In this document: one piece after another, positions 1 to 64,000 of the stretch
How the letters are laid out: every line of letters begins with the position of its first letter
Numbering within the stretch: position 1 is the first letter of the stretch
Made by a program: the position numbers and the translations under genes
From: Verrucomicrobiaceae bacterium
GTDB taxonomy: Bacteria > Verrucomicrobiota > Verrucomicrobiia > Verrucomicrobiales > Akkermansiaceae
Direction of reading: 5' to 3'
Assembly (NCBI GenBank): GCA_027486655.1
Contig: JAIXOR010000051.1
Location: 1 to 64,000 of the forward strand
Length of the DNA: 64,000 nt
The notes under the pieces: generated by a model
The model's database searches: none
What the model saw: only the letters and a program-made list of their open reading frames with translations
What the model was told of the DNA's origin: nothing

Positions 1-209
1 AGGAGGAGGTGGAAGTGGTTGGACATCACGCAGTAGGAAAGCACGCGGCAGCCGGAGAAGTTTTCCTGCATGCGCATGAAGGTGCGGAACTTCTCGCGTT
101 CGAGGCCCTTGAAGACGAAGCGCCGGTCCACCACGCGTGAAATGCAGTGGTAGATCGCCGGTTTGACCGTCGAATCCTTCCAAGGTGCCAACCAGCGCGC
201 CCGCCTCAT
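1..209 (-). CDS. REP-associated tyrosine transposase (RAYT, Y1_Tnp family), 5' part only
   Basis: The minus strand from the ATG at 209 reads 69 full codons to the window edge, so the 3' part is missing. Around residues 19-22 it has IYHC and at 60-69 CVMSNHFHLL. The second contains the His-Phe-His (HUH-type) metal-binding motif at residues 65-67, followed by the hydrophobic run typical of TnpA_REP proteins. RAYTs are single-copy, domesticated relatives of IS200/IS605 transposases that act on REP palindromes. The catalytic Tyr would lie beyond the edge and cannot be checked. The 129 bp between this start and the next gene contain a short inverted repeat, CCTACA (252-257) with TGTAGG (273-278), but I see no clear REP. 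Confidence 0.85.
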   Translation of the reverse strand, partial: MRRARWLAPWKDSTVKPAIYHCISRVVDRRFVFKGLEREKFRTFMRMQENFSGCRVLSYCVMSNHFHLL

Positions 210-338
210 GCCCCCATCCTGCATGCCCCGCGCCCCAAGGCAAGAGGAATCCCTACAAGTTGTCTGTCCCTATGTAGGAAACAAGCTGTGTGTGACGGGT
301 GTGCGGATTCTCTCTGGGCTGCTAGGCCTTTTTACCTG

Positions 339-1664
339 TCAGCCGTTGAGGGTCCAACCATCGCGGTAGGTGCGGTGGATGAGCGGCTCGGCTTCGGGGG
401 CATTGGTGACCCGACCGGCGACGGGGTCGTATTCGAGCTTCTTGCCGATTCGGTAAGCGACGAGTCCGAGGAGCATCTGCTCGATCATGTTGGCGCTGTA
501 TTCGAAGTCGCAGGCGGTCTTTTTCGAGGGATCCTTGCAGGCCTCGATCCACTGCTGCTGGAAGTGGCCCAGCGGCGGGAGTTGCTGTTCCTTGGCCCGG
601 GGTTTGTAGTAGGAGAGATCCGCGTCGCCGCCGTAGGGGAGGATCATGCGGGTGGTGAAATCGGCGACGAGGAATCCCTTGCTACCCTTGAACCACGCAC
701 CATGGCCGATTTTCGTGAGATCGACCGCCGGGCTGGGTGAGCGGGGCATGAGTCCGCCCTGATACCAACTGACACGGAGAGGTCCGCGCCAGTCATTGGC
801 GGGGTGGTCGAAGTGGGATTCGCACTCCACGGGGGTGACGTCCGGGTTGAAAGCCTCGCCTTTGGCTTCCGCAGAAACCGGGAGGGTGGCATCCACGGCG
901 TTCCACAGGAGATCCATGGTGTGGCTGCCCATGTCCCCGATCTGGCCAGCGCCCCAGTCCCAGAACATGTTCCACTCCAGGCAGTTCATCCCGGGGCCGC
1001 CCTTGAAATAGGCGGGATTGTAGGGCCTAAGCGGTGCCGGCCCGAGCCAGAGATCCCAGTTGAAGCCGGGTGGCGGCGAGCCTTCGGCAGGGAGATATCC
1101 TGGGCGGCGGATCTGCCGGTTCCCCCAGGCGGCGGCGGATTGCAGTTCGCCGATGGCACCGTCCCGGATGAGCTCCTTGACGCGGTTGAAGTTCGGTTCG
1201 GCATGGCGCTGCATGCCGACCTGGGTGGCGAGTTTGCCTTTCTTGGTGAGCCACGTCTCACGCACGGTTCTCGCCTCGCCGACGGTGATGGCGAGAGGTT
1301 TCTCGCAATAGACATGAAGCCCGCGATTGAGAGCCCAGTTGGCGATGAAGGCGTGATGATGGTCCGCCGTGCAGATCACGACCGCCTCAACGTCCTTTTG
1401 CTCCAGACACTTCCTCCAATCGGTGTGTGTCTTGGCGTTGGGAAAGCGCTTGAGCGCATCGGCAAATCGGCTCTCGTTGACATCGCACAGAGCGACGACG
1501 TTTTCTTTGGAGAGCGAGTCATAAAGCGCCAGTCCGCGTCCCCAGACGCCGATGAGGGCGATGTTGAGGCGGTTGTTCGCCGGGGCGGCACGGAGGCCGC
1601 CCGGAAGGATGAGAAGCCCGGCACCTGCCAGGGTGGATGAACCGAGAAAATCACGACGTTTCAT
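339..1664 (-). CDS. Gfo/Idh/MocA family oxidoreductase with Tat signal
   Basis: This 441-residue NAD(P)-dependent sugar or polyol dehydrogenase-like protein is the last gene of the minus-strand operon. I chose the ATG at 1664 because it places a twin-arginine signal (MKRRDFLGSS, then a hydrophobic stretch ending near LRA) at the N terminus; upstream in-frame codons give no plausible extension. The Rossmann segment is IALIGVWGRG (about 35-44) and the family EKP motif is at 121-123 (YCEKPLAI), where Lys is the expected catalytic or cofactor-contacting residue. The C-terminal half has the conserved GDMGSH stretch of the alpha/beta domain. Tat export suggests a periplasmic, cofactor-loaded enzyme. 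The substrate cannot be read from sequence. Confidence 0.93.
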   Translation of the reverse strand: MKRRDFLGSSTLAGAGLLILPGGLRAAPANNRLNIALIGVWGRGLALYDSLSKENVVALCDVNESRFADALKRFPNAKTHTDWRKCLEQKDVEAVVICTADHHHAFIANWALNRGLHVYCEKPLAITVGEARTVRETWLTKKGKLATQVGMQRHAEPNFNRVKELIRDGAIGELQSAAAWGNRQIRRPGYLPAEGSPPPGFNWDLWLGPAPLRPYNPAYFKGGPGMNCLEWNMFWDWGAGQIGDMGSHTMDLLWNAVDATLPVSAEAKGEAFNPDVTPVECESHFDHPANDWRGPLRVSWYQGGLMPRSPSPAVDLTKIGHGAWFKGSKGFLVADFTTRMILPYGGDADLSYYKPRAKEQQLPPLGHFQQQWIEACKDPSKKTACDFEYSANMIEQMLLGLVAYRIGKKLEYDPVAGRVTNAPEAEPLIHRTYRDGWTLNG

Positions 1665-1829
1665 GGGCGCTGATGAGGTTGGGTTCGCAAATGCACGCCT
1701 CATGAAACCGGAAAGCACCACCGGCGGCTCCGGTTTGCGGAGGCGGGGGATCTTTCAAATCCCCACACTTCCGAAACGCCGGATTCACCGGGGTGCTTTC
1801 AGTTGGATCGTTCGCTTTGCAGAATCCGC

Positions 1830-2567
1830 TCAACCCGCCTTGCCGAAGACTTCCACTTCAATGTAGTGGTTCATTTCGTTGGAGGTGTTGCCATTGCTGT
1901 AAAGGCGGACGTAGCGGCCCTTGGCGCCCTTGCCATCGGCGATCATACCGAAGCGGGATTCGACGTAGGGATTGTCGGAACCTTTACCCATTTTGGCGGA
2001 GTCGTCGTAGTCGTTGTTGTAAATGGTGGTGACGCCGTTCTTGAACTCCGGATCATCGGAAACCTGGATGATCACATCGTTGTAAGCACGCTTCTGGGAG
2101 TGGAAGTGCCAGAGCCAGACAGCGGAAACCGAAGCGGACTTCTCAAGGTCGATCTGCACCCACTGGAGGCCGTCGAGGAGTTCGACGAAATAGCCCTCAC
2201 CGGCTTCCTTGTCGCCATCGGTGACGAGGTCGAGCGAACCGATGATGGGGTTCTCATCGGAGGAGGTCACCTTTTTGCCTTTGGAGAGCAGTTCGGTGCC
2301 GGCGGGCACGAGGAACTCGGGAGCCTTGGACGGGGCCTGGACGAGATTGGGCACGTTCATCGGCTTGGGAGTGCCCTCGATGAGCTCGGGTGGGAGTTCG
2401 GTGGTGAGGGGCACGCCACCGGGTGTGCCACCGGAAGCGGCGGCGGCGGGGGCTGCGGCGGAACCCGCGGCAGCCGGGGCGGCGGCATCGGATTTCTTTT
2501 CCCCGCAGCTTGCCAGGGCGAGGGCGGAGAGGGCGGCGAGGGCGGGGGCGGTCAGTTTGTATTTCAT
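1830..2567 (-). CDS. Lipoprotein with discoidin-like (F5/8 type C) domain
   Basis: The protein has 245 residues. A signal peptide with a lipobox (LALASC, acylated Cys at 21) starts at the ATG at 2567. The codon for that start directly follows the stop of the upstream oxidoreductase (TAA, one base, ATG), so the two are translationally coupled. An Ala-rich low-complexity linker (about 30-55) leads into a beta-rich region of roughly 140 residues with patterns such as WVQIDLEK, WLWHF and GRYVRLYSNG, as in carbohydrate-binding discoidin/galactose-binding folds. The protein probably sits on a membrane facing the periplasm or outside and binds glycan for the operon's enzymes. The fold assignment rests on pattern recognition only. 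Confidence 0.8.
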   Translation of the reverse strand: MKYKLTAPALAALSALALASCGEKKSDAAAPAAAGSAAAPAAAASGGTPGGVPLTTELPPELIEGTPKPMNVPNLVQAPSKAPEFLVPAGTELLSKGKKVTSSDENPIIGSLDLVTDGDKEAGEGYFVELLDGLQWVQIDLEKSASVSAVWLWHFHSQKRAYNDVIIQVSDDPEFKNGVTTIYNNDYDDSAKMGKGSDNPYVESRFGMIADGKGAKGRYVRLYSNGNTSNEMNHYIEVEVFGKAG

Positions 2568-2568
2568 G

Positions 2569-3918
2569 TTAGACGGAGAGGTGTTCGGTTTTGAATTGGA
2601 TGGGCTGCTTGCTGAGTGCGGATGGATTGACCCAGAAGATGGGAGCCTCGCTTTCGAAGGCATGGCGGGCGTCGCAGTTGAGATGGCCCTTGCCGCGCAC
2701 GGCGTCGAAGAAGTTCTCGAGGTGCGGTTGGTGGGCGGGTTTTCCGAAGCCACCGGGAAGGTCGAAGATTTCCGGAGCGGCGGACTCATAGGAGGCGACC
2801 GCGCCTTCGGTGGCGGCGGGCTTGGGTGGTGCCGGTTTGCGAACGAGGAATCCGCGATCGACGAGGTTGTCCCAAGCCGGGGCGCTGTCCTCGCGATAGA
2901 TGGCGGAGGTGGCGGAGATCTCGGAGATTTTCACGGTGGCCTGGGTTCCCATGAAGGCCTCATAGAATCCGCCGCCGTAGCTGGTGGTGGTGAGCACCTG
3001 ATAGAAGGCGCGCACCTCGCCATCCGGAGTGTCGTAGTCGAAGACGCACATCACGTTGTCGAAGTGTTCCCGCTTTTTGAAATACGAGTTTCCACCGGAA
3101 GCGAAGACCGACTTGGGAGCCGTGCCGATGAACCAGTTGAAGATATCGATCTGGTGGGCGCCGAGGTCCGAGATGGGGCCACCGGAGAGGTCGCGGTAAG
3201 TGCGCCAGTTCATGAACTGGTGCATGTCCTTGAATCCGTATTTCGTCAGGATGGAGGGATCGATGGCGAGCTTCTTGTTGAAACCGATGTCCTGGGAGGC
3301 TCCGAGCGAGCGGTTCCACTGGGCATTGGCGTTGGTCAGCTGGCCGCAGATCTTGTTGCCCTTGATGAGTTTGTTGAGGGTGTAGCGGTAGCGCGGGTTG
3401 CTGCGGCGCTGGTGGCCGATCTGGCAGAGTTTTCCGGATTTCTCCATGGCTTTGACCATGGCGCGGGCCCCATCGATGGTGTTGGACATCATCTTCTCGC
3501 AATAGACGTGGAGGCCGGCTTCGAGGCACTTCACGGTGTGGGGTGAGTGCCAGAAGTCCGGGGTGGCGACGACGACGGCATCGAGGCCTTTTTCGGTGGC
3601 GAGCATTTCATCGATGTCCATGTAGCCCTTGGGGGTGTGCCCCTGGAGGGCGCGCACCTTGGCTACACCGCCTTTGAGGTTGTAGTCCCAGATGTCACAG
3701 ACGGCCTGGAAGTGGAGACCGGGGATGTTCGACATGGCTTCGAAGAGCACGCGGCCCTGCTTGCCCATGCCGACGAGGGCGACGTGGATCTTGTCACTGC
3801 CGTCCGCGTTGGCGGCACAGAGCAGGTTGGGGGCGCCGAGGACAAGTCCTGCGCCGGCACCGGCGACGGATTTCGAGAGGAAGTCGCGGCGGCTGAGGTT
3901 GGAGGATGGAGGATTCAT
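2569..3918 (-). CDS. Gfo/Idh/MocA family oxidoreductase with Tat signal, EKM variant
   Basis: This is a 449-residue dehydrogenase-like protein. The ATG at 3918 gives a Tat signal (SRRDFLSKS near residues 9-17). The nucleotide-binding segment is VALVGMGKQG (about 46-55). The position normally occupied by EKP reads EKM (141-143, VYCEKMMSN), so Lys is kept but the following Pro is lost. A later GAHQIDIFNWF segment matches the family's metal/substrate face. Only four bases separate its start from the stop of the upstream DoxX gene, and its stop lies one base before the lipoprotein start, so it is firmly within the operon. Substrate unknown; the variant motif may mark a distinct subfamily. Confidence 0.93.
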   Translation of the reverse strand: MNPPSSNLSRRDFLSKSVAGAGAGLVLGAPNLLCAANADGSDKIHVALVGMGKQGRVLFEAMSNIPGLHFQAVCDIWDYNLKGGVAKVRALQGHTPKGYMDIDEMLATEKGLDAVVVATPDFWHSPHTVKCLEAGLHVYCEKMMSNTIDGARAMVKAMEKSGKLCQIGHQRRSNPRYRYTLNKLIKGNKICGQLTNANAQWNRSLGASQDIGFNKKLAIDPSILTKYGFKDMHQFMNWRTYRDLSGGPISDLGAHQIDIFNWFIGTAPKSVFASGGNSYFKKREHFDNVMCVFDYDTPDGEVRAFYQVLTTTSYGGGFYEAFMGTQATVKISEISATSAIYREDSAPAWDNLVDRGFLVRKPAPPKPAATEGAVASYESAAPEIFDLPGGFGKPAHQPHLENFFDAVRGKGHLNCDARHAFESEAPIFWVNPSALSKQPIQFKTEHLSV

Positions 3919-3922
3919 GCGT

Positions 3923-4471
3923 TTACCACTTCTTGAGGATGGCGAGGCGGTTGTATTGCGCAAGGGCAAGTGCGGCGACGATCAGGATCATGTGGGCGGC
4001 GAGCCACGAGACACCATCGTCCTGTTTGATGAGAATGAGGCCCCAGGTGAGGCTGATGTAGAGCAGTCCGAGGAGGAAGAGCGAGGTGCGGTAGCCGATG
4101 CCGAGCAGGATGCCGACGCCGAGCAGGATGAGGGCCGGGCCGAGCATCTTGTCGTAGAGCGGCAGGGCGAACTTCATCATGAGCGGCTCCGCCTCGAATT
4201 TCTTCATGAGGGCGGCGGGCACGCCGTGGTAGTTGTCGAGAGCATAGACCTTGAGGGATCCGGCGGCAGTGAGGCCTTCCTCGTTGGGCGCTCCATCGAC
4301 CTTGACGATTTGGTCGGAGGACTTGGTGCCTGAGAATTTTTCAACTCCGGTTTGGATGGCGCGGACGGCGAGCCAGAGGCGCGCAAGCAGGGAGGCATAG
4401 ACGAGGGCGAGCGAGTTGGAATCGCAGCAGGATTTCCGGGCACAGCAGGTATCTTCAGCTTCGGTGGACAT
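3923..4471 (-). CDS. DoxX-like integral membrane protein
   Basis: The protein has 182 residues and about four hydrophobic helices, including LALVYASLLARLWLAVRA near the N terminus and GPALILLGVGILLGIG, LFLLGLLYISLTWGLIL and LAAHMILIVAALALA in the second half. The ATG at 4471 was chosen over a longer frame because the upstream extension is Arg/Pro-rich and unlike protein. The N terminus carries a Cys-rich cytoplasmic patch (CCARKSCC) that could bind metal or be redox active. DoxX-like proteins often accompany oxidoreductases and may pass electrons to quinones. Here it is embedded between two Gfo/Idh/MocA genes with tiny spacers, which fits a membrane partner for the exported dehydrogenases. 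That role is inferred. Confidence 0.8.
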   Translation of the reverse strand: MSTEAEDTCCARKSCCDSNSLALVYASLLARLWLAVRAIQTGVEKFSGTKSSDQIVKVDGAPNEEGLTAAGSLKVYALDNYHGVPAALMKKFEAEPLMMKFALPLYDKMLGPALILLGVGILLGIGYRTSLFLLGLLYISLTWGLILIKQDDGVSWLAAHMILIVAALALAQYNRLAILKKW

Positions 4472-4521
4472 GGTGTTGGCGGTGGTGGTGGACGAGAGGA
4501 TTCGGATGGGGTTGGGGAAAT

Positions 4522-5826
4522 TCAAGCCTTGAGGCGTGCGCCCAGGCGCGGGTGGGCGGACTGGCCCGGGTTTCCGATGACTTTCTCGGTCTTCGGATCC
4601 CACTGCACGGGTTGCTTGGAATCGAGGGCGACGAGGGCGAGCTGCCCGAAGGAGGCGGCGCGATGGGCGGCCTCGGCATGGGCCACGGTGAGCTTGCGGG
4701 AGCGCACGCAGTCGATGAAGTCCTGGTGGTGGCCCGGAGTTTTTTCGGTGAAGCCTTCCGGGAGATTCATGAGGAGGGGATGGCGGGGATCGCCCTTGGG
4801 ATCATCCAGTTTGTCGGAAGCGACGATCTTGCCGCGATCGACGTGGATCCATCCCTTTTCCCCGGTAAACTTGGTGCCGCCGAAATCGCTGCGGACTTCG
4901 ATCACACGGCCATCGGCGAAGGTGCCCTTGTAGGCGTATTTGGTGTAGGTGTTGAAGAGCTTGTGATTTCCTTTTTCCCCGGTTCCTTCGACCTTCACGG
5001 GACCTGTGCCATCGAGGCCGAGCGTCCACAGGGCGATGTCCACGTGGTGGCCGACCCAGTCGAGGAGCTGGCCTCCACCGAACTCATCGAGCCAGCGCCA
5101 GTTCCACGGGTGGATCATGGGGTGGTATTCGTAGCCGCCGAGGGGTTCGGTGTAGCGTTTCCAATCGAGACCGGCGGGTGGTTTGCCGATGGCGGCGGCC
5201 CATTGGTCTTCCGGGAGGTGTTTCTGAATCCCCATGCCGGAGGGTGTGCCGCATTCGTAGCGGGTGAGTTTGCCGAGGGTCTGGTTTTCGATGAGGGCCT
5301 TGAATCGGCGGAATTCGCCTTTCGAGCGCTGCCAGCAACCGGTCTGCCAGACGCGCTTGTTGCGGGTGAGTGCATTGACGAGGGCTCGTCCCTCGGCGAG
5401 GCCCCAGGTGAAGGGTTTCTCGCCGTAGATGTCCAAGCCGGCATTGGCGGCATCGATGCCGATGCGGGCATGCCAGTGGTCCGGAGTGGAAAGACAGATG
5501 GCGTCGAGCCCCGGGATGGCCAGCAGGTCCTCGTGGTGGGAAAACACCTTGCAGTCGGAGTTCTTGTATTTCCCGTCCACCTTGGCTTTGGCGGCCTTGG
5601 CTTTTCCGTCGTCCAGATCGCACACGGCCACCACACGGACTCCCGGGAGGTTGAGGAAGTTGGACATGTTTCCCGAGCCCATGGCACCGCAGCCGATGAT
5701 GCCCATGTGGATCTCATCGTTCGGCGATCCGCCTTGGGCACGCAGCCAGGCCATGGGGGCGACGCCGAGCGCGGCGACGCTGGTGGCGATGAATCTCCGG
5801 CGGGGAATCAGGGTCGGCGGCTGCAT
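4522..5826 (-). CDS. Gfo/Idh/MocA family oxidoreductase with Tat signal
   Basis: A 434-residue protein starting at the ATG at 5826, which puts PRRRFIATS at residues 8-16 as a Tat signal. The Rossmann motif is GIIGCGAMGSG and the catalytic-site segment is DIYGEKPFTWG, with EKP intact. The aromatic-rich C-terminal half includes HPWNWRWLDEFGGGQLLDW and GHHVDIALWTLG, as in periplasmic glucose-fructose-oxidoreductase relatives. It lies 50 bp upstream of the DoxX-like gene and 150 bp downstream of the fourth dehydrogenase gene, all on one strand. The natural substrate is unknown. Confidence 0.93.
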   Translation of the reverse strand: MQPPTLIPRRRFIATSVAALGVAPMAWLRAQGGSPNDEIHMGIIGCGAMGSGNMSNFLNLPGVRVVAVCDLDDGKAKAAKAKVDGKYKNSDCKVFSHHEDLLAIPGLDAICLSTPDHWHARIGIDAANAGLDIYGEKPFTWGLAEGRALVNALTRNKRVWQTGCWQRSKGEFRRFKALIENQTLGKLTRYECGTPSGMGIQKHLPEDQWAAAIGKPPAGLDWKRYTEPLGGYEYHPMIHPWNWRWLDEFGGGQLLDWVGHHVDIALWTLGLDGTGPVKVEGTGEKGNHKLFNTYTKYAYKGTFADGRVIEVRSDFGGTKFTGEKGWIHVDRGKIVASDKLDDPKGDPRHPLLMNLPEGFTEKTPGHHQDFIDCVRSRKLTVAHAEAAHRAASFGQLALVALDSKQPVQWDPKTEKVIGNPGQSAHPRLGARLKA

Positions 5827-5976
5827 GGGTGTGGCCGGGTTTACGGCCTCTGCAAGCCCATGTCTTTCAGAAACTTGGGCCCCCACCTGAACGGGTGATC
5901 CCGATTTTACGGGTGAAACCGTGGCGGCAGGTGGGGCGCGTGGACAAGGCTTGGCCGAAGGGACACCGCCGAGGGC

Positions 5977-7338
5977 TCAACCGAGATTCGGTTCCCAGCC
6001 CTTGCGATAGACCCGCTTGAGCATGGCCTTCACCTCGGGCAGGCCGCGGGCCTCCATGTTCTTCATGTCCCAGTCGATTTTTTTGCCGAGTCGCACCGAG
6101 AGGTTTCCGGCGAGCACCATTTCGGTGAGCGGGCCGGCGTGGTCCACGAAGTTGGAAATGGGCTTGGGCCCCTCGCCACGGATGGCGCGGCAGAGTTCCT
6201 GGGTGGGACCACCCTTGACGCGTTCGTAGACGGGTTTGATCGTTTTGGCCTTTTCGCGGAGGTTTTCCGGGTAAACGACGGGGGCAGTGCCGCAATAGGC
6301 GTCATTGACAAAGATGGTTCCTTCCGTGCCGACGAAGACCTGGCCGAACTCGTTGTTGAGTTTGAGGTCCGCGGGCAGGCCGGGAGGGCGGATGAACTCC
6401 TTGTCCGTGTTCGGGTCGTTCACACCGTCCTGCCAGATCACCTTGACCGGACCACGACCCTTCTTGGCGGGGAACTGATAGACGATGGTGGCGCGCTTGG
6501 GTGCCATGGTCTCATCGAACTCGGAAACCTTGCTCGATTCCACGATGAAGTCGCCTTTGAGATCGAGAGCCCAGAACGCGGAGTTGAAGCTGTGGCAACC
6601 GATGTCGCCGAGGGCTCCACAGCCGTAGTCCCAGAAGCCGCGCCATTTGAAGGGGTGGATGTCCGGATGGTAGGGGCGGTCGGTGGCGCAGGTGCCCTGC
6701 CAGACATCCCAGTTGAGGTGATCCGGAACGGGATTGGCGGGGAATTTCAGTCCCGGTCCCTGAGGCCAGATCGGGCGGTTGGTCCAGTAATAGACTTCCT
6801 TCACCTCACCGATGAGTCCGGCCTCGATCCACTCGCGGAGGACGCGGGTGCCCTGCATGGTGGCGCCCTGGTTTCCCATCACGGTGAGGACGCCTTTTTT
6901 GGCGGCCATTTCGGAAAGCACGCGGGTTTCCCACAGGGTGTTGCAGAGGGGTTTCTGGACCATGACCGGCTTGCCGCGGCGGATGGCCTCGAGGGCGATC
7001 GGGAAATGCATGTGGTCCGGAGTGGAAACCGTGACTACATCGATCTGATCGGCAACGGTCGCGAACATCTCGCGATAGTCGGAGAAAAACCTGGCTTCAG
7101 GGAACTTTCCGATCGCGCCACCGGCCCGTTGTTTGTCGACGTCGCAGAGGAAGGCGATGCGATTGCCGGCGGCGATTTCGGAGATGTCGCTGCCGCCTTT
7201 GCCGCCGCAGCCGATGGCGGCGACGTTGAGTTGCTGCGAAGGCTTCTCGGCACCCAGAAGGAGATTGGGCGCGAAGGCCGAGCCGGCGAGGGCGGCGGCG
7301 GACTGGATGAAACGGCGGCGCGACGGGTTTTGCATCAT
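5977..7338 (-). CDS. Gfo/Idh/MocA family oxidoreductase with Tat signal, QKP variant
   Basis: The protein has 453 residues and starts at the first of two adjacent ATGs (7338 or 7335). A Tat signal follows at once (SRRRFIQSAA). The nucleotide-binding site is AAIGCGGKGG. The EKP triplet is replaced by QKP (VMVQKPLCN), a substitution seen in a planctomycete/verrucomicrobial branch of the family. The segment WRGFWDYGCGALGDIGCH is the conserved substrate/metal face. It is the first of the four dehydrogenases in transcription order, 77 bp downstream of the fur-like gene on the same strand, so it may share that promoter. Confidence 0.93.
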   Translation of the reverse strand: MMQNPSRRRFIQSAAALAGSAFAPNLLLGAEKPSQQLNVAAIGCGGKGGSDISEIAAGNRIAFLCDVDKQRAGGAIGKFPEARFFSDYREMFATVADQIDVVTVSTPDHMHFPIALEAIRRGKPVMVQKPLCNTLWETRVLSEMAAKKGVLTVMGNQGATMQGTRVLREWIEAGLIGEVKEVYYWTNRPIWPQGPGLKFPANPVPDHLNWDVWQGTCATDRPYHPDIHPFKWRGFWDYGCGALGDIGCHSFNSAFWALDLKGDFIVESSKVSEFDETMAPKRATIVYQFPAKKGRGPVKVIWQDGVNDPNTDKEFIRPPGLPADLKLNNEFGQVFVGTEGTIFVNDAYCGTAPVVYPENLREKAKTIKPVYERVKGGPTQELCRAIRGEGPKPISNFVDHAGPLTEMVLAGNLSVRLGKKIDWDMKNMEARGLPEVKAMLKRVYRKGWEPNLG

Positions 7339-7415
7339 GCGGCGATTGTGGAATCGATTGTTCCCGCTGGCCAATCCGAAAATTTCCCGCCGGGTGAGGC
7401 GACTTGGCCGGGCTC

Positions 7416-7913
7416 TCAGCGTTTTTTGCGGAGGCGTTTCCCGCTGAGACGGGCGGCAATGAGGTTCGGGCAGCGGCCGTTTTTCCGGAGCTGTTCGCAG
7501 TTGGCCTCGATCTTCAAGGTTTGTCTCAGCGGTTTGAACCCGAGCCTGCGGGTGACACAGTCGTTGAGCAGGTCGATGTGCGCATCCTCGAATTCGAGCA
7601 CCTTGCCGCAATCGATGCAGACGAGGTGGTTGTGGGACGGCTTGTCGAGGAAGTTGGGGTCGTAGGTGGTCTGGTTGTCGCCAAGGTCGATCTCGCGGAG
7701 GAGATCCGCCTCCACGAGCAGGCCGAGCGTCCGATAGACGGTGGCGCGGGAGATGTCGGGATCGGTCCTTCTCACCCGGTCGAAGAGCTCTTCCGCGGTG
7801 AAATGCTCATCCTTGGAAAACACGGCGCGTGCGATCTTGTCCCGCTGGCCGGTGCGGCGCAGTCCCTTGCGCTCGATGAACGCGTCGAGCCGCTCCTTGA
7901 TGCCGGAATCCAT
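7416..7913 (-). CDS. Fur family transcriptional regulator
   Basis: A 165-residue metal- or peroxide-responsive repressor. The winged helix occupies about residues 10-85 with the recognition helix near SRATVYRTLGLL (55-66). The dimerisation half has the HNHLVCIDCGKV signature with C99 and C102. The second family Cys pair is not a close CXXC but C139 and C148 (C-x8-C), so structural zinc binding may differ. The basic C-terminal tail (GKRLRKKR) is longer than usual. It is divergent from rsgA with 87 bp between them, and upstream of the oxidoreductase operon on the same strand. Fur, Zur or PerR specificity cannot be decided from sequence. Confidence 0.9.
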   Translation of the reverse strand: MDSGIKERLDAFIERKGLRRTGQRDKIARAVFSKDEHFTAEELFDRVRRTDPDISRATVYRTLGLLVEADLLREIDLGDNQTTYDPNFLDKPSHNHLVCIDCGKVLEFEDAHIDLLNDCVTRRLGFKPLRQTLKIEANCEQLRKNGRCPNLIAARLSGKRLRKKR

Positions 7914-8000
7914 GGGCGCAGCCTAGGCCCTTCCGGCCGGAGCGGGAAGCGGAAACGTCGGAATCGACAGCGCGCCGCCATCCGCTAGCCTGCGTCCTGA

Positions 8001-9113
8001 ATGACCCTCAAGGAACTCGGATGGTGCCCGCATTTTGAAGCCGCCTTCGCGCCACATCGCGCCAAGGGCTGGGTGCCGGCGCGCTTGATTCGTGAGACAA
8101 CGATCAACTACGGCGCCTTTCTGGAAGGAGGCGACGAGATCGAGGAAATCGACGTGATTCTCTCCGGGCGCGTGTGGCATGAAGCCGCGTGCGATGCGGA
8201 CCTTCCGGCCGTGGGGGACTGGGTGGCGGTGGAACTGGGCCATGAAAACCAGGACCACGTGATCCGCGCACTGCTGCCGCGCCGCACCTGCTTCGCCCGC
8301 AAGATGCCGGGGAACAGCTCGCAGGCCCAGGTGATCGGCGCGAATGTGGACATCGTCACCGTGGTCACCGACGCGGGCCCGGATTTCAACCTGCGGCGCA
8401 TGGAGCGTTACTTCACGTTGATCGGCCGCAGCGGAGCGACCGCTCTGGTGCTCGTCAACAAATCCGACCTCTTCACCAAGGCAGAGAACCGTAAGGCCGC
8501 CGATGAGATCGCCGCGCTTTGGGACGGCGCGAGCGTCCACATCACCAGCGCCATCAAAGGCGAGGGACTCAAGGTGCTCAAAAAACACCTCAAACCCGGT
8601 GTGACCATGTGCGTCGTCGGCTCTTCGGGCGTTGGCAAATCCACCTTGGTCAACCAGCTCTACGGTGAGGAATGGCAGTGGACCGGCGAGGTGAATGAAA
8701 CCACCGGCAAAGGCCGCCACACCACCACCTCACGCGAGTTGGTTCCGCTCGATGACGGCGGCATGCTCATCGACAACCCGGGCATGCGCGAGATCCAGAT
8801 GTGGACCGACGAGGGCACCTTGCGCGAGAGCTTCGCCGATCTGGAGGCCCTCTCCGCCGGCTGCCGTTTCGCCGATTGCAGCCACCGCAACGACGCCGGC
8901 TGCGCGATCCGCGAGGCCGTCGACAAAGGCGAACTCGATCCCGCGCGACACGCCAGTTTCCTGAATCTGGAAAACGAGATCGCCGCCCTGAAAAAACGCG
9001 CGGAAAAACGCCGCATGGCCGTCGAGCGCTGGGCCAAACGCTCGCACCGCGTCAAGGCGCGCAACCTCAACGACCGCATCCAGCTCGAGCGCGACGAACG
9101 CGGAGACCTCTGA
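8001..9113 (+). CDS. rsgA: Ribosome small-subunit-dependent GTPase RsgA
   Basis: This 370-residue circularly permuted GTPase acts late in 30S subunit maturation. An N-terminal OB-fold region is followed by G4 NKSD (153-156), then G1 GSSGVGKST (207-215), a G2/G3 region with KGRHTTTSRE and DNPGMRE (about 258), in the permuted order that defines the family. A zinc knuckle follows (GCRFADCSHRNDAGC, about 287-301). The C terminus is a basic helix rich in Lys/Arg, as expected for rRNA contact. The ATG at 8001 lacks a clear ribosome-binding site, like most genes here. Confidence 0.97.
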   Translation: MTLKELGWCPHFEAAFAPHRAKGWVPARLIRETTINYGAFLEGGDEIEEIDVILSGRVWHEAACDADLPAVGDWVAVELGHENQDHVIRALLPRRTCFARKMPGNSSQAQVIGANVDIVTVVTDAGPDFNLRRMERYFTLIGRSGATALVLVNKSDLFTKAENRKAADEIAALWDGASVHITSAIKGEGLKVLKKHLKPGVTMCVVGSSGVGKSTLVNQLYGEEWQWTGEVNETTGKGRHTTTSRELVPLDDGGMLIDNPGMREIQMWTDEGTLRESFADLEALSAGCRFADCSHRNDAGCAIREAVDKGELDPARHASFLNLENEIAALKKRAEKRRMAVERWAKRSHRVKARNLNDRIQLERDERGDL

Positions 9114-9149
9114 AACCGGCATTCCGGAAAAGCCCTCGCAGACCCACCT

Positions 9150-9251
9150 TCACCGGGCGAGATGGGCCAGGACCTGCACCACCAACGCGAAAAGCGCGTA
9201 GAGCGCGAGTTCGATCAAGAGCCTCGGAGGCGCGTGCAGCAGGGATTTCAT
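9150..9251 (-). CDS. Possible 33-residue single-span membrane peptide
   Basis: The minus strand from the ATG at 9251 encodes MKSLLHAPPR, then a hydrophobic stretch of about 20 residues rich in Leu/Ala/Val, ending LAR and TGA at 9150-9152. A charged N terminus, one helix and a short basic C terminus are typical of small bacterial membrane proteins. It lies between rsgA and the SHOCT-like lipoprotein gene in otherwise empty sequence. There is no convincing ribosome-binding site, and random GC-rich sequence could produce such a frame, so this is only a candidate. Confidence 0.35.
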   Translation of the reverse strand: MKSLLHAPPRLLIELALYALFALVVQVLAHLAR

Positions 9252-9440
9252 GGCAGTGACGGGGTGAGGGCGGTGAACTTCGGAAAACCCTCCCTCCTTA
9301 CTTGGTTGTTCGAAGGCGCAGGGTAACCGGATTCCTGCAAACCGATTTCAAACACTCCATCTTTCACCAAGCGGCAAATCCAGCCGTGCGCCATCACGAT
9401 CCATGATGCCAGCCCAAGCTCCAACCAAGGCGGGCCGCCA
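9252..9440. other. Intergenic stretch, nothing recognised
   Basis: Together with the small peptide frame this fills the 327-bp gap between rsgA and the SHOCT-like lipoprotein gene. It contains a moderately AT-rich patch near 9296-9330 (TCCTTACTTGGTTGTTCG) that could hold a promoter for the small peptide. I see no hairpin terminator and no other frame worth calling. Confidence 0.4.
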
Positions 9441-9656
9441 TCAATCGTTGGCGCGGATGATCGCCTTGCGCAGCTTGAGATACTCTTTCTCGGTCACCAC
9501 CCCCTGCTGATAGGCCTTGTCCAGATCCGTGAGCTGCTGGCCCACGCTGGACTGCTGGGTGATGCTGCTTTCCACATCCGAGCTCGATATGCAGCCCGGA
9601 AGCGCCGCCACACTGATCGCAGCGGCCAAGCCTGATGAAACAACCCGGATTTTCAT
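9441..9656 (-). CDS. Small lipoprotein with SHOCT-like C terminus
   Basis: A 71-residue protein starting at the ATG at 9656. The signal peptide ends in a lipobox (ALPGC, Cys 22). The last 30 residues (LTDLDKAYQQGVVTEKEYLKL and on) match the SHOCT pattern: an amphipathic helix, a Gly turn, then T-E-K-E-Y and a second helix. SHOCT modules are short helical hairpins thought to mediate oligomerisation. No function can be assigned beyond a membrane-anchored small protein. Confidence 0.75.
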   Translation of the reverse strand: MKIRVVSSGLAAAISVAALPGCISSSDVESSITQQSSVGQQLTDLDKAYQQGVVTEKEYLKLRKAIIRAND

Positions 9657-9887
9657 GATGCACCAATCTCCCCGGACCCGGCCGGGACGGGCGGGAAGAT
9701 GCGGAAAAATCGCCGATTTGCAAGGGATTCCCCGCCGATTCCGGACACAGACCCTGCCTCGGGATCGACCGGGCCAGCCGGCCCCGCCGCGCAACCCGGG
9801 ACTTGCCTACGCGTTAAATCTCTCGCCCGCAGTCCGCTCATCGGATAAGGCGACCTTGATTTCCGCGTAAAAACGCCACAATTGCCC

Positions 9888-12800
9888 ATGTCCCCCCGAC
9901 ACCCCGGACTGATCACCGCCGGCCTCGTTCTCGGGGCGGTCGTATCGTGGCTGGCACTCGCTCCGGATCCCGCCGCAGGCACCCGGGCACTCGTCAGGGG
10001 AGGATCCTCGCACAACGAGCTCCGCATCGCGCCAACGATGCCGACCCTCGAATCGCACGGAATGCACACCGCCGAGAAGACCGATCCCCCGGCCTCCGCT
10101 CCGATGGAAAAGGATTTCATCGATCGCATCGTTTCCAAGGATGAGAAAACCGCAACCATTCCGGTGCCCGGCGGTGTGCCTGTAAAAGGGGACGTCATCA
10201 AAATCGTCCGGGACTCCACAGGCATTCGCAGCATCACGGGAAAAGTCACCGAGCCGGAAGCCGGGCGCTTCATGTTCCAGCGGCAAACCGTGCCCGGCAA
10301 GGCGGGGTCCATGGTGGGCTTCGTGCTTTTTGACCGAAGCGACACCGCCTGGCAGGTGCGGCCCGTCGGTGAAAACCGCTCGCCCGTCCTCGTCAAGACC
10401 ACCGCCAACCGCATCATCTGCCGCGCCCTCCCACCCGCCGAAGCCACGGCGGAAATCCCCCAAACCCACCCGACCACCCTGCCCATCCCCGCTTCGGAAA
10501 ACGGCGTGATCCAACTCCAAAGCCTGCCCGGAGCCAGCGCCGTTATTTATCTGGACTTCGACGGCGAGGAACGCGTGTTCGACAGCTGGGGCTACATCAA
10601 CGCCCAGCCTGCCACCGCCTCCCCCAGCCAGATCTTCGACGTCTGGCGCGGTGTCTGCGAGGACTACCTGCCCTTCCACATCAACGTCACCACCATCCGC
10701 TCCGTCTACGACAGCGCCCCGCAAGGCAGCCGGATCCACGTGATCGTCACCCCCACCTCGGACGCCTCACCCGGTGCCGGCGGCGTCGCCTATGTGGGAT
10801 CGTTCAACTGGTCCGGTGAAATGGTCTGCTGGTCCTTCCTCAGCACCGGAAAAAACGCCGTGGAGGTCATCTCCCACGAGGTCGGCCACACGCTGGGGCT
10901 GCTGCACGACGGCCGCAGCCCTTCGGAAGCCTACTACGCCGGCCACAACGGTTGGGCACCGATCATGGGCGTGGGATATTACCAATCCCCCTCCCAATGG
11001 TCCCAGGGAGAATACCCGAACGCCAACAACACGGAAGACGACATCGCCACCATCGCCACACTCAACAACGGAGTCTCACTGCGGACCGACGATCACGGCG
11101 CGTCACCCACCAGCGCCTCCTGGCTCGATGTCAACACCGGCGGCGCCATCGCCAACGAGGGCGTCATCGAGACCCGCGGCGATGAGGATGGTTTCCGATT
11201 CACCACGACCGGTGGCACCCTCACGCTCTTCGCCCAGAAGGCCTCCTTCAATCCGAACCTCGATCTCAAGGCGGAGGTGTTGGATGGGAACAGCATGGTC
11301 ATCGCCACCAGCGATCCGCAGGACTCGCTCGATGCCACCTTCACCTCACTCGCCCTCGGCGCAGGAGACTACACGCTCCGCATCTCCGGCACCGGCAAGG
11401 GCGATCTCGCCTCCGGGTATTCAGACTACGGAAGCCTCGGTGCCTACACCCTCAGCGGCTCCCTCACCGGAGCCGCCACCGCAGAGCGCTTCGCCATCGC
11501 AGAGAACTCCCCTCAGGGTGCCTCCGTCGGCAGCATCGCCCCGCGCGCGAACCACGGGGCCGGCACACTCAGCTTCGCGATCGCCGCCGGTGGATCTTCC
11601 GGCCCCTTCGCCATCGATCCGGCCACCGGCACCATCACCGTCGATCAGGCCGCCGTCCTCGACTTCGAGGCGCTCTCCACCCGCTGGGACGATCCCGCCT
11701 CCTTCGAATGGCTCGTGGAAATCAGCGACAGCCTCGGCATCGCCAGCGAAACCCTCCGCGTCGTGGTGTCCGTAAACGATGTGAACGAGGCTCCTCTCTT
11801 CCCCTCCCCCGCCCCGCTTTCCGCTCCGGAAAACCTTTCCACTGGGACGATCCTCACCACTCTAACAGCCACCGATCCCGACCGCGGCGACCGCGTGACC
11901 TGGTCCATCGTTTCCGGCAACGGCTCCGGTGCCTTCTCCATCCATCCCACCAGCGGTATCCTCACCGTGGCGGGTCCGCTCGATTTCGAGTCACAGCCTA
12001 CCCACCTGCTCACGCTCCGCGCCACGGACTCGCTCTCGCCCAGCCAATCGGTGGATCGCACGCTCGCGATCACCCTCGCCGACATCGCGGAGACGCTCAC
12101 CCCCGGATCCGTCATCCGCACATTCTTCAACCAGATCCCGGGATCCACACTCGCCGCCCTCCAGAATCACGCCAATTTCCCCGGAAAACCGCACTCGGAG
12201 ACCGTGCTCGCCTCGTTCACCAGCGGCGGCCCGCGCGGCGATTCCTATGGCAGCACCGTGCGCGGCTATCTCATCGCGCCTGCTTCCGGTGATTACACAT
12301 TCTGGCTCTCCTGCGACGATGCCGGAGACCTCCGGATCTCGCCGGACATGAACCCCGCCAACGCTTCCGTCATCGCCAGCCAAAGCGCACGCAGCGATCC
12401 AAACGACTGGTTTGCCTATCCCTCTCAACAATCCGCCACCCTCAACCTCACTGCAGGGCAGGTTTGCTACATCGAAGCCCGCCACAAGGAAGACACGGAA
12501 GCCGATCACATCAGCGTGGCCTGGAAACCACCGGGCGCCTCGGCCCCGGAAATCATCCCCGGCCGCTGGTTGGCTCCCTTCCTCCAGGACTACGCACCGT
12601 GGGCCCCGAACGCCTCGCTCATCGTCCGCCAACACGCCACCAATGGCCAACGCGTCGGCCAGCCCGTCTTCACCGAGCCGGACCTCGGCCAGGGCATCTT
12701 CGGCTACTCGATCACCGCAGGAAACCCGTCCGGCCTCTTCGCGGTGAACTCGTTCAACGGCCAAATCACCGTGGCCAACAGCGCCGGCCTCATCCCCGGC

Positions 12801-15800
12801 ACCACCCACACGCTCACCCTCAGCGCAGTCGACAACGGATCGCCCCAACTCACCGGAACCTCCACGGTCGTCATCGAGGTGCTCGGCCTTCACGAGCGCC
12901 TCCACTCCTGGTGGCCGCTCGATGAAACCTCGGGCCCCACCGCCGCCGATGTCTCCGGAAACTCGCGCCACGCCGATCTAACAGGCAGTGGCTCGTGGAT
13001 CACCCGCGCACCGGCCAATCCCTGCCTCCAACTGAACGGGACCAACGCCCGCCTCGATCAGAACAGCAACAACGCCCTCGCCGGAGACACACCCTTCACG
13101 CTCGCCGCGTGGGTCAAGGTGCCCTCCACCCACGCGGCGGACGCGGTTCTCATCCAGCAGCAGGAATCCGGAGCCAGCGGCCACATCGGCCGCCACATCG
13201 TCCACGTCCGCGGCGATGGAAGGATCCGCTTCGGGATTTATGGAAGGGATGCCGGCGGAGGCAACGAAGCCTATCAGTTTGATATCACATCCACCGCCTC
13301 CATCGACGATGGCAACTGGCACCATGTCGCCTGCGTTCGGGACGGCACCACCGGCCGCATCTTCATCGATGGCGTGCAGTCCGCCACCGCCAGCGGAGCC
13401 ATCCGCATGCTCGATCCCTCGCACACCGTCACCGTCGGCTGCGACGCCCGCAACAACAACGCCTTTCTCAACGCCGCCGTCGATGACGTCCGCATCTATC
13501 CGGACGCCCTCGGAGCCGCCCAGATCCAACGGGTGGCCGGCACTCCGAAGATCGCCATCACCAGCCCCTCGGCAGCTTCCGCCGCGATTCCCCAAGGGGT
13601 CGGCCTGCTGCTCAGGGCCGCCGCAAGCGATCCGGACGGCCCCGCCCCCGCGGTGGTTTGGTCGCTCGTATCCGGCCCCGGTGCCGTCGCCTTCCAAACC
13701 ACCCCGTCCGGAGAAACCGCGGCCTCGTTCTCAGTTCCCGGCACCCACCTGCTGCGCGCCACCGCAAGCGATGGCACCAACACCGCCACCGACGACATCA
13801 CCGTCACGGCCGGCAGCAGCGTGACCTCTTCCTTCGGCGGCCTCACCTATGGCACCGGCCCCGCAGGCATCCACTTCGAAAGCCCGCCCGGCACCTATCA
13901 CCTCTACGGCATGTCATCCGGCATCCTCCCCGGCTCCACCTCGGACGGCTTCCACCAACTCGGCCAGGTATTCGCCGGCGACTTCGACGTCCGCGCCCGA
14001 GTGGTCGACTTCACCGACATCGCCGGCACATCATCGGAACGCGCGGGCCTCGTTCTCAGGGTGGGCTCCACGGCCAGTTCCAGCGCCATCGGCGGCTTTA
14101 TCGGCTACGGCACCGGTGCCACCGCCCACTGGATCCGCCGCGCCAGCCATGGCGGCACCAATACCGCCAACACCTACTCCCCATTCCCCACCCCGGCCTG
14201 GTGCCGCATCACCCGCAACTCCGGAGTCGTCCAATACCTGCATTCCGCCGATGGCCAGAACTGGTCGCTACGCGGCATCTCCATCCTCAACGGCGAGGTG
14301 CGCGCAGGCCTCTGCTGGTCCTCCGGAAACGCATCCGCCGTCGGCACCGCCACCTTCGACAACGTCTCCGGCTTCTCCACCGTGAACACCGGCCCGCTCG
14401 TCGCCACCGGATCCGCAGGCCCGGCCTTCGTCAACCTGCCCTCATCCCTCGTCGGTGCCGTCTCCGATGACGCACTGCCCGCTCCACCCGCCGCCGTGGC
14501 CTTGCAATGGTCGCTCGTCAACGGCCCCGGCCCCGTCACCTTCTCCCATCCCACGCTCGCGGAAACCTCGGTCACCTGCTCCGCCGCCGGCATCCACAGA
14601 CTGCGGCTCACCGCGGATGACGGGGCGATCCGCACCTTCAGCGACCTCGATCTAACAGCCGAGCTGCTCGACATCGCAGGCGTCGCCGCCACCGATGCCA
14701 ACGCCTCGGAAACCGGACCGGATCCGGGCACTTTCACCTTCACCCGCGGCGGCTCGCTGGTTGGCGATCTCACCGTGGCCTTCACCCTCACCGGCACTGC
14801 GGACCATGGCTCGGATTTCGCCACCCTGCCCACAGAGATCCTCATTCCCGCCGGGATGAGCTCCGCCACCCTCACTCTCACACCCATTGCCGATGGACTT
14901 GTGGAAGGAGCTGAAGAAGCCCAAGTCACCCTGCTGCCCGGAGCCTATCAGATCGATGGAGCATCGGCCGTCGTCCACATCGCAGACTCCAACCACGCCC
15001 CGCAATGGAATGCGCCTTCCACAAACGGCCCGGACGCGGACGAAGGCATGCCCTACCTCGCACCCGGCCTCCAGGCGGCCGCAGCCGACCCGGATGGCGA
15101 CCTGCTCACGTTCTCAAGATCCGACGGACCCGCCTGGCTCGGTGTCGCCTCGGACGGCACTCTCACCGGCACCCCGGGCCCGGACGACGTGGGCATGAAC
15201 ACCTTCCGGATCCGCGCCTCGGATGGCTCTTTGCATGCGGAGGCGGACTTCACGGTCTTCGTCCACTATGCCAACCTGCCGCCGTTTTTCTCGTCAAATC
15301 CGGTGAGCGCCCCGGACGCGATGGCCTCGCTGCCCTACGCCGCCACCCTGCCGCCGGGCAGCGCCGGAGACCCTAACAGCATGCAGGGAGACACGATCTC
15401 CTTCAGCAAGACCCTCGGCCCCGCCTGGCTTGAGGTCGCATCCGATGGCACGCTCACCGGCACCCCGGCACCCGGCGATGAAGGTCTCTGCGAATTCGCC
15501 ATCCGCGCCACCGACAACGGCGGATACTTCACGGAAACCGTGCTGCGCGTGATGGTCCGCCCCCCCCTTCTCCACCTCGATGCGAACGGCGACAGCCCCG
15601 GATCGGGAACACCCGCCACCCTCACGTGGGACGCTTCTTCCATCTGGACCGCGGATCCGGACGGCGGCACCACCACCCTGCCGTGGATTCCGGGCGCGAC
15701 CGCCGTCTTTTCCGCAGGCTCGGACACCACCGCGACCAGCATCGTCGTGGAGGGAACCAAATCAACTCGCGGCCTCACCTTGAAGCAGGGCAGCCTGGCG

Positions 15801-16820
15801 CTCACCGGCGGCCAACTGGACCTCGATGGAGTTTCCGTTCCTTTCACCATCAACGGCAGCGCCTCGATCGGCAGCCCCATTTCCGGATCCGCCCTGGAAC
15901 TCCTCAAGACCGGCATCGGCTCGCTCACCCTCACCGGCACCCATCCCTTCACCGGTGGCATCCACCTCGCCGCCGGCTCCATCGTCCTCGACGGCAGCCT
16001 TCCCGCCGCCACCTCGCTCACCGTGGACGCGGGTGCCACGCTCTCCGGCACCGGAAGCACCGCCGCAGCTGCCGCCATCGCCGGCACACTCGACCCCGCC
16101 GGAAACTCGGTGGGCTCCCTCACCACCGGCCCGCTGTCCTTCACCGGCAATGCCACCCTCATCGCACACCTCAACCGCTGGGGCGGCGGACCCGGCACGG
16201 ACTACGACACCCTGCTCGCGCCATCGCTCGATCTCACCGACGTGACGACCCTCACCCTGCGCCTTCCCGGCCCCGGCCCTGCGGCTGCTCCGGCATCCGC
16301 TGCTTCCTTCGCACTCATCCGCACCACGGGTGGCATCACCGGCTTCGATTCCGGACGCATCCTCATCGACACCACCGCCCTCGCCGCAGCGGGTGGATCC
16401 TGGGCGGTCCGCACCAGCGACGGCGACCTCATCCTCGATTACACACCGCCCTTCGAAGTTTGGAAAAACACCAGATTCGGAACCCAGGCCGCCGAGCCCC
16501 TGGTTTCCGGTGGCACGGCAGATCCCGATGGAGACTCCTTGCCCAACCTTCTGGAATACGCCTGCGGCACCGATCCAACCACCGCCAACCCATCGCCCCT
16601 GACCCTCGATCTCTCCGGCGGCATTCTCCGTCTCCATGTTCCGCGCGATCCCCTGGCCAGCGATGTCACATTGGTGGTGGAAACCTCGTCCGATCTAACA
16701 GACCCGGAGTCCTGGACGCAGGTCGATACGGTGATCGAGGAAAACAGCCCGTCCCTCCTGAGAGTCCGCGATGCACTGGGCGGCCCACAGCGCTTCATCC
16801 GGGTGAAGGCTCAGCGTTGA
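9888..16820 (+). CDS. Giant secreted multidomain protein with zinc-metalloprotease, cadherin, PA14, LamG, Calx-beta and PATR-like regions
   Basis: The protein has 2310 residues; a TTG six bases upstream is an alternative start. An N-terminal hydrophobic segment (LITAGLVLGAVVSWLAL) serves export. A metzincin-like motif HEVGHTLGLLHDG (330-342) carries the three zinc His and the catalytic Glu. After it come two cadherin-like repeats (about 530-730), a PA14-like region (about 734-890), a further cadherin-like repeat, a LamG/concanavalin-like region (about 1000-1207; HSWWPLDETSG), PKD-like segments, a Calx-beta-like domain (about 1594-1699), two putative Ig domains (about 1705-1890; DGTLTGTP twice), and a beta-strand repeat region (about 1900-2180). 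The last 123 residues contain DPDGDSLPNLLEYACGTDP, the module shared with three other giants here. Domain borders are estimates by eye. It is probably an extracellular or surface protease/adhesin. Forty-eight bases separate it from the lyase gene downstream. Confidence 0.9.
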   Translation: MSPRHPGLITAGLVLGAVVSWLALAPDPAAGTRALVRGGSSHNELRIAPTMPTLESHGMHTAEKTDPPASAPMEKDFIDRIVSKDEKTATIPVPGGVPVKGDVIKIVRDSTGIRSITGKVTEPEAGRFMFQRQTVPGKAGSMVGFVLFDRSDTAWQVRPVGENRSPVLVKTTANRIICRALPPAEATAEIPQTHPTTLPIPASENGVIQLQSLPGASAVIYLDFDGEERVFDSWGYINAQPATASPSQIFDVWRGVCEDYLPFHINVTTIRSVYDSAPQGSRIHVIVTPTSDASPGAGGVAYVGSFNWSGEMVCWSFLSTGKNAVEVISHEVGHTLGLLHDGRSPSEAYYAGHNGWAPIMGVGYYQSPSQWSQGEYPNANNTEDDIATIATLNNGVSLRTDDHGASPTSASWLDVNTGGAIANEGVIETRGDEDGFRFTTTGGTLTLFAQKASFNPNLDLKAEVLDGNSMVIATSDPQDSLDATFTSLALGAGDYTLRISGTGKGDLASGYSDYGSLGAYTLSGSLTGAATAERFAIAENSPQGASVGSIAPRANHGAGTLSFAIAAGGSSGPFAIDPATGTITVDQAAVLDFEALSTRWDDPASFEWLVEISDSLGIASETLRVVVSVNDVNEAPLFPSPAPLSAPENLSTGTILTTLTATDPDRGDRVTWSIVSGNGSGAFSIHPTSGILTVAGPLDFESQPTHLLTLRATDSLSPSQSVDRTLAITLADIAETLTPGSVIRTFFNQIPGSTLAALQNHANFPGKPHSETVLASFTSGGPRGDSYGSTVRGYLIAPASGDYTFWLSCDDAGDLRISPDMNPANASVIASQSARSDPNDWFAYPSQQSATLNLTAGQVCYIEARHKEDTEADHISVAWKPPGASAPEIIPGRWLAPFLQDYAPWAPNASLIVRQHATNGQRVGQPVFTEPDLGQGIFGYSITAGNPSGLFAVNSFNGQITVANSAGLIPGTTHTLTLSAVDNGSPQLTGTSTVVIEVLGLHERLHSWWPLDETSGPTAADVSGNSRHADLTGSGSWITRAPANPCLQLNGTNARLDQNSNNALAGDTPFTLAAWVKVPSTHAADAVLIQQQESGASGHIGRHIVHVRGDGRIRFGIYGRDAGGGNEAYQFDITSTASIDDGNWHHVACVRDGTTGRIFIDGVQSATASGAIRMLDPSHTVTVGCDARNNNAFLNAAVDDVRIYPDALGAAQIQRVAGTPKIAITSPSAASAAIPQGVGLLLRAAASDPDGPAPAVVWSLVSGPGAVAFQTTPSGETAASFSVPGTHLLRATASDGTNTATDDITVTAGSSVTSSFGGLTYGTGPAGIHFESPPGTYHLYGMSSGILPGSTSDGFHQLGQVFAGDFDVRARVVDFTDIAGTSSERAGLVLRVGSTASSSAIGGFIGYGTGATAHWIRRASHGGTNTANTYSPFPTPAWCRITRNSGVVQYLHSADGQNWSLRGISILNGEVRAGLCWSSGNASAVGTATFDNVSGFSTVNTGPLVATGSAGPAFVNLPSSLVGAVSDDALPAPPAAVALQWSLVNGPGPVTFSHPTLAETSVTCSAAGIHRLRLTADDGAIRTFSDLDLTAELLDIAGVAATDANASETGPDPGTFTFTRGGSLVGDLTVAFTLTGTADHGSDFATLPTEILIPAGMSSATLTLTPIADGLVEGAEEAQVTLLPGAYQIDGASAVVHIADSNHAPQWNAPSTNGPDADEGMPYLAPGLQAAAADPDGDLLTFSRSDGPAWLGVASDGTLTGTPGPDDVGMNTFRIRASDGSLHAEADFTVFVHYANLPPFFSSNPVSAPDAMASLPYAATLPPGSAGDPNSMQGDTISFSKTLGPAWLEVASDGTLTGTPAPGDEGLCEFAIRATDNGGYFTETVLRVMVRPPLLHLDANGDSPGSGTPATLTWDASSIWTADPDGGTTTLPWIPGATAVFSAGSDTTATSIVVEGTKSTRGLTLKQGSLALTGGQLDLDGVSVPFTINGSASIGSPISGSALELLKTGIGSLTLTGTHPFTGGIHLAAGSIVLDGSLPAATSLTVDAGATLSGTGSTAAAAAIAGTLDPAGNSVGSLTTGPLSFTGNATLIAHLNRWGGGPGTDYDTLLAPSLDLTDVTTLTLRLPGPGPAAAPASAASFALIRTTGGITGFDSGRILIDTTALAAAGGSWAVRTSDGDLILDYTPPFEVWKNTRFGTQAAEPLVSGGTADPDGDSLPNLLEYACGTDPTTANPSPLTLDLSGGILRLHVPRDPLASDVTLVVETSSDLTDPESWTQVDTVIEENSPSLLRVRDALGGPQRFIRVKAQR

Positions 16821-16868
16821 AGCGGCGCAACCTGAAAGCGCCACACCCAATCGCCCGTATCGCCATCC

Positions 16869-18854
16869 ATGAAAACCCTCGCGGGTGCCGCGCTGGCAGC
16901 GGCGATGATCCTGGTGTCCCATGCGGCGGACACCGCCGCCCTTCTTCCCGCCACCCCCGCCGGCATCGGCCGCCCCGCCTCGGACCGCGCATGGTGGAAC
17001 AAGCTCGCCACCACTCCGGAAGCACGCACGGCCATCAAGCGCGCCGAGGACTGGATGGCCAGACCCATGCCCGCATTCGACCGCGAACGCTACCTCGACT
17101 TCGTCACCAACGGCGACCGCGAACGCTATCAGACGATCAATACCGCGCGTTGGGAACGATTCAAATGCCTCGTCCTCGGTGAGTGCCTCGAAGCCAAGGG
17201 CCGCTTCATCCCCGCGCTCGAAGAGACCGTCGCAAGCCTTTCCACCGATCCTTCGTGGATCCTGCCCGCCCATGACTACGGAGCCGCCGTCGTCAACGGC
17301 GCACCACCCTACGCCGATCTGGGCGTGGCGATGAATGGCTGCCAGATGGCGCTCGCCTCCTGGCTTCTCGCCGACCGCCTGCCTGCCTCCACCCTCAGCC
17401 TGATGCGCGCCCAGGTTTCCAAACGCCTCACCGGCCCCGTGCTCGCCACCATCAATGGCTCGGCTCCCAAGTCCGTGATCAGCGGCCACTGGTGGGCACG
17501 CGCCAATCACAACTGGAACGCGGTCTGCACCGCCGGTGCCCTCGGCGCCATCCTCGCCACCGAGCCCTCGGTCGAAACCCGGGCAAAGGCGCTCGACTGG
17601 GCCGTTTCTAACATGAAGGTGTTTCTATCAGGTTTCGGCAAGGACGGCTACTGCTCCGAAGGCGTGGGCTACTGGAACTACGGATTCAGCCACTTTGTCT
17701 TCCTCGCGGAAATGGTCCGCACCCAGACCGGTGGTGCCATCGATCCACTCGCCGCGGAACCCGTCCGCCGCATCGCCGCCGCGCCCACCAAACTGGAGAT
17801 CGCGGATGGTGTCTATCCGGCCTACGCGGACTGCCCCCTCAGCGCCCGCCCGGACACCCTGCTCACCGACCTCGTCCGCTGGCGCATCTCCAAGCGGCCC
17901 TTCACCACCGGAGCCGCCACGGCACTCGCCTCCAATCCGCTGCTTTATCTGACCATGATGGATCTCACCGCACGCGACGGTGCGCCTTGCGGAGTGCCGG
18001 ACGCCTCGCCCGCCGGGCTCAGGGCCTGGTTTCCGGACAGCGGCGTCTGCGTCGTGCGGCCCGCCAGCCCTGGCGGACTCGCCGCCTCGTGGAAGGGCGG
18101 ACACAATGCCGAGCACCACAACCACAATGACGTGGGCACCACCGTGGTCGTCTGGAAGGGCCGTGCGGTGATCGCGGATCCGGGAGCGATGACCTATCGC
18201 TCCGAGACCTTCGGCAAAAACCGCTACCGCCTGCCTGTCATGGGATCCTACGGCCACTCGGTGCCGGTGGTGGCGGGCATGCTTCAGAAAGAAGGTAGCT
18301 CCAGCGCCGCACGCGTCCTCAACACCGCCTTCAGCGATTCCACGGACTCCATCACCATGGACCTCTCATCCGCCTATCCGGATACCGGACTGAAACAACT
18401 CGAACGCCGCTGGACCTACCAACGCGACGGAGCGGGCCACTTGGTGATCGAGGACCGCTTCCGCTTCGAATCCCCCTCCGCCTTCGGCAGCGCGCTCGTT
18501 GGCTTCGGCACCTGGTACTTCGTAAAGTCCACATCCACCGCCGCACGCTTCCTGATCGATGGCGGCAACGGCGCCATCCTGCAGGCGGATGCCGAATTCC
18601 CCACCACCGCCACCTGGCATGTCTGCAAACTCCACAACCCCGGCAAACCCGCGGCCCATCGCCTCGGCCTCGATCTAACCGATCCACTCGCCCAAGGATT
18701 CCTCCGCTGGACCCTCCGCCCTGCCAGCGGGCTCGACCCCAAGGCCACCCGCCTCCCCGTGACCGAGGCCCCCGCCATGCTCGAAGACCCACGCAAGGCA
18801 CCACCCGCCGCCTCAGCACAGCGGACCCCTCCGCAGAAACCGGGCGCACCTTGA
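16869..18854 (+). CDS. Heparinase II/III-like polysaccharide lyase, secreted
   Basis: A 661-residue protein with a signal peptide (MKTLAGAALAAAMILVSHAA). The N-terminal 350 residues form the expected all-alpha toroid, with the conserved ARANHNWNAVC stretch (near 210-220). The C-terminal beta-sandwich half has GGHNAEHHNHNDVG (about 409-422) followed by a DPGAMTY segment, the His/Asn-rich signature of the heparinase II/III C-terminal domain. Such enzymes cleave uronic-acid-containing polysaccharides (heparan, alginate, oligo-alginate, pectic chains) by beta-elimination; which one is unclear. The last 40 residues are Pro/Ala/Lys-rich. It is probably co-transcribed with the giant protein upstream. 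Confidence 0.85.
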   Translation: MKTLAGAALAAAMILVSHAADTAALLPATPAGIGRPASDRAWWNKLATTPEARTAIKRAEDWMARPMPAFDRERYLDFVTNGDRERYQTINTARWERFKCLVLGECLEAKGRFIPALEETVASLSTDPSWILPAHDYGAAVVNGAPPYADLGVAMNGCQMALASWLLADRLPASTLSLMRAQVSKRLTGPVLATINGSAPKSVISGHWWARANHNWNAVCTAGALGAILATEPSVETRAKALDWAVSNMKVFLSGFGKDGYCSEGVGYWNYGFSHFVFLAEMVRTQTGGAIDPLAAEPVRRIAAAPTKLEIADGVYPAYADCPLSARPDTLLTDLVRWRISKRPFTTGAATALASNPLLYLTMMDLTARDGAPCGVPDASPAGLRAWFPDSGVCVVRPASPGGLAASWKGGHNAEHHNHNDVGTTVVVWKGRAVIADPGAMTYRSETFGKNRYRLPVMGSYGHSVPVVAGMLQKEGSSSAARVLNTAFSDSTDSITMDLSSAYPDTGLKQLERRWTYQRDGAGHLVIEDRFRFESPSAFGSALVGFGTWYFVKSTSTAARFLIDGGNGAILQADAEFPTTATWHVCKLHNPGKPAAHRLGLDLTDPLAQGFLRWTLRPASGLDPKATRLPVTEAPAMLEDPRKAPPAASAQRTPPQKPGAP

Positions 18855-18918
18855 AGATGCTCATGCCCGCTTCTTTGGAGCAGGATCCACCCGGCAGCCT
18901 TCGCCGAGGCCAAGGCAG

Positions 18919-21120
18919 TCAGGGGATTCGGTCCTTGCCTTGGTGGGTTTCGAAGGCTCGGAAGATTTTGAGTTTGCCGTAGGAGATGCGGCCTTCGAGG
19001 TGTTCGTACACCGGCTTGAGGGATTCTTCGGTGTAGCCTTCGAGAGCCGCGCGCAATTCGGCTTCCTCGGCTTCGGTGTAGAAGGCGCGGGGATCGAGGG
19101 CTTCGCCATTGGCGATGGCGGTGGCGAGGTGGCCTTCGATCGTGGTTTCCACGAGACCGCGTTCGGCGGCGATTTCGGGGATGGATTTGCCGGAGCGGTA
19201 GAGTTCGAGGGTGACTTGGGCGGTGGGGTTGGTGGCGGGTTTGGGAGGCTTGGATGCCGGAGGGGTGAAGTTTGTTAGAGGCTCGAAAACCTGGCGATCA
19301 TGGGTTTCAAGCCAGGCGGCGATGAGGCCGATGAAGGATTGGCCGTAATCGGCGAGTTTGCGTTCGCCCACGCCGGGGATGCGGAGGAAGGCGGCGTCGG
19401 TCGTGGGATAGTCGCGGGCCATGTGGCGGAGGGCGACATCCGAGAAAACGACATAGGGTGGAACGCCGGCGGTGTCGGCGAGTTGTTTGCGGTGGGCGCG
19501 GAGGGTTTCGAAGAGCTCGGCATCGCACTCGATGTCTCCGGCGCGGAGCGGGCGTGAGGCACGGGATTTTTCCGCAGCCATGAGGCGTGTGAGGGAAACG
19601 GTGCCGCGTTCCCGCAGGAAGGCCGAGCCATCGGCGGTGATGGTGACGGTGGGGAAGGTGCCGCTTTCGATGGCGATGAGGTTTTTGCGAGCGAGTTGGC
19701 GGGCGATCTCCGCCCACATGGCGGCGTTGTGCTCCTTGCCGATGCCGTAGGTGCTGAGCTGGTCGTGGTTTTTTGTGAGAACCTTCTCCGCCCGGGAGCC
19801 GGTGAGGATGTCGCAGAGATGCCGGATGCCGACGGGCGGGTGGCCGCTTTGTCTGACGCGGAGGATGCAGGAGAGGAACTTCTGCGCCTCGGTGGTGGCA
19901 TCCCAGGTTTCGCGGGGGGCGAGGCAGTTATCACAGGCGCCGCAGTTTTCCTGAGGCCAGGTTTCTCCGAAGTACCCTAACAGCCCGATGCGGCGGCATT
20001 GGTCGCCTTCCGCGAAGTCGGCCATCTGGTCGAGCTGGAGGCGGGCGTGGTCGCGGGCTTCGTCTTCCGGGATGTCATCGAGGAAACGGAGGTATTTCGC
20101 CACATCGCCGCGGGAGAAGAGCAGCAGGCAATCGGCAGGCAGTCCATCGCGGCCGGCGCGGCCGGTTTCCTGATAGTAACCTTCGAGGTTTTTCGGAAGA
20201 TCGGCGTGGATGACGAAGCGGACATCGGGTTTGTTGATGCCCATGCCGAAGGCGACGGTGGCGCAGACGACGCGCACCTCGTCGCGGAGGAAGGCATCCT
20301 GGTTGCGCGCGCGCTCGGCGGCATCGAGCCCGGCATGATAACAGACGGCGGCGATGCCGGAGGTGCGGAGCGTGGCGGCGAGTTCCTCGGTGCGCTTGCG
20401 GGATTGGCAATAGACGATGCCGGAATCGTGGCCACGGGACTTGATGAAAGCGGTGAGGCGGGAGGAGGCATCCTGTTTCGGCTCGACGAGGTAGTTGAGG
20501 TTGGGACGATTGAAACTGGCGACAAAGACCGCCGCCTCCTCAAGAGCCAGTTGGGTGACAATATCCTCGCGAACGCGGGGCGTGGCGGTGGCTGTGAGAG
20601 CGATGACGGGGACGCCGGGAAGGGCTTCTCGGAGTTCGCGCAGGCGGCGGTATTCCGGGCGGAAATCGTGGCCCCACTCGCTGATGCAGTGGGCTTCATC
20701 GACCGCGAGGGCGGTGACGTTCCAGCTTCTAACAACCGAGAGGAAATCGCCGGTCATCAGGCGCTCCGGAGCGAGATAAACGAGCTTGGTTTCCCCGGAG
20801 CGGATGGCGGCGAGGCGGTCGCGGTTTTCCTGCGGATCGAGGGTGGAGTTGAGAAACGTGGCGGGGATGCCGGAGGCACCGAGCTGGTCCACCTGGTCCT
20901 TCATCAGCGCGATGAGCGGCGAGATGACCAGCGTGAGCCCGTCACGGGCGAGGGCGGGAAGTTGATAGCAAAGGCTCTTTCCCGCACCGGTCGGGAGGAT
21001 GGCGAGCGTATCGCGGCCGGCGAGCGCCTGCTCCATGATCTCCTGTTGGAGAGGACGGAAGCTGTCGTAGCCGAAGTGGGTCTTGAGAAGGGGCGCGAGG
21101 AGACCATTCATGCGGCGCAT
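18919..21120 (-). CDS. recQ: ATP-dependent DNA helicase RecQ
   Basis: A 733-residue 3'-5' DNA helicase used in recombinational repair and fork restart. Walker A is PTGAGKSLC (43-51) and motif II is DEAHCISEWGHDFRPEY (about 140). An RQC zinc site has its first Cys in QCRRIG, then CGACDNC. An HRDC domain follows (YVVFSDVALRHMA, then IPGVGERKLADYG). The C terminus carries a helix-turn-helix module (SIPEIAAERGLVETTIEGHL) and a Tyr/Lys-rich tail. ATG at 21120 is taken as start, with an in-frame ATG at 21111 as an alternative. A LexA-like box lies just upstream, suggesting SOS control. Confidence 0.97.
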   Translation of the reverse strand: MRRMNGLLAPLLKTHFGYDSFRPLQQEIMEQALAGRDTLAILPTGAGKSLCYQLPALARDGLTLVISPLIALMKDQVDQLGASGIPATFLNSTLDPQENRDRLAAIRSGETKLVYLAPERLMTGDFLSVVRSWNVTALAVDEAHCISEWGHDFRPEYRRLRELREALPGVPVIALTATATPRVREDIVTQLALEEAAVFVASFNRPNLNYLVEPKQDASSRLTAFIKSRGHDSGIVYCQSRKRTEELAATLRTSGIAAVCYHAGLDAAERARNQDAFLRDEVRVVCATVAFGMGINKPDVRFVIHADLPKNLEGYYQETGRAGRDGLPADCLLLFSRGDVAKYLRFLDDIPEDEARDHARLQLDQMADFAEGDQCRRIGLLGYFGETWPQENCGACDNCLAPRETWDATTEAQKFLSCILRVRQSGHPPVGIRHLCDILTGSRAEKVLTKNHDQLSTYGIGKEHNAAMWAEIARQLARKNLIAIESGTFPTVTITADGSAFLRERGTVSLTRLMAAEKSRASRPLRAGDIECDAELFETLRAHRKQLADTAGVPPYVVFSDVALRHMARDYPTTDAAFLRIPGVGERKLADYGQSFIGLIAAWLETHDRQVFEPLTNFTPPASKPPKPATNPTAQVTLELYRSGKSIPEIAAERGLVETTIEGHLATAIANGEALDPRAFYTEAEEAELRAALEGYTEESLKPVYEHLEGRISYGKLKIFRAFETHQGKDRIP

Positions 21121-21127
21121 GCAAAAC

Positions 21128-21141
21128 TGTTACCTTGAACA
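21128..21141 (-). promoter_or_regulatory. LexA-like SOS box upstream of recQ
   Basis: On the minus strand the 14 bases read TGTTCAAGGTAACA. That matches TGTTC-N4-GAACA, the motif I recall for verrucomicrobial LexA, at all but one specified position (T in place of G). The box ends 7 bases before the recQ ATG, a position that would block transcription or initiation. The same bases are part of overlapping dyads: AACTGTT/AACAGTT (21125-21144) and CTTGAACAGTTCAAG (21134-21148). Binding by LexA is inferred. Confidence 0.55.
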
Positions 21142-21172
21142 GTTCAAGTGCGAATCCACCGAAGCACGGGGA

Positions 21173-21703
21173 TCAGATCTCGATGAGTGTCGGAAAGTCC
21201 GGGCAGAGCTGGGATTTCTCGAGCGGGCCGGTGGCGGAGTGAAAGCGCATCGATCCGCCTTCCTCACAGAACCAGACTTCCTCGGCACCGGCATCGAAGT
21301 AGAGCGCCATGTTTTCCTCCATCTCGGCCGGGGTGTTCGAAGGAGAAAGCACTTCCACGCAGATTTCGGGTGCCTCCAGAAAGCAGCGGCGATCATACGA
21401 ACGAGCGTAGCGGACATCCGAAAACCATCCCACATCCGCCGCTTTCACGCCATCAGGGGTTGAAATTGCGCATTCGGTGACGGATCGGCCACCAAGTTTC
21501 AGCTTCAGATGAAAAGCGATGTCAAACTGGCGGGTTCCGTGCGCGGGTCCGGGAGGAGGTGTCATGAGGATATGGCCATGGCGGTCGGTTTCGATCCGAC
21601 CTTCGATCTTCGCCAATTCCGGATCCGCAAGCAGACGCTCCCAGACGCGGAGGTTGAACTCCTGCTGGTCATCGCGCGGTGGGAGCTGGATCGCGAGGCT
21701 CAT
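21173..21703 (-). CDS. Uma2 family endonuclease (PD-(D/E)XK fold)
   Basis: A 176-residue protein. The order of motifs fits Uma2 (DUF820): an N-terminal Glu-rich helix (WERLLADPELAKIEGRIE), a GTRQFDIAFHLKLKL helix, GVKAADVGWFSD (acidic residue of the active site), PEICVEVLSPSN (the E-V-x-S core) and an EENMALYFDAGAEEVW segment. The family is a restriction-endonuclease-fold group of unknown biological role, expanded in cyanobacteria, Planctomycetes and Verrucomicrobia. It lies between recQ and a thioredoxin-like gene on the same strand. Confidence 0.88.
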   Translation of the reverse strand: MSLAIQLPPRDDQQEFNLRVWERLLADPELAKIEGRIETDRHGHILMTPPPGPAHGTRQFDIAFHLKLKLGGRSVTECAISTPDGVKAADVGWFSDVRYARSYDRRCFLEAPEICVEVLSPSNTPAEMEENMALYFDAGAEEVWFCEEGGSMRFHSATGPLEKSQLCPDFPTLIEI

Positions 21704-21772
21704 GATCGGAAGCTACTGGAAAACGAACTCAGGCGCAAGTTTCCACCTGCGCCACGGCCGTTGCGGCATCCC

Positions 21773-22246
21773 TCACTTCAAGGACTTCTTGGCTTCCTGC
21801 ACGGACTTCTTGAACGCGGCAATGGCTTTCTTGTCGCTCTGGAGTTCGGTGCGGCCGGCTTCGGCAACGATTTTGCTCATGGAGGGATCGAATACCACGA
21901 AAGTGACATAGGCACCGGTGATGAACGGTTTCTTCATGCGCTCTTTCAGGGCTGTGGGGAACGCGCTTGCATCCTGCTCCTGGATGGATTCCGCGCGGGC
22001 GAAGACCTTGACGACACCGGAGCCGGCCGCCTTTTCGCCGTTCTCCATGGCGGCGGCACAGTTCGGGCACTGGTCGTCCTTGCCCTTGACCACGAGCACC
22101 ACGAGTTTCTTGTCGGCCTCGGCCTTGGCCTGGGCTTCCTTCAGCTCGGAGATTGGAGCGAAGCCACGTGGCGCGTCGTCCTTGGCGGTCGCGGGGAGCA
22201 CCAAGAAAACGAGGGCGGAGGCGAGAATGAGGAGCGGATGTTTCAT
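21773..22246 (-). CDS. Exported thioredoxin-like protein with CPNC motif
   Basis: The protein has 157 residues from the ATG at 22246 (another at 22252 adds two residues). A signal peptide (PLLILASALVFLVLPATA) precedes a domain starting with a helix rich in Ala/Glu/Lys, a beta strand (KLVVLVVKG) and CPNC at 60-63, the place of the redox CXXC in thioredoxin folds. The rest of the fold is weakly conserved (ITGAYVTFVVFDPS). It may act as a periplasmic disulfide or metal-handling protein; substrate unknown. Confidence 0.65.
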   Translation of the reverse strand: MKHPLLILASALVFLVLPATAKDDAPRGFAPISELKEAQAKAEADKKLVVLVVKGKDDQCPNCAAAMENGEKAAGSGVVKVFARAESIQEQDASAFPTALKERMKKPFITGAYVTFVVFDPSMSKIVAEAGRTELQSDKKAIAAFKKSVQEAKKSLK

Positions 22247-22380
22247 GATCATGGGGTTGCTTGAACGGATGTGAGTCTCACTACGCAGGAAAGCGAGCCG
22301 ATATCTCGGTGGGATTCTCCACTTGTCCGATCTCCTGACGAGTGCCGATGGCCCTCGTGGTGCCCCCCGCGATCCGAGCG

Positions 22381-22845
22381 TCACTCCACCTGTGCCACGG
22401 CCATGGCGGCGATGCCTTCCTTGCGGCCGATGAAGCCCATGGTCTCGTTGGTGGTGGCCTTGATGCCGACGCGCTGCGGCGGGATGCCGAGGGCCTTGCC
22501 GATGTTGGCACGCATCGCATCCCGGTGAGGAAGGACCTTGGGGGCTTCCGCAATGAGGGTGGAGTCCACGTTGATGATCCTCAAGCCGGCCTCATCGGCG
22601 AGGGCGCGGCATTTTTCGAGGATTCTCAACGAGACGATGTCCTTGCAGGCGGGATCGCCGGGCGGGAAGTAGAAACCGATGTCCGGCAGGCCCATCGCGC
22701 CTAACAGGGCGTCCGCGATGGCATGGCAAAGCACGTCCGCATCCGAGTGCCCTTCCAGGCCGTGGGTGTGGGGAATGGTGACACCGCCCAGAACGAGCGG
22801 GCGGTTTTCCGCGAAGCGGTGGACGTCGTAGCCGATGCCGGTCAT
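22381..22845 (-). CDS. ispF: 2-C-methyl-D-erythritol 2,4-cyclodiphosphate synthase
   Basis: A 154-residue enzyme of the MEP pathway to isoprenoids, forming the cyclodiphosphate with loss of CMP. The N terminus GIGYDVHRF gives the metal ligands Asp 7 and His 9, GHSDADVLCHAIADA gives the third His and substrate contacts, DIGFYFPP the flexible loop, and ATTNETMGFIGRKEG the conserved C-terminal signature. Length is normal. The start at 22845 was chosen because upstream in-frame sequence is low-complexity intergenic repeat. Confidence 0.97.
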   Translation of the reverse strand: MTGIGYDVHRFAENRPLVLGGVTIPHTHGLEGHSDADVLCHAIADALLGAMGLPDIGFYFPPGDPACKDIVSLRILEKCRALADEAGLRIINVDSTLIAEAPKVLPHRDAMRANIGKALGIPPQRVGIKATTNETMGFIGRKEGIAAMAVAQVE

Positions 22846-22855
22846 GGAAATGATG

Positions 22856-22924
22856 GTGGATTGTAGATTGTGGATAGAGGATGGCAGATGGCGGAGAATC
22901 CACGATCGCCGATCCACGATCCAC
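22856..22924. repeat. Long imperfect stem of GTGGATTG-type repeats between ispF and inositol monophosphatase
   Basis: The arm at 22856-22882 (built of GTGGAT/GATTG units) can pair with 22898-22924, matching at 20 of 27 positions plus several G-T wobbles, around a 15-base loop. Each arm is internally repetitive. No T-run follows, so it is not an ordinary terminator; it may act as an RNA processing element or be a decayed repeat. Confidence 0.6.
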
Positions 22925-22932
22925 TATCCTCG

Positions 22933-23682
22933 TCAAAGAACCTCTTCAATCGGAATGCGGCCGTTGGTGGCGACGATGGACCATGAGTCCGGTTTGTTAG
23001 GGATGGGGGTGAGATCGACCTTGCCGCCGGCGGTCTCGACGAGGAGCTGTCCAGCGGCGATGTCCCAGAGGGAGATGCGGGACTCGATGTAGCCATCGAG
23101 CCGGCCGGAGGCGATGTAGGCCATGCCGAGGGCGGCGGAGCCCATCATGCGCATCTTGCGTGCCTTGAGAGAGCCTTTGCGGAAGCGTTCGAGGCCGGTG
23201 CGCAGGGATTCCTCGTCCTTGCCACAGCCGACGTAGAGGATCGAGTCTTCCAGCCTGTCGCGCTTGCTGGCCTGGATGGGGGTTCCGTTCAACATGGCGG
23301 GGGAACCTTTCTCGACGGTCCAGGTTTCGCCGACCATCGGATCATGGATCACACCGACGACGATCTCACCATCGACACGCAGGGCGATGGAGACGCAGAA
23401 GTGGGGGATTCCGTAGAAGAAGTTCACGGTGCCGTCGATCGGATCGACGATCCACTGGCGATTGGATTCCTGGTTTCCGGCGATGCCTTCCTCACCGTAC
23501 AGGGCGTCTCCGTCGCGCGCGCCTAACAGGATCTCGGTGATGAGCTCCTGGGATTCCTTGTCGAGGGCGAGCTTGATGTCGTGGTGGGTGGCTTCATCGA
23601 CGGTGGCATCCGAGCCGAAGTGCTGGTGGAGAAGCTTTCCGGCGGTGAGGGCGGCGTGGGTGGCGAGTTCGAGGTCGGTCAT
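22933..23682 (-). CDS. Inositol monophosphatase family protein
   Basis: A 249-residue Mg-dependent phosphatase (SuhB/IMPase family). The metal site is complete: EE at 64-65 (YGEEG), WIVDPIDGTVNF (Asp 80 and 83) and SLWDIAAGQLLVETAGG near residue 207. Family members hydrolyse myo-inositol phosphates, other sugar phosphates or, for CysQ relatives, PAP; specificity is not evident. It is flanked on both sides by imperfect-stem repeats. Confidence 0.93.
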   Translation of the reverse strand: MTDLELATHAALTAGKLLHQHFGSDATVDEATHHDIKLALDKESQELITEILLGARDGDALYGEEGIAGNQESNRQWIVDPIDGTVNFFYGIPHFCVSIALRVDGEIVVGVIHDPMVGETWTVEKGSPAMLNGTPIQASKRDRLEDSILYVGCGKDEESLRTGLERFRKGSLKARKMRMMGSAALGMAYIASGRLDGYIESRISLWDIAAGQLLVETAGGKVDLTPIPNKPDSWSIVATNGRIPIEEVL

Positions 23683-23690
23683 GGAGGAGG

Positions 23691-23786
23691 TTGAGAGTTG
23701 AGAGTTGAGGGAGAGAAAGGAGGGTGGATGGTCGCTGGCGGCTTCTTTCTAACCACCATTAACTCTCAACCCCCAACTTCTCTCAA
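23691..23786. repeat. Inverted GAGAGTT-type repeats between inositol monophosphatase and coaB genes
   Basis: The left arm (23691-23712, TTGAGAG units repeated) and the right arm (23759-23786, units of CTCTCAA) can pair in several registers. The right arm runs into the stop codon of the coaB-like gene. The design resembles the stem 800 bases away but uses a different repeat unit. Confidence 0.5.
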
Positions 23787-24427
23787 AGCTGGCGTTGCAG
23801 ATGAAGTTCGAGGATGGTTTGGACGAGTTGGTGGGCGAGGTCGTGCTTGGAGGCGGTGGGCAGGGTTTCGGCGTGATCGGGATAGACGAGGGTGACCTGG
23901 TTGTGGTCCGAATCGAAGCCGATGCCGGGCTTGGAGACATCGTTGGCGATGATGAGATCGCAGCCTTTGCGGGAGAGTTTGGCGCGGGCGTTTTCGAGGA
24001 GGTTTTCCGTTTCCGCGGCGAATCCGACGAGGGTGCCAGTGAATCCGAGCGGTTGTCGGGCGGAGCCGAGGATATCGGGGGTTTTGACCAGCTCCAGAGT
24101 GAGGGACGCTGCGGATTTCTTGAGTTTCTCCGGGGCGACGGTGACCGGTGTGTAGTCGGCGACGGCGGCTGCGAAAACGGCGAGGTGCATGCGGCCGAGG
24201 TGCCGGGAAACAGCCTCGAACATGTCTGCGGCGGATTCCACCGGGATGAAATCGACGAGATCCGGGACATCGAGCGAGGTGGGTCCTGAGATGAGGAGCA
24301 CCTGGTGCCCGGCGGCCTGGAAGGCGTGGGCGAGTTCATAGCCCATCTTTCCGGATGACCGGTTGGTGAGGAAGCGGACGGGATCGATGGCTTCGCGGGT
24401 GGGGCCTGCGGTGACGAGGACGTTCAC
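23783..24427 (-). CDS. Stand-alone phosphopantothenoylcysteine synthetase domain (CoaB-like)
   Basis: A 214-residue protein starting with GTG at 24427. It matches the C-terminal CoaB half of the usual CoaBC fusion: VLVTAGPTREAIDPVRFLTNRSSGKMG at the nucleotide site, AAAVADYTP, and near the C terminus LVGFAAET then DLIIANDVS. CoaB joins cysteine to 4'-phosphopantothenate for CoA synthesis. No CoaC (flavoprotein decarboxylase) domain is fused or adjacent, so it should be encoded elsewhere, as in organisms with split CoaB and CoaC. Confidence 0.9.
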   Translation of the reverse strand: MNVLVTAGPTREAIDPVRFLTNRSSGKMGYELAHAFQAAGHQVLLISGPTSLDVPDLVDFIPVESAADMFEAVSRHLGRMHLAVFAAAVADYTPVTVAPEKLKKSAASLTLELVKTPDILGSARQPLGFTGTLVGFAAETENLLENARAKLSRKGCDLIIANDVSKPGIGFDSDHNQVTLVYPDHAETLPTASKHDLAHQLVQTILELHLQRQL

Positions 24428-24476
24428 GCGGGCGAGTCTGGAGGATGGATGGCGGCAGGCAAGCGGGAAGCAAGAA

Positions 24477-24505
24477 GCCCGCTCCGGGGGTGAGCCGGAG
24501 CGGGC
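24477..24505 (-). terminator. Terminator of the 2132-residue PATR gene
   Basis: GCCCGCTCCGG (24477-24487) and CCGGAGCGGGC (24495-24505) form a perfect 11-bp stem with a 7-base loop, about 30 bases after the stop. On the minus strand it is followed by TTCTTGCTTCC, a weak T tract. Confidence 0.8.
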
Positions 24506-24533
24506 CTGGGGTTACCATCCACAGTATGACCCA

Positions 24534-27500
24534 TTAGTTTTCCACGCCTTCGACGCGGAAGAAGCGGCTGCCCGTGCCCAGAGGAATGGTGGCGGTCCAG
24601 CGATCGTAGTTGGCCGGGACACCGGATTGGTCACCATCGGCAGCGGGGATGACGGAGCTCGCGGTCCAGGAACCAGCGCCGAGAGTGGTGCTCTCGAGCA
24701 GGGAGTAGCCGGCGTTATCCTCACGCCTCAGCCATTTGAGCACCAGGTTGCCACCGGTGGTGGTGGAGTCAACGAGGGTGCCGGTGGTGGCGGAGGGGTC
24801 GGTGCCGAAGAGGAACTCCTGGAGGTTGGTCAAACCATCGGAGTCCGGATCATCGGTGCGGCCGCGCTGGTTGGTATCGGCGATCTGGGTTTTCCAATCG
24901 TCGTAACCGGCAACGGCGATGGCGAGGGTGACGGTGCCGGCGGCTTCGTCGTAGGTCCAGAGTTGGCTGCCGACGGTCCGGGACCAGGTGTCTCCGGTGA
25001 CGGCCCAGGGGGTGCCATCGGCATCGACGACCTGGAAGGTGGATCCATAGGTCGCGGTGCCGGTGATTTCCTCGATCGACCAGGTTCCGGTGGTGAGGGT
25101 GGAGGCGGCGGCGACGTTGATGTGGAAATCGCCGTTAAAGGTCGCGTTGCCACTACCGGTGATCTTGGAGGGCACACCGGACGCCGGGATGGCGAAGGTG
25201 AGTCTGCCTGCATCGTGGAGTTCCATGGAGCCGCCGTTGACGATCACGTTGCCGGTGTTGGTGTTGGTTCCCTTGAGGACGAGCTTGCCATCGCCGGTCT
25301 TGGTGAGGTTGCTCGCACCGATCACGGGGCCGGAGATCAGGAGATCATCGGTGGCCGTTCCATCCTGCACGTTGAGCACCGCGTTTCCGACGAGGTTGAA
25401 GGGCGTGGCGATCTCGGCTCCGGTGGAGGAGGCGAAGAAGCTCATCGTGCCGCCCCAGTTGCGGAGTTGGGTGGAGGGATCGGAGTTTCCGGTGACCAGA
25501 CCGCCGGTCATCTGAAGAGTGGTGGCATATTGCTCGCGACCGAGCTTCAGGGTGCCGCCATTGATCACGATGGGGATCTGGTCGGTGCCGAGCGTGTGTG
25601 CCCCCGCGGTTTCCACGGTGCCGCCCGGGTTGATGGTGAGCGTATTCACCTGGCCGAAGGGGACGGTATACCAGCCACCTGCGGTGATGTAGAGCGTGCC
25701 TTCATTGACCGTGACTCCACCGCTGAAATTCTTGTTGGTGGAGAAGGTGAGCGTGCCGGCACCGGTCTTGGTGAATCCACCGTTGCCGGTGATGGGACCG
25801 GAATGGATGACGCCTGCGGTGTTGGTCACCTGGATCGTGCCGCCGCCTGCGCCGAGGGCGATCGCCTTCGAGGTGGTGATGGCGGAGGATCCGGAGAGGG
25901 CGAGAGCACCACCGGCGAGGGTGAGGGAACCCGAGCCGAGCTTGGCGGTATCGTCCACTTGAATCGAACCGCCGGTGACGGAGAGGTTGCCGGTGAGGGT
26001 GTTGCCCGCGTTGGTGAGGGTGAGGGCGCCGGTGCCGGACTTGGTCAGGGCACCGGATCCGGAAACCACGCCATCCAGGCTGAGGTTGCCATTCTCCAGC
26101 TTGAGAACGCTGGCGGAGAGCACGCTGAGCGAGCGATCCGTGGCGGCGGCCGTAGTGCCCGCATAGCCGAGCGTGCCGCCGTTGAGAACGATGGAGGAGC
26201 CACTGCCAAGCGCACTGCCGACACCCGAGTTGGCGATCGTGGCGGCATTGAGCGTGCCGAGGTTGATCGTGACGTCGCCGGTGAAGGTGTTGGTGTTGGA
26301 GATCGTGACGCTTCCATTTCCGCTCTTGAGAAGGGAGGAGGAACCGGTGATCGCGTTGGTGCCGGTGAGGGTGTAGTCCAGAGCATCCGAGTTCGTGAAT
26401 GCGACACTGAGCGGGTTCACATCGCCGGAGGAGAGCACCACATCGCCATCGAAGGCAGCGTCGTTGAACACGACGGCGGCTCCGGCGGAGAAGGTGACGG
26501 GATCGCCACCTCCATTGCGCCAGTTGTTCGTGAGCGTCCATTCGGCACCTTCGAAGCCGTCCCAGAAGAGGGCCGAGGTGCTGACGGTGAGTTGGAGTTC
26601 GCTTCCGTTGTCACTGAGCGCGTAGGTGAAGGGACCGCCGGGGTTGGTGCCGATGGTGAAGGCGGAGAGTCCGGTGCCTCCGATGGGACCACTGTGGGTG
26701 GCCAGCGTGTAGGTGCCAACCGCCAGCGGTGCGGTTCCGATGTCCACGGTGACCGAGCCGGCGGCACCGAGGGCTTCCAACTGGTTGGTGACAGCGACCT
26801 GGGTGACGTTGGGGGCGACCCTCAGGGTGCCGGTGCCGGCAAACGAGAGGCTGTCCACCGTGAGCATGTCTCCGGCAAGGGAGCTCGCTCCGATGCCACC
26901 GGCGACGGTGCCGCCGCTGGCGCTGACGACCACGCTGTTGTTGAGGACGCCATATCCGTCGAGGGTTCCACCGCTGTTGACGGTGACCGTGCCGGTTCCG
27001 GCGACGGTGCCCGCAGGATCATTGACCCGAAGGGTTCCTCCGTTGACGAAGGTTCCACCCCCATACGAGTTGTTGACGTTTGAAAGCGTGAGGATGCCGG
27101 TGCCCGACTTCGAGAACGACAGATTGTTTTCGTTGGTTCCCGAGCCACCGATGCGCATCGCCAGGGCCGAATCGCTGGCAGAGCTGAGGGTGAGGTTGGA
27201 CAGGGTGGTGGACATGCCGACGACCGAGCCTCCGGTGCCGTTGGAAGCCAGGGCGGACACCGTCTGGCTGACGCCGTCGAGCTTGAGGAAGGTGCCCGAG
27301 TTGAGGATGACGCCCGCGCCGGTGGGGAGGCGGTTGTCCGCGCCGCCGACGATGACCGAGCCGCCGCCGACGTAAACGCCGTTGCCGTAGGTGTTGGCAC
27401 CGGTGAGTCTGACGGATCCGCTGCCTTCCTTGCGAAGGGTGGTGGCGAAGGGGCCGCCGTTGTTGTTGCTGCCGCTTCCGGAGATGACGCCCTGGATGAC

Positions 27501-30500
27501 AAGGTCACCGGTGGCGGTATTGGATCCTGAAGTGGTGGCGAGGCGGTATCCGTAGCTATCCGCGAGAATGTTCACGGAGGAGTCGACCACCGAGCCGGAT
27601 GCGGCTGCGGCTGCGGAGAGATAGGTGCGGTTGACATCGCCACCACCGAGCGTGGCGGAACCGGTGCTGTAGGCACGGACGGTGGAGGGAGCGGTCTGGA
27701 GCGTCAGGGTATCACCGAAGCGGGAGGTGGTGCCGCCCTTGAGGTAGAGCCCGGTGGCATCGCCCACGCTGGTGCCGTTCACGGTGACCCCGCAACCGTA
27801 GCCGAAGCCGACGCTGGTGGAGTAGCCGAGCTGAAGGGTGGCTCCCGCGGCGACGGTGTGGAGTTTTGCGGTTCCGGAGGCGTTGTTGGTGATTTCGAGC
27901 GTTCCTGCATCCACGGCGGTGGTGCCGGTGTAGGTGCTCGCGCCGCCGAGGATCAGGGTGCCTGCGCCGAGTTTTCTCACACCGAGCGAGCCTGAGCCGG
28001 TGCCGGTGCTGTTGGCGATCACATCGCTGAAGGTGACGGCTCCGGTGGCATTGGCGGTGTTGAAGCCGAAGAAGGAGCCTGCCTGCAGGCCGTTGTTGGT
28101 GATGGTGGTCCGCAGGTTGTTGAGGAGCAGGTTGGCCTCGATGGTGCTGAACTCGCCGGTGCCGCCGATATTGACCGCCAGAGTGGCTCCGCTGGAAACG
28201 CGGAGGTTGGCCGGTGTCCAGCTGGCGGTGGTTCCGTTGTAGACGGATGCGGATTTCCCGAATTGGAGGACGCCCGCGCTGACGGTGGTGGTGCCGGTGT
28301 AGGTGTTGGTTCCGGAGAGGATCTGGTTGCCGGCTCCGGACTTGGCCAGGGTGACGACGGACGCGCCACCGTTCTGAATGTTTCCGGTGAAATTGCCGTT
28401 TCCACCGCCGCCGCCGAGGGTGAGGGTGGTATTGATGCTGTTGGTATCGACGGTGCCGTTGCCATTGAGTCCGTTGATCGTCTCGCTCTGGCTGGAGAGG
28501 CGGAACTCGGCCTGGGTGGCGGATGGGAAATCCGTGACAGTGACGCTGGTGGTATCCGGGATGTAGTTCGTGGCGGAGGCGGTGGCGACGCCGTTCTGAA
28601 GATTGCCTCCTGTTCCCGAAGGACTGATGGTGAGATTGCCGGTGAAGGTGTTCGCGTTGGTGAAGACCGTGCGTCCGGTGCCGGTGACGGTGAGGTTTCC
28701 GGTTCCGGAAATGCTGCTGTAGTCGGTGCGGTCCGCGGCGTTGGAATCGAGGATCAGGTTGCGGGCGAGGGTGATGCCGGTGAAACCATTGCTGGCTCCG
28801 GCTCCGGTGACATTCGAGCGGGTGCCGAGGGTGGCGGTGCCGGTGCCGTTGGCCGAGATGATGACGGGGCGGACGAAGTTGACGCGGTTGGTGTCGATGT
28901 AGAGGGCGGTATTCGCGGAACCGGTATTGCTGTCGCCGAGGGTGACGTTTCCGGCACCGAGAGCACCGGCGCTCTGGACCTGGATGGTGCCTTGGCTGAT
29001 GATCACGCCGCCGGTGAAGGTGTTGACTCCGTTCATCGTGAGGATGGACGAGCCGGACTTGAGGAGCGATCCGGTACCGGAGAGGAAGTTGCCGGCGCTG
29101 CCGGTGATCGTGAAATTGTTCGTCGCCGAGTTCACGACGATGGAACCTGGCTGGAGTTCACCGGCAAGGGTGATGTTGGTGGGAACGCCTGCGCTGTCGT
29201 CAAAGAGCACTGCGTCACCCCAGGCGAAGGTTTGGGCACCGGCGTTGCCCCAGTTGGCGGTGGTTTTGAGGTCCCAGACATTTCCCGGGCCGGCCCAGGT
29301 GAGGTTCTGGGTGCTGAAGGAAAGGGTGACCACGCCCGAGGTGTCGGTGACAACGGGGTTGGTGAATCCGCTCAGACCCTTGAGGTCGGTGGCGAGGCCA
29401 CCGGGGCTGGTGAGCGTGCCGGTGTAGGTGAAGAGGGTGACCGGGCTTTGTGCCGTGCTGGGGACCGAGCTGAAGACGACGGTCGGCTGCCCGGTGAGAT
29501 TGAGACTATTGAAGGTGATCCCACCCGGAGTGGTGGGATCCACAGCGAGGAACGATCCCGTGGCCGGGCTGACCGTTCCGCCGATGCTTCCTTCACCGCC
29601 GAGGGTGGCACCGCTGGCGACGCTGGTGGTGGTGGAGGCGATGCTGCCGCCTGCGGCGACGTTGAGGCGGCCTGCGTTGACTGCGAGCGTGCCGGTATGG
29701 GAGCTCACTCCGGAAAGCGTGGTGGTTCCGGTGCCGATCTTGGTGATGGCCGTGGAGCCGGAGAGCGGAGCGGTGACCGTTTGAGTGCCGGTGGTGCTGA
29801 GGGCGAAGGTCCCGGTGGCCGAGGAAAGGTTGATGTCGGAGGTTCCGGAAACGCTTCCGGTGAGTGTGACGGTGAAACCGTTTGCGTTCACCGTGGAGTT
29901 GGCATCAGCATAAACCGCGGGAGCCCAGGTGGTATTGGCCATGGCCCTGGCGGTTCCACCGGCAAGGTGGAATCCTTCAAGCGCGGCACTGGCGTTTGAG
30001 CCGTTCAGGTTGCCGTAGGTTTCGAGCACGCCGTTGGCGAGCAGGTTGACGCGACCGACCTTGGTATCCGCGCCGCCTGCATCGAACTGGATGAGGCCGG
30101 CCTGCCAGGTGGCGGTGCCGGTCGAGCCGCCCACGTTCATATCACCCGTGCCGTCGTGGGAGACGGTGGCGGTGCAAAGTCTGGTATCGAGGTTGCCACC
30201 GGAGAGGTTGTAGACGCTGCCGGCGCTGGCACCGTTGTCCCAGTGACCGACGCGGAAGTTGTTTCCAGCGGTGTTCACCGTGACATTGCCGCCGGTCTGG
30301 TCGACCCGGCCGGACTGGTTTGTGCCGGAGTCACCGAGGCCGATGTATTTGACCGAGGAGGTGCTGCCCGCTTCGATGGTGAGCTGGCTGTTGGCGCTGG
30401 TGCCGGTGAGCCAGATGCTGGCGAGAGTGGTGGTTCCGAATCCCGAAGCGAAGACCGCGTTTCCACCGCCTTGGAGGACGAAGTTTCCGGTATAGGACTG

Positions 30501-30932
30501 GGTGCCGCCGAGGGTGAGGGTGCCGGCTCCGGTTTTCGTAAGGTTGAAGGCGCCGCCGGCGATGGCGGAGTTGATGGTGGCGTTGGCGGCTGCGGTCACC
30601 GTGGAGGAGGCGCTCAGCGTGATGGTGCCGCCGCCGAGGGTGTAGCCCGCGCTGTTGAAGGTGATGCCGTTGGTGGTGACCGTGGAAACGGTGAGGGATT
30701 CCCCGGTGCCGCCGAAGATGGCGGTGTTGCCATTGGTCCAGACGATGCCCGCGTCCCAGTTGGCATCGGTGGTGTTCCAGGTGTTGAGCGGGCTGGTGTC
30801 CAGATAGGTTTGGTTTGCCGCGCTGGAGTCATTCTGGGAGGCCAGCAGTGTGACGGTGGCCACGATGGCGGAAGAGAGCGAACGCCCGCGGAAAAGGCCT
30901 GCGAAGAGGGGATTGGAACGAGTTGGTTTCAT
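24534..30932 (-). CDS. Giant PATR (autotransporter-associated beta-strand repeat) protein, 2132 aa
   Basis: The start is the ATG at 30932, opening a signal peptide beginning MKPTRSNPLFAGLF and a hydrophobic segment ending in ASQNDSSA. Nearly the whole protein consists of Gly/Thr/Ser/Asn-rich beta-helix repeats, with dozens of copies of the PATR pattern L-x-K-x-G-x-G-x-L-x-L-x-G-x-N-T-Y-x-G (for example TKTGAGTLTLGGTQSYTG). There is no C-terminal beta-barrel. Instead the last 124 residues hold AGYDDWKTQ, a D-x-D-x-D loop (DDPDSDGLTNLQEFLFGTDP) and an ending in RFFRVEGVEN, closely similar to the neighbouring giant. It is likely a surface fibre or adhesin. The 389 bp upstream hold its leader and the neighbour's terminator. 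Confidence 0.92.
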   Translation of the reverse strand: MKPTRSNPLFAGLFRGRSLSSAIVATVTLLASQNDSSAANQTYLDTSPLNTWNTTDANWDAGIVWTNGNTAIFGGTGESLTVSTVTTNGITFNSAGYTLGGGTITLSASSTVTAAANATINSAIAGGAFNLTKTGAGTLTLGGTQSYTGNFVLQGGGNAVFASGFGTTTLASIWLTGTSANSQLTIEAGSTSSVKYIGLGDSGTNQSGRVDQTGGNVTVNTAGNNFRVGHWDNGASAGSVYNLSGGNLDTRLCTATVSHDGTGDMNVGGSTGTATWQAGLIQFDAGGADTKVGRVNLLANGVLETYGNLNGSNASAALEGFHLAGGTARAMANTTWAPAVYADANSTVNANGFTVTLTGSVSGTSDINLSSATGTFALSTTGTQTVTAPLSGSTAITKIGTGTTTLSGVSSHTGTLAVNAGRLNVAAGGSIASTTTSVASGATLGGEGSIGGTVSPATGSFLAVDPTTPGGITFNSLNLTGQPTVVFSSVPSTAQSPVTLFTYTGTLTSPGGLATDLKGLSGFTNPVVTDTSGVVTLSFSTQNLTWAGPGNVWDLKTTANWGNAGAQTFAWGDAVLFDDSAGVPTNITLAGELQPGSIVVNSATNNFTITGSAGNFLSGTGSLLKSGSSILTMNGVNTFTGGVIISQGTIQVQSAGALGAGNVTLGDSNTGSANTALYIDTNRVNFVRPVIISANGTGTATLGTRSNVTGAGASNGFTGITLARNLILDSNAADRTDYSSISGTGNLTVTGTGRTVFTNANTFTGNLTISPSGTGGNLQNGVATASATNYIPDTTSVTVTDFPSATQAEFRLSSQSETINGLNGNGTVDTNSINTTLTLGGGGGNGNFTGNIQNGGASVVTLAKSGAGNQILSGTNTYTGTTTVSAGVLQFGKSASVYNGTTASWTPANLRVSSGATLAVNIGGTGEFSTIEANLLLNNLRTTITNNGLQAGSFFGFNTANATGAVTFSDVIANSTGTGSGSLGVRKLGAGTLILGGASTYTGTTAVDAGTLEITNNASGTAKLHTVAAGATLQLGYSTSVGFGYGCGVTVNGTSVGDATGLYLKGGTTSRFGDTLTLQTAPSTVRAYSTGSATLGGGDVNRTYLSAAAAASGSVVDSSVNILADSYGYRLATTSGSNTATGDLVIQGVISGSGSNNNGGPFATTLRKEGSGSVRLTGANTYGNGVYVGGGSVIVGGADNRLPTGAGVILNSGTFLKLDGVSQTVSALASNGTGGSVVGMSTTLSNLTLSSASDSALAMRIGGSGTNENNLSFSKSGTGILTLSNVNNSYGGGTFVNGGTLRVNDPAGTVAGTGTVTVNSGGTLDGYGVLNNSVVVSASGGTVAGGIGASSLAGDMLTVDSLSFAGTGTLRVAPNVTQVAVTNQLEALGAAGSVTVDIGTAPLAVGTYTLATHSGPIGGTGLSAFTIGTNPGGPFTYALSDNGSELQLTVSTSALFWDGFEGAEWTLTNNWRNGGGDPVTFSAGAAVVFNDAAFDGDVVLSSGDVNPLSVAFTNSDALDYTLTGTNAITGSSSLLKSGNGSVTISNTNTFTGDVTINLGTLNAATIANSGVGSALGSGSSIVLNGGTLGYAGTTAAATDRSLSVLSASVLKLENGNLSLDGVVSGSGALTKSGTGALTLTNAGNTLTGNLSVTGGSIQVDDTAKLGSGSLTLAGGALALSGSSAITTSKAIALGAGGGTIQVTNTAGVIHSGPITGNGGFTKTGAGTLTFSTNKNFSGGVTVNEGTLYITAGGWYTVPFGQVNTLTINPGGTVETAGAHTLGTDQIPIVINGGTLKLGREQYATTLQMTGGLVTGNSDPSTQLRNWGGTMSFFASSTGAEIATPFNLVGNAVLNVQDGTATDDLLISGPVIGASNLTKTGDGKLVLKGTNTNTGNVIVNGGSMELHDAGRLTFAIPASGVPSKITGSGNATFNGDFHINVAAASTLTTGTWSIEEITGTATYGSTFQVVDADGTPWAVTGDTWSRTVGSQLWTYDEAAGTVTLAIAVAGYDDWKTQIADTNQRGRTDDPDSDGLTNLQEFLFGTDPSATTGTLVDSTTTGGNLVLKWLRREDNAGYSLLESTTLGAGSWTASSVIPAADGDQSGVPANYDRWTATIPLGTGSRFFRVEGVEN

Positions 30933-31260
30933 GGGAATGGAGGTAATTGGGTTTTGAGAACTTGAAACGGGATGGAAAGCGGTGGTCGGAAACGGGCACA
31001 GGTCGACGCGGAGTGAGGCAACGAACACGCACCTGGAGCCGCAGCGGACGTCGTGAAATCCGACGATCCGGGATGCATCGCCCTGGAGATGAATCCCACG
31101 AAGGGATTCACCGGAACCTCTGTCAGATGCGAGGGGGCGAAGAACATGCGACTCACAAAAAAAGACGACAAGTCCATGAAGCGGAAGCCGTGCCGGGAAA
31201 AGGAGAATCCCCCGTGAATAAGTGTACAATTCCTTTGCGCAGCGAACAGGGCACTGGAAA
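30933..31260. other. Leader region of the 2132-residue PATR gene
   Basis: This noncoding stretch lies between the two PATR genes. It has AT-rich patches at about 31151-31165 (ACTCACAAAAAAAGACG) and 31214-31233 (GTGAATAAGTGTACAATTCC) that could contain a minus-strand promoter. I could not settle on -35/-10 boxes. Directly upstream of the start codon the transcript carries ACCTCC, an anti-Shine-Dalgarno-like rather than Shine-Dalgarno sequence. Confidence 0.4.
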
Positions 31261-31263
31261 CCC

Positions 31264-31299
31264 AAAAAGCCCGCCTCGGCCGAAACCGGGGCGGGCTTT
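31264..31299 (-). terminator. Terminator of the 1816-residue PATR gene
   Basis: The stem GCCCGCCTCGG (31269-31279) with CCGGGGCGGGC (31286-31296) has one G-T wobble and a 6-base loop. On the minus strand it is followed by TTTTT (complement of 31264-31268), a classic intrinsic terminator 23-58 bases after the stop. Confidence 0.88.
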
Positions 31300-31321
31300 G
31301 GAAGGCCGGGATCTCAGCAGA

Positions 31322-34300
31322 TCACTCCTCGACGCCTTGGACGCGGAAGAACTCGCTGCCCGAGCCGAGCGGAATGGTGGCCGTCCAGCGGTCGTAGTCG
31401 GTCGGCACGCCGGTCTGATCGTCGAGCGCGGGGATGACCGTGCTGGGCGTCCACGAGCCGGTGCCGAGGGTGCTGCTTTCGAGGAGGCTGTAGTTCGAGC
31501 CGTTTTCGCGTTCGAGCCACTTCAGGACGAGTCCGGATCCGGTGCTGGTCATGGAGACGAGCGAGCCGGTATTGGCGGAAGGATCGGTGCCGAAGAGGAA
31601 CTCCTGGAGGTTGCTGAAACCATCGCCATCGGGGTCATCGGTGCGAGCGCGCTGGTTGACATCGGCGATCTGGGTTTTCCAGCTGTCGTATCCGGCAACC
31701 TGGACTTCCAGGGTGACGGCGTTGGCGTCCGCGTAGCTGAGTTTGTAGCTATTCGGTCCGAGGGTAAGGATGGAGCCCTCCGGCAAGCCGGTGAACTGGC
31801 CACTGACACCGGTGGTGTAGGTGAGCAGGGTGAGCTTGGTGCCGCCTGGGAGAACCGCCGGACTTCCTGCGATATCGGTGAGGCTGAGGGAGCCGGCAAG
31901 TGTGGCGGTTCCGGTCACGTTGATCACATCGGCCGAGGGGGTTCCCGAGGAATCGATCTGGATCTGCACCGTCGAGCTCGCGGCGAGCGTGAGGGTGCCG
32001 GTGGCGAGCGACTCGATGGTGATGCCCGGGGCGAGGGTGGCGCCGTTTTCAAGGGTGAGGGCCCCGCTGATCGAGCCGGTGCCGCCGAGGGTGGCACCGG
32101 TCTTGACCAAGACATTTCCCGTGCCCGTGCCGGAGCCGGTGGTGTTGTTCACCAGCACGGTGCCAGCCTCCACGGTGGTGCCACCGTTGTAGGTATTGGC
32201 GGCGGCGAGCGCCATGGTTCCCGTTCCGAGCTTGCGGACTCCCCCTGCGGCACCGCCGATGGTGCCCTGGGCGGCGAGGATCATGTTGACCTGGAGGTCG
32301 GTGGCGGAGCTTGCGGTGACATCGGCGACGTTGAAGTTCTGGATGTCCTGGAGGTGGATACCGCCGGTTCCATTCATCACCGAGGGGCTGGTATTGCCTC
32401 CGCTGTTGGCGACGGTGACGGATGCCGCGCCGGTGGTGGTGTTGGCGAGGAGGGCGTCATAGTTGCTCAAACCGCGGTTGGAGGTCCAGGTCGCTCCATT
32501 GGAGAGGCTGACGTTTCCAAAACGGGCATCGTGAGAACCGGTGATGATCCAAGTGCCGCCGTTGACCGCGATGACTCGGGAGTCCGCCATCGCGGTGCCG
32601 TGGCCGCCGACGAAGATGTTGGTGGCATTGGTTTCCAGAACGGCTCCGGGATTGACGGTGAAGCCGGAGGCGGCACCGACGGATGCGTTGATGCGCAGAG
32701 CGCCGCCGTTGACGGTGAGGGCTCCGGAGAACGAGTTGGAGGCACCAAGCGTGAGTGTGCCGGTGCCGGCCTTGCGGAGTTCGCCGGTGCCGGTGAGGCC
32801 CGAGGTGAGGGTGACGTCGCCATTTCCACCGTTGCCATCGGTGCCGGTGGTTCCCGGCGTGCCGAGCATGGCGGTGGTGTCGATGGTGGACGTGCCGCTC
32901 ACCGAGATGGGCCGGGTGAACGAGAAGTCATTGGTCAGGGCGGTTCTGGCACCCAGAGCCGCCATGGCCGCGCTGCCGAAGGCCGCGTAATCGGCTTCTG
33001 CGGTGGTGGCGGCACCTTGTTTGATGCCGATGCCCTTGGTCCAGCCGCCGCTGGGGCCGACGCCGCCGCCTCCTTGTTGAACGCGGACATCGATGTCATA
33101 CCAGCCGGAGCTGTTGGCGGTGAACGACCCGGTGGCGGTGTTGTTCCAGACCGTATCATTGAGGATGGTGGTTCCGGCGATGGTGACGGAGCCGGCATCG
33201 TCGAAGCGTTTGGCAAAGGACCATTGGCCTGCGGTCAGATAGATCTTGCCCGAGTAGGCGTGGGTGGTGGTGCCCGGAACCACGTCGCCACCGGTGTTGT
33301 GCATGGTGCCGTAGTTCGTAGTGGTGATGTCGGTGCTGAGTGTTCCGCCCGTCATCACCGTGCCGGAGATGGGGGTGAAGAAGGAGCCCGAGTTATCGAA
33401 CGCGAGGGTGCCGCCCTGGAGAGCGACCGAGCCGGCGGTGGAGCCCGCCGCATCGATCTGGCCGATGGTGACGGTGCCGCCGGTGGCGACCTGGACGGCT
33501 CCGGTGAATCCGACTCCGGAGCGGCGCAGGGTGACGCTGGATCCGGTCTCGGCGCGCAGCGTGCCGGAACCTTGAAGGGCGCGATTGGGCAGTGCGGTGC
33601 CGGGAGCGAAGGTCCTGTCAAACGAGGCGGTTCCGGTGAGAGCGACGGTTCCGCCGTTGATGGTGAGAGCGCCCGGCGAGGTGATGGTGCCGGAGAGCGT
33701 CTGGGTGCCCGTGCCGACCTTGGTCAGATTCACGTGATCCGAGCCGTTGTTAACCCAGCTTCCGGTGAAGGTGCTGGAGACATTGTTGGTTCCCACGGTG
33801 AGGGTGGGTTTTCCGGCGACGGGCCAGAGTCTGCCGGCTCCGGAAAGACCGGCGATGGTTTCCGAGGTGAAGATCTGGAAGGTCGAACCGGTGCCGATGT
33901 CCACGTTGGAGGCATCGGGAACCGGATTGCCGCCGAAGGTCTGGAAGACCGTGTTGGTTCCGGAGATCGACACATTGCCCACAAAGCTGTTGTTGCCGCT
34001 CATGGTCACGCGCTGGCCGCCGGTGACGGTGATGTTTCCAGTGCCGGAGATCGCGCCACCGAAGTGGAGGCGATCGGTGGTTCCGGCAAGGATGGTGAGG
34101 TTGCGGGCGAGGGTGACCGGGCCGGTGAACTCGGTGTAGCTCGCCCCCGTGCCGGAGAAGCCGAGGGTGGCGGTGCCGGTGCCGTTGTTGGTGACGTTGA
34201 TGGCGTTGCCGAGCCCGCGGCCGTTGGTGAGGAGAAGGGCGACGTTTGCGGAGCCGGTGTTCGCATCACCGAGGGTGACGGCGCCGGTGCCGAGGCCGTT

Positions 34301-36772
34301 GTTCACACCGGTGACGACGATCGTTCCCTGGGAAATGATGGTGCCGCCCGTGTAGGTGTTGGGACCACTGATGGTGAGCGTGGAGGATCCGGATTTCAGC
34401 AGCGAAGTCGTGCCGGAGATCAGGTTTCCGGCGTTGCCGGTGAGGGTGAAGTTGTTGGTGTTCGAGTTGACGGTGATCGATGAGGGCTGGAGGTTGCCCG
34501 TGAGGGTAACCGCAGTGCTCGTGGCGGTGTCGTTGAAGACGACGGTGTCACCCCAGAAGAACGTGTCCGTGCTGACGGCGCCATCGTTCCAGACCCCGGT
34601 GGTGCCGGTGTCCCAAACGGTGCCACTGGTCCAGGTCTGGGTCTTGGTGTTGAGATCGAGTGTGACGGCATTGGCACCGACGGTGATCACCGGGGAGCGG
34701 TAGGAACTGCTGTTAGGAAGCACGAAGCTGCCGGGGCCGGAGATCGAATCGTAGGTGATGACCGTCAGCGGATCGAGAGTGGGCGGAAGCGGATTCGAGA
34801 AGGAAAGCGTGACGACGTCATTGACCGTGAGGCCGCCGGTGACGGAGAGCGCTCCCGGTTCAGTGGTGGGGTTGAAGGCGAGATTGAGCGTGCCAAGCGC
34901 GGTGAGGCCGCCGGTGACGGAGCCCTCGCCGCGGAGGCTGGTCGCTCCGTTCAGGGTGAGCGCGGAAGCGGTGGAACCGGTGAGGTTCAGGGTGCCGCCC
35001 TGCAGGGCGAAGGGTCCGGAGTGGCCCATGGTCCCGGTGAGGTTCAGGGTGCCGGTGCCGGTGTATTGGATTGGGACGGATCCGGTGAGGTTGGCCGAGA
35101 TCGTTTGGTTGGCTCCGTTGAGGCGAAGCATTCCGGTGAGATCGATCGAGGTGTCGATCAGAGTGAGGCTGGAGCTTCCGAGGATGGAACCCGAGTGGGT
35201 GACGAAGCTGTCGTTCAGGTCGAGCGTGGATCCGCTGTTGACCCTCCAGAGCGATGCCGAGGGGAAATCCGCGGTGGGTTGGAGCGTGCCGCCGCCGAAG
35301 TTGAGTTCCGAGGAAGAGAATCCGCCGATGCCTTTGGAGCCGATTCTGAGCGTGCCGCCGTTGAGGTTGTATTGGTCGGTGCCGGCGGTATCGCTGCGGG
35401 TGTCGAGACCGAGGCCGGCCGCGGTGACGGTGCCTCCCGTTTGGTTGAAGATGCCGATGCCGTCGACCCCGAGAATCAGGACACCCGGCGTTTCAAAGTT
35501 GGTGTTGCCCACGGCCGGGGTGCCATTGATCGAGAGCGATCCGCCTTCCATGTTGTAGACGGAGGTCTGGTTGGACCAGTGGCCGACACGGAAGTCATTG
35601 TTGACGACCACGGTGGTTCCGGCCTTCTGCGTGGTGGTGCCCGCGATTCCGGTGGCCTCGCCGAGGCTGGCGTTGTTGACGGTGACGTTGGCCCCGGAGT
35701 CGAGGGTGAGGATGGAATTGTTGACCGCAGTGCCGACCGCCAGGAAACCGGTGCCGGTGACGGTTCCGGTGTAGGTGGTGCCGGCCGTCGAGTTGACGGT
35801 GATGCTGCCCGCTCCGCTGATGGCGTTGTTATAGGCCGCGGCGGTGGCGTCGTTGCGGAAATCAAGGGTGGTTCCGTTGTTGACCGTGGCGTTGCCGAGG
35901 CTTCCGCCGCCGCCGAGACGGAGCGTGCCGCCTTGGAGATTCCAGGTCCCGGAATGGGTGTTGGCCGGGTTGGTGACGACAAGGAAGCCGCCATCCGTGC
36001 GATTGATGCTGCCCGCTCCGCTGATGACACCGGCGAGCGTGCTGGTGGCCGAGCCGTAGGTGCGGATGGTTCCACCGCCAGCGTCGATCTGGAGATTGCG
36101 GTTGGTGGTGCGGCTGAGGTTGGGGTCGATGATGCCGCCGCCGTTGAGGATGATTTTATTGGCGGCATTGCCGAGGGCTGCGTCGTTGGTCCAGTTGAGC
36201 AGGCCGCTGGTGATGGTGAGGTCGCCGGTGAAATCGCTGGTCGTGGAGCTGAGGGTGAAATGAGTGGCGCTGCCGCCACCGGTCGCGCTGAGGTCGCCGT
36301 TGACGGTCAGCGTGAGCGGTCCCACGCCGGTGATAGCGGAAGCGATGGTTTTGCCGTTGCCGGTGGTGTTGCCGGCGGCGGCGCTATGGAGCGTGATGCC
36401 GGTGGAAGGAGAGATGTTGATCGTGCCGCCCGTCACGCTCTGCGCGCCGGTGGCGGCGAAGCGGATCTGAGGTGTGGCGACGGTGCCTGCAAGGGTGATC
36501 GAGTAATCACCGACGTTCTGGAAACGGGCGATATTCCCATCCGCCCAGGCGGTGGTGGCCACGTCGCCATCAAGCGAGGTCGACCAATTGGTTCCGCTGT
36601 CCCAGGTTCCACCACCGGTTCCGAGGCCGGGAGTGATGCCGTTCGTGTCCCAATAAAGGGTTTGCGCTCCTGCTTGCGAGGCGAAGCCGGAAAGCGTGCA
36701 GACGATCGCAGAAGCGACGAGGCTCGATCGGATGGAGCGGGAGAAGAGCGGGTTGTTGAGTTTAGGTTTCAT
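31322..36772 (-). CDS. Giant PATR (autotransporter-associated beta-strand repeat) protein, 1816 aa
   Basis: This is a paralogue of the 2132-residue neighbour. The N terminus (MKPKLNNPLFSRSIRSSLVA) shares MKP, NPLF and a later SAIV with that protein, and the signal peptide ends near SQAGAQ. PATR units with the L-L-K-S-G-S-S-T-L-T-I-S-G pattern fill the molecule. The C-terminal 124 residues (AGYDSWKTQ, DDPDGDGFSNLQEFLFGTDP, ending EFFRVQGVEE) are nearly superimposable on the neighbour's. No beta-barrel is present, so export by its own translocator is unlikely. It is transcribed divergently from a GntR/LacI-type regulator that may control it. The pair looks like a tandem duplication. Confidence 0.92.
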   Translation of the reverse strand: MKPKLNNPLFSRSIRSSLVASAIVCTLSGFASQAGAQTLYWDTNGITPGLGTGGGTWDSGTNWSTSLDGDVATTAWADGNIARFQNVGDYSITLAGTVATPQIRFAATGAQSVTGGTINISPSTGITLHSAAAGNTTGNGKTIASAITGVGPLTLTVNGDLSATGGGSATHFTLSSTTSDFTGDLTITSGLLNWTNDAALGNAANKIILNGGGIIDPNLSRTTNRNLQIDAGGGTIRTYGSATSTLAGVISGAGSINRTDGGFLVVTNPANTHSGTWNLQGGTLRLGGGGSLGNATVNNGTTLDFRNDATAAAYNNAISGAGSITVNSTAGTTYTGTVTGTGFLAVGTAVNNSILTLDSGANVTVNNASLGEATGIAGTTTQKAGTTVVVNNDFRVGHWSNQTSVYNMEGGSLSINGTPAVGNTNFETPGVLILGVDGIGIFNQTGGTVTAAGLGLDTRSDTAGTDQYNLNGGTLRIGSKGIGGFSSSELNFGGGTLQPTADFPSASLWRVNSGSTLDLNDSFVTHSGSILGSSSLTLIDTSIDLTGMLRLNGANQTISANLTGSVPIQYTGTGTLNLTGTMGHSGPFALQGGTLNLTGSTASALTLNGATSLRGEGSVTGGLTALGTLNLAFNPTTEPGALSVTGGLTVNDVVTLSFSNPLPPTLDPLTVITYDSISGPGSFVLPNSSSYRSPVITVGANAVTLDLNTKTQTWTSGTVWDTGTTGVWNDGAVSTDTFFWGDTVVFNDTATSTAVTLTGNLQPSSITVNSNTNNFTLTGNAGNLISGTTSLLKSGSSTLTISGPNTYTGGTIISQGTIVVTGVNNGLGTGAVTLGDANTGSANVALLLTNGRGLGNAINVTNNGTGTATLGFSGTGASYTEFTGPVTLARNLTILAGTTDRLHFGGAISGTGNITVTGGQRVTMSGNNSFVGNVSISGTNTVFQTFGGNPVPDASNVDIGTGSTFQIFTSETIAGLSGAGRLWPVAGKPTLTVGTNNVSSTFTGSWVNNGSDHVNLTKVGTGTQTLSGTITSPGALTINGGTVALTGTASFDRTFAPGTALPNRALQGSGTLRAETGSSVTLRRSGVGFTGAVQVATGGTVTIGQIDAAGSTAGSVALQGGTLAFDNSGSFFTPISGTVMTGGTLSTDITTTNYGTMHNTGGDVVPGTTTHAYSGKIYLTAGQWSFAKRFDDAGSVTIAGTTILNDTVWNNTATGSFTANSSGWYDIDVRVQQGGGGVGPSGGWTKGIGIKQGAATTAEADYAAFGSAAMAALGARTALTNDFSFTRPISVSGTSTIDTTAMLGTPGTTGTDGNGGNGDVTLTSGLTGTGELRKAGTGTLTLGASNSFSGALTVNGGALRINASVGAASGFTVNPGAVLETNATNIFVGGHGTAMADSRVIAVNGGTWIITGSHDARFGNVSLSNGATWTSNRGLSNYDALLANTTTGAASVTVANSGGNTSPSVMNGTGGIHLQDIQNFNVADVTASSATDLQVNMILAAQGTIGGAAGGVRKLGTGTMALAAANTYNGGTTVEAGTVLVNNTTGSGTGTGNVLVKTGATLGGTGSISGALTLENGATLAPGITIESLATGTLTLAASSTVQIQIDSSGTPSADVINVTGTATLAGSLSLTDIAGSPAVLPGGTKLTLLTYTTGVSGQFTGLPEGSILTLGPNSYKLSYADANAVTLEVQVAGYDSWKTQIADVNQRARTDDPDGDGFSNLQEFLFGTDPSANTGSLVSMTSTGSGLVLKWLERENGSNYSLLESSTLGTGSWTPSTVIPALDDQTGVPTDYDRWTATIPLGSGSEFFRVQGVEE

Positions 36773-37107
36773 GGATGGGATTGGGGGTGGAATCGATTAT
36801 CAGGGCATCGGAAAAGGACGCCGGCTTCACACGAAGGTGCCGGCGAGGAAGTGGGAAGGGGTGGCCGCGCGTGTCTGCGCAAGGCGAAACGGGGGGACAA
36901 TGGATGCGCGCGCCGAACGATGGAGCCATGGACTCACCCGAGGATGAATCTGACTGGAGGGGGGATCTCGGAACAGTGGGATCGATGGCAAAGCGACTTA
37001 CAAAATAAAACGCTTTCGATCTAAAGCTGGAGATGTGCCGCGGAAAGGAGCATTCCCAAAAACTTTTTGTTCAATTTGTTTGTGCAGATTCCCAGAGCGA
37101 TGTTTCC
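36773..37107. other. Divergent regulatory region between PATR gene and GntR/LacI-type regulator
   Basis: The 335 bp contain an AT-rich core near 36997-37080. Visible dyads are GCTTT-CGATCT-AAAGC (37012-37027) and CAAAAACTTTTTG (37057-37069); TTACAAAATAAAACG (36998-37012) could supply a -10 element in either direction. The GntR/LacI-type regulator is the obvious candidate binder. No operator consensus is known to me. Confidence 0.45.
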
Positions 37108-38226
37108 ATGCGACCCATGGAAACGGAGTTGAAGCGAAGTCTGTCCGAGACCCTTGCGGAAGCGCTGCGGCTGCGCATCACGGAGGGCAAACTGGGGCCG
37201 ACGATGCCCGGGGTGCGGATGATTTCGAAGGCTTATGGGGTGAGCGTGCCCACGGTTTGCAAGGCGATGCAGGTCTTGGCGAGGGACGGGATCCTGAGTT
37301 CCGGTGGCGGTCGCAAGGCTTGGCGGATCGAGGCGACAGAGGCACGTGCCGAGGCTTTGCCGGTGGAAAGGAAGAAAGAGCGACGACTCAGCAAGGGAAA
37401 CCTGCTGGTGCTCTCCTCTTCCGGGTTGGGCGAGGAACGGTATTCGATTGTCCAGTTTGTGACCGAGTTCTTGAATTTCCTGGGGGCGACCGGTTGGGAG
37501 GTGAGGCACCGGGTTTTGAACTTCGAGCATGCCAAGCGCCCCAAGCGGGCCTGGGGCGAGCTGTTGAAGTCCGTGGAACCGGACGCGATCGTGGTGGTGA
37601 GCGGCACCGAGAGCCTAGCCCGCTGGTTGATCCAGCAGAACGTTCGCTGCCTTTTTGTGGGCGGGGACCCCGGACGCACGGGCATTCCCATGCTCGGATT
37701 GAGTGCGGGCGACATGTATCGGCGGGCGGTGAGGGAGCTCTGGCAAAGCGGTCACCGGCGCATGCTCACGCCTTTGTGCGCGAGGCTTCCCGGCTTCGCG
37801 GAACGCTGCTCGCGGGCGATCCAGGAATCGCTGGCGGAGCTCGGGGCGAACAAGGAATGCGTGAAGATCGTGGAAACGCCGTATTCGGGCCCGGAAGTGA
37901 CGGCCAACCTGCTGCGGAAGAACTGGCCGACCTTTTCGCCCGATGCGTTGATCTTCCTCGACTGGCGCGAGTTCATCGCGGCTTCGGGTTTCCTGCGTGA
38001 GGCCGCGCTTGAGATTCCGCGGGACGTGTCCGTGGTGATTCTTTCGCACAGTTCGAGCATGGAGTGGCATCTTCCGCGGATCAGCCATTTCGAGTTGCCG
38101 CACCGCGAGCTCGCACGACTGGCGGGTCGTTGGGTCACGGATGGCAAGCTACCGAAATCGATCCGCAATCTGGTGCGGGTGTCGCCGCGCTGGGTGGAGG
38201 GAGAGAGCATTGGCAAACGCCGCTGA
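37108..38226 (+). CDS. GntR-type winged-helix regulator with LacI-like sugar-binding domain
   Basis: The protein has 372 residues from the ATG at 37108 (another ATG at 37117). The first 75 residues are a GntR winged helix (LAEALRLRITEGKLGPTMPG, then ISKAYGVSVPTVCKAMQVL, where the recognition helix lies, then GGGRKAWRI as the wing). A basic linker leads to a periplasmic-binding-protein-like domain of the LacI/GalR kind (DAIVVVSGTESLARWL, RCLFVGGD, HRRMLTPLC, SPDALIFLDW, VSVVILSH). Such hybrids are common in Verrucomicrobia and resemble AraR-type sugar repressors. Divergent placement beside the PATR gene suggests local control by a saccharide; the ligand is unknown. Confidence 0.85.
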   Translation: MRPMETELKRSLSETLAEALRLRITEGKLGPTMPGVRMISKAYGVSVPTVCKAMQVLARDGILSSGGGRKAWRIEATEARAEALPVERKKERRLSKGNLLVLSSSGLGEERYSIVQFVTEFLNFLGATGWEVRHRVLNFEHAKRPKRAWGELLKSVEPDAIVVVSGTESLARWLIQQNVRCLFVGGDPGRTGIPMLGLSAGDMYRRAVRELWQSGHRRMLTPLCARLPGFAERCSRAIQESLAELGANKECVKIVETPYSGPEVTANLLRKNWPTFSPDALIFLDWREFIAASGFLREAALEIPRDVSVVILSHSSSMEWHLPRISHFELPHRELARLAGRWVTDGKLPKSIRNLVRVSPRWVEGESIGKRR

Positions 38227-38231
38227 ATGCG

Positions 38232-38268
38232 AAAAGCCCGCCGCGGCGGGAGGGCCGGACGGGCTTTT
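38232..38268. terminator. Bidirectional terminator between regulator and Sel1-repeat gene
   Basis: AAAAGCCCG (38232-38240) and CGGGCTTTT (38260-38268) pair around GC-rich sequence that can itself fold. The A and T tracts serve both convergent genes. Confidence 0.85.
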
Positions 38269-38310
38269 GAGAGCAAGTGGAGCGGATGCCGCCTTGGGGA
38301 GAAGCGGTGC

Positions 38311-39918
38311 TCAGCGAGGCACCTTGGGAGTGACCTTGACGGGAGCGGGTGCCGGGGCGGGAGCGGCGGGAGCCGGAGCGGCCGCCTCAGCCTTGGGGGC
38401 CGGCTTTTCGTCCTTTTTCGCGGCTTTGCCGGACTTGATGTCCTCGAGTTCCTTGACCGCCTCGACGCGCTGTTTTTCGTCGAGCTTGAGACCGATCTCC
38501 TTGACCAGGTTGTCGGCTTCCTTTTCGCCGCGTTCCGAGGCGAGGGAGGCGAGCGCCCAGGCCTTCACCGGGTCCGCCTTGGTGCCGATGCCCTCGTTGA
38601 TGAGTCGGGCGAGGGCGAGGGTGGCGGGACCGTGGCCTTGATTGGCGGCGAGGGAATAGAGCTGGCCGGCGTTTTCGATGTTCTGCTGGACGCCGCCGAG
38701 ACCGCGTTCGTAGAGGGTGGCGAGGTTGTTCTGGGCCTGGGCGTTGCCACTTTGAGCGGCGCGGGTAAGCCAGGCCACGCCTGCGGGTGAGTCCGCGAGG
38801 CCGAGTTTTCCGGAAAGGTAAAGCAGGCCGAGTTCGTTCTGGGCTTGGGAGAGGTTGCCATTGGCGGCGGCAAGAAGGTGGCCGTAACCCGCCATGACAT
38901 CGGTCGGAGTCGGCTTCTCGGCGGAGAGAAGACCGGCGGCGACTCGGAGGTTGGCAACCGGATTTCCCGCCTCGGCGGCCTTCACGAGGAGCTGCTTGCC
39001 ACGCTCGACGTCTTTTTCGGTGCCCTTGCCCTCAAGATAGAAATCGGCGGTGCGCAGGATGCAATCCACCTGCCCGGCATCCTTGCCGCGCTCATACTCG
39101 GCGAGGGCAGCCTTGAGATCCTTCTTCACGTTTTCCTCATAGTCGCCGAGGGCGAGGTAAGCCGAGTATTCCTTGGCGGCGATGGCCTTCTTGAGCCACT
39201 CGCGGCCCTTGGCCTCGTCGCGGTTTTTCTCGTCGCCACTGAGCAGGCGGGAGCCGAGGGCGGCCATGGCACCGGCGTTGCCGAGACCGGCGGCCTTGGC
39301 GTAGTTGGCGAGGGATTCCTTGATGTCCTTGAGCTCGGGGAAACCGAACTGACCTTCGTAAAACCGTGCGATGAGGAGCACGGAGAGAATGTCACCGGCA
39401 TCAGCGGCGCGCTTCCACCAAAAGACCGCCTTGTCCGGATCCGGAGCCGGGCTCAGCAGTCCGCGCAGGTAAGCCTCGCCGAGGATGCGGGCAGCCACGG
39501 CCGGATCATCCTTTGCGGCGGTTTCGAGGGCTTGGCGTGCCTGATCGCGCTCCTCTTCCTTCTCAGAGGCCAGCAGCATGAAGGACATGCGGTAGACGGC
39601 ATCCTTGTGTTTCCCTTCGGCGGCCTTGCGGTAGTATTCGAGGGCTTTTTCCTTGGATGCCTCAATGCCCTGGCCGGACTCGGAGGCGAATCCCAGCAGA
39701 TACAACGCTTCGGCATTGCCTTGTTCGGCGAGGGGTTTTGCGAGTTCCACGGCCTTGGCATGCCTTCCGGATTGGAAGGCTTCCATCGCGGCTTTGGCCG
39801 GTCCCTCCACTTGGGCGGGCATCGCAGCCGAGTTGTCGGTGGGCAGGGAAACCGCGGCCTGAAGCGATGCGGTGAGGGCGGAAATCAACAGGAATCGGGA
39901 AAGCACGCGGTATCGCAT
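38311..39918 (-). CDS. Sel1-repeat (TPR-like) exported protein
   Basis: The 535-residue protein starts at the ATG at 39918; a GTG six bases upstream is possible. A signal peptide (YRVLSRFLLISALTASLQAA) is followed by about ten Sel1-like repeats of 36-40 residues with the pattern A-x-x-x-L-G-x-x-Y-x-x-G (NAEALYLLGFASESGQG, NPVANLRVAAGLLSAEKP, NAQAQNNLATLYERGLGG, GPATLALARLINEGIG). The last 45 residues are a Lys/Glu region then an Ala/Pro-rich tail (APAPAAPAPAPAP), perhaps periplasm-spanning. Sel1 solenoids are protein-protein scaffolds. No catalytic residues are visible. Confidence 0.88.
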   Translation of the reverse strand: MRYRVLSRFLLISALTASLQAAVSLPTDNSAAMPAQVEGPAKAAMEAFQSGRHAKAVELAKPLAEQGNAEALYLLGFASESGQGIEASKEKALEYYRKAAEGKHKDAVYRMSFMLLASEKEEERDQARQALETAAKDDPAVAARILGEAYLRGLLSPAPDPDKAVFWWKRAADAGDILSVLLIARFYEGQFGFPELKDIKESLANYAKAAGLGNAGAMAALGSRLLSGDEKNRDEAKGREWLKKAIAAKEYSAYLALGDYEENVKKDLKAALAEYERGKDAGQVDCILRTADFYLEGKGTEKDVERGKQLLVKAAEAGNPVANLRVAAGLLSAEKPTPTDVMAGYGHLLAAANGNLSQAQNELGLLYLSGKLGLADSPAGVAWLTRAAQSGNAQAQNNLATLYERGLGGVQQNIENAGQLYSLAANQGHGPATLALARLINEGIGTKADPVKAWALASLASERGEKEADNLVKEIGLKLDEKQRVEAVKELEDIKSGKAAKKDEKPAPKAEAAAPAPAAPAPAPAPVKVTPKVPR

Positions 39919-39960
39919 GGGCACAACTAGGGAGGATTGCCCGGGAAAGGCAAGCGAGAT

Positions 39961-41121
39961 TCACACCCCGTTGGAGCCCCCGGAATGGAGGGTGCGCAGC
40001 TCGTCAATACAGGCCGCCACCCGCTCCGCATCGATCTCATGCACGTCCACTCCGCAGCCGATCCCGCTGAGCATCAGCACGGTAAGCTCGCCGCCCAGAT
40101 GCTCGCGGAATTCATCCAGCCCCTCCAGCACACTGCGACCACCGGTTTCATCCCGCCAGTCGAGGGCCGGGTGATAGATGGCCATGCCGAGCGCCGGCAG
40201 CATCCGCAACACCCGCACCGCCACATCCGGCGGCGCCATGCCGGTCCGCGCCGAGTAGAGCGAGTCCAGCGCCACGCCCACGGCCACCGCCTGCGCGTGA
40301 GGCAGCCGGTGCGCGGTGAGCGCCTCCAGCTTGTGCGCCGCCCAATGGCCGTAATCGAGGGGTCGGCTGGATCCACTCTCAAAGGGATCCCCTCCCCCGG
40401 AGATATGGCGGGCGTGCAACAATGCGGACCGCTCGACACATTCCTCGAGGACTCCCGGCTCCAGCGCGCCGAGGGCTGTGAGGTTTTCCTCGATCCACTC
40501 GAAGAATCCCCGGTCCTTCACCAGGGCCACCTTCACCGCCTCGATCAACCCCGCCCGGGCGGTCTCCGCCGGCTGGCTGTGGAGGAAACGGAAATCATTG
40601 ATCACTGCAAAAGGCACGGCGAAGGAGCCGATCCAGTTTTTTTTGCCAAAGGCGTTGATCGCACACTTCACGCCTACGCCGCTGTCGTCCTGGGAGAGGG
40701 TCGTCGTGGGAAACCTGACCATGCGCACCCCGCGGTGGGCGGTGGCTGCGGCAAAGCCCACGGCATCCAGAAACGCTCCGCCACCGATCGCAATGGCATA
40801 CGAATGGCGGTCGAGGTGGACGGCGTCCAACAGCTTCCACACCTCGCGGACCAGCAGGTCGTCCGCCTTCACCGCCTCCCCTCCCGGCAGCACGTGGAGG
40901 CCGCGGAGCTCCACCGGTCCGCTGGCGAAGTACTCGCCCACCTCGGTGACCAGACCGGGCCAGGCGGCCGCCACCGCTTCCTCGATGAGGACCAGGGCGC
41001 GCCTGCCGCGGCCTTCCGCGAGGATGGCGCACAATTCCCCGTTTTCCGGATCAAAAGCTCCGCGGGTGAACACCACACGGTGCTTGAAGGTGACGGGAAT
41101 CTGGAAATCGTGGCGGGACAT
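39961..41121 (-). CDS. 3-dehydroquinate synthase-like sugar phosphate cyclase, EboD-like
   Basis: A 386-residue NAD-dependent cyclase of the DHQS family. The nicotinamide-site motif is IAIGGGAFLDAVGFAAA (about 111-127), TTLSQDDSGVGVKCAIN aligns with the active-site lysine region, and GGDPFESGSSRPLDYGHWAAH provides Glu and His zinc ligands. The PFESGSSRPLDYGHW wording resembles EboD-type proteins, whose clusters serve transport or modification of prenylated precursors, more than housekeeping AroB. No other ebo gene is visible nearby. True AroB function is not excluded. Confidence 0.8.
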   Translation of the reverse strand: MSRHDFQIPVTFKHRVVFTRGAFDPENGELCAILAEGRGRRALVLIEEAVAAAWPGLVTEVGEYFASGPVELRGLHVLPGGEAVKADDLLVREVWKLLDAVHLDRHSYAIAIGGGAFLDAVGFAAATAHRGVRMVRFPTTTLSQDDSGVGVKCAINAFGKKNWIGSFAVPFAVINDFRFLHSQPAETARAGLIEAVKVALVKDRGFFEWIEENLTALGALEPGVLEECVERSALLHARHISGGGDPFESGSSRPLDYGHWAAHKLEALTAHRLPHAQAVAVGVALDSLYSARTGMAPPDVAVRVLRMLPALGMAIYHPALDWRDETGGRSVLEGLDEFREHLGGELTVLMLSGIGCGVDVHEIDAERVAACIDELRTLHSGGSNGV

Positions 41122-41186
41122 CGGCGCGGGCGAGTGGGTAGCCTGCTTTACGCCAGCGCGCCACCGTTTCTTGGTAGATTTCCGCC

Positions 41187-41705
41187 ATGTCCACGCCCGA
41201 GACCCTTTTTGAAACCCGCTGGATCCGCATGCAGCGCATCGGACACTGGGATTTTGTCGTCCGCCCGCAATCCGACCGCTGCGTCGGCATCCTCGCCATC
41301 ACGCCGCAGGAGGAAATCATCCTCATCGAACAGTTCCGCATCCCGGTGGGAGCGGTGGTGGTGGAGATTCCCGCAGGCATCGTCGGCGATGAACCCGAGC
41401 ACCTCGGCGAATCGCTCGCGGAAACCGCCCGCCGTGAGTTGTTAGAGGAAACCGGCTACCTCGCCGAGCACGTGGAGGAACTCATCGCCACGCCCACCTC
41501 GGCGGGGCTCACGTCGGAGTTCATCCACCTTTTCCAAGCCAGCGGGCTGACGCGGAAACACGCGGGTGGTGGCACCGCGGCGGAAAACATCACGGTGCAC
41601 CATGTTCCACTGGGAGGCCTGCGCGCGTGGCTCAAGGAGCGCGAGGCCGAAGGCAAGGTCATCGACTTCAAGATCCACGCCGCACTCTGGCTGGCGGGCC
41701 GCTGA
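41187..41705 (+). CDS. NUDIX hydrolase, ADP-ribose pyrophosphatase-like
   Basis: The protein has 172 residues. The family glycine-rich strand (VVVEIPAGIVGDEPE) and the Nudix helix (ETARRELLEETGY) with its REL-EE core give the Mg site; the loop between them is a few residues longer than in the textbook box. The TPTSAGLTSEFIHLFQA segment is typical of the ADP-ribose diphosphatase (NudF-like) branch. It probably hydrolyses ADP-ribose or another nucleoside diphosphate sugar. It is divergent from the cyclase gene and convergent with the esterase gene, ending 7 bases before that gene's stop. Confidence 0.9.
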   Translation: MSTPETLFETRWIRMQRIGHWDFVVRPQSDRCVGILAITPQEEIILIEQFRIPVGAVVVEIPAGIVGDEPEHLGESLAETARRELLEETGYLAEHVEELIATPTSAGLTSEFIHLFQASGLTRKHAGGGTAAENITVHHVPLGGLRAWLKEREAEGKVIDFKIHAALWLAGR

Positions 41706-41712
41706 TCCGGCC

Positions 41713-43275
41713 CTACCAATCGTCCGTCCGAAACGGCGAGGCGGGCAGCCCCTCCCGGTTGTAAAGGTTCGCGCCCTCGGGATTGCTGGAAAACGCATAG
41801 CGCACCGCCACCGGCCTGGGCACCTCCGGCGAGCGGACCGTCACCGATCCTCCCTCGATCATCGCCTGCGCCCAAAACCAGCGGCGGTCCTCACCGGCGA
41901 TGGCGAAGCGGCGCAAGGGCTCGTCCGGATCCGGCACGGCGCGGCCCCTTGCAGGCTTGCGCCCCACCATCAGGCCGCCGCCGGCCATGCCGAAACGCAG
42001 GCGGATCCGGTCCCCCTCGACCGACATCTCCTGATAGAGCGGACCCGAGGGAACCACGCCCGGTTTCTGATAGACATCGTGCAGAGCCCAGAGCGCGAGC
42101 CGCTCGCCCACGTCCTCTTTGTTCTTCGGGTGGATGTCCGCGGCATCGCCGATGTCGATCGCACAGGCCATCCCGGTGCGCGGGATCTCCAGACAACGCC
42201 GCTGGAGATCGCGGACATGCCCCCAGCCGCCGCCCGCCGGTTGCTCGTCGGGTTTCTCGAAAGCCGCCAGCTGCACGAAGTAAAATGGCAGCTCCGGATC
42301 GCGGAAAAGCGAACGCCACTCCCCGATCAGCAGGCGCTTCTTGATCGCATACTGAGGGTCGCCCGCGTTGTTCTCTCCCTGATACCAGAGAACGCCGCGC
42401 AGGGCATAGGGAGCCAGCGGATGGATCATGCCCTGGTGCAGGAGCACGCAGCGCGGCCGCATCACACGATCGCTGAAAGGATGGGCCGGCCACACCGGCG
42501 GTGGCGGGATTTCCCGCCCGGCCTTCGCAGCCGCCTCACCCGCCTGCACCCACGACCGCGCCGCGGGGAGGATGCCGCGCAGCTCGTTCTGATAGAGAGC
42601 GAGCGAGGCCCTCATCTCGCCTGTGTATCCGGAGAGTTCCGGGGCCTTGAGAAGCGTTTCCGCGGACATCCACAGCTCGATGTTGGTGCCCCCCACCGCA
42701 CTGGTGAGCAGGCCGACGGGCACGCCGGTCTCCGCATGGATCCGCCGTGCGAAATAGAATCCCGCCGCGGTGATCCCGGGTGCCGAGCCGGGGCTGCACA
42801 CCGCCCACGATCCGCTCACATCATCGGCCGGGGTTTCCGCGAACTGATAGGCCGCATGGAAGTTCCGGATGCGTGGCAGATCCGCGGCGGCGATGTCCTG
42901 AGGCACATCGCAGCCACCCAGGCCCCATTCCATGTTCGACTGGCCGGAGCAAAGCCAGACATCGCCTAACAGAATATCGGATCGGGAAACCGAAGCATGG
43001 GCTCCCTTGACCTCCAGCGTCTGCGGGCGTCCGTCCGCCGGCATCGGCGGAAGCATCAGCCTCCAGCGCCCCGCGGCGTCGGCAGTGGCGTCGCGCGAGT
43101 TTCCCCCCAGCGAAACGCTGACCCGCTCTCCGGGCAGCGCCTTGCCCCAGACCGGGATCGGCTTGTCACGCTGGAGCACCGCGTGATCGCTGAAAACCGA
43201 AGGCAGCGTGATCTCGCCGCGGGCCTTCACGGCGCACGCCAGCAGCATCAGGAAACAGGCTTCCGGCCATCTCAT
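41713..43275 (-). CDS. Sialate O-acetylesterase-type SGNH esterase, exported
   Basis: A 520-residue protein with a signal peptide at the ATG at 43275 (MRWPEACFLMLLACAVKARG). A beta-rich N-terminal domain (SVFSDHAVLQRDKPIPVWG) precedes the block-I motif CSGQSNMEWG with nucleophile Ser 113; the oxyanion Asn and a YQGENNAG block III follow. Related enzymes remove O-acetyl groups from sialic acids or plant polysaccharides. Sixty-one bases separate it from the GH74-like gene upstream, so deacetylation of xyloglucan side chains is a sensible guess. Confidence 0.9.
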   Translation of the reverse strand: MRWPEACFLMLLACAVKARGEITLPSVFSDHAVLQRDKPIPVWGKALPGERVSVSLGGNSRDATADAAGRWRLMLPPMPADGRPQTLEVKGAHASVSRSDILLGDVWLCSGQSNMEWGLGGCDVPQDIAAADLPRIRNFHAAYQFAETPADDVSGSWAVCSPGSAPGITAAGFYFARRIHAETGVPVGLLTSAVGGTNIELWMSAETLLKAPELSGYTGEMRASLALYQNELRGILPAARSWVQAGEAAAKAGREIPPPPVWPAHPFSDRVMRPRCVLLHQGMIHPLAPYALRGVLWYQGENNAGDPQYAIKKRLLIGEWRSLFRDPELPFYFVQLAAFEKPDEQPAGGGWGHVRDLQRRCLEIPRTGMACAIDIGDAADIHPKNKEDVGERLALWALHDVYQKPGVVPSGPLYQEMSVEGDRIRLRFGMAGGGLMVGRKPARGRAVPDPDEPLRRFAIAGEDRRWFWAQAMIEGGSVTVRSPEVPRPVAVRYAFSSNPEGANLYNREGLPASPFRTDDW

Positions 43276-43336
43276 CGGCCCAGCCAATACCGCCACCTCC
43301 GTTTGCACAATCCCGGATCCACGGGAGGGCTCCGGT

Positions 43337-45520
43337 TCACGGATCGCCCACGATGATCCCGCGGCCCGGCGTGCCCACATAGACGCGACCCGGCACACGG
43401 CTGTCCCCGATGATCACTCCGCCGGGATAATCGTGCGCATCGTCGTTGATGCGGATCCAGCTCACTCCGGCGTCATCCGAGCGGTAAAGCGATTCGTTCG
43501 CGGGATCAAACGGCTCGTTGAGCTTTCCTGATAGATAGATCGCGGGATGGGAGCGCCCCGGCATCGCCTTGCCGAAGCCGAAGGCGGACACCGAGCGGAT
43601 CGACGGGTTGGCCGTGACATGCTTGTCGTTGTGATCCATCCCGGAGACGCAGGTGAAGGTGCCGCCGGAGTCGGTCGAGCGGAACAGGCAGCTGAGTTGC
43701 TTCCAATTCTGGGTGGTGAGCCACACCTCCCCTTCACGCCCGGGCACCGCCTTCATCGAGGATCGGAGGTAGCCATGCGTGCCGGGAAGTTTCGCTGCGG
43801 AGCGGACGAAGGTGAAGCCCCCGTCCGCACTTGTTAGAAAGATCCCTTCCTTGGAATGGAATCCATAGAACTTCGCCGCGTTCACCCGGTCCGCTGCGAC
43901 TTGCGACCCCGGCGGCAGCGTGGGCACCGGCAGCCACGTGGCACCGTGATCCTTCGAGAGAAAGGGACCCTTCTCCGCCACCCACAGCAGGTGCTTTCCA
44001 TCCGCGGAAACCGCGATCCTTCCGCCACCGCCGGGCTCCTGCGACGGAAACGGAAGCCAGGTCTTGCCGCCGTCCGTGGAGAGCTTTCCAGGCTTGGATC
44101 CCACCCGCGCCATGACCGAGGGGGCGAGCGAAGCAACGTCGAGCCCCGTGGTATTGCCGGTGGAGTGCTGCACCCGCGGCGAGACTCGCAGGTCCTCATG
44201 CGTGAAGCCACCGATGTCACCCAGGCCGCTGACCAGCGGAGGCCCCTCCGCCGGACTGGCCAGGGCGAGCACCACCGTCTCCTCCAGCCCCGTGGCACTG
44301 AAGGTCCACGCCGCCCCCGCACCGGCCGAGGCCTGGTCCGTGCGCTGCACCCCCAGGCCGAAACTGAAGAAAAGCTGCTCCGGATCCTCCGGGTGGAACT
44401 CGATGTCGCTGATCCAGTGGGTGTCCCTCACCTTGTAAGGCGCGGGAGAGCTCCACTCCGGATTCACCTTCTTGCTGAAAAGCTCGAACCAGACGGGGCT
44501 CTCCACCGTGGCATCCTGCGTCCGCCACATCGCGGTGCCCCAATTCCACCGGTCCATCGATGCGACGAGAATCGACTTCGGATTCCGCGGATCCAACGCG
44601 ATGCTGCCGTAGCCGAAAAAATCCCCTGAGCCCTTGCGCGGGTCCACCGGGGAAATCTCCCGCCAGGCCGCGGGGCCTTCCACGCGGGTGAGGTAGCGCC
44701 ACACCGCTCCGTCCGTCATGCTGTTAGGCCCGCCGGTATTCGCATAGGCCAGGTAAAGCACGCCTTCCGGCGACAGCACCGCGTGATTGGGAAACAGCCC
44801 CGCCGGCTGCCCGGGCGGCGCGCTCCAGGTCATGCCGCCATCGTCACTGCGGTAGAATCCGGCCTGCGCCCCGTCCACTCCAAGATAGATCGTGCGCGTG
44901 GCCTGCCCCGGAGTCCCTCGATTTTTGTCAAACAACACAAAGGTGATGCCGATCTCTCCCTTGAGATCTGTGAAACCGGGCACCTTGATCCAGGTGGCCC
45001 CGGAATCCTCGCTGGCGAGCAGCCCGTCCTTGCGCGAGCCGAAGAACAGGACCTCCGGCCGGTGGGGATCGATCGCAAGCCGTTCGCCCACACAGCGCCC
45101 GTCGCCATTCCCCGCCATGCGCGCGGCGATCGGATGGCTGCCCCAGGATTTCCCCATGTCCTGCGAGCGGTGGATTTTTCCCGCCGAGGCCAGATAGACC
45201 ACCCGCGGGTCCACTGGATCCGCCGCCATGCTCTCCACCTGCAAGGGCCCAAGGGCGTCGGTGATCGGCAGCCAGGTCCTGCTTTCCCGCAACCAGCGGT
45301 AGGCTCCGCCCACATCGGTGCGTGCATACAAGGGCCCGCCCGGCGCGGCGCTCGGAATCAGTCCGGTCACAAACCCGCCGCCATCAATGCGGGCGTTCCT
45401 CCAGGAACGATAGGCGGACCCCGAGGTCGGAGGATCCGCCATGGCGGACGGCGCAGTGTGAAACCAGGGCACGAGAATACCTAACAACAACGAGGAAGAA
45501 GCTATCGGAAATCGGATCAT
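43337..45520 (-). CDS. GH74-like xyloglucanase / BNR-repeat glycoside hydrolase
   Basis: The 727-residue exported protein starts at the ATG at 45520 with a hydrophobic signal segment (SSSLLLGILVPWFHTAPSAMA). The mature N terminus WRNARIDGGGFVTGLIP, then YARTDVGGAYRWL, then LPITDALG, is the GH74 opening. Many BNR/Asp-box-like turns (SQDMGKSWG, SEDSGATWIKV, SKDHGATWLPV, SDDAGVSWIRI) give the two seven-bladed propellers. The family's two catalytic Asp cannot be assigned with certainty by eye. GH74 enzymes cut xyloglucan backbones. It is paired with an acetylesterase gene and lacks an adjacent TonB-dependent transporter. Confidence 0.88.
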   Translation of the reverse strand: MIRFPIASSSLLLGILVPWFHTAPSAMADPPTSGSAYRSWRNARIDGGGFVTGLIPSAAPGGPLYARTDVGGAYRWLRESRTWLPITDALGPLQVESMAADPVDPRVVYLASAGKIHRSQDMGKSWGSHPIAARMAGNGDGRCVGERLAIDPHRPEVLFFGSRKDGLLASEDSGATWIKVPGFTDLKGEIGITFVLFDKNRGTPGQATRTIYLGVDGAQAGFYRSDDGGMTWSAPPGQPAGLFPNHAVLSPEGVLYLAYANTGGPNSMTDGAVWRYLTRVEGPAAWREISPVDPRKGSGDFFGYGSIALDPRNPKSILVASMDRWNWGTAMWRTQDATVESPVWFELFSKKVNPEWSSPAPYKVRDTHWISDIEFHPEDPEQLFFSFGLGVQRTDQASAGAGAAWTFSATGLEETVVLALASPAEGPPLVSGLGDIGGFTHEDLRVSPRVQHSTGNTTGLDVASLAPSVMARVGSKPGKLSTDGGKTWLPFPSQEPGGGGRIAVSADGKHLLWVAEKGPFLSKDHGATWLPVPTLPPGSQVAADRVNAAKFYGFHSKEGIFLTSADGGFTFVRSAAKLPGTHGYLRSSMKAVPGREGEVWLTTQNWKQLSCLFRSTDSGGTFTCVSGMDHNDKHVTANPSIRSVSAFGFGKAMPGRSHPAIYLSGKLNEPFDPANESLYRSDDAGVSWIRINDDAHDYPGGVIIGDSRVPGRVYVGTPGRGIIVGDP

Positions 45521-45695
45521 GCGTCGCCGTCTCGCGGCGGCATCAAGCTGCCGGATTCCGCACCACGCGACAACCCCCTCCATGGGGGAAACCAAAGCAC
45601 CCCGAACAGTGCGCCCCGTCACCGCGGCGCCTCTTTCCGCGAATCCGCGTTTCCGGGGCCGGAGCCGGATCCTCCGTTCTCCACCGCTTCCAGCC

Positions 45696-45722
45696 ATCCT
45701 CCGTCCCATCCACACGGAGGAT
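45696..45722. repeat. Perfect 9-bp hairpin upstream of mpl
   Basis: ATCCTCCGT (45696-45704) and ACGGAGGAT (45714-45722) flank a 9-base loop; a partial extra copy of the left arm (GATCCTCCGT) lies at 45668-45677. It sits in the 284-bp divergent region between the GH74-like gene and mpl, where I see no other feature. There is no T tract, so I do not call it a terminator. Confidence 0.55.
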
Positions 45723-45804
45723 TGACCGGAATTGGAAACTGGTGACACTCGCCCGATCCGGACGGCACGCGCCCCAACCGGAACCCACCACCTCCCGCCC
45801 CATC

Positions 45805-47190
45805 GTGTCAGAAAAAACCCGATTCCACTTCACCGGCATCTGTGGCACCGCCATGGGCGCCGTCGCCTCCGCCATGAAACAGCGCGGATACACCGTCACC
45901 GGATCCGACACGAACGTCTATCCCCCGATGTCCGATTTCCTCCGCGGCCAGGGCATCACCATCACCGAGGGATACCGCGAGGAAAACATCCCGGCCGACG
46001 CCGATGTGGTGGTCATCGGCAATGCGATCTCGCGCGGCAACCCGGAGGCCGAGGCCGCGCTCGACCGCAAGCTGCTCTATCATTCCCTGCCCGAGGTCAT
46101 GAAGGAGTTCTTCCTCCGCGGCAAACGCAACCTCATCGTCTCAGGCACCCACGGCAAGACCACCACCTCGTCCATGCTTGCCTGGCTGCTCCGCCATGCC
46201 GGACGTGATCCGGGTTTCATGATCGGCGGACTGCCGAAAAACCTCGGCTGCGGCGGCTATTTCAGCGACTCGGAGTTCAACGTGCTCGAAGGCGACGAAT
46301 ACGACACCGCCTTCTTCGACAAACGCTCCAAGTTCCTCCACTACCTGCCCGAATGCGTGGTGGTGAACAACATCGAGTTCGACCACGCGGACATCTACAA
46401 CTCGATCGACGAGATCAAACTCACCTTCCGCCGCCTCCTCAACATCGTCCCGCGCTCCGGCATGGCCTTCGTCAATGGCGACGACAAGAACTGCCTCGAA
46501 ATCTCCGCCACCGCACCCTGCCCCATCACCACCGTCGGCCTTGCGGAAAACTGCGCGCTGCGGATCGGTAGCATCATCTACGATACGGATCGTAGTTCGT
46601 TCACACTCGGCGGAGTGCCCTACTCCGTCCGCATGACCGGTGAGTTCAACGTGCGCAATGCCGCCATGGCCGCCGCCGCCGCCACCTTCGCCGGGCTGAC
46701 GGAAGATGAGATCCGTTCCGGGCTCGAAGCCTTCGAGGGAGTCGCCCGCCGCCAGGAACTCCGCGGCGAGGTGAACGGCATCCGCGTCATCGACGACTTC
46801 GCCCACCATCCCACCGCCATCAAACTGGCCGTGCAAAGCCTGCGCCAGAAATACCCCGATGGCCGCCTCTGGATCCTTTTCGAACCGCGGTCCAACACCA
46901 CCCGCCGCGCCGTCTTCCAAAACGAACTCGCCGAGGCCCTCGCCCTGGCCGACTTCGCCGTGGTCTCCGCTATCCCGGACCTCCACAAGATCCCGGAAAA
47001 CGACCGGCTCGATCCGCAAAAACTCTCCGCCGACATCGCCCGCCTCGGCGGCAAGGCCTCCTATCTCCCGGACATCGACAGCATCGTCGCCGAGGTCAAG
47101 CAACAGGCCCAACCCGGCGACACCCTCGCCGTCCTCTCCAACGGCGGCTTCGGCGGCATCCACGGCAAGCTCCTCGCGGCGCTTGCTTGA
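45805..47190 (+). CDS. mpl: UDP-N-acetylmuramate:L-alanyl-gamma-D-glutamyl-meso-diaminopimelate ligase
   Basis: A 461-residue murein-recycling ligase that reattaches the tripeptide to UDP-MurNAc. I take the GTG at 45805, giving MSEKTRFHFTGICGTAMGAVA; the long in-frame extension upstream is Arg/Pro-rich and not protein-like. Features are the P-loop GTHGKTTTSS (about 114-123), the Mpl-specific EGDEYDTAFFDKRSKFLHY, DDFAHHPTAI, LFEPRSNTTRR and SNGGFGGIHGKLL at the C terminus. These wordings separate Mpl from MurC. Length matches the family. Confidence 0.96.
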   Translation: MSEKTRFHFTGICGTAMGAVASAMKQRGYTVTGSDTNVYPPMSDFLRGQGITITEGYREENIPADADVVVIGNAISRGNPEAEAALDRKLLYHSLPEVMKEFFLRGKRNLIVSGTHGKTTTSSMLAWLLRHAGRDPGFMIGGLPKNLGCGGYFSDSEFNVLEGDEYDTAFFDKRSKFLHYLPECVVVNNIEFDHADIYNSIDEIKLTFRRLLNIVPRSGMAFVNGDDKNCLEISATAPCPITTVGLAENCALRIGSIIYDTDRSSFTLGGVPYSVRMTGEFNVRNAAMAAAAATFAGLTEDEIRSGLEAFEGVARRQELRGEVNGIRVIDDFAHHPTAIKLAVQSLRQKYPDGRLWILFEPRSNTTRRAVFQNELAEALALADFAVVSAIPDLHKIPENDRLDPQKLSADIARLGGKASYLPDIDSIVAEVKQQAQPGDTLAVLSNGGFGGIHGKLLAALA

Positions 47191-47264
47191 ACGGCCGCGC
47201 GGGATTCATTCCGCTTGAGGTCCGGAGCGAAACGGAATAGTTGCTGGGAAGATCCCACATTGTC

Positions 47265-48101
47265 ATGAACCTCCCCCTCCACATCGCGATCGCCGGATTG
47301 GCGTTCGGCACAGCAGTCCTATCCGCGGCAGAGCCCGTCATCCAAGCAGGCGAAACTCAAACCGGAGCCGCAGGCACCAAGGCGAAAGTCACGTCGCGCA
47401 AGAAAAACGGAATCACCTACCTGGACTTCGTCATTCCCCGCGGCAAGGCGGGTGCACAGGGCCAGCGGGGAGAGGCTGGACCAAGAGGACCGCAAGGCCC
47501 CACGGGCCCGGTGGGTCCGCAGGGGCCGGCAGGAACCCCTGCCAGCACCGCCCGAAGCATCTATATCCCCGCCGCTTCGCTCGCACATTCCGGCACCGGC
47601 TTGACTCTTGAAGCCAACGGTCTCCGTCTCGCCAGCGATGCAAGTGCCAAGCCGGGCTTCGTGATTCCACAACCCGCGGATTGGGACAAGTCATCCGCAG
47701 TGACCATCACCCTTTACTTCTCCGTCCCTGAAATCAACAGCAGCAACTCCGTCGTCAACTGGCGGCTTCTAACAGGGACCATCAACCCGAACCTCCCGGA
47801 AGCGGAAAAGAACACGGGCTGGGATGTGCTCGACTACGAAACCGCCGAAGACGCACCATCGTTGATCATTCCCGCCGTGGCCGGCCGGTGGAACACATCG
47901 AAGTCCCAGTCATGGACCTCCCGGTTCTCGTCCACCTACAACACCTGGCACTTCGGATCCAGCGTCACCACGAACAACGACCTCTCGGGAGACCCCTTGT
48001 GGAAGTTCTCATTCCAACGGGGATCGGCCGCTGACAACGGAGAGAGCTACGAAGGCGCACTCACCATCAACGCCGTGACCGTGAACTACACTGCGAGATA
48101 A
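47265..48101 (+). CDS. Exported collagen-like protein
   Basis: The protein has 278 residues. A signal peptide ([20 protein letters not shown]) is followed by a short beta region, [12 protein letters not shown], then ten to eleven uninterrupted G-X-Y triplets (residues 60-92: [25 protein letters not shown]). The C-terminal 180 residues form a globular Trp/Ser/Asn-rich domain unlike anything I recognise ([18 protein letters not shown]), presumably a trimerisation head. Short collagen stalks with a LDF-x-IPRG lead-in occur in bacterial and phage adhesins. Its neighbours do not suggest a phage. Confidence 0.85.
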
Positions 48102-48195
48102 CACGATCCCGCCGCGCGGGCATGGCCGCCATTTGACATCGGTGACCCGCCGGCACTTACCCGCGTGTCTCAAACGCCTTGGCGGCTGACTCCAG

Positions 48196-48666
48196 TCACC
48201 GCGCGGTGGCTTGGTGAAGCTTTTCGAGAAAGCAGATCGGGACGTGGACCGAGGATTCCGTGCCTTCGATGATGATTTCAAGAACCTGCGTATCCCCACG
48301 CGGGACGATGGCGAAAAGGAGCATGCGCCGGGCAGCTTGCCCCGTGGCTCGATCATGGGGCCTTGTGGCGCGGAGGGAGCCGAGATAGCGACAGCCCTTT
48401 CTCATCCAACGGAAGGGACGCACCGGCCATCGTCGGGCATGCATGGAGGGGCAGCGTTCGGGTGAGCCCGCCCGGACGACCAGACGCCTGAGTTTTCTGT
48501 CGAGGGAGGGCCCGTCAAAATCGAAGAATCCTTCATAGGTCGAGATCCCGAAACTCCTTTCCTCCAGCCTGAGTTCCAGATGGACCGTGGTTCCGACGAT
48601 GCGGCAGGCGGCCTCACCCTCCAGACCGGCACCCCTATCCTGGAAGGTGAAAGTCCGCGAGGTCAT
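48196..48666 (-). CDS. Hypothetical protein coupled to thioesterase gene
   Basis: A 156-residue protein of unknown function, soluble by appearance, with a beta-strand-rich N-terminal half (FTFQDRGAGLEGEAACRIVG, VHLELRLEE) and an Arg-rich middle. Its ATG overlaps the stop of the thioesterase gene (ATGA), which supports it as a real, co-translated gene. I recognise no domain. Confidence 0.65.
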   Translation of the reverse strand: MTSRTFTFQDRGAGLEGEAACRIVGTTVHLELRLEERSFGISTYEGFFDFDGPSLDRKLRRLVVRAGSPERCPSMHARRWPVRPFRWMRKGCRYLGSLRATRPHDRATGQAARRMLLFAIVPRGDTQVLEIIIEGTESSVHVPICFLEKLHQATAR

Positions 48667-49064
48667 CTCCCCCGCTCCAGGACCGCCCGCTCCGCCTCGC
48701 TGATGAGCTGGGGCCTGCCTTCGTGATTCACACGGACGGTGGTGACGCTGCCGAAGGCCGCGAGCTCGCCAGAACTTGTTAGAACCTCGAAATCCCAGGT
48801 GACCGAAGAGGCTCCGACTCGGGAGATGGCAAGATGGACCTCGATGGCATCACCGACATGAAGCGGCCGCTTGAAGTCGCAGGAGACCTTGACGCGCGGC
48901 CAGCCTCCCTGGTCGCGGGCGAAAACCAGCAGGCCGTTCTGGCGGAGGAACTCGTGTTCGGCCTGCTCGAAGTAATGGAAGACGTTCGGGAAGTGCATCC
49001 AGCCGCTGGCATCGGTGTCACCAAAGGCGACCGTGCGTGCGTGGCGGTGGAGCGGGGAATCCAT
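48663..49064 (-). CDS. Acyl-CoA thioesterase, 4HBT hot-dog fold
   Basis: A 133-residue protein of the YbgC/4-hydroxybenzoyl-CoA thioesterase type. The catalytic segment VAFGDTDASGWMHFPNVFHYFEQAEHEFL has the Asp (in FGDTD) and the helix wording of the family, slightly altered (D-A-S-G-W-M-H in place of D-x-x-G-V-V-Y). The C-terminal half has the expected strands. It starts 4 bases after the fabF stop, so it belongs to a fatty-acid operon and may release or proofread acyl chains. Confidence 0.9.
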   Translation of the reverse strand: MDSPLHRHARTVAFGDTDASGWMHFPNVFHYFEQAEHEFLRQNGLLVFARDQGGWPRVKVSCDFKRPLHVGDAIEVHLAISRVGASSVTWDFEVLTSSGELAAFGSVTTVRVNHEGRPQLISEAERAVLERGR

Positions 49065-49068
49065 CGGA

Positions 49069-50316
49069 TCACTCGAACTTGCTCACCAGCACCGAGGCAT
49101 TGTGGCCGCCGAAGCCGAAGCTGTTGGAGAGGGCCACCTTGACCTCGGCCTCGCGGGCGACGTTCGGAACGCAGTCGAGGTCGCACTCGGGGTCCTGGTT
49201 TTCCACGTTGATGGTGGGTGGGACGACGCCGTCCTTGATGGCCATGACGCTGGCGATGAGTTCGATGCCGCCGGCGGCTCCGAGCATGTGCCCGGTCATG
49301 GACTTGGTGGAGGAAACCATGAGTCCGTTTTTGACGTGATCGCCGAAGGCCAGCTTGATGGCTTTCGTTTCCGCGATGTCGCCAAGACCGGTGGAAGTGG
49401 CGTGGGCGTTGAGGTAGTCGACGTCCGCCGGGTTTTTCTTCCCGTGGTTGAGGGCCATCTGGATGGCATAGGCCGGGCCGCTGCCATCGGGCGAGGGGGC
49501 GCTGAGGTGATAGGCATCCGCGCTGACGCCGTAGCCGATGAGCTCGGCATAGATCTTGGCGCCGCGTTTGCGGGCGTGTTCGAGTTCCTCAATGACGATG
49601 ACCCCGGCACCCTCGCCCATGACGAAGCCGTCGCGGTCCTTGTCAAAGGGGCGGGAGGCGCGCTCGGGCTCGTCGTTTCTGGTGCTGAGGGCCTTCATGT
49701 TGCCGAAGCCGCAGAGGCCCATGGGCAGGATGGTGGCCTCGGCCCCGCCGCAGATGAAGCCGTCGGCATCGCCGAACTTGATGATGCGCCAGGCCTCGCC
49801 GATGTTGTGGTTGGAGGTGGCGCAGGCGGTGACGATGACCATGTTCGGTCCCATGAGGCCGAACTCCATGGAGACGATGCCGCTGGCGATGTTGGAGATC
49901 ATCATCGGGATGGTGAAGGGCGAGACGCGCTTCGGACCCTTGGTCATGTAGGTGGTGTGCTCGTTTTCGAGCGTGGCCAGACCGCCGATGCCGGAGCCGA
50001 CCATGACGCCGAAGCGGCGTGGATTGATGGTGGAGACATCGAGCCCGGAATCCTCGACGGCCATCTTGGAGGCGGCGACGGCAAACTGCACGTAGCGGTC
50101 GGCGCGGCGGGCGTCCTTGGGCACGCGGAAGAATCCATCCGCATTGAAATTCCTCACCTCTCCGGCGATCTTGCATTCGAAGGGCTCCGGATCGAGCTGG
50201 GTGATCCGGGAAATGCCGCTGCGGCCAGCCTTCATGCCCTCCCAGGTGGAGGTGAGGTCGTTTCCGAGAGGTGAAAGGCAGCCGATGCCGGTGATGACGA
50301 CGCGTCGTTCGTTCAT
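49069..50316 (-). CDS. fabF: 3-oxoacyl-ACP synthase II
   Basis: A 415-residue condensing enzyme for fatty-acid elongation. The start at 50316 gives MNERRVVITGIGCLSPLGND. The nucleophile is Cys 165 in VTACATSNHNIG, the two catalytic His are in NAHATSTGLGD and TKSMTGHMLGAAGG, and the C terminus has NSFGFGGHNAS. All are canonical for FabF. It precedes the thioesterase and hypothetical genes with tiny spacers and lies 78 bases after the zinc-ribbon gene. Confidence 0.97.
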   Translation of the reverse strand: MNERRVVITGIGCLSPLGNDLTSTWEGMKAGRSGISRITQLDPEPFECKIAGEVRNFNADGFFRVPKDARRADRYVQFAVAASKMAVEDSGLDVSTINPRRFGVMVGSGIGGLATLENEHTTYMTKGPKRVSPFTIPMMISNIASGIVSMEFGLMGPNMVIVTACATSNHNIGEAWRIIKFGDADGFICGGAEATILPMGLCGFGNMKALSTRNDEPERASRPFDKDRDGFVMGEGAGVIVIEELEHARKRGAKIYAELIGYGVSADAYHLSAPSPDGSGPAYAIQMALNHGKKNPADVDYLNAHATSTGLGDIAETKAIKLAFGDHVKNGLMVSSTKSMTGHMLGAAGGIELIASVMAIKDGVVPPTINVENQDPECDLDCVPNVAREAEVKVALSNSFGFGGHNASVLVSKFE

Positions 50317-50394
50317 AGGTTCGGGCAAAGTCTGGCGGCGGATTTTCACCCGCGCAAGCTTCATCACAGGGGGGCGGGAGGCGGCGCGGCCGCA

Positions 50395-50634
50395 CTATCC
50401 AAGGCGGCGGGGACGGCCTTTTTCGTTGGCGGCTCCGCAGGACGGGCAGGTGAGGATTTCCGTGTTTTCCCGGGTCTCAAAGGCATGGAGGCAGAGGCGG
50501 CAAACGACGCGCCGGGCAAGCGAGCGACCCTCGGCACGGGCGTGGAGCGTGCGGGAAACCAAGGTGAAGGCGAGCACCAGCACGCAAGACCCGAAGATCA
50601 CCAGGAGCACGAAGTCAGCGAGCGTCAGTTCCAT
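50395..50634 (-). CDS. Small membrane-anchored zinc-ribbon protein
   Basis: The protein has 79 residues. One N-terminal transmembrane helix (DFVLLVIFGSCVLVLAFTLV) is followed by a basic linker and a zinc-ribbon pair, CRLC (45-48) and CPSC (63-66). Its start lies inside the 3' end of the TonB-like gene (20-base overlap), making it the fourth member of the ExbBD operon. I know no named function; it may be an accessory of the motor. Confidence 0.75.
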   Translation of the reverse strand: MELTLADFVLLVIFGSCVLVLAFTLVSRTLHARAEGRSLARRVVCRLCLHAFETRENTEILTCPSCGAANEKGRPRRLG

Positions 50635-51406
50635 CGGCGGGCTGGTTGATGAAGGAGACCCGCACGGAGATCCAGCGGGAGGCTTTGGCGGGATCCGGCT
50701 TGAATGGGATGCCGCGCAGCCATTTTTCGAGAGCCGAGGGACCCGCCTCGTCACCACCGTCCAGGGCGATGCAATCGAGGACCGTCCCGGCGGCATCCAG
50801 ACGGAGCAGGAAACGGGGAGGCTCGGCGGTGATCTGGGCGTCCGCCGGCCCGGTGAAGGGCGGCAGATCCCGTGGAATCGCCTCCGCTCGAATCCCGGAA
50901 ATCGGCAGGATCACCGGCTGGAGGACCAACGCGGGAGCTGTCTGCGCGGCCACCTCGGGAGGACGAGGCCGCGGCAGGACCACCGCCCCGGGCTCGGCCA
51001 GGGCCGGATGGGTCGCCGGCGGATCGTCCGCCAGATCGCGCAGCGCGGGTCGATAGGCCGGTTGAGGCGTGCGGGCGGCCTCCATCGCGGCTTTTTCCAA
51101 GGTGGCATAGGCCGGCCAATCGGCGGGCTCGAAGCGCGATGGAAACGGGCCCCCATCCCGCGCGCGGAGAGTCAGGGCGCGGCCCTCGGCGTCGTCGATC
51201 GCATGAATGAGGCTCGCCTTGCGGTTGGACCAAGCCACGGGGGCCGCAGTGTGGATCCGCACGGAGGTGAGGAAAAATCCGAAAGCAAGCGCCACGGCGA
51301 CAAACGCGAGAAGCTTCGGAAAGGCGGGCTCGCCACGCGGTTTCCAGGGAAAGACCCATTCGGGGGCCTCCCGGCGCTTGGTTTTCATGGATACCCGTGC
51401 GGTCAT
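50615..51406 (-). CDS. TonB-like energy transducer
   Basis: A 263-residue protein. After a basic cytoplasmic stretch comes one membrane helix (LLAFVAVALAFGFFLTSV), then a Pro/Ala-rich periplasmic linker (PRPRPPEVAAQTAPA). The C-terminal 70 residues (FLLRLDAAGTVLDCIALDGG, then LEKWLRGIPFKPDP, then RWISVRVSF) follow the TonB C-terminal pattern of strand, helix, F-x-P, strand. Its ATG overlaps the exbD stop (TGATG), supporting the start at 51406. It probably couples the ExbBD motor to outer-membrane transport, though it is divergent enough that a related role is possible. Confidence 0.75.
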   Translation of the reverse strand: MTARVSMKTKRREAPEWVFPWKPRGEPAFPKLLAFVAVALAFGFFLTSVRIHTAAPVAWSNRKASLIHAIDDAEGRALTLRARDGGPFPSRFEPADWPAYATLEKAAMEAARTPQPAYRPALRDLADDPPATHPALAEPGAVVLPRPRPPEVAAQTAPALVLQPVILPISGIRAEAIPRDLPPFTGPADAQITAEPPRFLLRLDAAGTVLDCIALDGGDEAGPSALEKWLRGIPFKPDPAKASRWISVRVSFINQPADGTDAR

Positions 51407-51858
51407 CACTCTGGCAGAGCTTGGGGCGCGGCCGCGGGGGTCGCAGGGGTGTTTGACCCGACGAGCGCAAGGCGGAAGCCCTTGCCGAGCACCAACTCGG
51501 TGACCTGACGCTCCAGACCCACCGGTGTGCCGGCATCCGTTTGCAGGAGAACGATCGAATCCGCCGTGGAACCCGCGGCCCGCAGGTCCTCTAAGCGCGA
51601 TGCGAGATCCGGCAGGGTCACCAGATCACGCCCGAAGTGGATGCGCGGACTCGTTTCCCCCGGACCCAACGTGACCACCAGCGAATTCTGGTAGCGCTCC
51701 AACTGGAAACGCGAGGGCGGCAACTCGACCGCCACTCCGGACTGCCGGAGCAGCGAGGGAGCCAGAAGAAACAACAGCCAGAGCAACGCAAACAAATCGA
51801 GCAGGGGCACCGCATGCAGCAGCCCCGGACGCTCGGGCAGTGACATCTGGAGCTTCAC
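51406..51858 (-). CDS. exbD: ExbD/TolR family biopolymer transport protein
   Basis: The 150-residue protein starts with GTG at 51858 overlapping the exbB stop (GTGA); an in-frame ATG lies at 51846. The single N-terminal helix begins VPLLDLFALLWLLFLLAPSLL with Asp 21 at the place of the proton-carrying Asp. The periplasmic domain has LPDLASRLEDLRA and a VLLQTDAGTPVG strand typical of the family. The short Pro/Ala tail is unusual. Confidence 0.88.
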   Translation of the reverse strand: MKLQMSLPERPGLLHAVPLLDLFALLWLLFLLAPSLLRQSGVAVELPPSRFQLERYQNSLVVTLGPGETSPRIHFGRDLVTLPDLASRLEDLRAAGSTADSIVLLQTDAGTPVGLERQVTELVLGKGFRLALVGSNTPATPAAAPQALPE

Positions 51859-52565
51859 TTGACGGATTCCGGCTTGGCTTTCCCGTGCTTGCGGCCCGCA
51901 GTGACCTCACCGCGGAATGGCGCGAATTCCTCCTCCTCCCGGGCGTCCGCGATGAGGTGCACCATCTCGATGCCCGCCCGCTCGATGCGGTGGACCAGCC
52001 GTTTCGCCCGGCCCAGGAAATACAGGTAAAACAAATACATCGGCACCGCCACCGTGAGCCCGAGCACCGAGGTGATCAGCGCCGTGAAGACTCCTGCCGT
52101 AAGCTCCGCTGGCCCGGTGAAACCTCCCTGTTCGCTCACTTTCTGAAACGTTTCCAACATGCCGAGCAGCGTCCCCAACATGCCAACCAACGGAGCAAGC
52201 AGAGCCACGCCCAGAATGGCCCGGATGTTCTTCTCGATCCTCGGCACCTCCAACTGGCCGGCCTCCTGGACCACGTCCCGCAGATCCGCCCGGCTGAGGT
52301 AGTAGCGCAGCAGGGCCGCATGGGCCACTCTCGCCACCGGTCCGGGCGCGCGCGCCGCCTCGTGAAGCGCTTCCGCAAACGAACGCCGCCGGATGTGATG
52401 CGCCAGGCCGACCAGCAAGTCGCCCACGTTGATCCTCGCCCGATGAAAAAAGAACAGGCGCTCCACCACACACACCGAGCCGATGAAGGCCAGCCCGAGC
52501 AACACCCACACCAGTGGGCCGCCCTTTTCAATCAATCCCGAGGGTTCCAGCAATGCCGCGATCAT
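51855..52565 (-). CDS. exbB: ExbB/TolQ/MotA-type proton channel protein
   Basis: A 236-residue protein with three membrane helices: VWVLLGLAFIGSVCVVERLFFF, then ILGVALLAPLVGMLGTLLGML, and FTALITSVLGLTVAVPMYLFYLYFL. The cytoplasmic loop and the GLTVAVPMYLFY helix are diagnostic. The ATG at 52565 was chosen; in-frame sequence before it reads antisense to the neighbouring epimerase gene. It is the first gene of the exbB-exbD-tonB-like-zinc-ribbon operon. Confidence 0.92.
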   Translation of the reverse strand: MIAALLEPSGLIEKGGPLVWVLLGLAFIGSVCVVERLFFFHRARINVGDLLVGLAHHIRRRSFAEALHEAARAPGPVARVAHAALLRYYLSRADLRDVVQEAGQLEVPRIEKNIRAILGVALLAPLVGMLGTLLGMLETFQKVSEQGGFTGPAELTAGVFTALITSVLGLTVAVPMYLFYLYFLGRAKRLVHRIERAGIEMVHLIADAREEEEFAPFRGEVTAGRKHGKAKPESVK

Positions 52566-52652
52566 CCACCCGCAGGCTAAAGCCACCCCTCCCGTGTGGC
52601 CAGTACGGAAATTCCGTTTTACCCGGAGCAAATCCGTAGCACCTTCCGACCT

Positions 52653-53549
52653 GTGACGGAAAAACCCAGAATCGCCATCCTCGGAGTCACCGGCTTCATC
52701 GGCCGCGGCCTGCCCTCTTTGTTCGCGGAGGAAGGCATGGCCATCACCGGAATCAGCAGATCCCAAAGGGAGATCCGCCCGCTCATTCAGTCGTGGCAGA
52801 CCCCCGCTCAACTCGATTTCACCGGGCACCACGCGGTGATCAACCTCACCGGGGAATCGATCGACCGCCGCTGGACCCGGGAAAACCGCCAACTCTTCCA
52901 CGAAAGCCGCATCGGCGTGACCCAGGCCGTCGTGAAGGCCCTGCGCCAGGCTCCGGAAGAGCGGAGGCCCAAGGTGCTGGTGAACGCCTCGGCCGTCGGC
53001 ATCTACGGCGACCGCGGCGATGAGGATCTGATGGATCAGGCACCCCATGGCTCCGGCTACCTCGCCGACCTCTGCCGCGAGTGGGAGGATGCGGCCCTTG
53101 AAGCGGAGTCGCTCGGTGTGCGCGTGGTTCGCCTGCGCATCGGCATCGTGCTCGGCCGCGATGGATCCGCTTTCAAAAAACTGATCCTCGTTTTCAAATC
53201 AGGCATCGGCGGCAGATTGGGATCCGGCAGGCAATGGATGCCGTGGATCCATGTGGACGATCTCCGCGCCGCCATCGTTCACGCCGTGCTCACTCCGTCA
53301 CTCTCCGGGCCGGTCAATGGCAGCGCACCCACTCCAGAGCGCAACCGCGACTTCACCCGCAAACTCGCGTCCGCCCTGCACCGCCCCGCCTTGTTTCCGG
53401 TGCCGGGATTCGCACTCAAACTCGCCGTCGGCGAGTTTGGCGGGGCCCTCCTCGCCGGTCAGCGCGCGCTTCCGGAGGCCCTTCTGTCCAGCGGGTTCCG
53501 CTTTTCCTACCCGACGCTCGAGTCCGCCCTCTCGGATCTGGTTTCGTGA
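52653..53549 (+). CDS. TIGR01777 family NAD-dependent epimerase (YfcH-like)
   Basis: The 298-residue start is the GTG at 52653, which puts the Rossmann motif IAILGVTGFIGRG at residues 7-19; a GTG at 52596 would add 19 residues. Other family marks are AVINLTGESIDRRWTRENRQ, VNASAVGIYGDRGDE with the Tyr of the SDR site, and WIHVDDLRAAI. The family's reaction is not established; links to division or cell-envelope metabolism are speculative. Its last 43 bases overlap the convergent M14-like gene. Confidence 0.9.
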   Translation: MTEKPRIAILGVTGFIGRGLPSLFAEEGMAITGISRSQREIRPLIQSWQTPAQLDFTGHHAVINLTGESIDRRWTRENRQLFHESRIGVTQAVVKALRQAPEERRPKVLVNASAVGIYGDRGDEDLMDQAPHGSGYLADLCREWEDAALEAESLGVRVVRLRIGIVLGRDGSAFKKLILVFKSGIGGRLGSGRQWMPWIHVDDLRAAIVHAVLTPSLSGPVNGSAPTPERNRDFTRKLASALHRPALFPVPGFALKLAVGEFGGALLAGQRALPEALLSSGFRFSYPTLESALSDLVS

Positions 53550-54274
53550 GCCACCAGGGCTTTGACCGCCGCCACATGCGCCGCGATCCGATCGCCAAGA
53601 CATGCCGGACTCGGCGTTTCGAACGTGAAGGATAGGGGGCAGCCGAGCTTCGCGAGGAAGATCGCCTCCGGCCAGCCCTCAGGCACATCCGCCTCCGCCT
53701 CATGGTAAATCCACCCAGGCCCACGCGGCTCATGACCATCGATCTCCGGACCGCCCTCGGCCGGAAACCACGGACTCACCGCCTCCAGAACGCCTTCCGC
53801 ACGCCAAGGCCGGTCCGCGCCCAGATTGATCTCATAGAAATAAAACCCACGCGCCTCCCAATCCTCGTGCAGCGAAACGAAAAGCACCGGCAGCGGCCGA
53901 GACTCCAACCACGCCGCATGCGCCCTCACCTCGCGGGTCTCCTTTTTCAGATAGTCGCGGTTCAGGTCACGTCCGCAGCCACTCTCACGCGTCCCACGGG
54001 CCAAACCCGTCGGATTCAGCGCCGGACAAAGCGCCCAATCCACCCCCTCATGGAAAAACCCGCCGCGCAGCAGTTCGAGCATCGCCAGCGGCCCCGCCGG
54101 CTCATCGCCATGCATGCCCGCCGACACATACACCCGCGGCCCCGCACCACTCCGCTCCCATGCCACCAGCGGCCCGGCCGCCGTCTCCAGGAGATCATGA
54201 CGCAGGAAGCCCCGACGCGCCGCCTCCGCGCCAAACTCCGGGAGAAAGCCGGACCAGTCGAACACCTCGCTCAT
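53507..54274 (-). CDS. M14-like zinc carboxypeptidase / succinylglutamate desuccinylase-type hydrolase
   Basis: The protein has 255 residues from the ATG at 54274 (another ATG at 54286). The zinc site begins with SAGMHGDEPAG (His 55, Glu 58); ALNPTGLARGTRES and GRDLNRDYLKKET follow as in M14 peptidases, and SLHEDWEARGFYFYE gives the third ligand His. No signal peptide is seen, so it should be cytoplasmic. It may trim murein peptides or act on a small N-acyl amino acid. The gene ends within the 3' end of the epimerase gene on the other strand. Confidence 0.82.
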   Translation of the reverse strand: MSEVFDWSGFLPEFGAEAARRGFLRHDLLETAAGPLVAWERSGAGPRVYVSAGMHGDEPAGPLAMLELLRGGFFHEGVDWALCPALNPTGLARGTRESGCGRDLNRDYLKKETREVRAHAAWLESRPLPVLFVSLHEDWEARGFYFYEINLGADRPWRAEGVLEAVSPWFPAEGGPEIDGHEPRGPGWIYHEAEADVPEGWPEAIFLAKLGCPLSFTFETPSPACLGDRIAAHVAAVKALVAHETRSERADSSVG

Positions 54275-54378
54275 CCCCGCCAGCATGACGCATTCCCGCG
54301 CCTCCGGCAACCCCCCGCATCCCTCCCGCAGCCATCCGTGCTTGGCGGCACGCCCCCATCTGTCAGACTCTCACCGCC

Positions 54379-55398
54379 ATGAGCGCCACCTCCCAGCCGC
54401 CCAGCCGCCGGCTCGTTTTCCACCAGACGGGGAAACCCGCCGATGTCCTGCAAATCGAGGATTTCACCCCGCGCCCGCCGCTCGCCGGAGAAGTCCTCGT
54501 CCGCATGCTCGCCGCCCCCATCAACCCCGCGGACCTCAATACCATCGAGGGAACCTACGGCGTGAAACCCACCCTTCCCGCCGTCCCCGGCATCGAAGGC
54601 TGCGGCGAGGTCCAGACCAGCGCCTCACCTGATTTCGCTCCCGGAGACCGCGTGATCTTCCTCCGTCGCGCAGAAACCTGGGCCACCCACACCACCGTGG
54701 CCGCGGATTCCCTCTTCAAACTCCCCTCCTCCATCGATCCCCTCCAAGCCGCCATGCTCAAGGTGAACCCCGCCACCGCCTGGTGCCTGCTCCATCACTT
54801 CGCCACCCTTCAGCCCGGCGACACCATCGTCCAGAACCTCGGAAACTCCGCCGTCGGCCGCTGCGTCATCCAAATCGCACGGGACCTCGGCATCCGCACG
54901 CTCTCCTTGGTCCGCAACCCCGACCACATCCCCGCACTCACCGAGCTCGGCGCGGACCACGTCTTCCCCGATGACGAAACAGGCCTCCAAGCCGCACAAA
55001 ACACCCTCGGCGGAGCCAACGCCTCACTCGCCTTCAACGCCGTCGGCGGAGACAGCGCCCTCCGCCTCATGAAACTCCTCCGCGAGAGCGCCACCCACAT
55101 CACCTACGGCGCCATGGGCCGCAAACCCCTCACCCTCCCCAACGGCCTCCTCATCTTCCGCGACATCCGCATCCGCGGCCTCTGGGTCACCCGCTGGATC
55201 GAATCCGCAAGCCCGGCCGAAATCCACTCCGTCTATCAGAATCTCGCCAGCCGCACCGCCGCCGGATCCCTCGTCCAACCCGTCGACCAAACCTTCTCCA
55301 TCGATCACTGGAACGACGCTCTAACACGACTCGACGCCCCCGCCCGCAATGGCAAGGTCCTCTTCACTTTCAAGGACCATCCACTAAATCTGCCGTAG
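54379..55398 (+). CDS. MECR/ETR-like 2-enoyl thioester reductase (MDR superfamily)
   Basis: A 339-residue NADPH-dependent oxidoreductase. The GroES-like half has VLVRMLAAPINPADLN and GVKPTLPAVPGIEGCGEV; there is no zinc-binding Cys/His set. The Rossmann half has NPATAWCLLHHFATLQPGD, IVQNLGNSAVGRCVIQIA and SLVRNPDHI. These wordings match trans-2-enoyl-CoA/ACP reductases of the MECR kind, which finish fatty-acid elongation. Other quinone-oxidoreductase activities are possible. Confidence 0.88.
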   Translation: MSATSQPPSRRLVFHQTGKPADVLQIEDFTPRPPLAGEVLVRMLAAPINPADLNTIEGTYGVKPTLPAVPGIEGCGEVQTSASPDFAPGDRVIFLRRAETWATHTTVAADSLFKLPSSIDPLQAAMLKVNPATAWCLLHHFATLQPGDTIVQNLGNSAVGRCVIQIARDLGIRTLSLVRNPDHIPALTELGADHVFPDDETGLQAAQNTLGGANASLAFNAVGGDSALRLMKLLRESATHITYGAMGRKPLTLPNGLLIFRDIRIRGLWVTRWIESASPAEIHSVYQNLASRTAAGSLVQPVDQTFSIDHWNDALTRLDAPARNGKVLFTFKDHPLNLP

Positions 55399-55406
55399 TT
55401 TTCGCA

Positions 55407-55434
55407 TTGACGCTACCAGTGGTGTGTTTAAGAT
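55407..55434 (+). promoter_or_regulatory. Candidate sigma-70 promoter of nrdR
   Basis: TTGACG (55407-55412) and TAAGAT (55429-55434) are 16 bases apart, about 30 bases before the nrdR ATG. It is the best-looking -35/-10 pair I found in the window. Confidence 0.45.
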
Positions 55435-55464
55435 CGCAGCCGTCGGTCCCGATCAGTCCCCTAC

Positions 55465-55956
55465 ATGCGTTGCGTCCAATGCGGCTCCCTCAAAGACAAA
55501 GTCCTCGATTCCCGATCCTCGAAGGATGGCACCACCATCCGGAGACGGCGCGAGTGCCTGCAGTGCGGATACCGCTACACGACCTACGAGCAGATCGAAC
55601 GCACCGAACTCCGCGTGGTCAAAAAGGACGGCACCCGCGAGGCCCTCAACCGCGAGAAACTCATGAGCGGCCTGGTCAAAGCCTGCGAGAAACGACCCGT
55701 CCCCATGGATCGTCTCGACCGCGCCGTGGAGGAGATTCTAACAGAACTCCACAAGGACCACCTCAGCGAGGTCCCCTCCACCGTCATCGGAGTCAAGGTC
55801 ATGGACAAACTCCATCAGATCGATCCGGTCGCCTACGTGCGCTACGTTTCGGTCTACCGGCAGTTCGACGACGTGAACGAATTCATCCAGGAAATCCAGT
55901 CACTCTCCCGCCGCGCCGCGCGTGACCCTTTCCAACGCCGACTCTTCAAAGACTGA
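55465..55956 (+). CDS. nrdR: Transcriptional repressor NrdR
   Basis: A 163-residue ATP/dATP-sensing repressor of ribonucleotide reductase genes. The zinc ribbon has C3, C6, C31 and C34 (MRCVQCGS, RRRRECLQCGYRYTTYE). The ATP-cone follows (VVKKDGTREALNREKLMSGL) and the C-terminal YVSVYRQFDDVNEFIQEI is canonical. It regulates distant nrd genes; no NrdR box is evident nearby. Confidence 0.97.
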   Translation: MRCVQCGSLKDKVLDSRSSKDGTTIRRRRECLQCGYRYTTYEQIERTELRVVKKDGTREALNREKLMSGLVKACEKRPVPMDRLDRAVEEILTELHKDHLSEVPSTVIGVKVMDKLHQIDPVAYVRYVSVYRQFDDVNEFIQEIQSLSRRAARDPFQRRLFKD

Positions 55957-56022
55957 CAGCCATCAGCCCCCGCCTCCCCAACCAGCCTCAACCCCGTCCC
56001 GCCTTCCCTCCACCCCAGAAAC

Positions 56023-56595
56023 GTGATCTCCCTCATCGGCAACCGCCCCGCCCTTCAGATCGGACGCTATCAAGTGATCGATTACGACACCGCGTGGCTC
56101 GATGACGCACTTCAACGCGCCGCCCGTGCCGCCGAATGCGAGGACTTCCCCTTCGTCGAGGACATCCGCAGCGGCATCGTCAAATACCTCGAAACCAAGT
56201 GCCCGCTCAAGCTCCTGCAGCTCGACGACCTCTACGACCGCATGCGCCGCATGCTCGTCAAAATCGGCTGCGAACGCATCGCCGATAAACTCGAGCCACT
56301 CGCCCCGCCCGTCACCGTCTCGCTGGTGCGCGCCGCCATGGACGCCGGCAATGGCTTCGAGCTCGCCTTCTTCGAGACCCTCCGTTCCGAACTCGCCGAC
56401 CTCCGCGGAGCCGGTGCCGAGGAAATCCGCTTCACCGGCCTGCGCGAGAGCACCCTCATCCTCCGCGGTACCCAGAAATGGAACCGCCACTGCGAAAACC
56501 TCCTCGCCGAGATCGAGGCCTTCCTTCGTACCTGGGACCGCGACCAACGCGAAAGCGGCTGCGAAATCGCCGTCTGCGTCGAGGGCGACTTCTGA
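56023..56595 (+). CDS. Conserved-looking protein of unknown function downstream of nrdR
   Basis: The 190-residue protein starts with GTG at 56023. Its helical N-terminal half (DTAWLDDALQRAARAAE, EDIRSGIVKYLETKC, LDDLYDRMRRMLVKIGCERIADKL) resembles the helical part of an ATP-cone or a small regulatory fold. The second half is mixed (ELAFFETLRSELADLRG, IRFTGLRESTLILRG). I recognise no family. It lies 66 bases after nrdR on the same strand, so a link to nucleotide metabolism is possible but unproven. Confidence 0.75.
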   Translation: MISLIGNRPALQIGRYQVIDYDTAWLDDALQRAARAAECEDFPFVEDIRSGIVKYLETKCPLKLLQLDDLYDRMRRMLVKIGCERIADKLEPLAPPVTVSLVRAAMDAGNGFELAFFETLRSELADLRGAGAEEIRFTGLRESTLILRGTQKWNRHCENLLAEIEAFLRTWDRDQRESGCEIAVCVEGDF

Positions 56596-56646
56596 AACCG
56601 CGACTCGGCTTGACCCCGCCGCCCCGGCGTGCAAGCTCCGCGCCCG

Positions 56647-58656
<2,010 letters not shown>

Positions 58657-58669
58657 GGAAACATCCGCT

Positions 58670-59716
58670 CTAACAGGGCTGGCCTTTCTCCAACAGGTCC
58701 TCGAAGCCGCAGAACAACTTCGACCCCACAGGCGGCCTCGGCGGCAGCGGCGCCGTGTGATCCAGATGCGTCCGGCAAATCCGGAAAAAGTCATCCGGCG
58801 TCCTCGCCCGCCGCATCTCGTGCTCGAAGCCGCCATCCTCCAGGCCGTGGCTGATGTAACTCAGCGTCTTCTTCATCCGCTGCACGTGCGATTCGGGAAT
58901 GAACTTCCGCGTCTCCCCGGCAAGCTCGTGATACAACTCCTCCACATATTCTAACAGATCCCGATGCGTCGGCACCGGACCCGCCACGCCCGCAAAGGCC
59001 GCCGCAAGCTGCGCGAAGATCCAGGGATTGCGGATCGCCCCGCGCCCGATCATCAACCCGGCCGCCGCCGTCCCCGCGTGGTAGGACAATCCCGTCTCCA
59101 CATCCACCACGTTCCCATTCGCGATCACCGGACAATCCATCGTCTCCACCGCAAGCTTCACGCAATCCACATGCACCGGCGTCTGATACCGCTCGCCCAC
59201 CGTGCGCCCGTGAATGGTCAATCCATCGATGCCATGATTCCGGAACACCTCCAACAAGCGCGGAAACTCGGCCTCACTCGCAAACCCCACACGCGTCTTC
59301 ACCGTGAACCGTCCGGAAATCGCCTCCCGCAGCGTCCCTAACAGACGATCCACCTCCTCCGGCTCCCTCAGCAAGCCGCCACCCGCATTCTTTCGACAGA
59401 CAATCGGCGCCGGGCACCCCAAATTCAAATCAATCCCAGCCACCGGATGACGGGACAAGGTCTCCGCCGTGCGCAACAGACTCGGCAAATCCCGCCCGAT
59501 CATCTGCGCAAACACCGGACGCCCCGTCCGGTTCTCCGTGATCGACCTCAGGATATAAGGATGCGGCACTGAATCCGGATGAACCCGGAAATACTCCGTC
59601 ACAAACCAATCCGGAGCACCACGCCGCGCAATCACCCGCATGAAGGGCAGGTCCGTCACATCCTGCATCGGTGCAAGCACCAGCGCGGGACGGTCATCAG
59701 GAAGCAATTCGCGCAT
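58670..59716 (-). CDS. tRNA-dihydrouridine synthase (Dus family)
   Basis: A 348-residue FMN enzyme reducing uridine in tRNA. The TIM barrel opens with LAPMQDVTDLPFMR, the catalytic Cys is C101 in DLNLGCPAPIVCRKNAGGG, and VKTRVGFAS, GLTIHGRTVGERY, CPVIANGNV and GLMIGRGAIRNPWIF line the FMN/phosphate site. It reads closest to DusB/DusC-type bacterial members. The stop codon TAG is part of a CTGTTAG motif copy. It is convergent with the ABC-F gene, 13 bases apart. Confidence 0.94.
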   Translation of the reverse strand: MRELLPDDRPALVLAPMQDVTDLPFMRVIARRGAPDWFVTEYFRVHPDSVPHPYILRSITENRTGRPVFAQMIGRDLPSLLRTAETLSRHPVAGIDLNLGCPAPIVCRKNAGGGLLREPEEVDRLLGTLREAISGRFTVKTRVGFASEAEFPRLLEVFRNHGIDGLTIHGRTVGERYQTPVHVDCVKLAVETMDCPVIANGNVVDVETGLSYHAGTAAAGLMIGRGAIRNPWIFAQLAAAFAGVAGPVPTHRDLLEYVEELYHELAGETRKFIPESHVQRMKKTLSYISHGLEDGGFEHEMRRARTPDDFFRICRTHLDHTAPLPPRPPVGSKLFCGFEDLLEKGQPC

Positions 59717-59794
59717 CGGCGCGCCATCGTCTCCACACCACGCCCGTCACCGCCAGCCTTTTCCCTCACATGACACCACCTCGACCCCGCATCC

Positions 59795-60097
59795 ATGTCG
59801 GAACTCACGTATCCTCAAAGGAATTCGTTTGACAATCGCCCCGCATCCGCTTGTCTGGACTTGTTATCAGAAACCACCACCAATCACGTGGATAGCGACC
59901 TGCTGCATACCGAAAAGATCCTCGCGGACCGGAAAGTCTTCTTTCTCGACCTCAAACGCAACTCCCGCGGCATGGTCGTCAAAATCACCGAAGACGTCGG
60001 TGGCAACCGCGACACCATCATGGTCCCCGCCGAAATCCTCGGCGACTTCATCGCCGCCCTCAGCGACATCAAGCTGACCGCCGACGAACAGGACTGA
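59795..60097 (+). CDS. PUR family (PurA-like) nucleic-acid-binding protein
   Basis: A 100-residue protein if it starts at the ATG at 59795. The conserved part is the C-terminal 65 residues: ILADRKVFFLDLKRNSRGMV, then VKITEDVGGNRDTIMVPAEI and LGDFIAALSDI, the single PUR repeat of bacterial single-stranded DNA/RNA-binding proteins. A GTG at 59888 would give a 69-residue protein covering just that part, and the region between the two starts holds a TTGACA hexamer (59829-59834), so the shorter form deserves attention. Confidence 0.82.
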   Translation: MSELTYPQRNSFDNRPASACLDLLSETTTNHVDSDLLHTEKILADRKVFFLDLKRNSRGMVVKITEDVGGNRDTIMVPAEILGDFIAALSDIKLTADEQD

Positions 60098-60193
60098 TCC
60101 CTCTCCAAGCCCACAAAGGAACCCGCCACCCTCACTGGCGCATCCCCGGACACTTCGTCCCCCTTTCCCCACCCGACCCCCGCTGCGCCCAGT

Positions 60194-60230
60194 CGTACGG
60201 ATCCTTGATGCGGCCGCATCATTAATCCGT
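60194..60230. repeat. 37-bp dyad repeat, copy 1
   Basis: It begins CGTACGGATCC and ends TAATCCGT, with a 16-base perfect palindrome TGATGCGGCCGCATCA in the centre (60207-60222) and outer arms ACGGAT/ATCCGT. The tetramer GTAG follows at its 3' end. Confidence 0.85.
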
Positions 60231-60392
60231 AGCGCTGCCCGTTCTCCGCAGTCCGATTACGGCGAGGAACCGGTGGTTTTCCAATAGCGATCCATCCGTC
60301 CATCGACGTGAATCCATCTCCTTTCACGAACCCAGAACACCCGTCCCACCTCGATTTCCACCCCCCCATTCACACCAACAAGCGTTGCAGCA

Positions 60393-60429
60393 CGTACGGA
60401 TCCCTGATGCGGCCGCATCCATAATCCGT
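60393..60429. repeat. 37-bp dyad repeat, copy 2
   Basis: It matches copy 1 at 34 of 37 positions in the same orientation. The central palindrome GATGCGGCCGCATC is intact and the outer arms are kept; the differences lie outside the palindrome core. The conserved symmetry suggests selection for a structure or protein site. Confidence 0.85.
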
Positions 60430-60451
60430 CGTTGTGGGTTTTTGGAGGATG

Positions 60452-60487
60452 AAAAAACCCCCGGTCCGCGCGGGGCGGAGCGGGGGT
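60452..60487 (-). terminator. Terminator of the lamin-tail/Ig-like secreted protein gene
   Basis: ACCCCCG (60457-60463) pairs with CGGGGGT (60481-60487), with further GC pairing inside. On the minus strand six T residues follow (complement of 60452-60457), 25-60 bases after the stop. Confidence 0.88.
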
Positions 60488-60511
60488 GGAGGAATGAGGC
60501 AGTGGCTTGGA

Positions 60512-63500
60512 TCAGGGGGTGATGACCACGAGGCGGACGAAGAGCGGGCCGGTTCCGGTGGGCAGGGTGTAGGTGAGGGCTCCGGTGTTGTTGACGAGGC
60601 CGGGGGCATCGGAAGCGACGTTTGTCCAGGTGCTGAGGTTGCCCGAGGTCTGGAGATAGAACTTCGTTCCGTAGTCCGCAGGGAGAAGGTTGCCTCCATT
60701 GGTCCAGGTAACGGCACCGGCCACGACACCCGGATTGGCGGTGAAGCCAGCGGCGGCGTTCATGAAGTATTCGATGCCGTTCTCCACGCCGTCGTTGTCG
60801 AAGTCGAGGTCTCCAGTCTGTCCACCGGCATTGGTGGTGGCCCAGGTCGAATAACCGGCGATCACGTTGGTGGCACCGGGAGTCGGGGTTTGAGCAACAT
60901 AAAGGGCGGTATCAAACGCGGCGCCGCCATCCGGAAGCCTTGCGATCGACAGGGTATCGGAAACACCGGAGGCACCCTCATTGATCTGTGGTTTGCCGGG
61001 GGTGAGCGCGTTGATGAGGGCCGTGTCGTCGGCATCGGCGGTGTCATAGACCACAGCATCGACCAAGGTGCCGTTGGTGGTGGTGACCGGGGTATTCAAG
61101 GGGAACTCGGAAGGATTTCCGAGGTAGAGGGCGACGGCATCGGCACCATTCTGAACTCCATCGGTGGTGAAGGCCTCCAGATCGCTGGCGACGTTGGCGC
61201 TGCCGATGACGAAGTAGCCATTTGCCGGAATCGTCTGACCGCTGAGATCGATGGTGGAGTATGCAAGATCGTTACTGCCATTGTAGAGCACGATCACCAC
61301 GCCATCGAGGGATACGGCCGAGCCGGAGGTGTTGTAGAGTTCGATGAACTCGGCAGTGTCCGTTCCAGCCTGGTCGGCGTCCACCTCATTGATGACCACC
61401 GGCAAGTTGATGTCGGTAAGTTCATCCTGCACGGTGATCACTTGAGAGGCCGGGGTATAACTGATGGCGGAAACCGAGACGGTGACCGGTTGGTCGCCAT
61501 CGAGATAGGGATCATTGACAGCGGTGATCGGGAACTGGGCGCTGCTTTGTCCGGCGAGGATGGTGACCAAGGTACCGGCGGTGGCTTCGCTCGCGTCGTT
61601 GACATCCACGTTGATGAAAAGATCCGCCGCAACCGGTCCGGCGACGGAGACCGTGGCCGTGGCGCTGCCTCCATTCTCGGAGAACGAAGCGGGGCTGATG
61701 GACAAGGCGAGGTTTTTGGGAGGATTGACGGCCCGCAGATACCAGGCGTCGGAGAAGGAAGCCGAGTTTACTTCAGCGACGGTCTTGGTTGCCCAGGTTC
61801 CGGTGAAGTTGAGGATGGAAGTTCCGGTCACGAAATCGAAGCCCTGGATCGAATCGCTGATGCGATAGAAGCTGAGGTCCACTCCTTGGACAGCGGAGAA
61901 GGAAATGGCGTCCACCACTTCGTCCTGGGTGAAACCGGTCCCGGTGTAGAGCACCACGCTATCGTCGCCATTGAAGTCGGTGGCACTGACATTCACCGAA
62001 TCCGTGGCGAGGTCGAAGTTGTTTGCGGCATAGGTCGGATTGGTGGGGCCAGGCTCCGCGACGAGGAAGTATCCGTTGGCGGGAATGGTTCCGGTGAGGG
62101 CGGTCACGCGGGTTGTGGTGCTGGTGCCGGACTTCCAACCTTCGTTGTCCGAAGGGGCGGTATCGCTCCAGCAGGCGAGGCGGTATCCGGACAGATTGAT
62201 CGGTGATCCGGTCAGGTTCTTGAGCTCGATGTAGCGGTCCGTGGAAGTGGTTCCTTCGTGGTACTGGCTGATGACCACGGATGGAGCGGCGCGAGTGCTG
62301 AAGTTCCAGGTCGAGTTCCCGGTGACAGCGAGTGTTCCATTGTTGGCTGCATCCTTGAAGGTGCCTGCGGCGATTTCCACGTAATAGCCGGTGCCGTAGG
62401 CAAGGATGGTGGAAGGATTGATGGTGGCCGAGGATCCCGAGACGGCGACCTGGGCACCGGGGACGGAGATGGTTTCCACCACGCTGTCATCGGAGACTTT
62501 TTTGATCACGATTGAACCCGAAACCGCGGTGATCGGCTCGTTGTAGGAGACCACGAGGTTGGAAGCAGGGAAGGCCGTGCTGCTATCGTCCGCAGGAGAA
62601 GTGGAGGAGATGGCCGGCGGCGTCGTATCGAGCGAGGCCGTGGTAAAGGTCCACGTCGAAGCGTCCGAGATGCCTGCGAAGTTGTTGTTCGCGAGGTCTT
62701 TGAAAGCACCCGAAGCGATGTTCACATAATATCCGGTCAGTCCCGCAAGGCTGGAAGGAAGCGTGATGGTGGCCGTGGAACCGGCAACCGCCACGGCGGC
62801 ATCCGTCACCGGGATGGTGAAGACCGTGGAATTGTCCGAGACCAGCTTGAGGGTGATGTCACCAGTGCCCTTGGCGATGGTTTCACTGAACTGGGCGGAG
62901 AGGGTGGTGAGAGTGCTAACACCGGTCGCGTTGTTCAGGGGACTCAGCGTGCTGACAGTGGGTGCCGTCGTGTCTCCGCTGTAGGTGGCGGCTACCGAAA
63001 GATTGTCGAGGCCAAGTCCCTGGGAGTTTCCTCCCGTGGTGTTGAAGTTCCAACGGAGATAGAACGAGGTGGTGGTAGGAATCGAAAGGCCGGTGAGGGA
63101 GAAGGATTTGTTCACCACCGTGCCGCCATTGAAGGTGTAAGTAATCGCTCCCGTCGCAAAGGCACCCGAGTCTCCGGCCGTCTGCGCGGTCCAAGTCGTG
63201 CCATCGGTCGAGATGAAAAAGTTCACCTGGGCGGCCGCGGTATTCACCCGGTAGCGCTCGATATCGAACGAGATCGCAAGGTCGGTGATCGTCCCTCCGG
63301 TGTTGTTCGTGTATTGTGCCATCAAGGAACTCGGCGACGCGTAACTGCCCGAGGTCATGAAACCTACTGCGCGATCCGAAGTGGTGGCTGAATTTCCCCA
63401 GTTGTAACGACTTCCTGAGGTGGGAGTCCCACCATTTGCCGCTTGAAGCGTGGCAGTGAAATTCCCTGCAGCCGTCCATGTCGGCGCAGTGGCTCCCGCA

Positions 63501-63715
63501 GGAGAGATTTTCCAACCCGAGGGCAGAGCGGCCGTGGCGGAGGTTCCGATGCCGTCGAAGTTCTGGGTCACGGCAGTTCCATCGACGATGGAGATCTGGG
63601 CTTGAGCGCTTGCAGCCGCGAGGAGCGATGCGGCGGCCACGAGGAGCGACTTGTCCCTGAGGGACGCGCATAGACCCCGCGGCGGGGAATCGGATGACGT
63701 AGGGATGTGTTTCAT
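60512..63715 (-). CDS. Secreted protein with Ig-like and lamin-tail domains
   Basis: The 1067-residue protein starts at the ATG at 63715. The signal peptide (SLLVAAASLLAAASAQA) is preceded by an extended polar N-region. Domains in order are a jelly-roll-like N-terminal region, two Big_5-type Ig domains (APTVSTLSPLNNATGVSTL and PPAISSTSPADDSSTAF), a lamin-tail domain (VVISQYHEGTTSTDRYIELK), a Calx-beta-like segment (SISPASFSENGGSATATVSV), and a second lamin-tail domain (PVVINEVDADQAGTDTAEFI). The last 117 residues have GYSTWATTN, DLDFDNDGVENGIEYFM and an end in LFVRLVVITP, the giant-protein C-terminal module. Lamin-tail domains in bacteria often accompany secreted nucleases or binding proteins; no nuclease motif is seen. 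Confidence 0.9.
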   Translation of the reverse strand: MKHIPTSSDSPPRGLCASLRDKSLLVAAASLLAAASAQAQISIVDGTAVTQNFDGIGTSATAALPSGWKISPAGATAPTWTAAGNFTATLQAANGGTPTSGSRYNWGNSATTSDRAVGFMTSGSYASPSSLMAQYTNNTGGTITDLAISFDIERYRVNTAAAQVNFFISTDGTTWTAQTAGDSGAFATGAITYTFNGGTVVNKSFSLTGLSIPTTTSFYLRWNFNTTGGNSQGLGLDNLSVAATYSGDTTAPTVSTLSPLNNATGVSTLTTLSAQFSETIAKGTGDITLKLVSDNSTVFTIPVTDAAVAVAGSTATITLPSSLAGLTGYYVNIASGAFKDLANNNFAGISDASTWTFTTASLDTTPPAISSTSPADDSSTAFPASNLVVSYNEPITAVSGSIVIKKVSDDSVVETISVPGAQVAVSGSSATINPSTILAYGTGYYVEIAAGTFKDAANNGTLAVTGNSTWNFSTRAAPSVVISQYHEGTTSTDRYIELKNLTGSPINLSGYRLACWSDTAPSDNEGWKSGTSTTTRVTALTGTIPANGYFLVAEPGPTNPTYAANNFDLATDSVNVSATDFNGDDSVVLYTGTGFTQDEVVDAISFSAVQGVDLSFYRISDSIQGFDFVTGTSILNFTGTWATKTVAEVNSASFSDAWYLRAVNPPKNLALSISPASFSENGGSATATVSVAGPVAADLFINVDVNDASEATAGTLVTILAGQSSAQFPITAVNDPYLDGDQPVTVSVSAISYTPASQVITVQDELTDINLPVVINEVDADQAGTDTAEFIELYNTSGSAVSLDGVVIVLYNGSNDLAYSTIDLSGQTIPANGYFVIGSANVASDLEAFTTDGVQNGADAVALYLGNPSEFPLNTPVTTTNGTLVDAVVYDTADADDTALINALTPGKPQINEGASGVSDTLSIARLPDGGAAFDTALYVAQTPTPGATNVIAGYSTWATTNAGGQTGDLDFDNDGVENGIEYFMNAAAGFTANPGVVAGAVTWTNGGNLLPADYGTKFYLQTSGNLSTWTNVASDAPGLVNNTGALTYTLPTGTGPLFVRLVVITP

Positions 63716-63859
63716 GGGACGTAGGGGATGGGCTGGGGTTTCAGTGCGGGAAGCTAGACGACAAATGAAAGAGGGCATTCAATAGTTGGTGTCGCATTCG
63801 TCACGGGGCGGCGTGAAGCAAAATGTGAGCCAGAGTGATTTTGGTTGCATAAATCGTAT

Positions 63860-63877
63860 TTTCAGTATTTACTGAAA
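63860..63877. promoter_or_regulatory. Perfect 18-bp palindromic operator candidate
   Basis: TTTCAGTA (63860-63867) and TACTGAAA (63870-63877) form a perfect dyad with a 2-bp spacer ending 3 bases before the regulator's ATG. A half-site TTTCAGT lies at 63739-63745, 23 bases upstream of the divergent secreted-protein gene. Confidence 0.75.
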
Positions 63878-63880
63878 CCA

Positions 63881-64000
63881 ATGAATGCAGCGAGCGACCG
63901 GTTGAAAGAAGCGCGGGACGAGTTTGTGGCGCAGTGGGGGGCCCTTGGGACCCAGTGGGGGATCAACCGGACGATGGCACAGATTCACGCGTTGTTGATG
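63881..64000 (+). CDS. GbsR/MarR family transcriptional regulator, 5' part only
   Basis: Forty codons from the ATG at 63881 are visible before the window edge. FVAQWGALGTQWGINRTMAQIHALL is the N-terminal signature of the GbsR branch of MarR regulators (W-G-x-L-G-x-x-W-G-I-N-R-T-x-A-Q-I). Those proteins control osmoprotectant or envelope genes, often autoregulated. The operator-like palindrome next to the start supports autoregulation. Confidence 0.85.
   Translation, partial: MNAASDRLKEARDEFVAQWGALGTQWGINRTMAQIHALLM

Follow-up and report, generated by a model that had tools for sequence, protein, structure and literature searches.

A dispersed family of REP-like palindromes in Verrucomicrobiota and its probable PaaX-like partner protein

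Starting from a palindromic pair in 64 kb of Verrucomicrobiaceae DNA (the window, which is the first 64 kb of the 216-kb contig C45), we delineated a dispersed family of REP-like palindromes whose partner is probably a PaaX-like protein and not a RAYT. There is a strong case that the palindrome family belongs to this protein.

The pair in the window consists of two near-identical 37-bp dyads that agree in 34 of 37 bases (92%) and start 199 bp apart, with a core palindrome and outer arms ACGGAT/ATCCGT, all as described in the first-pass annotation. Both copies lie, as was also stated there, in a single intergenic region, between two convergent genes (Table 1). The pattern ACGGATNNNTGATGCGGCCGCATCNNTNATCCGT, searched with up to three mismatches, matched the window four times (two places on both strands) and gave no match in 100 dinucleotide shuffles of it.

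Table 1 Features of the window that are relevant to the palindromic pair.
Feature	Position	Strand	Remarks
Truncated RAYT-type (Y1_Tnp) gene	3..164	-	Left window edge; no element there
Small gene, 100 aa	59795..60097	+	Left of the elements, directed toward them; ORF; gene caller start 59861
Palindromic element copy 1	60194..60230	.	Arms A/A; core GATGCGGCCGCATC at 60207-60220
Palindromic element copy 2	60393..60429	.	Arms A/A; core at 60406-60419
Terminator-like stem with T run, apart from the palindromes	60459..60475	-	Consensus scan only
Large gene, 1088 aa	60512..63778	-	Right of the elements, directed toward them; ORF; gene caller start 63640

Transcript hairpins had been suggested for this pair, and both copies indeed fold into hairpins when either strand is read as RNA (-18.9 to -23.9 kcal/mol, z -2.5 to -4.4). 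However, pair covariation among 15 paralogues was no greater than in shuffles: two-sided changes were found at 9 of 19 pairs, a count reached by 96 of 500 shuffles because the arm types swap independently. An RNA hairpin kept by covariation among these 15 copies was therefore rejected. Also rejected were an intrinsic terminator, as the palindromes have no T tail and the terminator-like stem is distinct from them, an Rfam family (two matches with E ≤1 in 59900-60700, both far below the gathering score) and, by eye, an integron attC site, which carries GTTAGC/GCTAAC in the order opposite to that of the palindromes. Elsewhere in the window, long degenerate GGTG/CCGG-rich internal repeats extend over about 24500-36250 and probably represent large repeat-containing proteins. 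Four oxidoreductase-like genes of the GFO/IDH type were recognized by eye from the ORF translations, all on the minus strand (339-1721, 2569-3969, 4522-5886 and 5977-7611).

The copies in the source genome (G000; draft assembly, 5.3 Mb, 87 contigs) are many, not just the two in the window. Exact matches to the 14-bp core number 15 (backwards control: 0), each with the layout of the window's 37-bp copies, and a covariance model built from these 15 yielded five more clear copies, on contigs C71 (two), C25, C79 and C64. The resulting family size of at least 20 copies is a lower bound because only 150 of the 5896 first-look candidates were scored; a weak match at C34:7562 (E 0.009) is excluded from it. 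The arms fall into two discrete types, A (CGTACGGAT) and B (TGTTAGCAGAT), combined as A/A in 11, as B/B in five and as mixed A/B mosaics in four of the 20 clear copies. Copying and recombination fit these discrete types and mosaics better than does gradual evolution of sites. Neighbouring copies are spaced by 130-1661 bp; each is palindromic in itself, so that orientation is ambiguous for REPIN-type inverted doublets.

None of the 20 copies is centred within a predicted gene. Compared with random stretches of the same genome, the 16 distinct gaps that hold elements include six convergent ones (expected 1.0, P 4e-4), nine tandem ones and a single divergent one (expected 5.3, P 0.018). Here, the gene contexts come from a simple gene caller. 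It truncated the PaaX-like gene, and the 16 gaps include the two that belong to this gene's unit. The elements resemble REPs in being extragenic palindromes of 20-40 bp with many dispersed copies in one genome. They carry neither GTAG nor CGTC as an end tag, the consensus being CCGTACGG or TGCTAACAG; within 20 bp of the core, GTAG occurs in one and CGTC in four of the 20 copies. The GTAG noticed earlier beside copy 1 is present, but it differs from the GTACGG of the family and has no counterpart among the other copies. The C38 palindrome pair sits in duplicated sequence. An 8-bp tandem repeat, GGCACCCC (L050:4917-4988), adjoins a palindrome in duplicated sequence, with array lengths that differ between the duplicates.

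On contig C2 of the source genome, two elements 834 bp apart bracket one ORF of 260 amino acids, and both overlap a gene end, each providing a gene's stop codon. The encoded protein matches PaaX_M (“central Cas2-like domain”; E 1.4e-20, 73.6 bits against a cut-off of 24) and PaaX_C (E 4.7e-5, 24.1 bits against a cut-off of 22), both above the curated cut-offs, and hence belongs to the PaaX protein family. The equivalog model for PaaX proper, the phenylacetate repressor (NCBIfam TIGR02277), scored 55.5 bits, below its cut-off of 264.55. A structure model of a relative (39 sequences, pLDDT 84) had its best fold matches in the PDB with E. coli PaaX (8a39), followed by the uncharacterised 3kfw and by 3l09, a regulator that PMC9493321 (in excerpt) names as a PaaX. 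Cas2 structures came next, over the middle of the model only and with E >0.1. Judged from this fold, the N-terminus is of the helix-turn-helix type.

The arrangement is found in five other species besides G000, with the PaaX-like gene between paired elements spaced by 834 bp (G000, G109, G105, G048), 833 bp (G057) or 823 bp (G016). The stop codon lies inside the downstream palindrome in G000, G057, G105, G048, G109, G054 and G055 (by eye). A PaaX-like remnant was found neither between the window's two copies nor in four other clusters of the source genome (best E 0.43). The upstream neighbours of the unit are common to G000, G057, G105 and G109, which argues against a freely mobile unit. When neighbours were compared for 36 of 51 PaaX-like loci and that of G000, a flanking homologue was common to 12 of the 666 pairs among these 37 loci. 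Within close groups, the bracketed unit looks inherited in place. RAYTs are usually inherited in place as well.

To relate elements and protein across the genus, we surveyed 73 genomes including G000, using Infernal's stricter filters for the element scan. The element was present in nine genomes, six of them with pairs at 823-834 bp, and a PaaX-like protein in 18. All seven genomes with a close protein (that of G000 itself or 54–57% identical; G000, G057, G105, G048, G109, G016 and G023) had the element, compared with 2 of the 66 others (Fisher 2e-8). Because the model came from G000, we repeated the test with this genome left out, obtaining 6 of 6 against 2 of 66 (P 2e-7). The two genomes with the element in which no close protein was detected, G025 (57% complete) and G050 (97%), speak against the link. 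A wider test, of any PaaX-like gene against three palindrome types, found a type present in 13 of 18 genomes with such a gene and in 6 of 55 without (P 2e-6), where the two types searched as patterns had to reach at least five copies to count as present. The remaining five genomes with the gene (G001, G026, G047, G055 and G100) have palindromes of their own outside the search. When the core and its T/A neighbours were searched in 99 genomes with at most one mismatch, more than one copy was found only in G000 (15), G048 (10), G057 (5) and G077 (2). Viral contigs yielded 18 pattern matches, none of them a relative.

A scan of genome contigs identified 51 PaaX-like loci, in records labelled as Verrucomicrobiota groups, Kiritimatiellota or just bacterium. 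Inspection of the flanks of 22 of 23 PaaX-like genes showed that most of these genes have palindromes with a different sequence on one or both sides (21 of the 23 matches entered the protein alignment, with L119, which has an internal stop, and the fragment L133 omitted). Among 48 of the 51 loci (L183-L185 were omitted as partial), a palindrome score of at least 10 was reached upstream in 24, downstream in 28 and on both sides in 19 cases. Under this strict score, 14 loci had a palindrome on a single side and 15 on neither, which counts against the link. Among 373 other genes in G000 and G017, examined in identical windows, three reached the score upstream, four downstream and none on both sides; in an earlier control, in windows that were mostly coding, it was reached in 1 of 716. 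At all 19 two-sided loci, the two palindromes are alike in their centres, with at least 12 of 14 bp identical. Furthermore, palindrome distance tracks protein distance (Mantel r 0.44, 0 of 5000 permutations), as tested on those 33 of the 48 loci where at least one side reached a palindrome score of 10.

Two of these other palindromes also form dispersed sets. The first, GTCCGATCGGAC (pattern BGTCCGATCGGACV), occurs 34 times in G006, 30 times in G054, 13 times in G029 and six times in G036, each of which has a PaaX-like gene flanked by it, while 64 of the 73 genomes have no or one copy (backwards control: four places in three genomes). Seven copies are present in G019, where one of them directly adjoins a broken PaaX-like remnant (L269, G019:C358, about 1440-1701), a C-terminal part with an internal stop. 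Against the link stand 25 copies in G057 and five in G105, whose two PaaX-like genes carry other palindromes, as well as 12 copies in G059 (71% complete) and nine in G038 (76%), where no gene was detected. The second, TTGTCNNRGCYNNGACAA (TTGTC..RGCY..GACAA), occurs 24 times each in G015 and G017, both with a PaaX-like gene, and once in G037 (backwards control: two places in two genomes); its six copies in G052, a genome that is 95% complete and in which the gene was not found, run counter to the link. In the one complete genome examined, Kiritimatiellota B12222, one pattern searched with no mismatch gave three exact copies, two of them bracketing the gene, a result that counts against a dispersed family with a PaaX-like partner.

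The PaaX-like protein likely binds the palindrome, by analogy within its protein family and considering the shared divergence. We infer this also because the E. coli PaaX site, the palindrome TGATTC-N27-GAATCA, is likewise long, spanning 39 bp (PMC9493321, in excerpt). The protein, probably as a dimer, would recognise the palindrome, 34-40 bp long, in its double-stranded form, and recognition at its own gene would make this gene self-regulated. Solo copies, judged from the discrete arm types and mosaics, likely arose by copying; as non-autonomous elements they would have spread as a REP-like passenger family. Such a passenger family is our first choice, with a regulon or a chromosome-organising set as its rivals. 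Tentatively, we propose a RAYT-independent REP system, in which a PaaX/Cas2-like protein recognises palindromes at the ends of its own gene, with copies spread through Verrucomicrobiota and Kiritimatiellota and the sequences diverging together.

A conventional regulon, with the PaaX-like protein as repressor and the dispersed palindromes as operators controlling the adjoining genes, is rather unlikely. It has a precedent, since the canonical PaaX acts as a repressor and has a palindromic site (PMC9493321, in excerpt), and it draws on the comparison of G015 with G017. Of 20 G015 regions, 12 share a neighbouring gene with a palindrome-bearing G017 region (both neighbours in eight cases, one in four), or 12–13 if L196, whose diverged palindrome is kept in G017, is included and L188/L222 are regarded as doubtful. 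These counterparts appear to behave as functional sites would, counter to the copying view. Double sites 51-75 bp apart exist in both genomes. Divergent gaps make up 6 of 18 distinct gaps in G015 (P 0.26) and 8 of 18 in G017 (P 0.049), where 4.4 are expected, so that gap types are about as in the background, slightly more divergent in G017. On the other hand, gaps in the source genome are biased toward convergent and away from divergent genes, a palindrome lies over the stop codon at the 3′ end of the PaaX-like gene itself, and the discrete arm types and mosaics likewise speak against this reading. Ten neighbours of G015 sites, hand-picked from 38 predicted, are unrelated and mostly of housekeeping types.

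Of four G015 sites compared with G017, one is kept as a diverged palindrome, two are lost along with their flank, which is replaced or deleted as well, and one is unmatched; a clean empty site or insertion was seen at none of the four. In the outer arms of 12 orthologous sites, with two nearly identical pairs omitted from the count, we found 10 two-sided, pair-keeping changes compared with 5.1 by permutation (P 0.0016). Without L188/L222, whose orientation is doubtful, 11 sites gave 9 compared with 4.7 (P 0.008), and the seven sites orthologous by both flanks gave 5 compared with 3.0 (P 0.085). This is suggestive of joint arm change at orthologous sites; copy replacement or hairpin-templated correction would give the same result. 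The intergenic regions L192/L221 and L203/L206 are 96–99% identical between G015 and G017, compared with 38–75% for the other ten, a similarity that suggests recent exchange of these regions between the two genomes.

That the scattered palindromes shape or mark the chromosome, like MatP/matS or SlmA, is improbable. The 5–34 copies in most carrier genomes searched, their intergenic placement, neighbours without a functional theme in the sample and some compensated site evolution would suit such a system, but the protein is patchy in its distribution (18 of 73 genomes), the palindromes are lineage-specific and sites lie at both ends of the protein's own gene.

Mobilisation of REP/REPIN elements by a RAYT, as first proposed for the pair, is very improbable and largely refuted: the RAYT reported at the left edge is present as a truncated Y1_Tnp gene, one of 15 Y1_Tnp matches in the genome, and the size and placement of the elements fit REPs (PMC3733652, in excerpt), but no element turned up at any of the 15 loci (E ≤10; flanking sequence covered to about 1.5 kb at most, in several cases truncated at a contig end) and only one copy has GTAG, so that we rejected a RAYT as partner. 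The first-pass annotation had considered that two copies only, with none near the RAYT, would argue against a REP family; copies are many, yet none is near a RAYT, and the idea of a REP-like family thus stands for dispersal, copy number and extragenic position but not for the RAYT link. A second dispersed repeat, TTGTCTGTCCCTATGT, occurs at 10 places in the source genome with at most one mismatch (backwards control: 0), located at window 260-275, C38:11272-11623, C11:20225-20332, C45:123183 and on C13, C37 and C54. It adjoins the truncated RAYT gene at the left window edge and the C38 palindrome pair, and is possibly that RAYT's own repeat. Several Y1_Tnp matches extend almost to a contig end, stopping only a few bases short (C45:3, C79:3, C65:3, C3:3, C38:61962 and C80:33564), which looks as though repeated RAYT sequence had interrupted the assembly.

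If the proposed partnership is true, a protein unrelated to HUH transposases can serve as the partner of dispersed extragenic palindromes, and the middle domain of this protein resembles Cas2, which acts in CRISPR adaptation. Among the matches listed in open PMC text, which leaves subscription papers and preprints outside, there was no description of a PaaX-like partner of dispersed palindromes. REP-type palindromes are usually explained by RAYT transposases, with CGTC REPs and others lacking a known partner (PMC3733652, in excerpt). A non-RAYT partner with co-changing palindromes would offer a testable machine for RAYT-less families, and finding the gene bracketed by the repeat would be a search route to further partners.

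The system resembles the REP/REPIN-RAYT systems (GTAG REPs, “REPtrons”) in its short, lineage-specific extragenic palindromes with scattered solo copies and a bracketed gene. It differs from them in that the partner is PaaX-like and not a tyrosine (HUH) transposase, that GTAG is not a consensus and that copies number tens at most. Typical REP families have more copies than the 20 found here. The elements of the source genome often lie between convergent genes, as has been reported for REPs (PMC3733652, in excerpt). With CGTC REPs, which in the same excerpt “apparently lack a dedicated transposase”, they have in common REP-like palindromes with no RAYT partner; here, however, CGTC stands at the arm end in only 4 of 20 copies, without forming a consensus, and the element brackets a gene. 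E. coli PaaX shares the protein family, the fold and a long palindromic site, whereas the protein described here scores far under the equivalog cut-off and has many dispersed sites, one of them over the 3′ end of its own gene. The MatP/matS, SlmA and Noc systems each have a single DNA-binding protein, whose palindromic sites are scattered. The PaaX-like protein is likewise of a DNA-binding type and accompanied by scattered palindromes, but it belongs to another protein family and is patchily distributed, its palindromes change with the protein lineage and its gene is bracketed by them.
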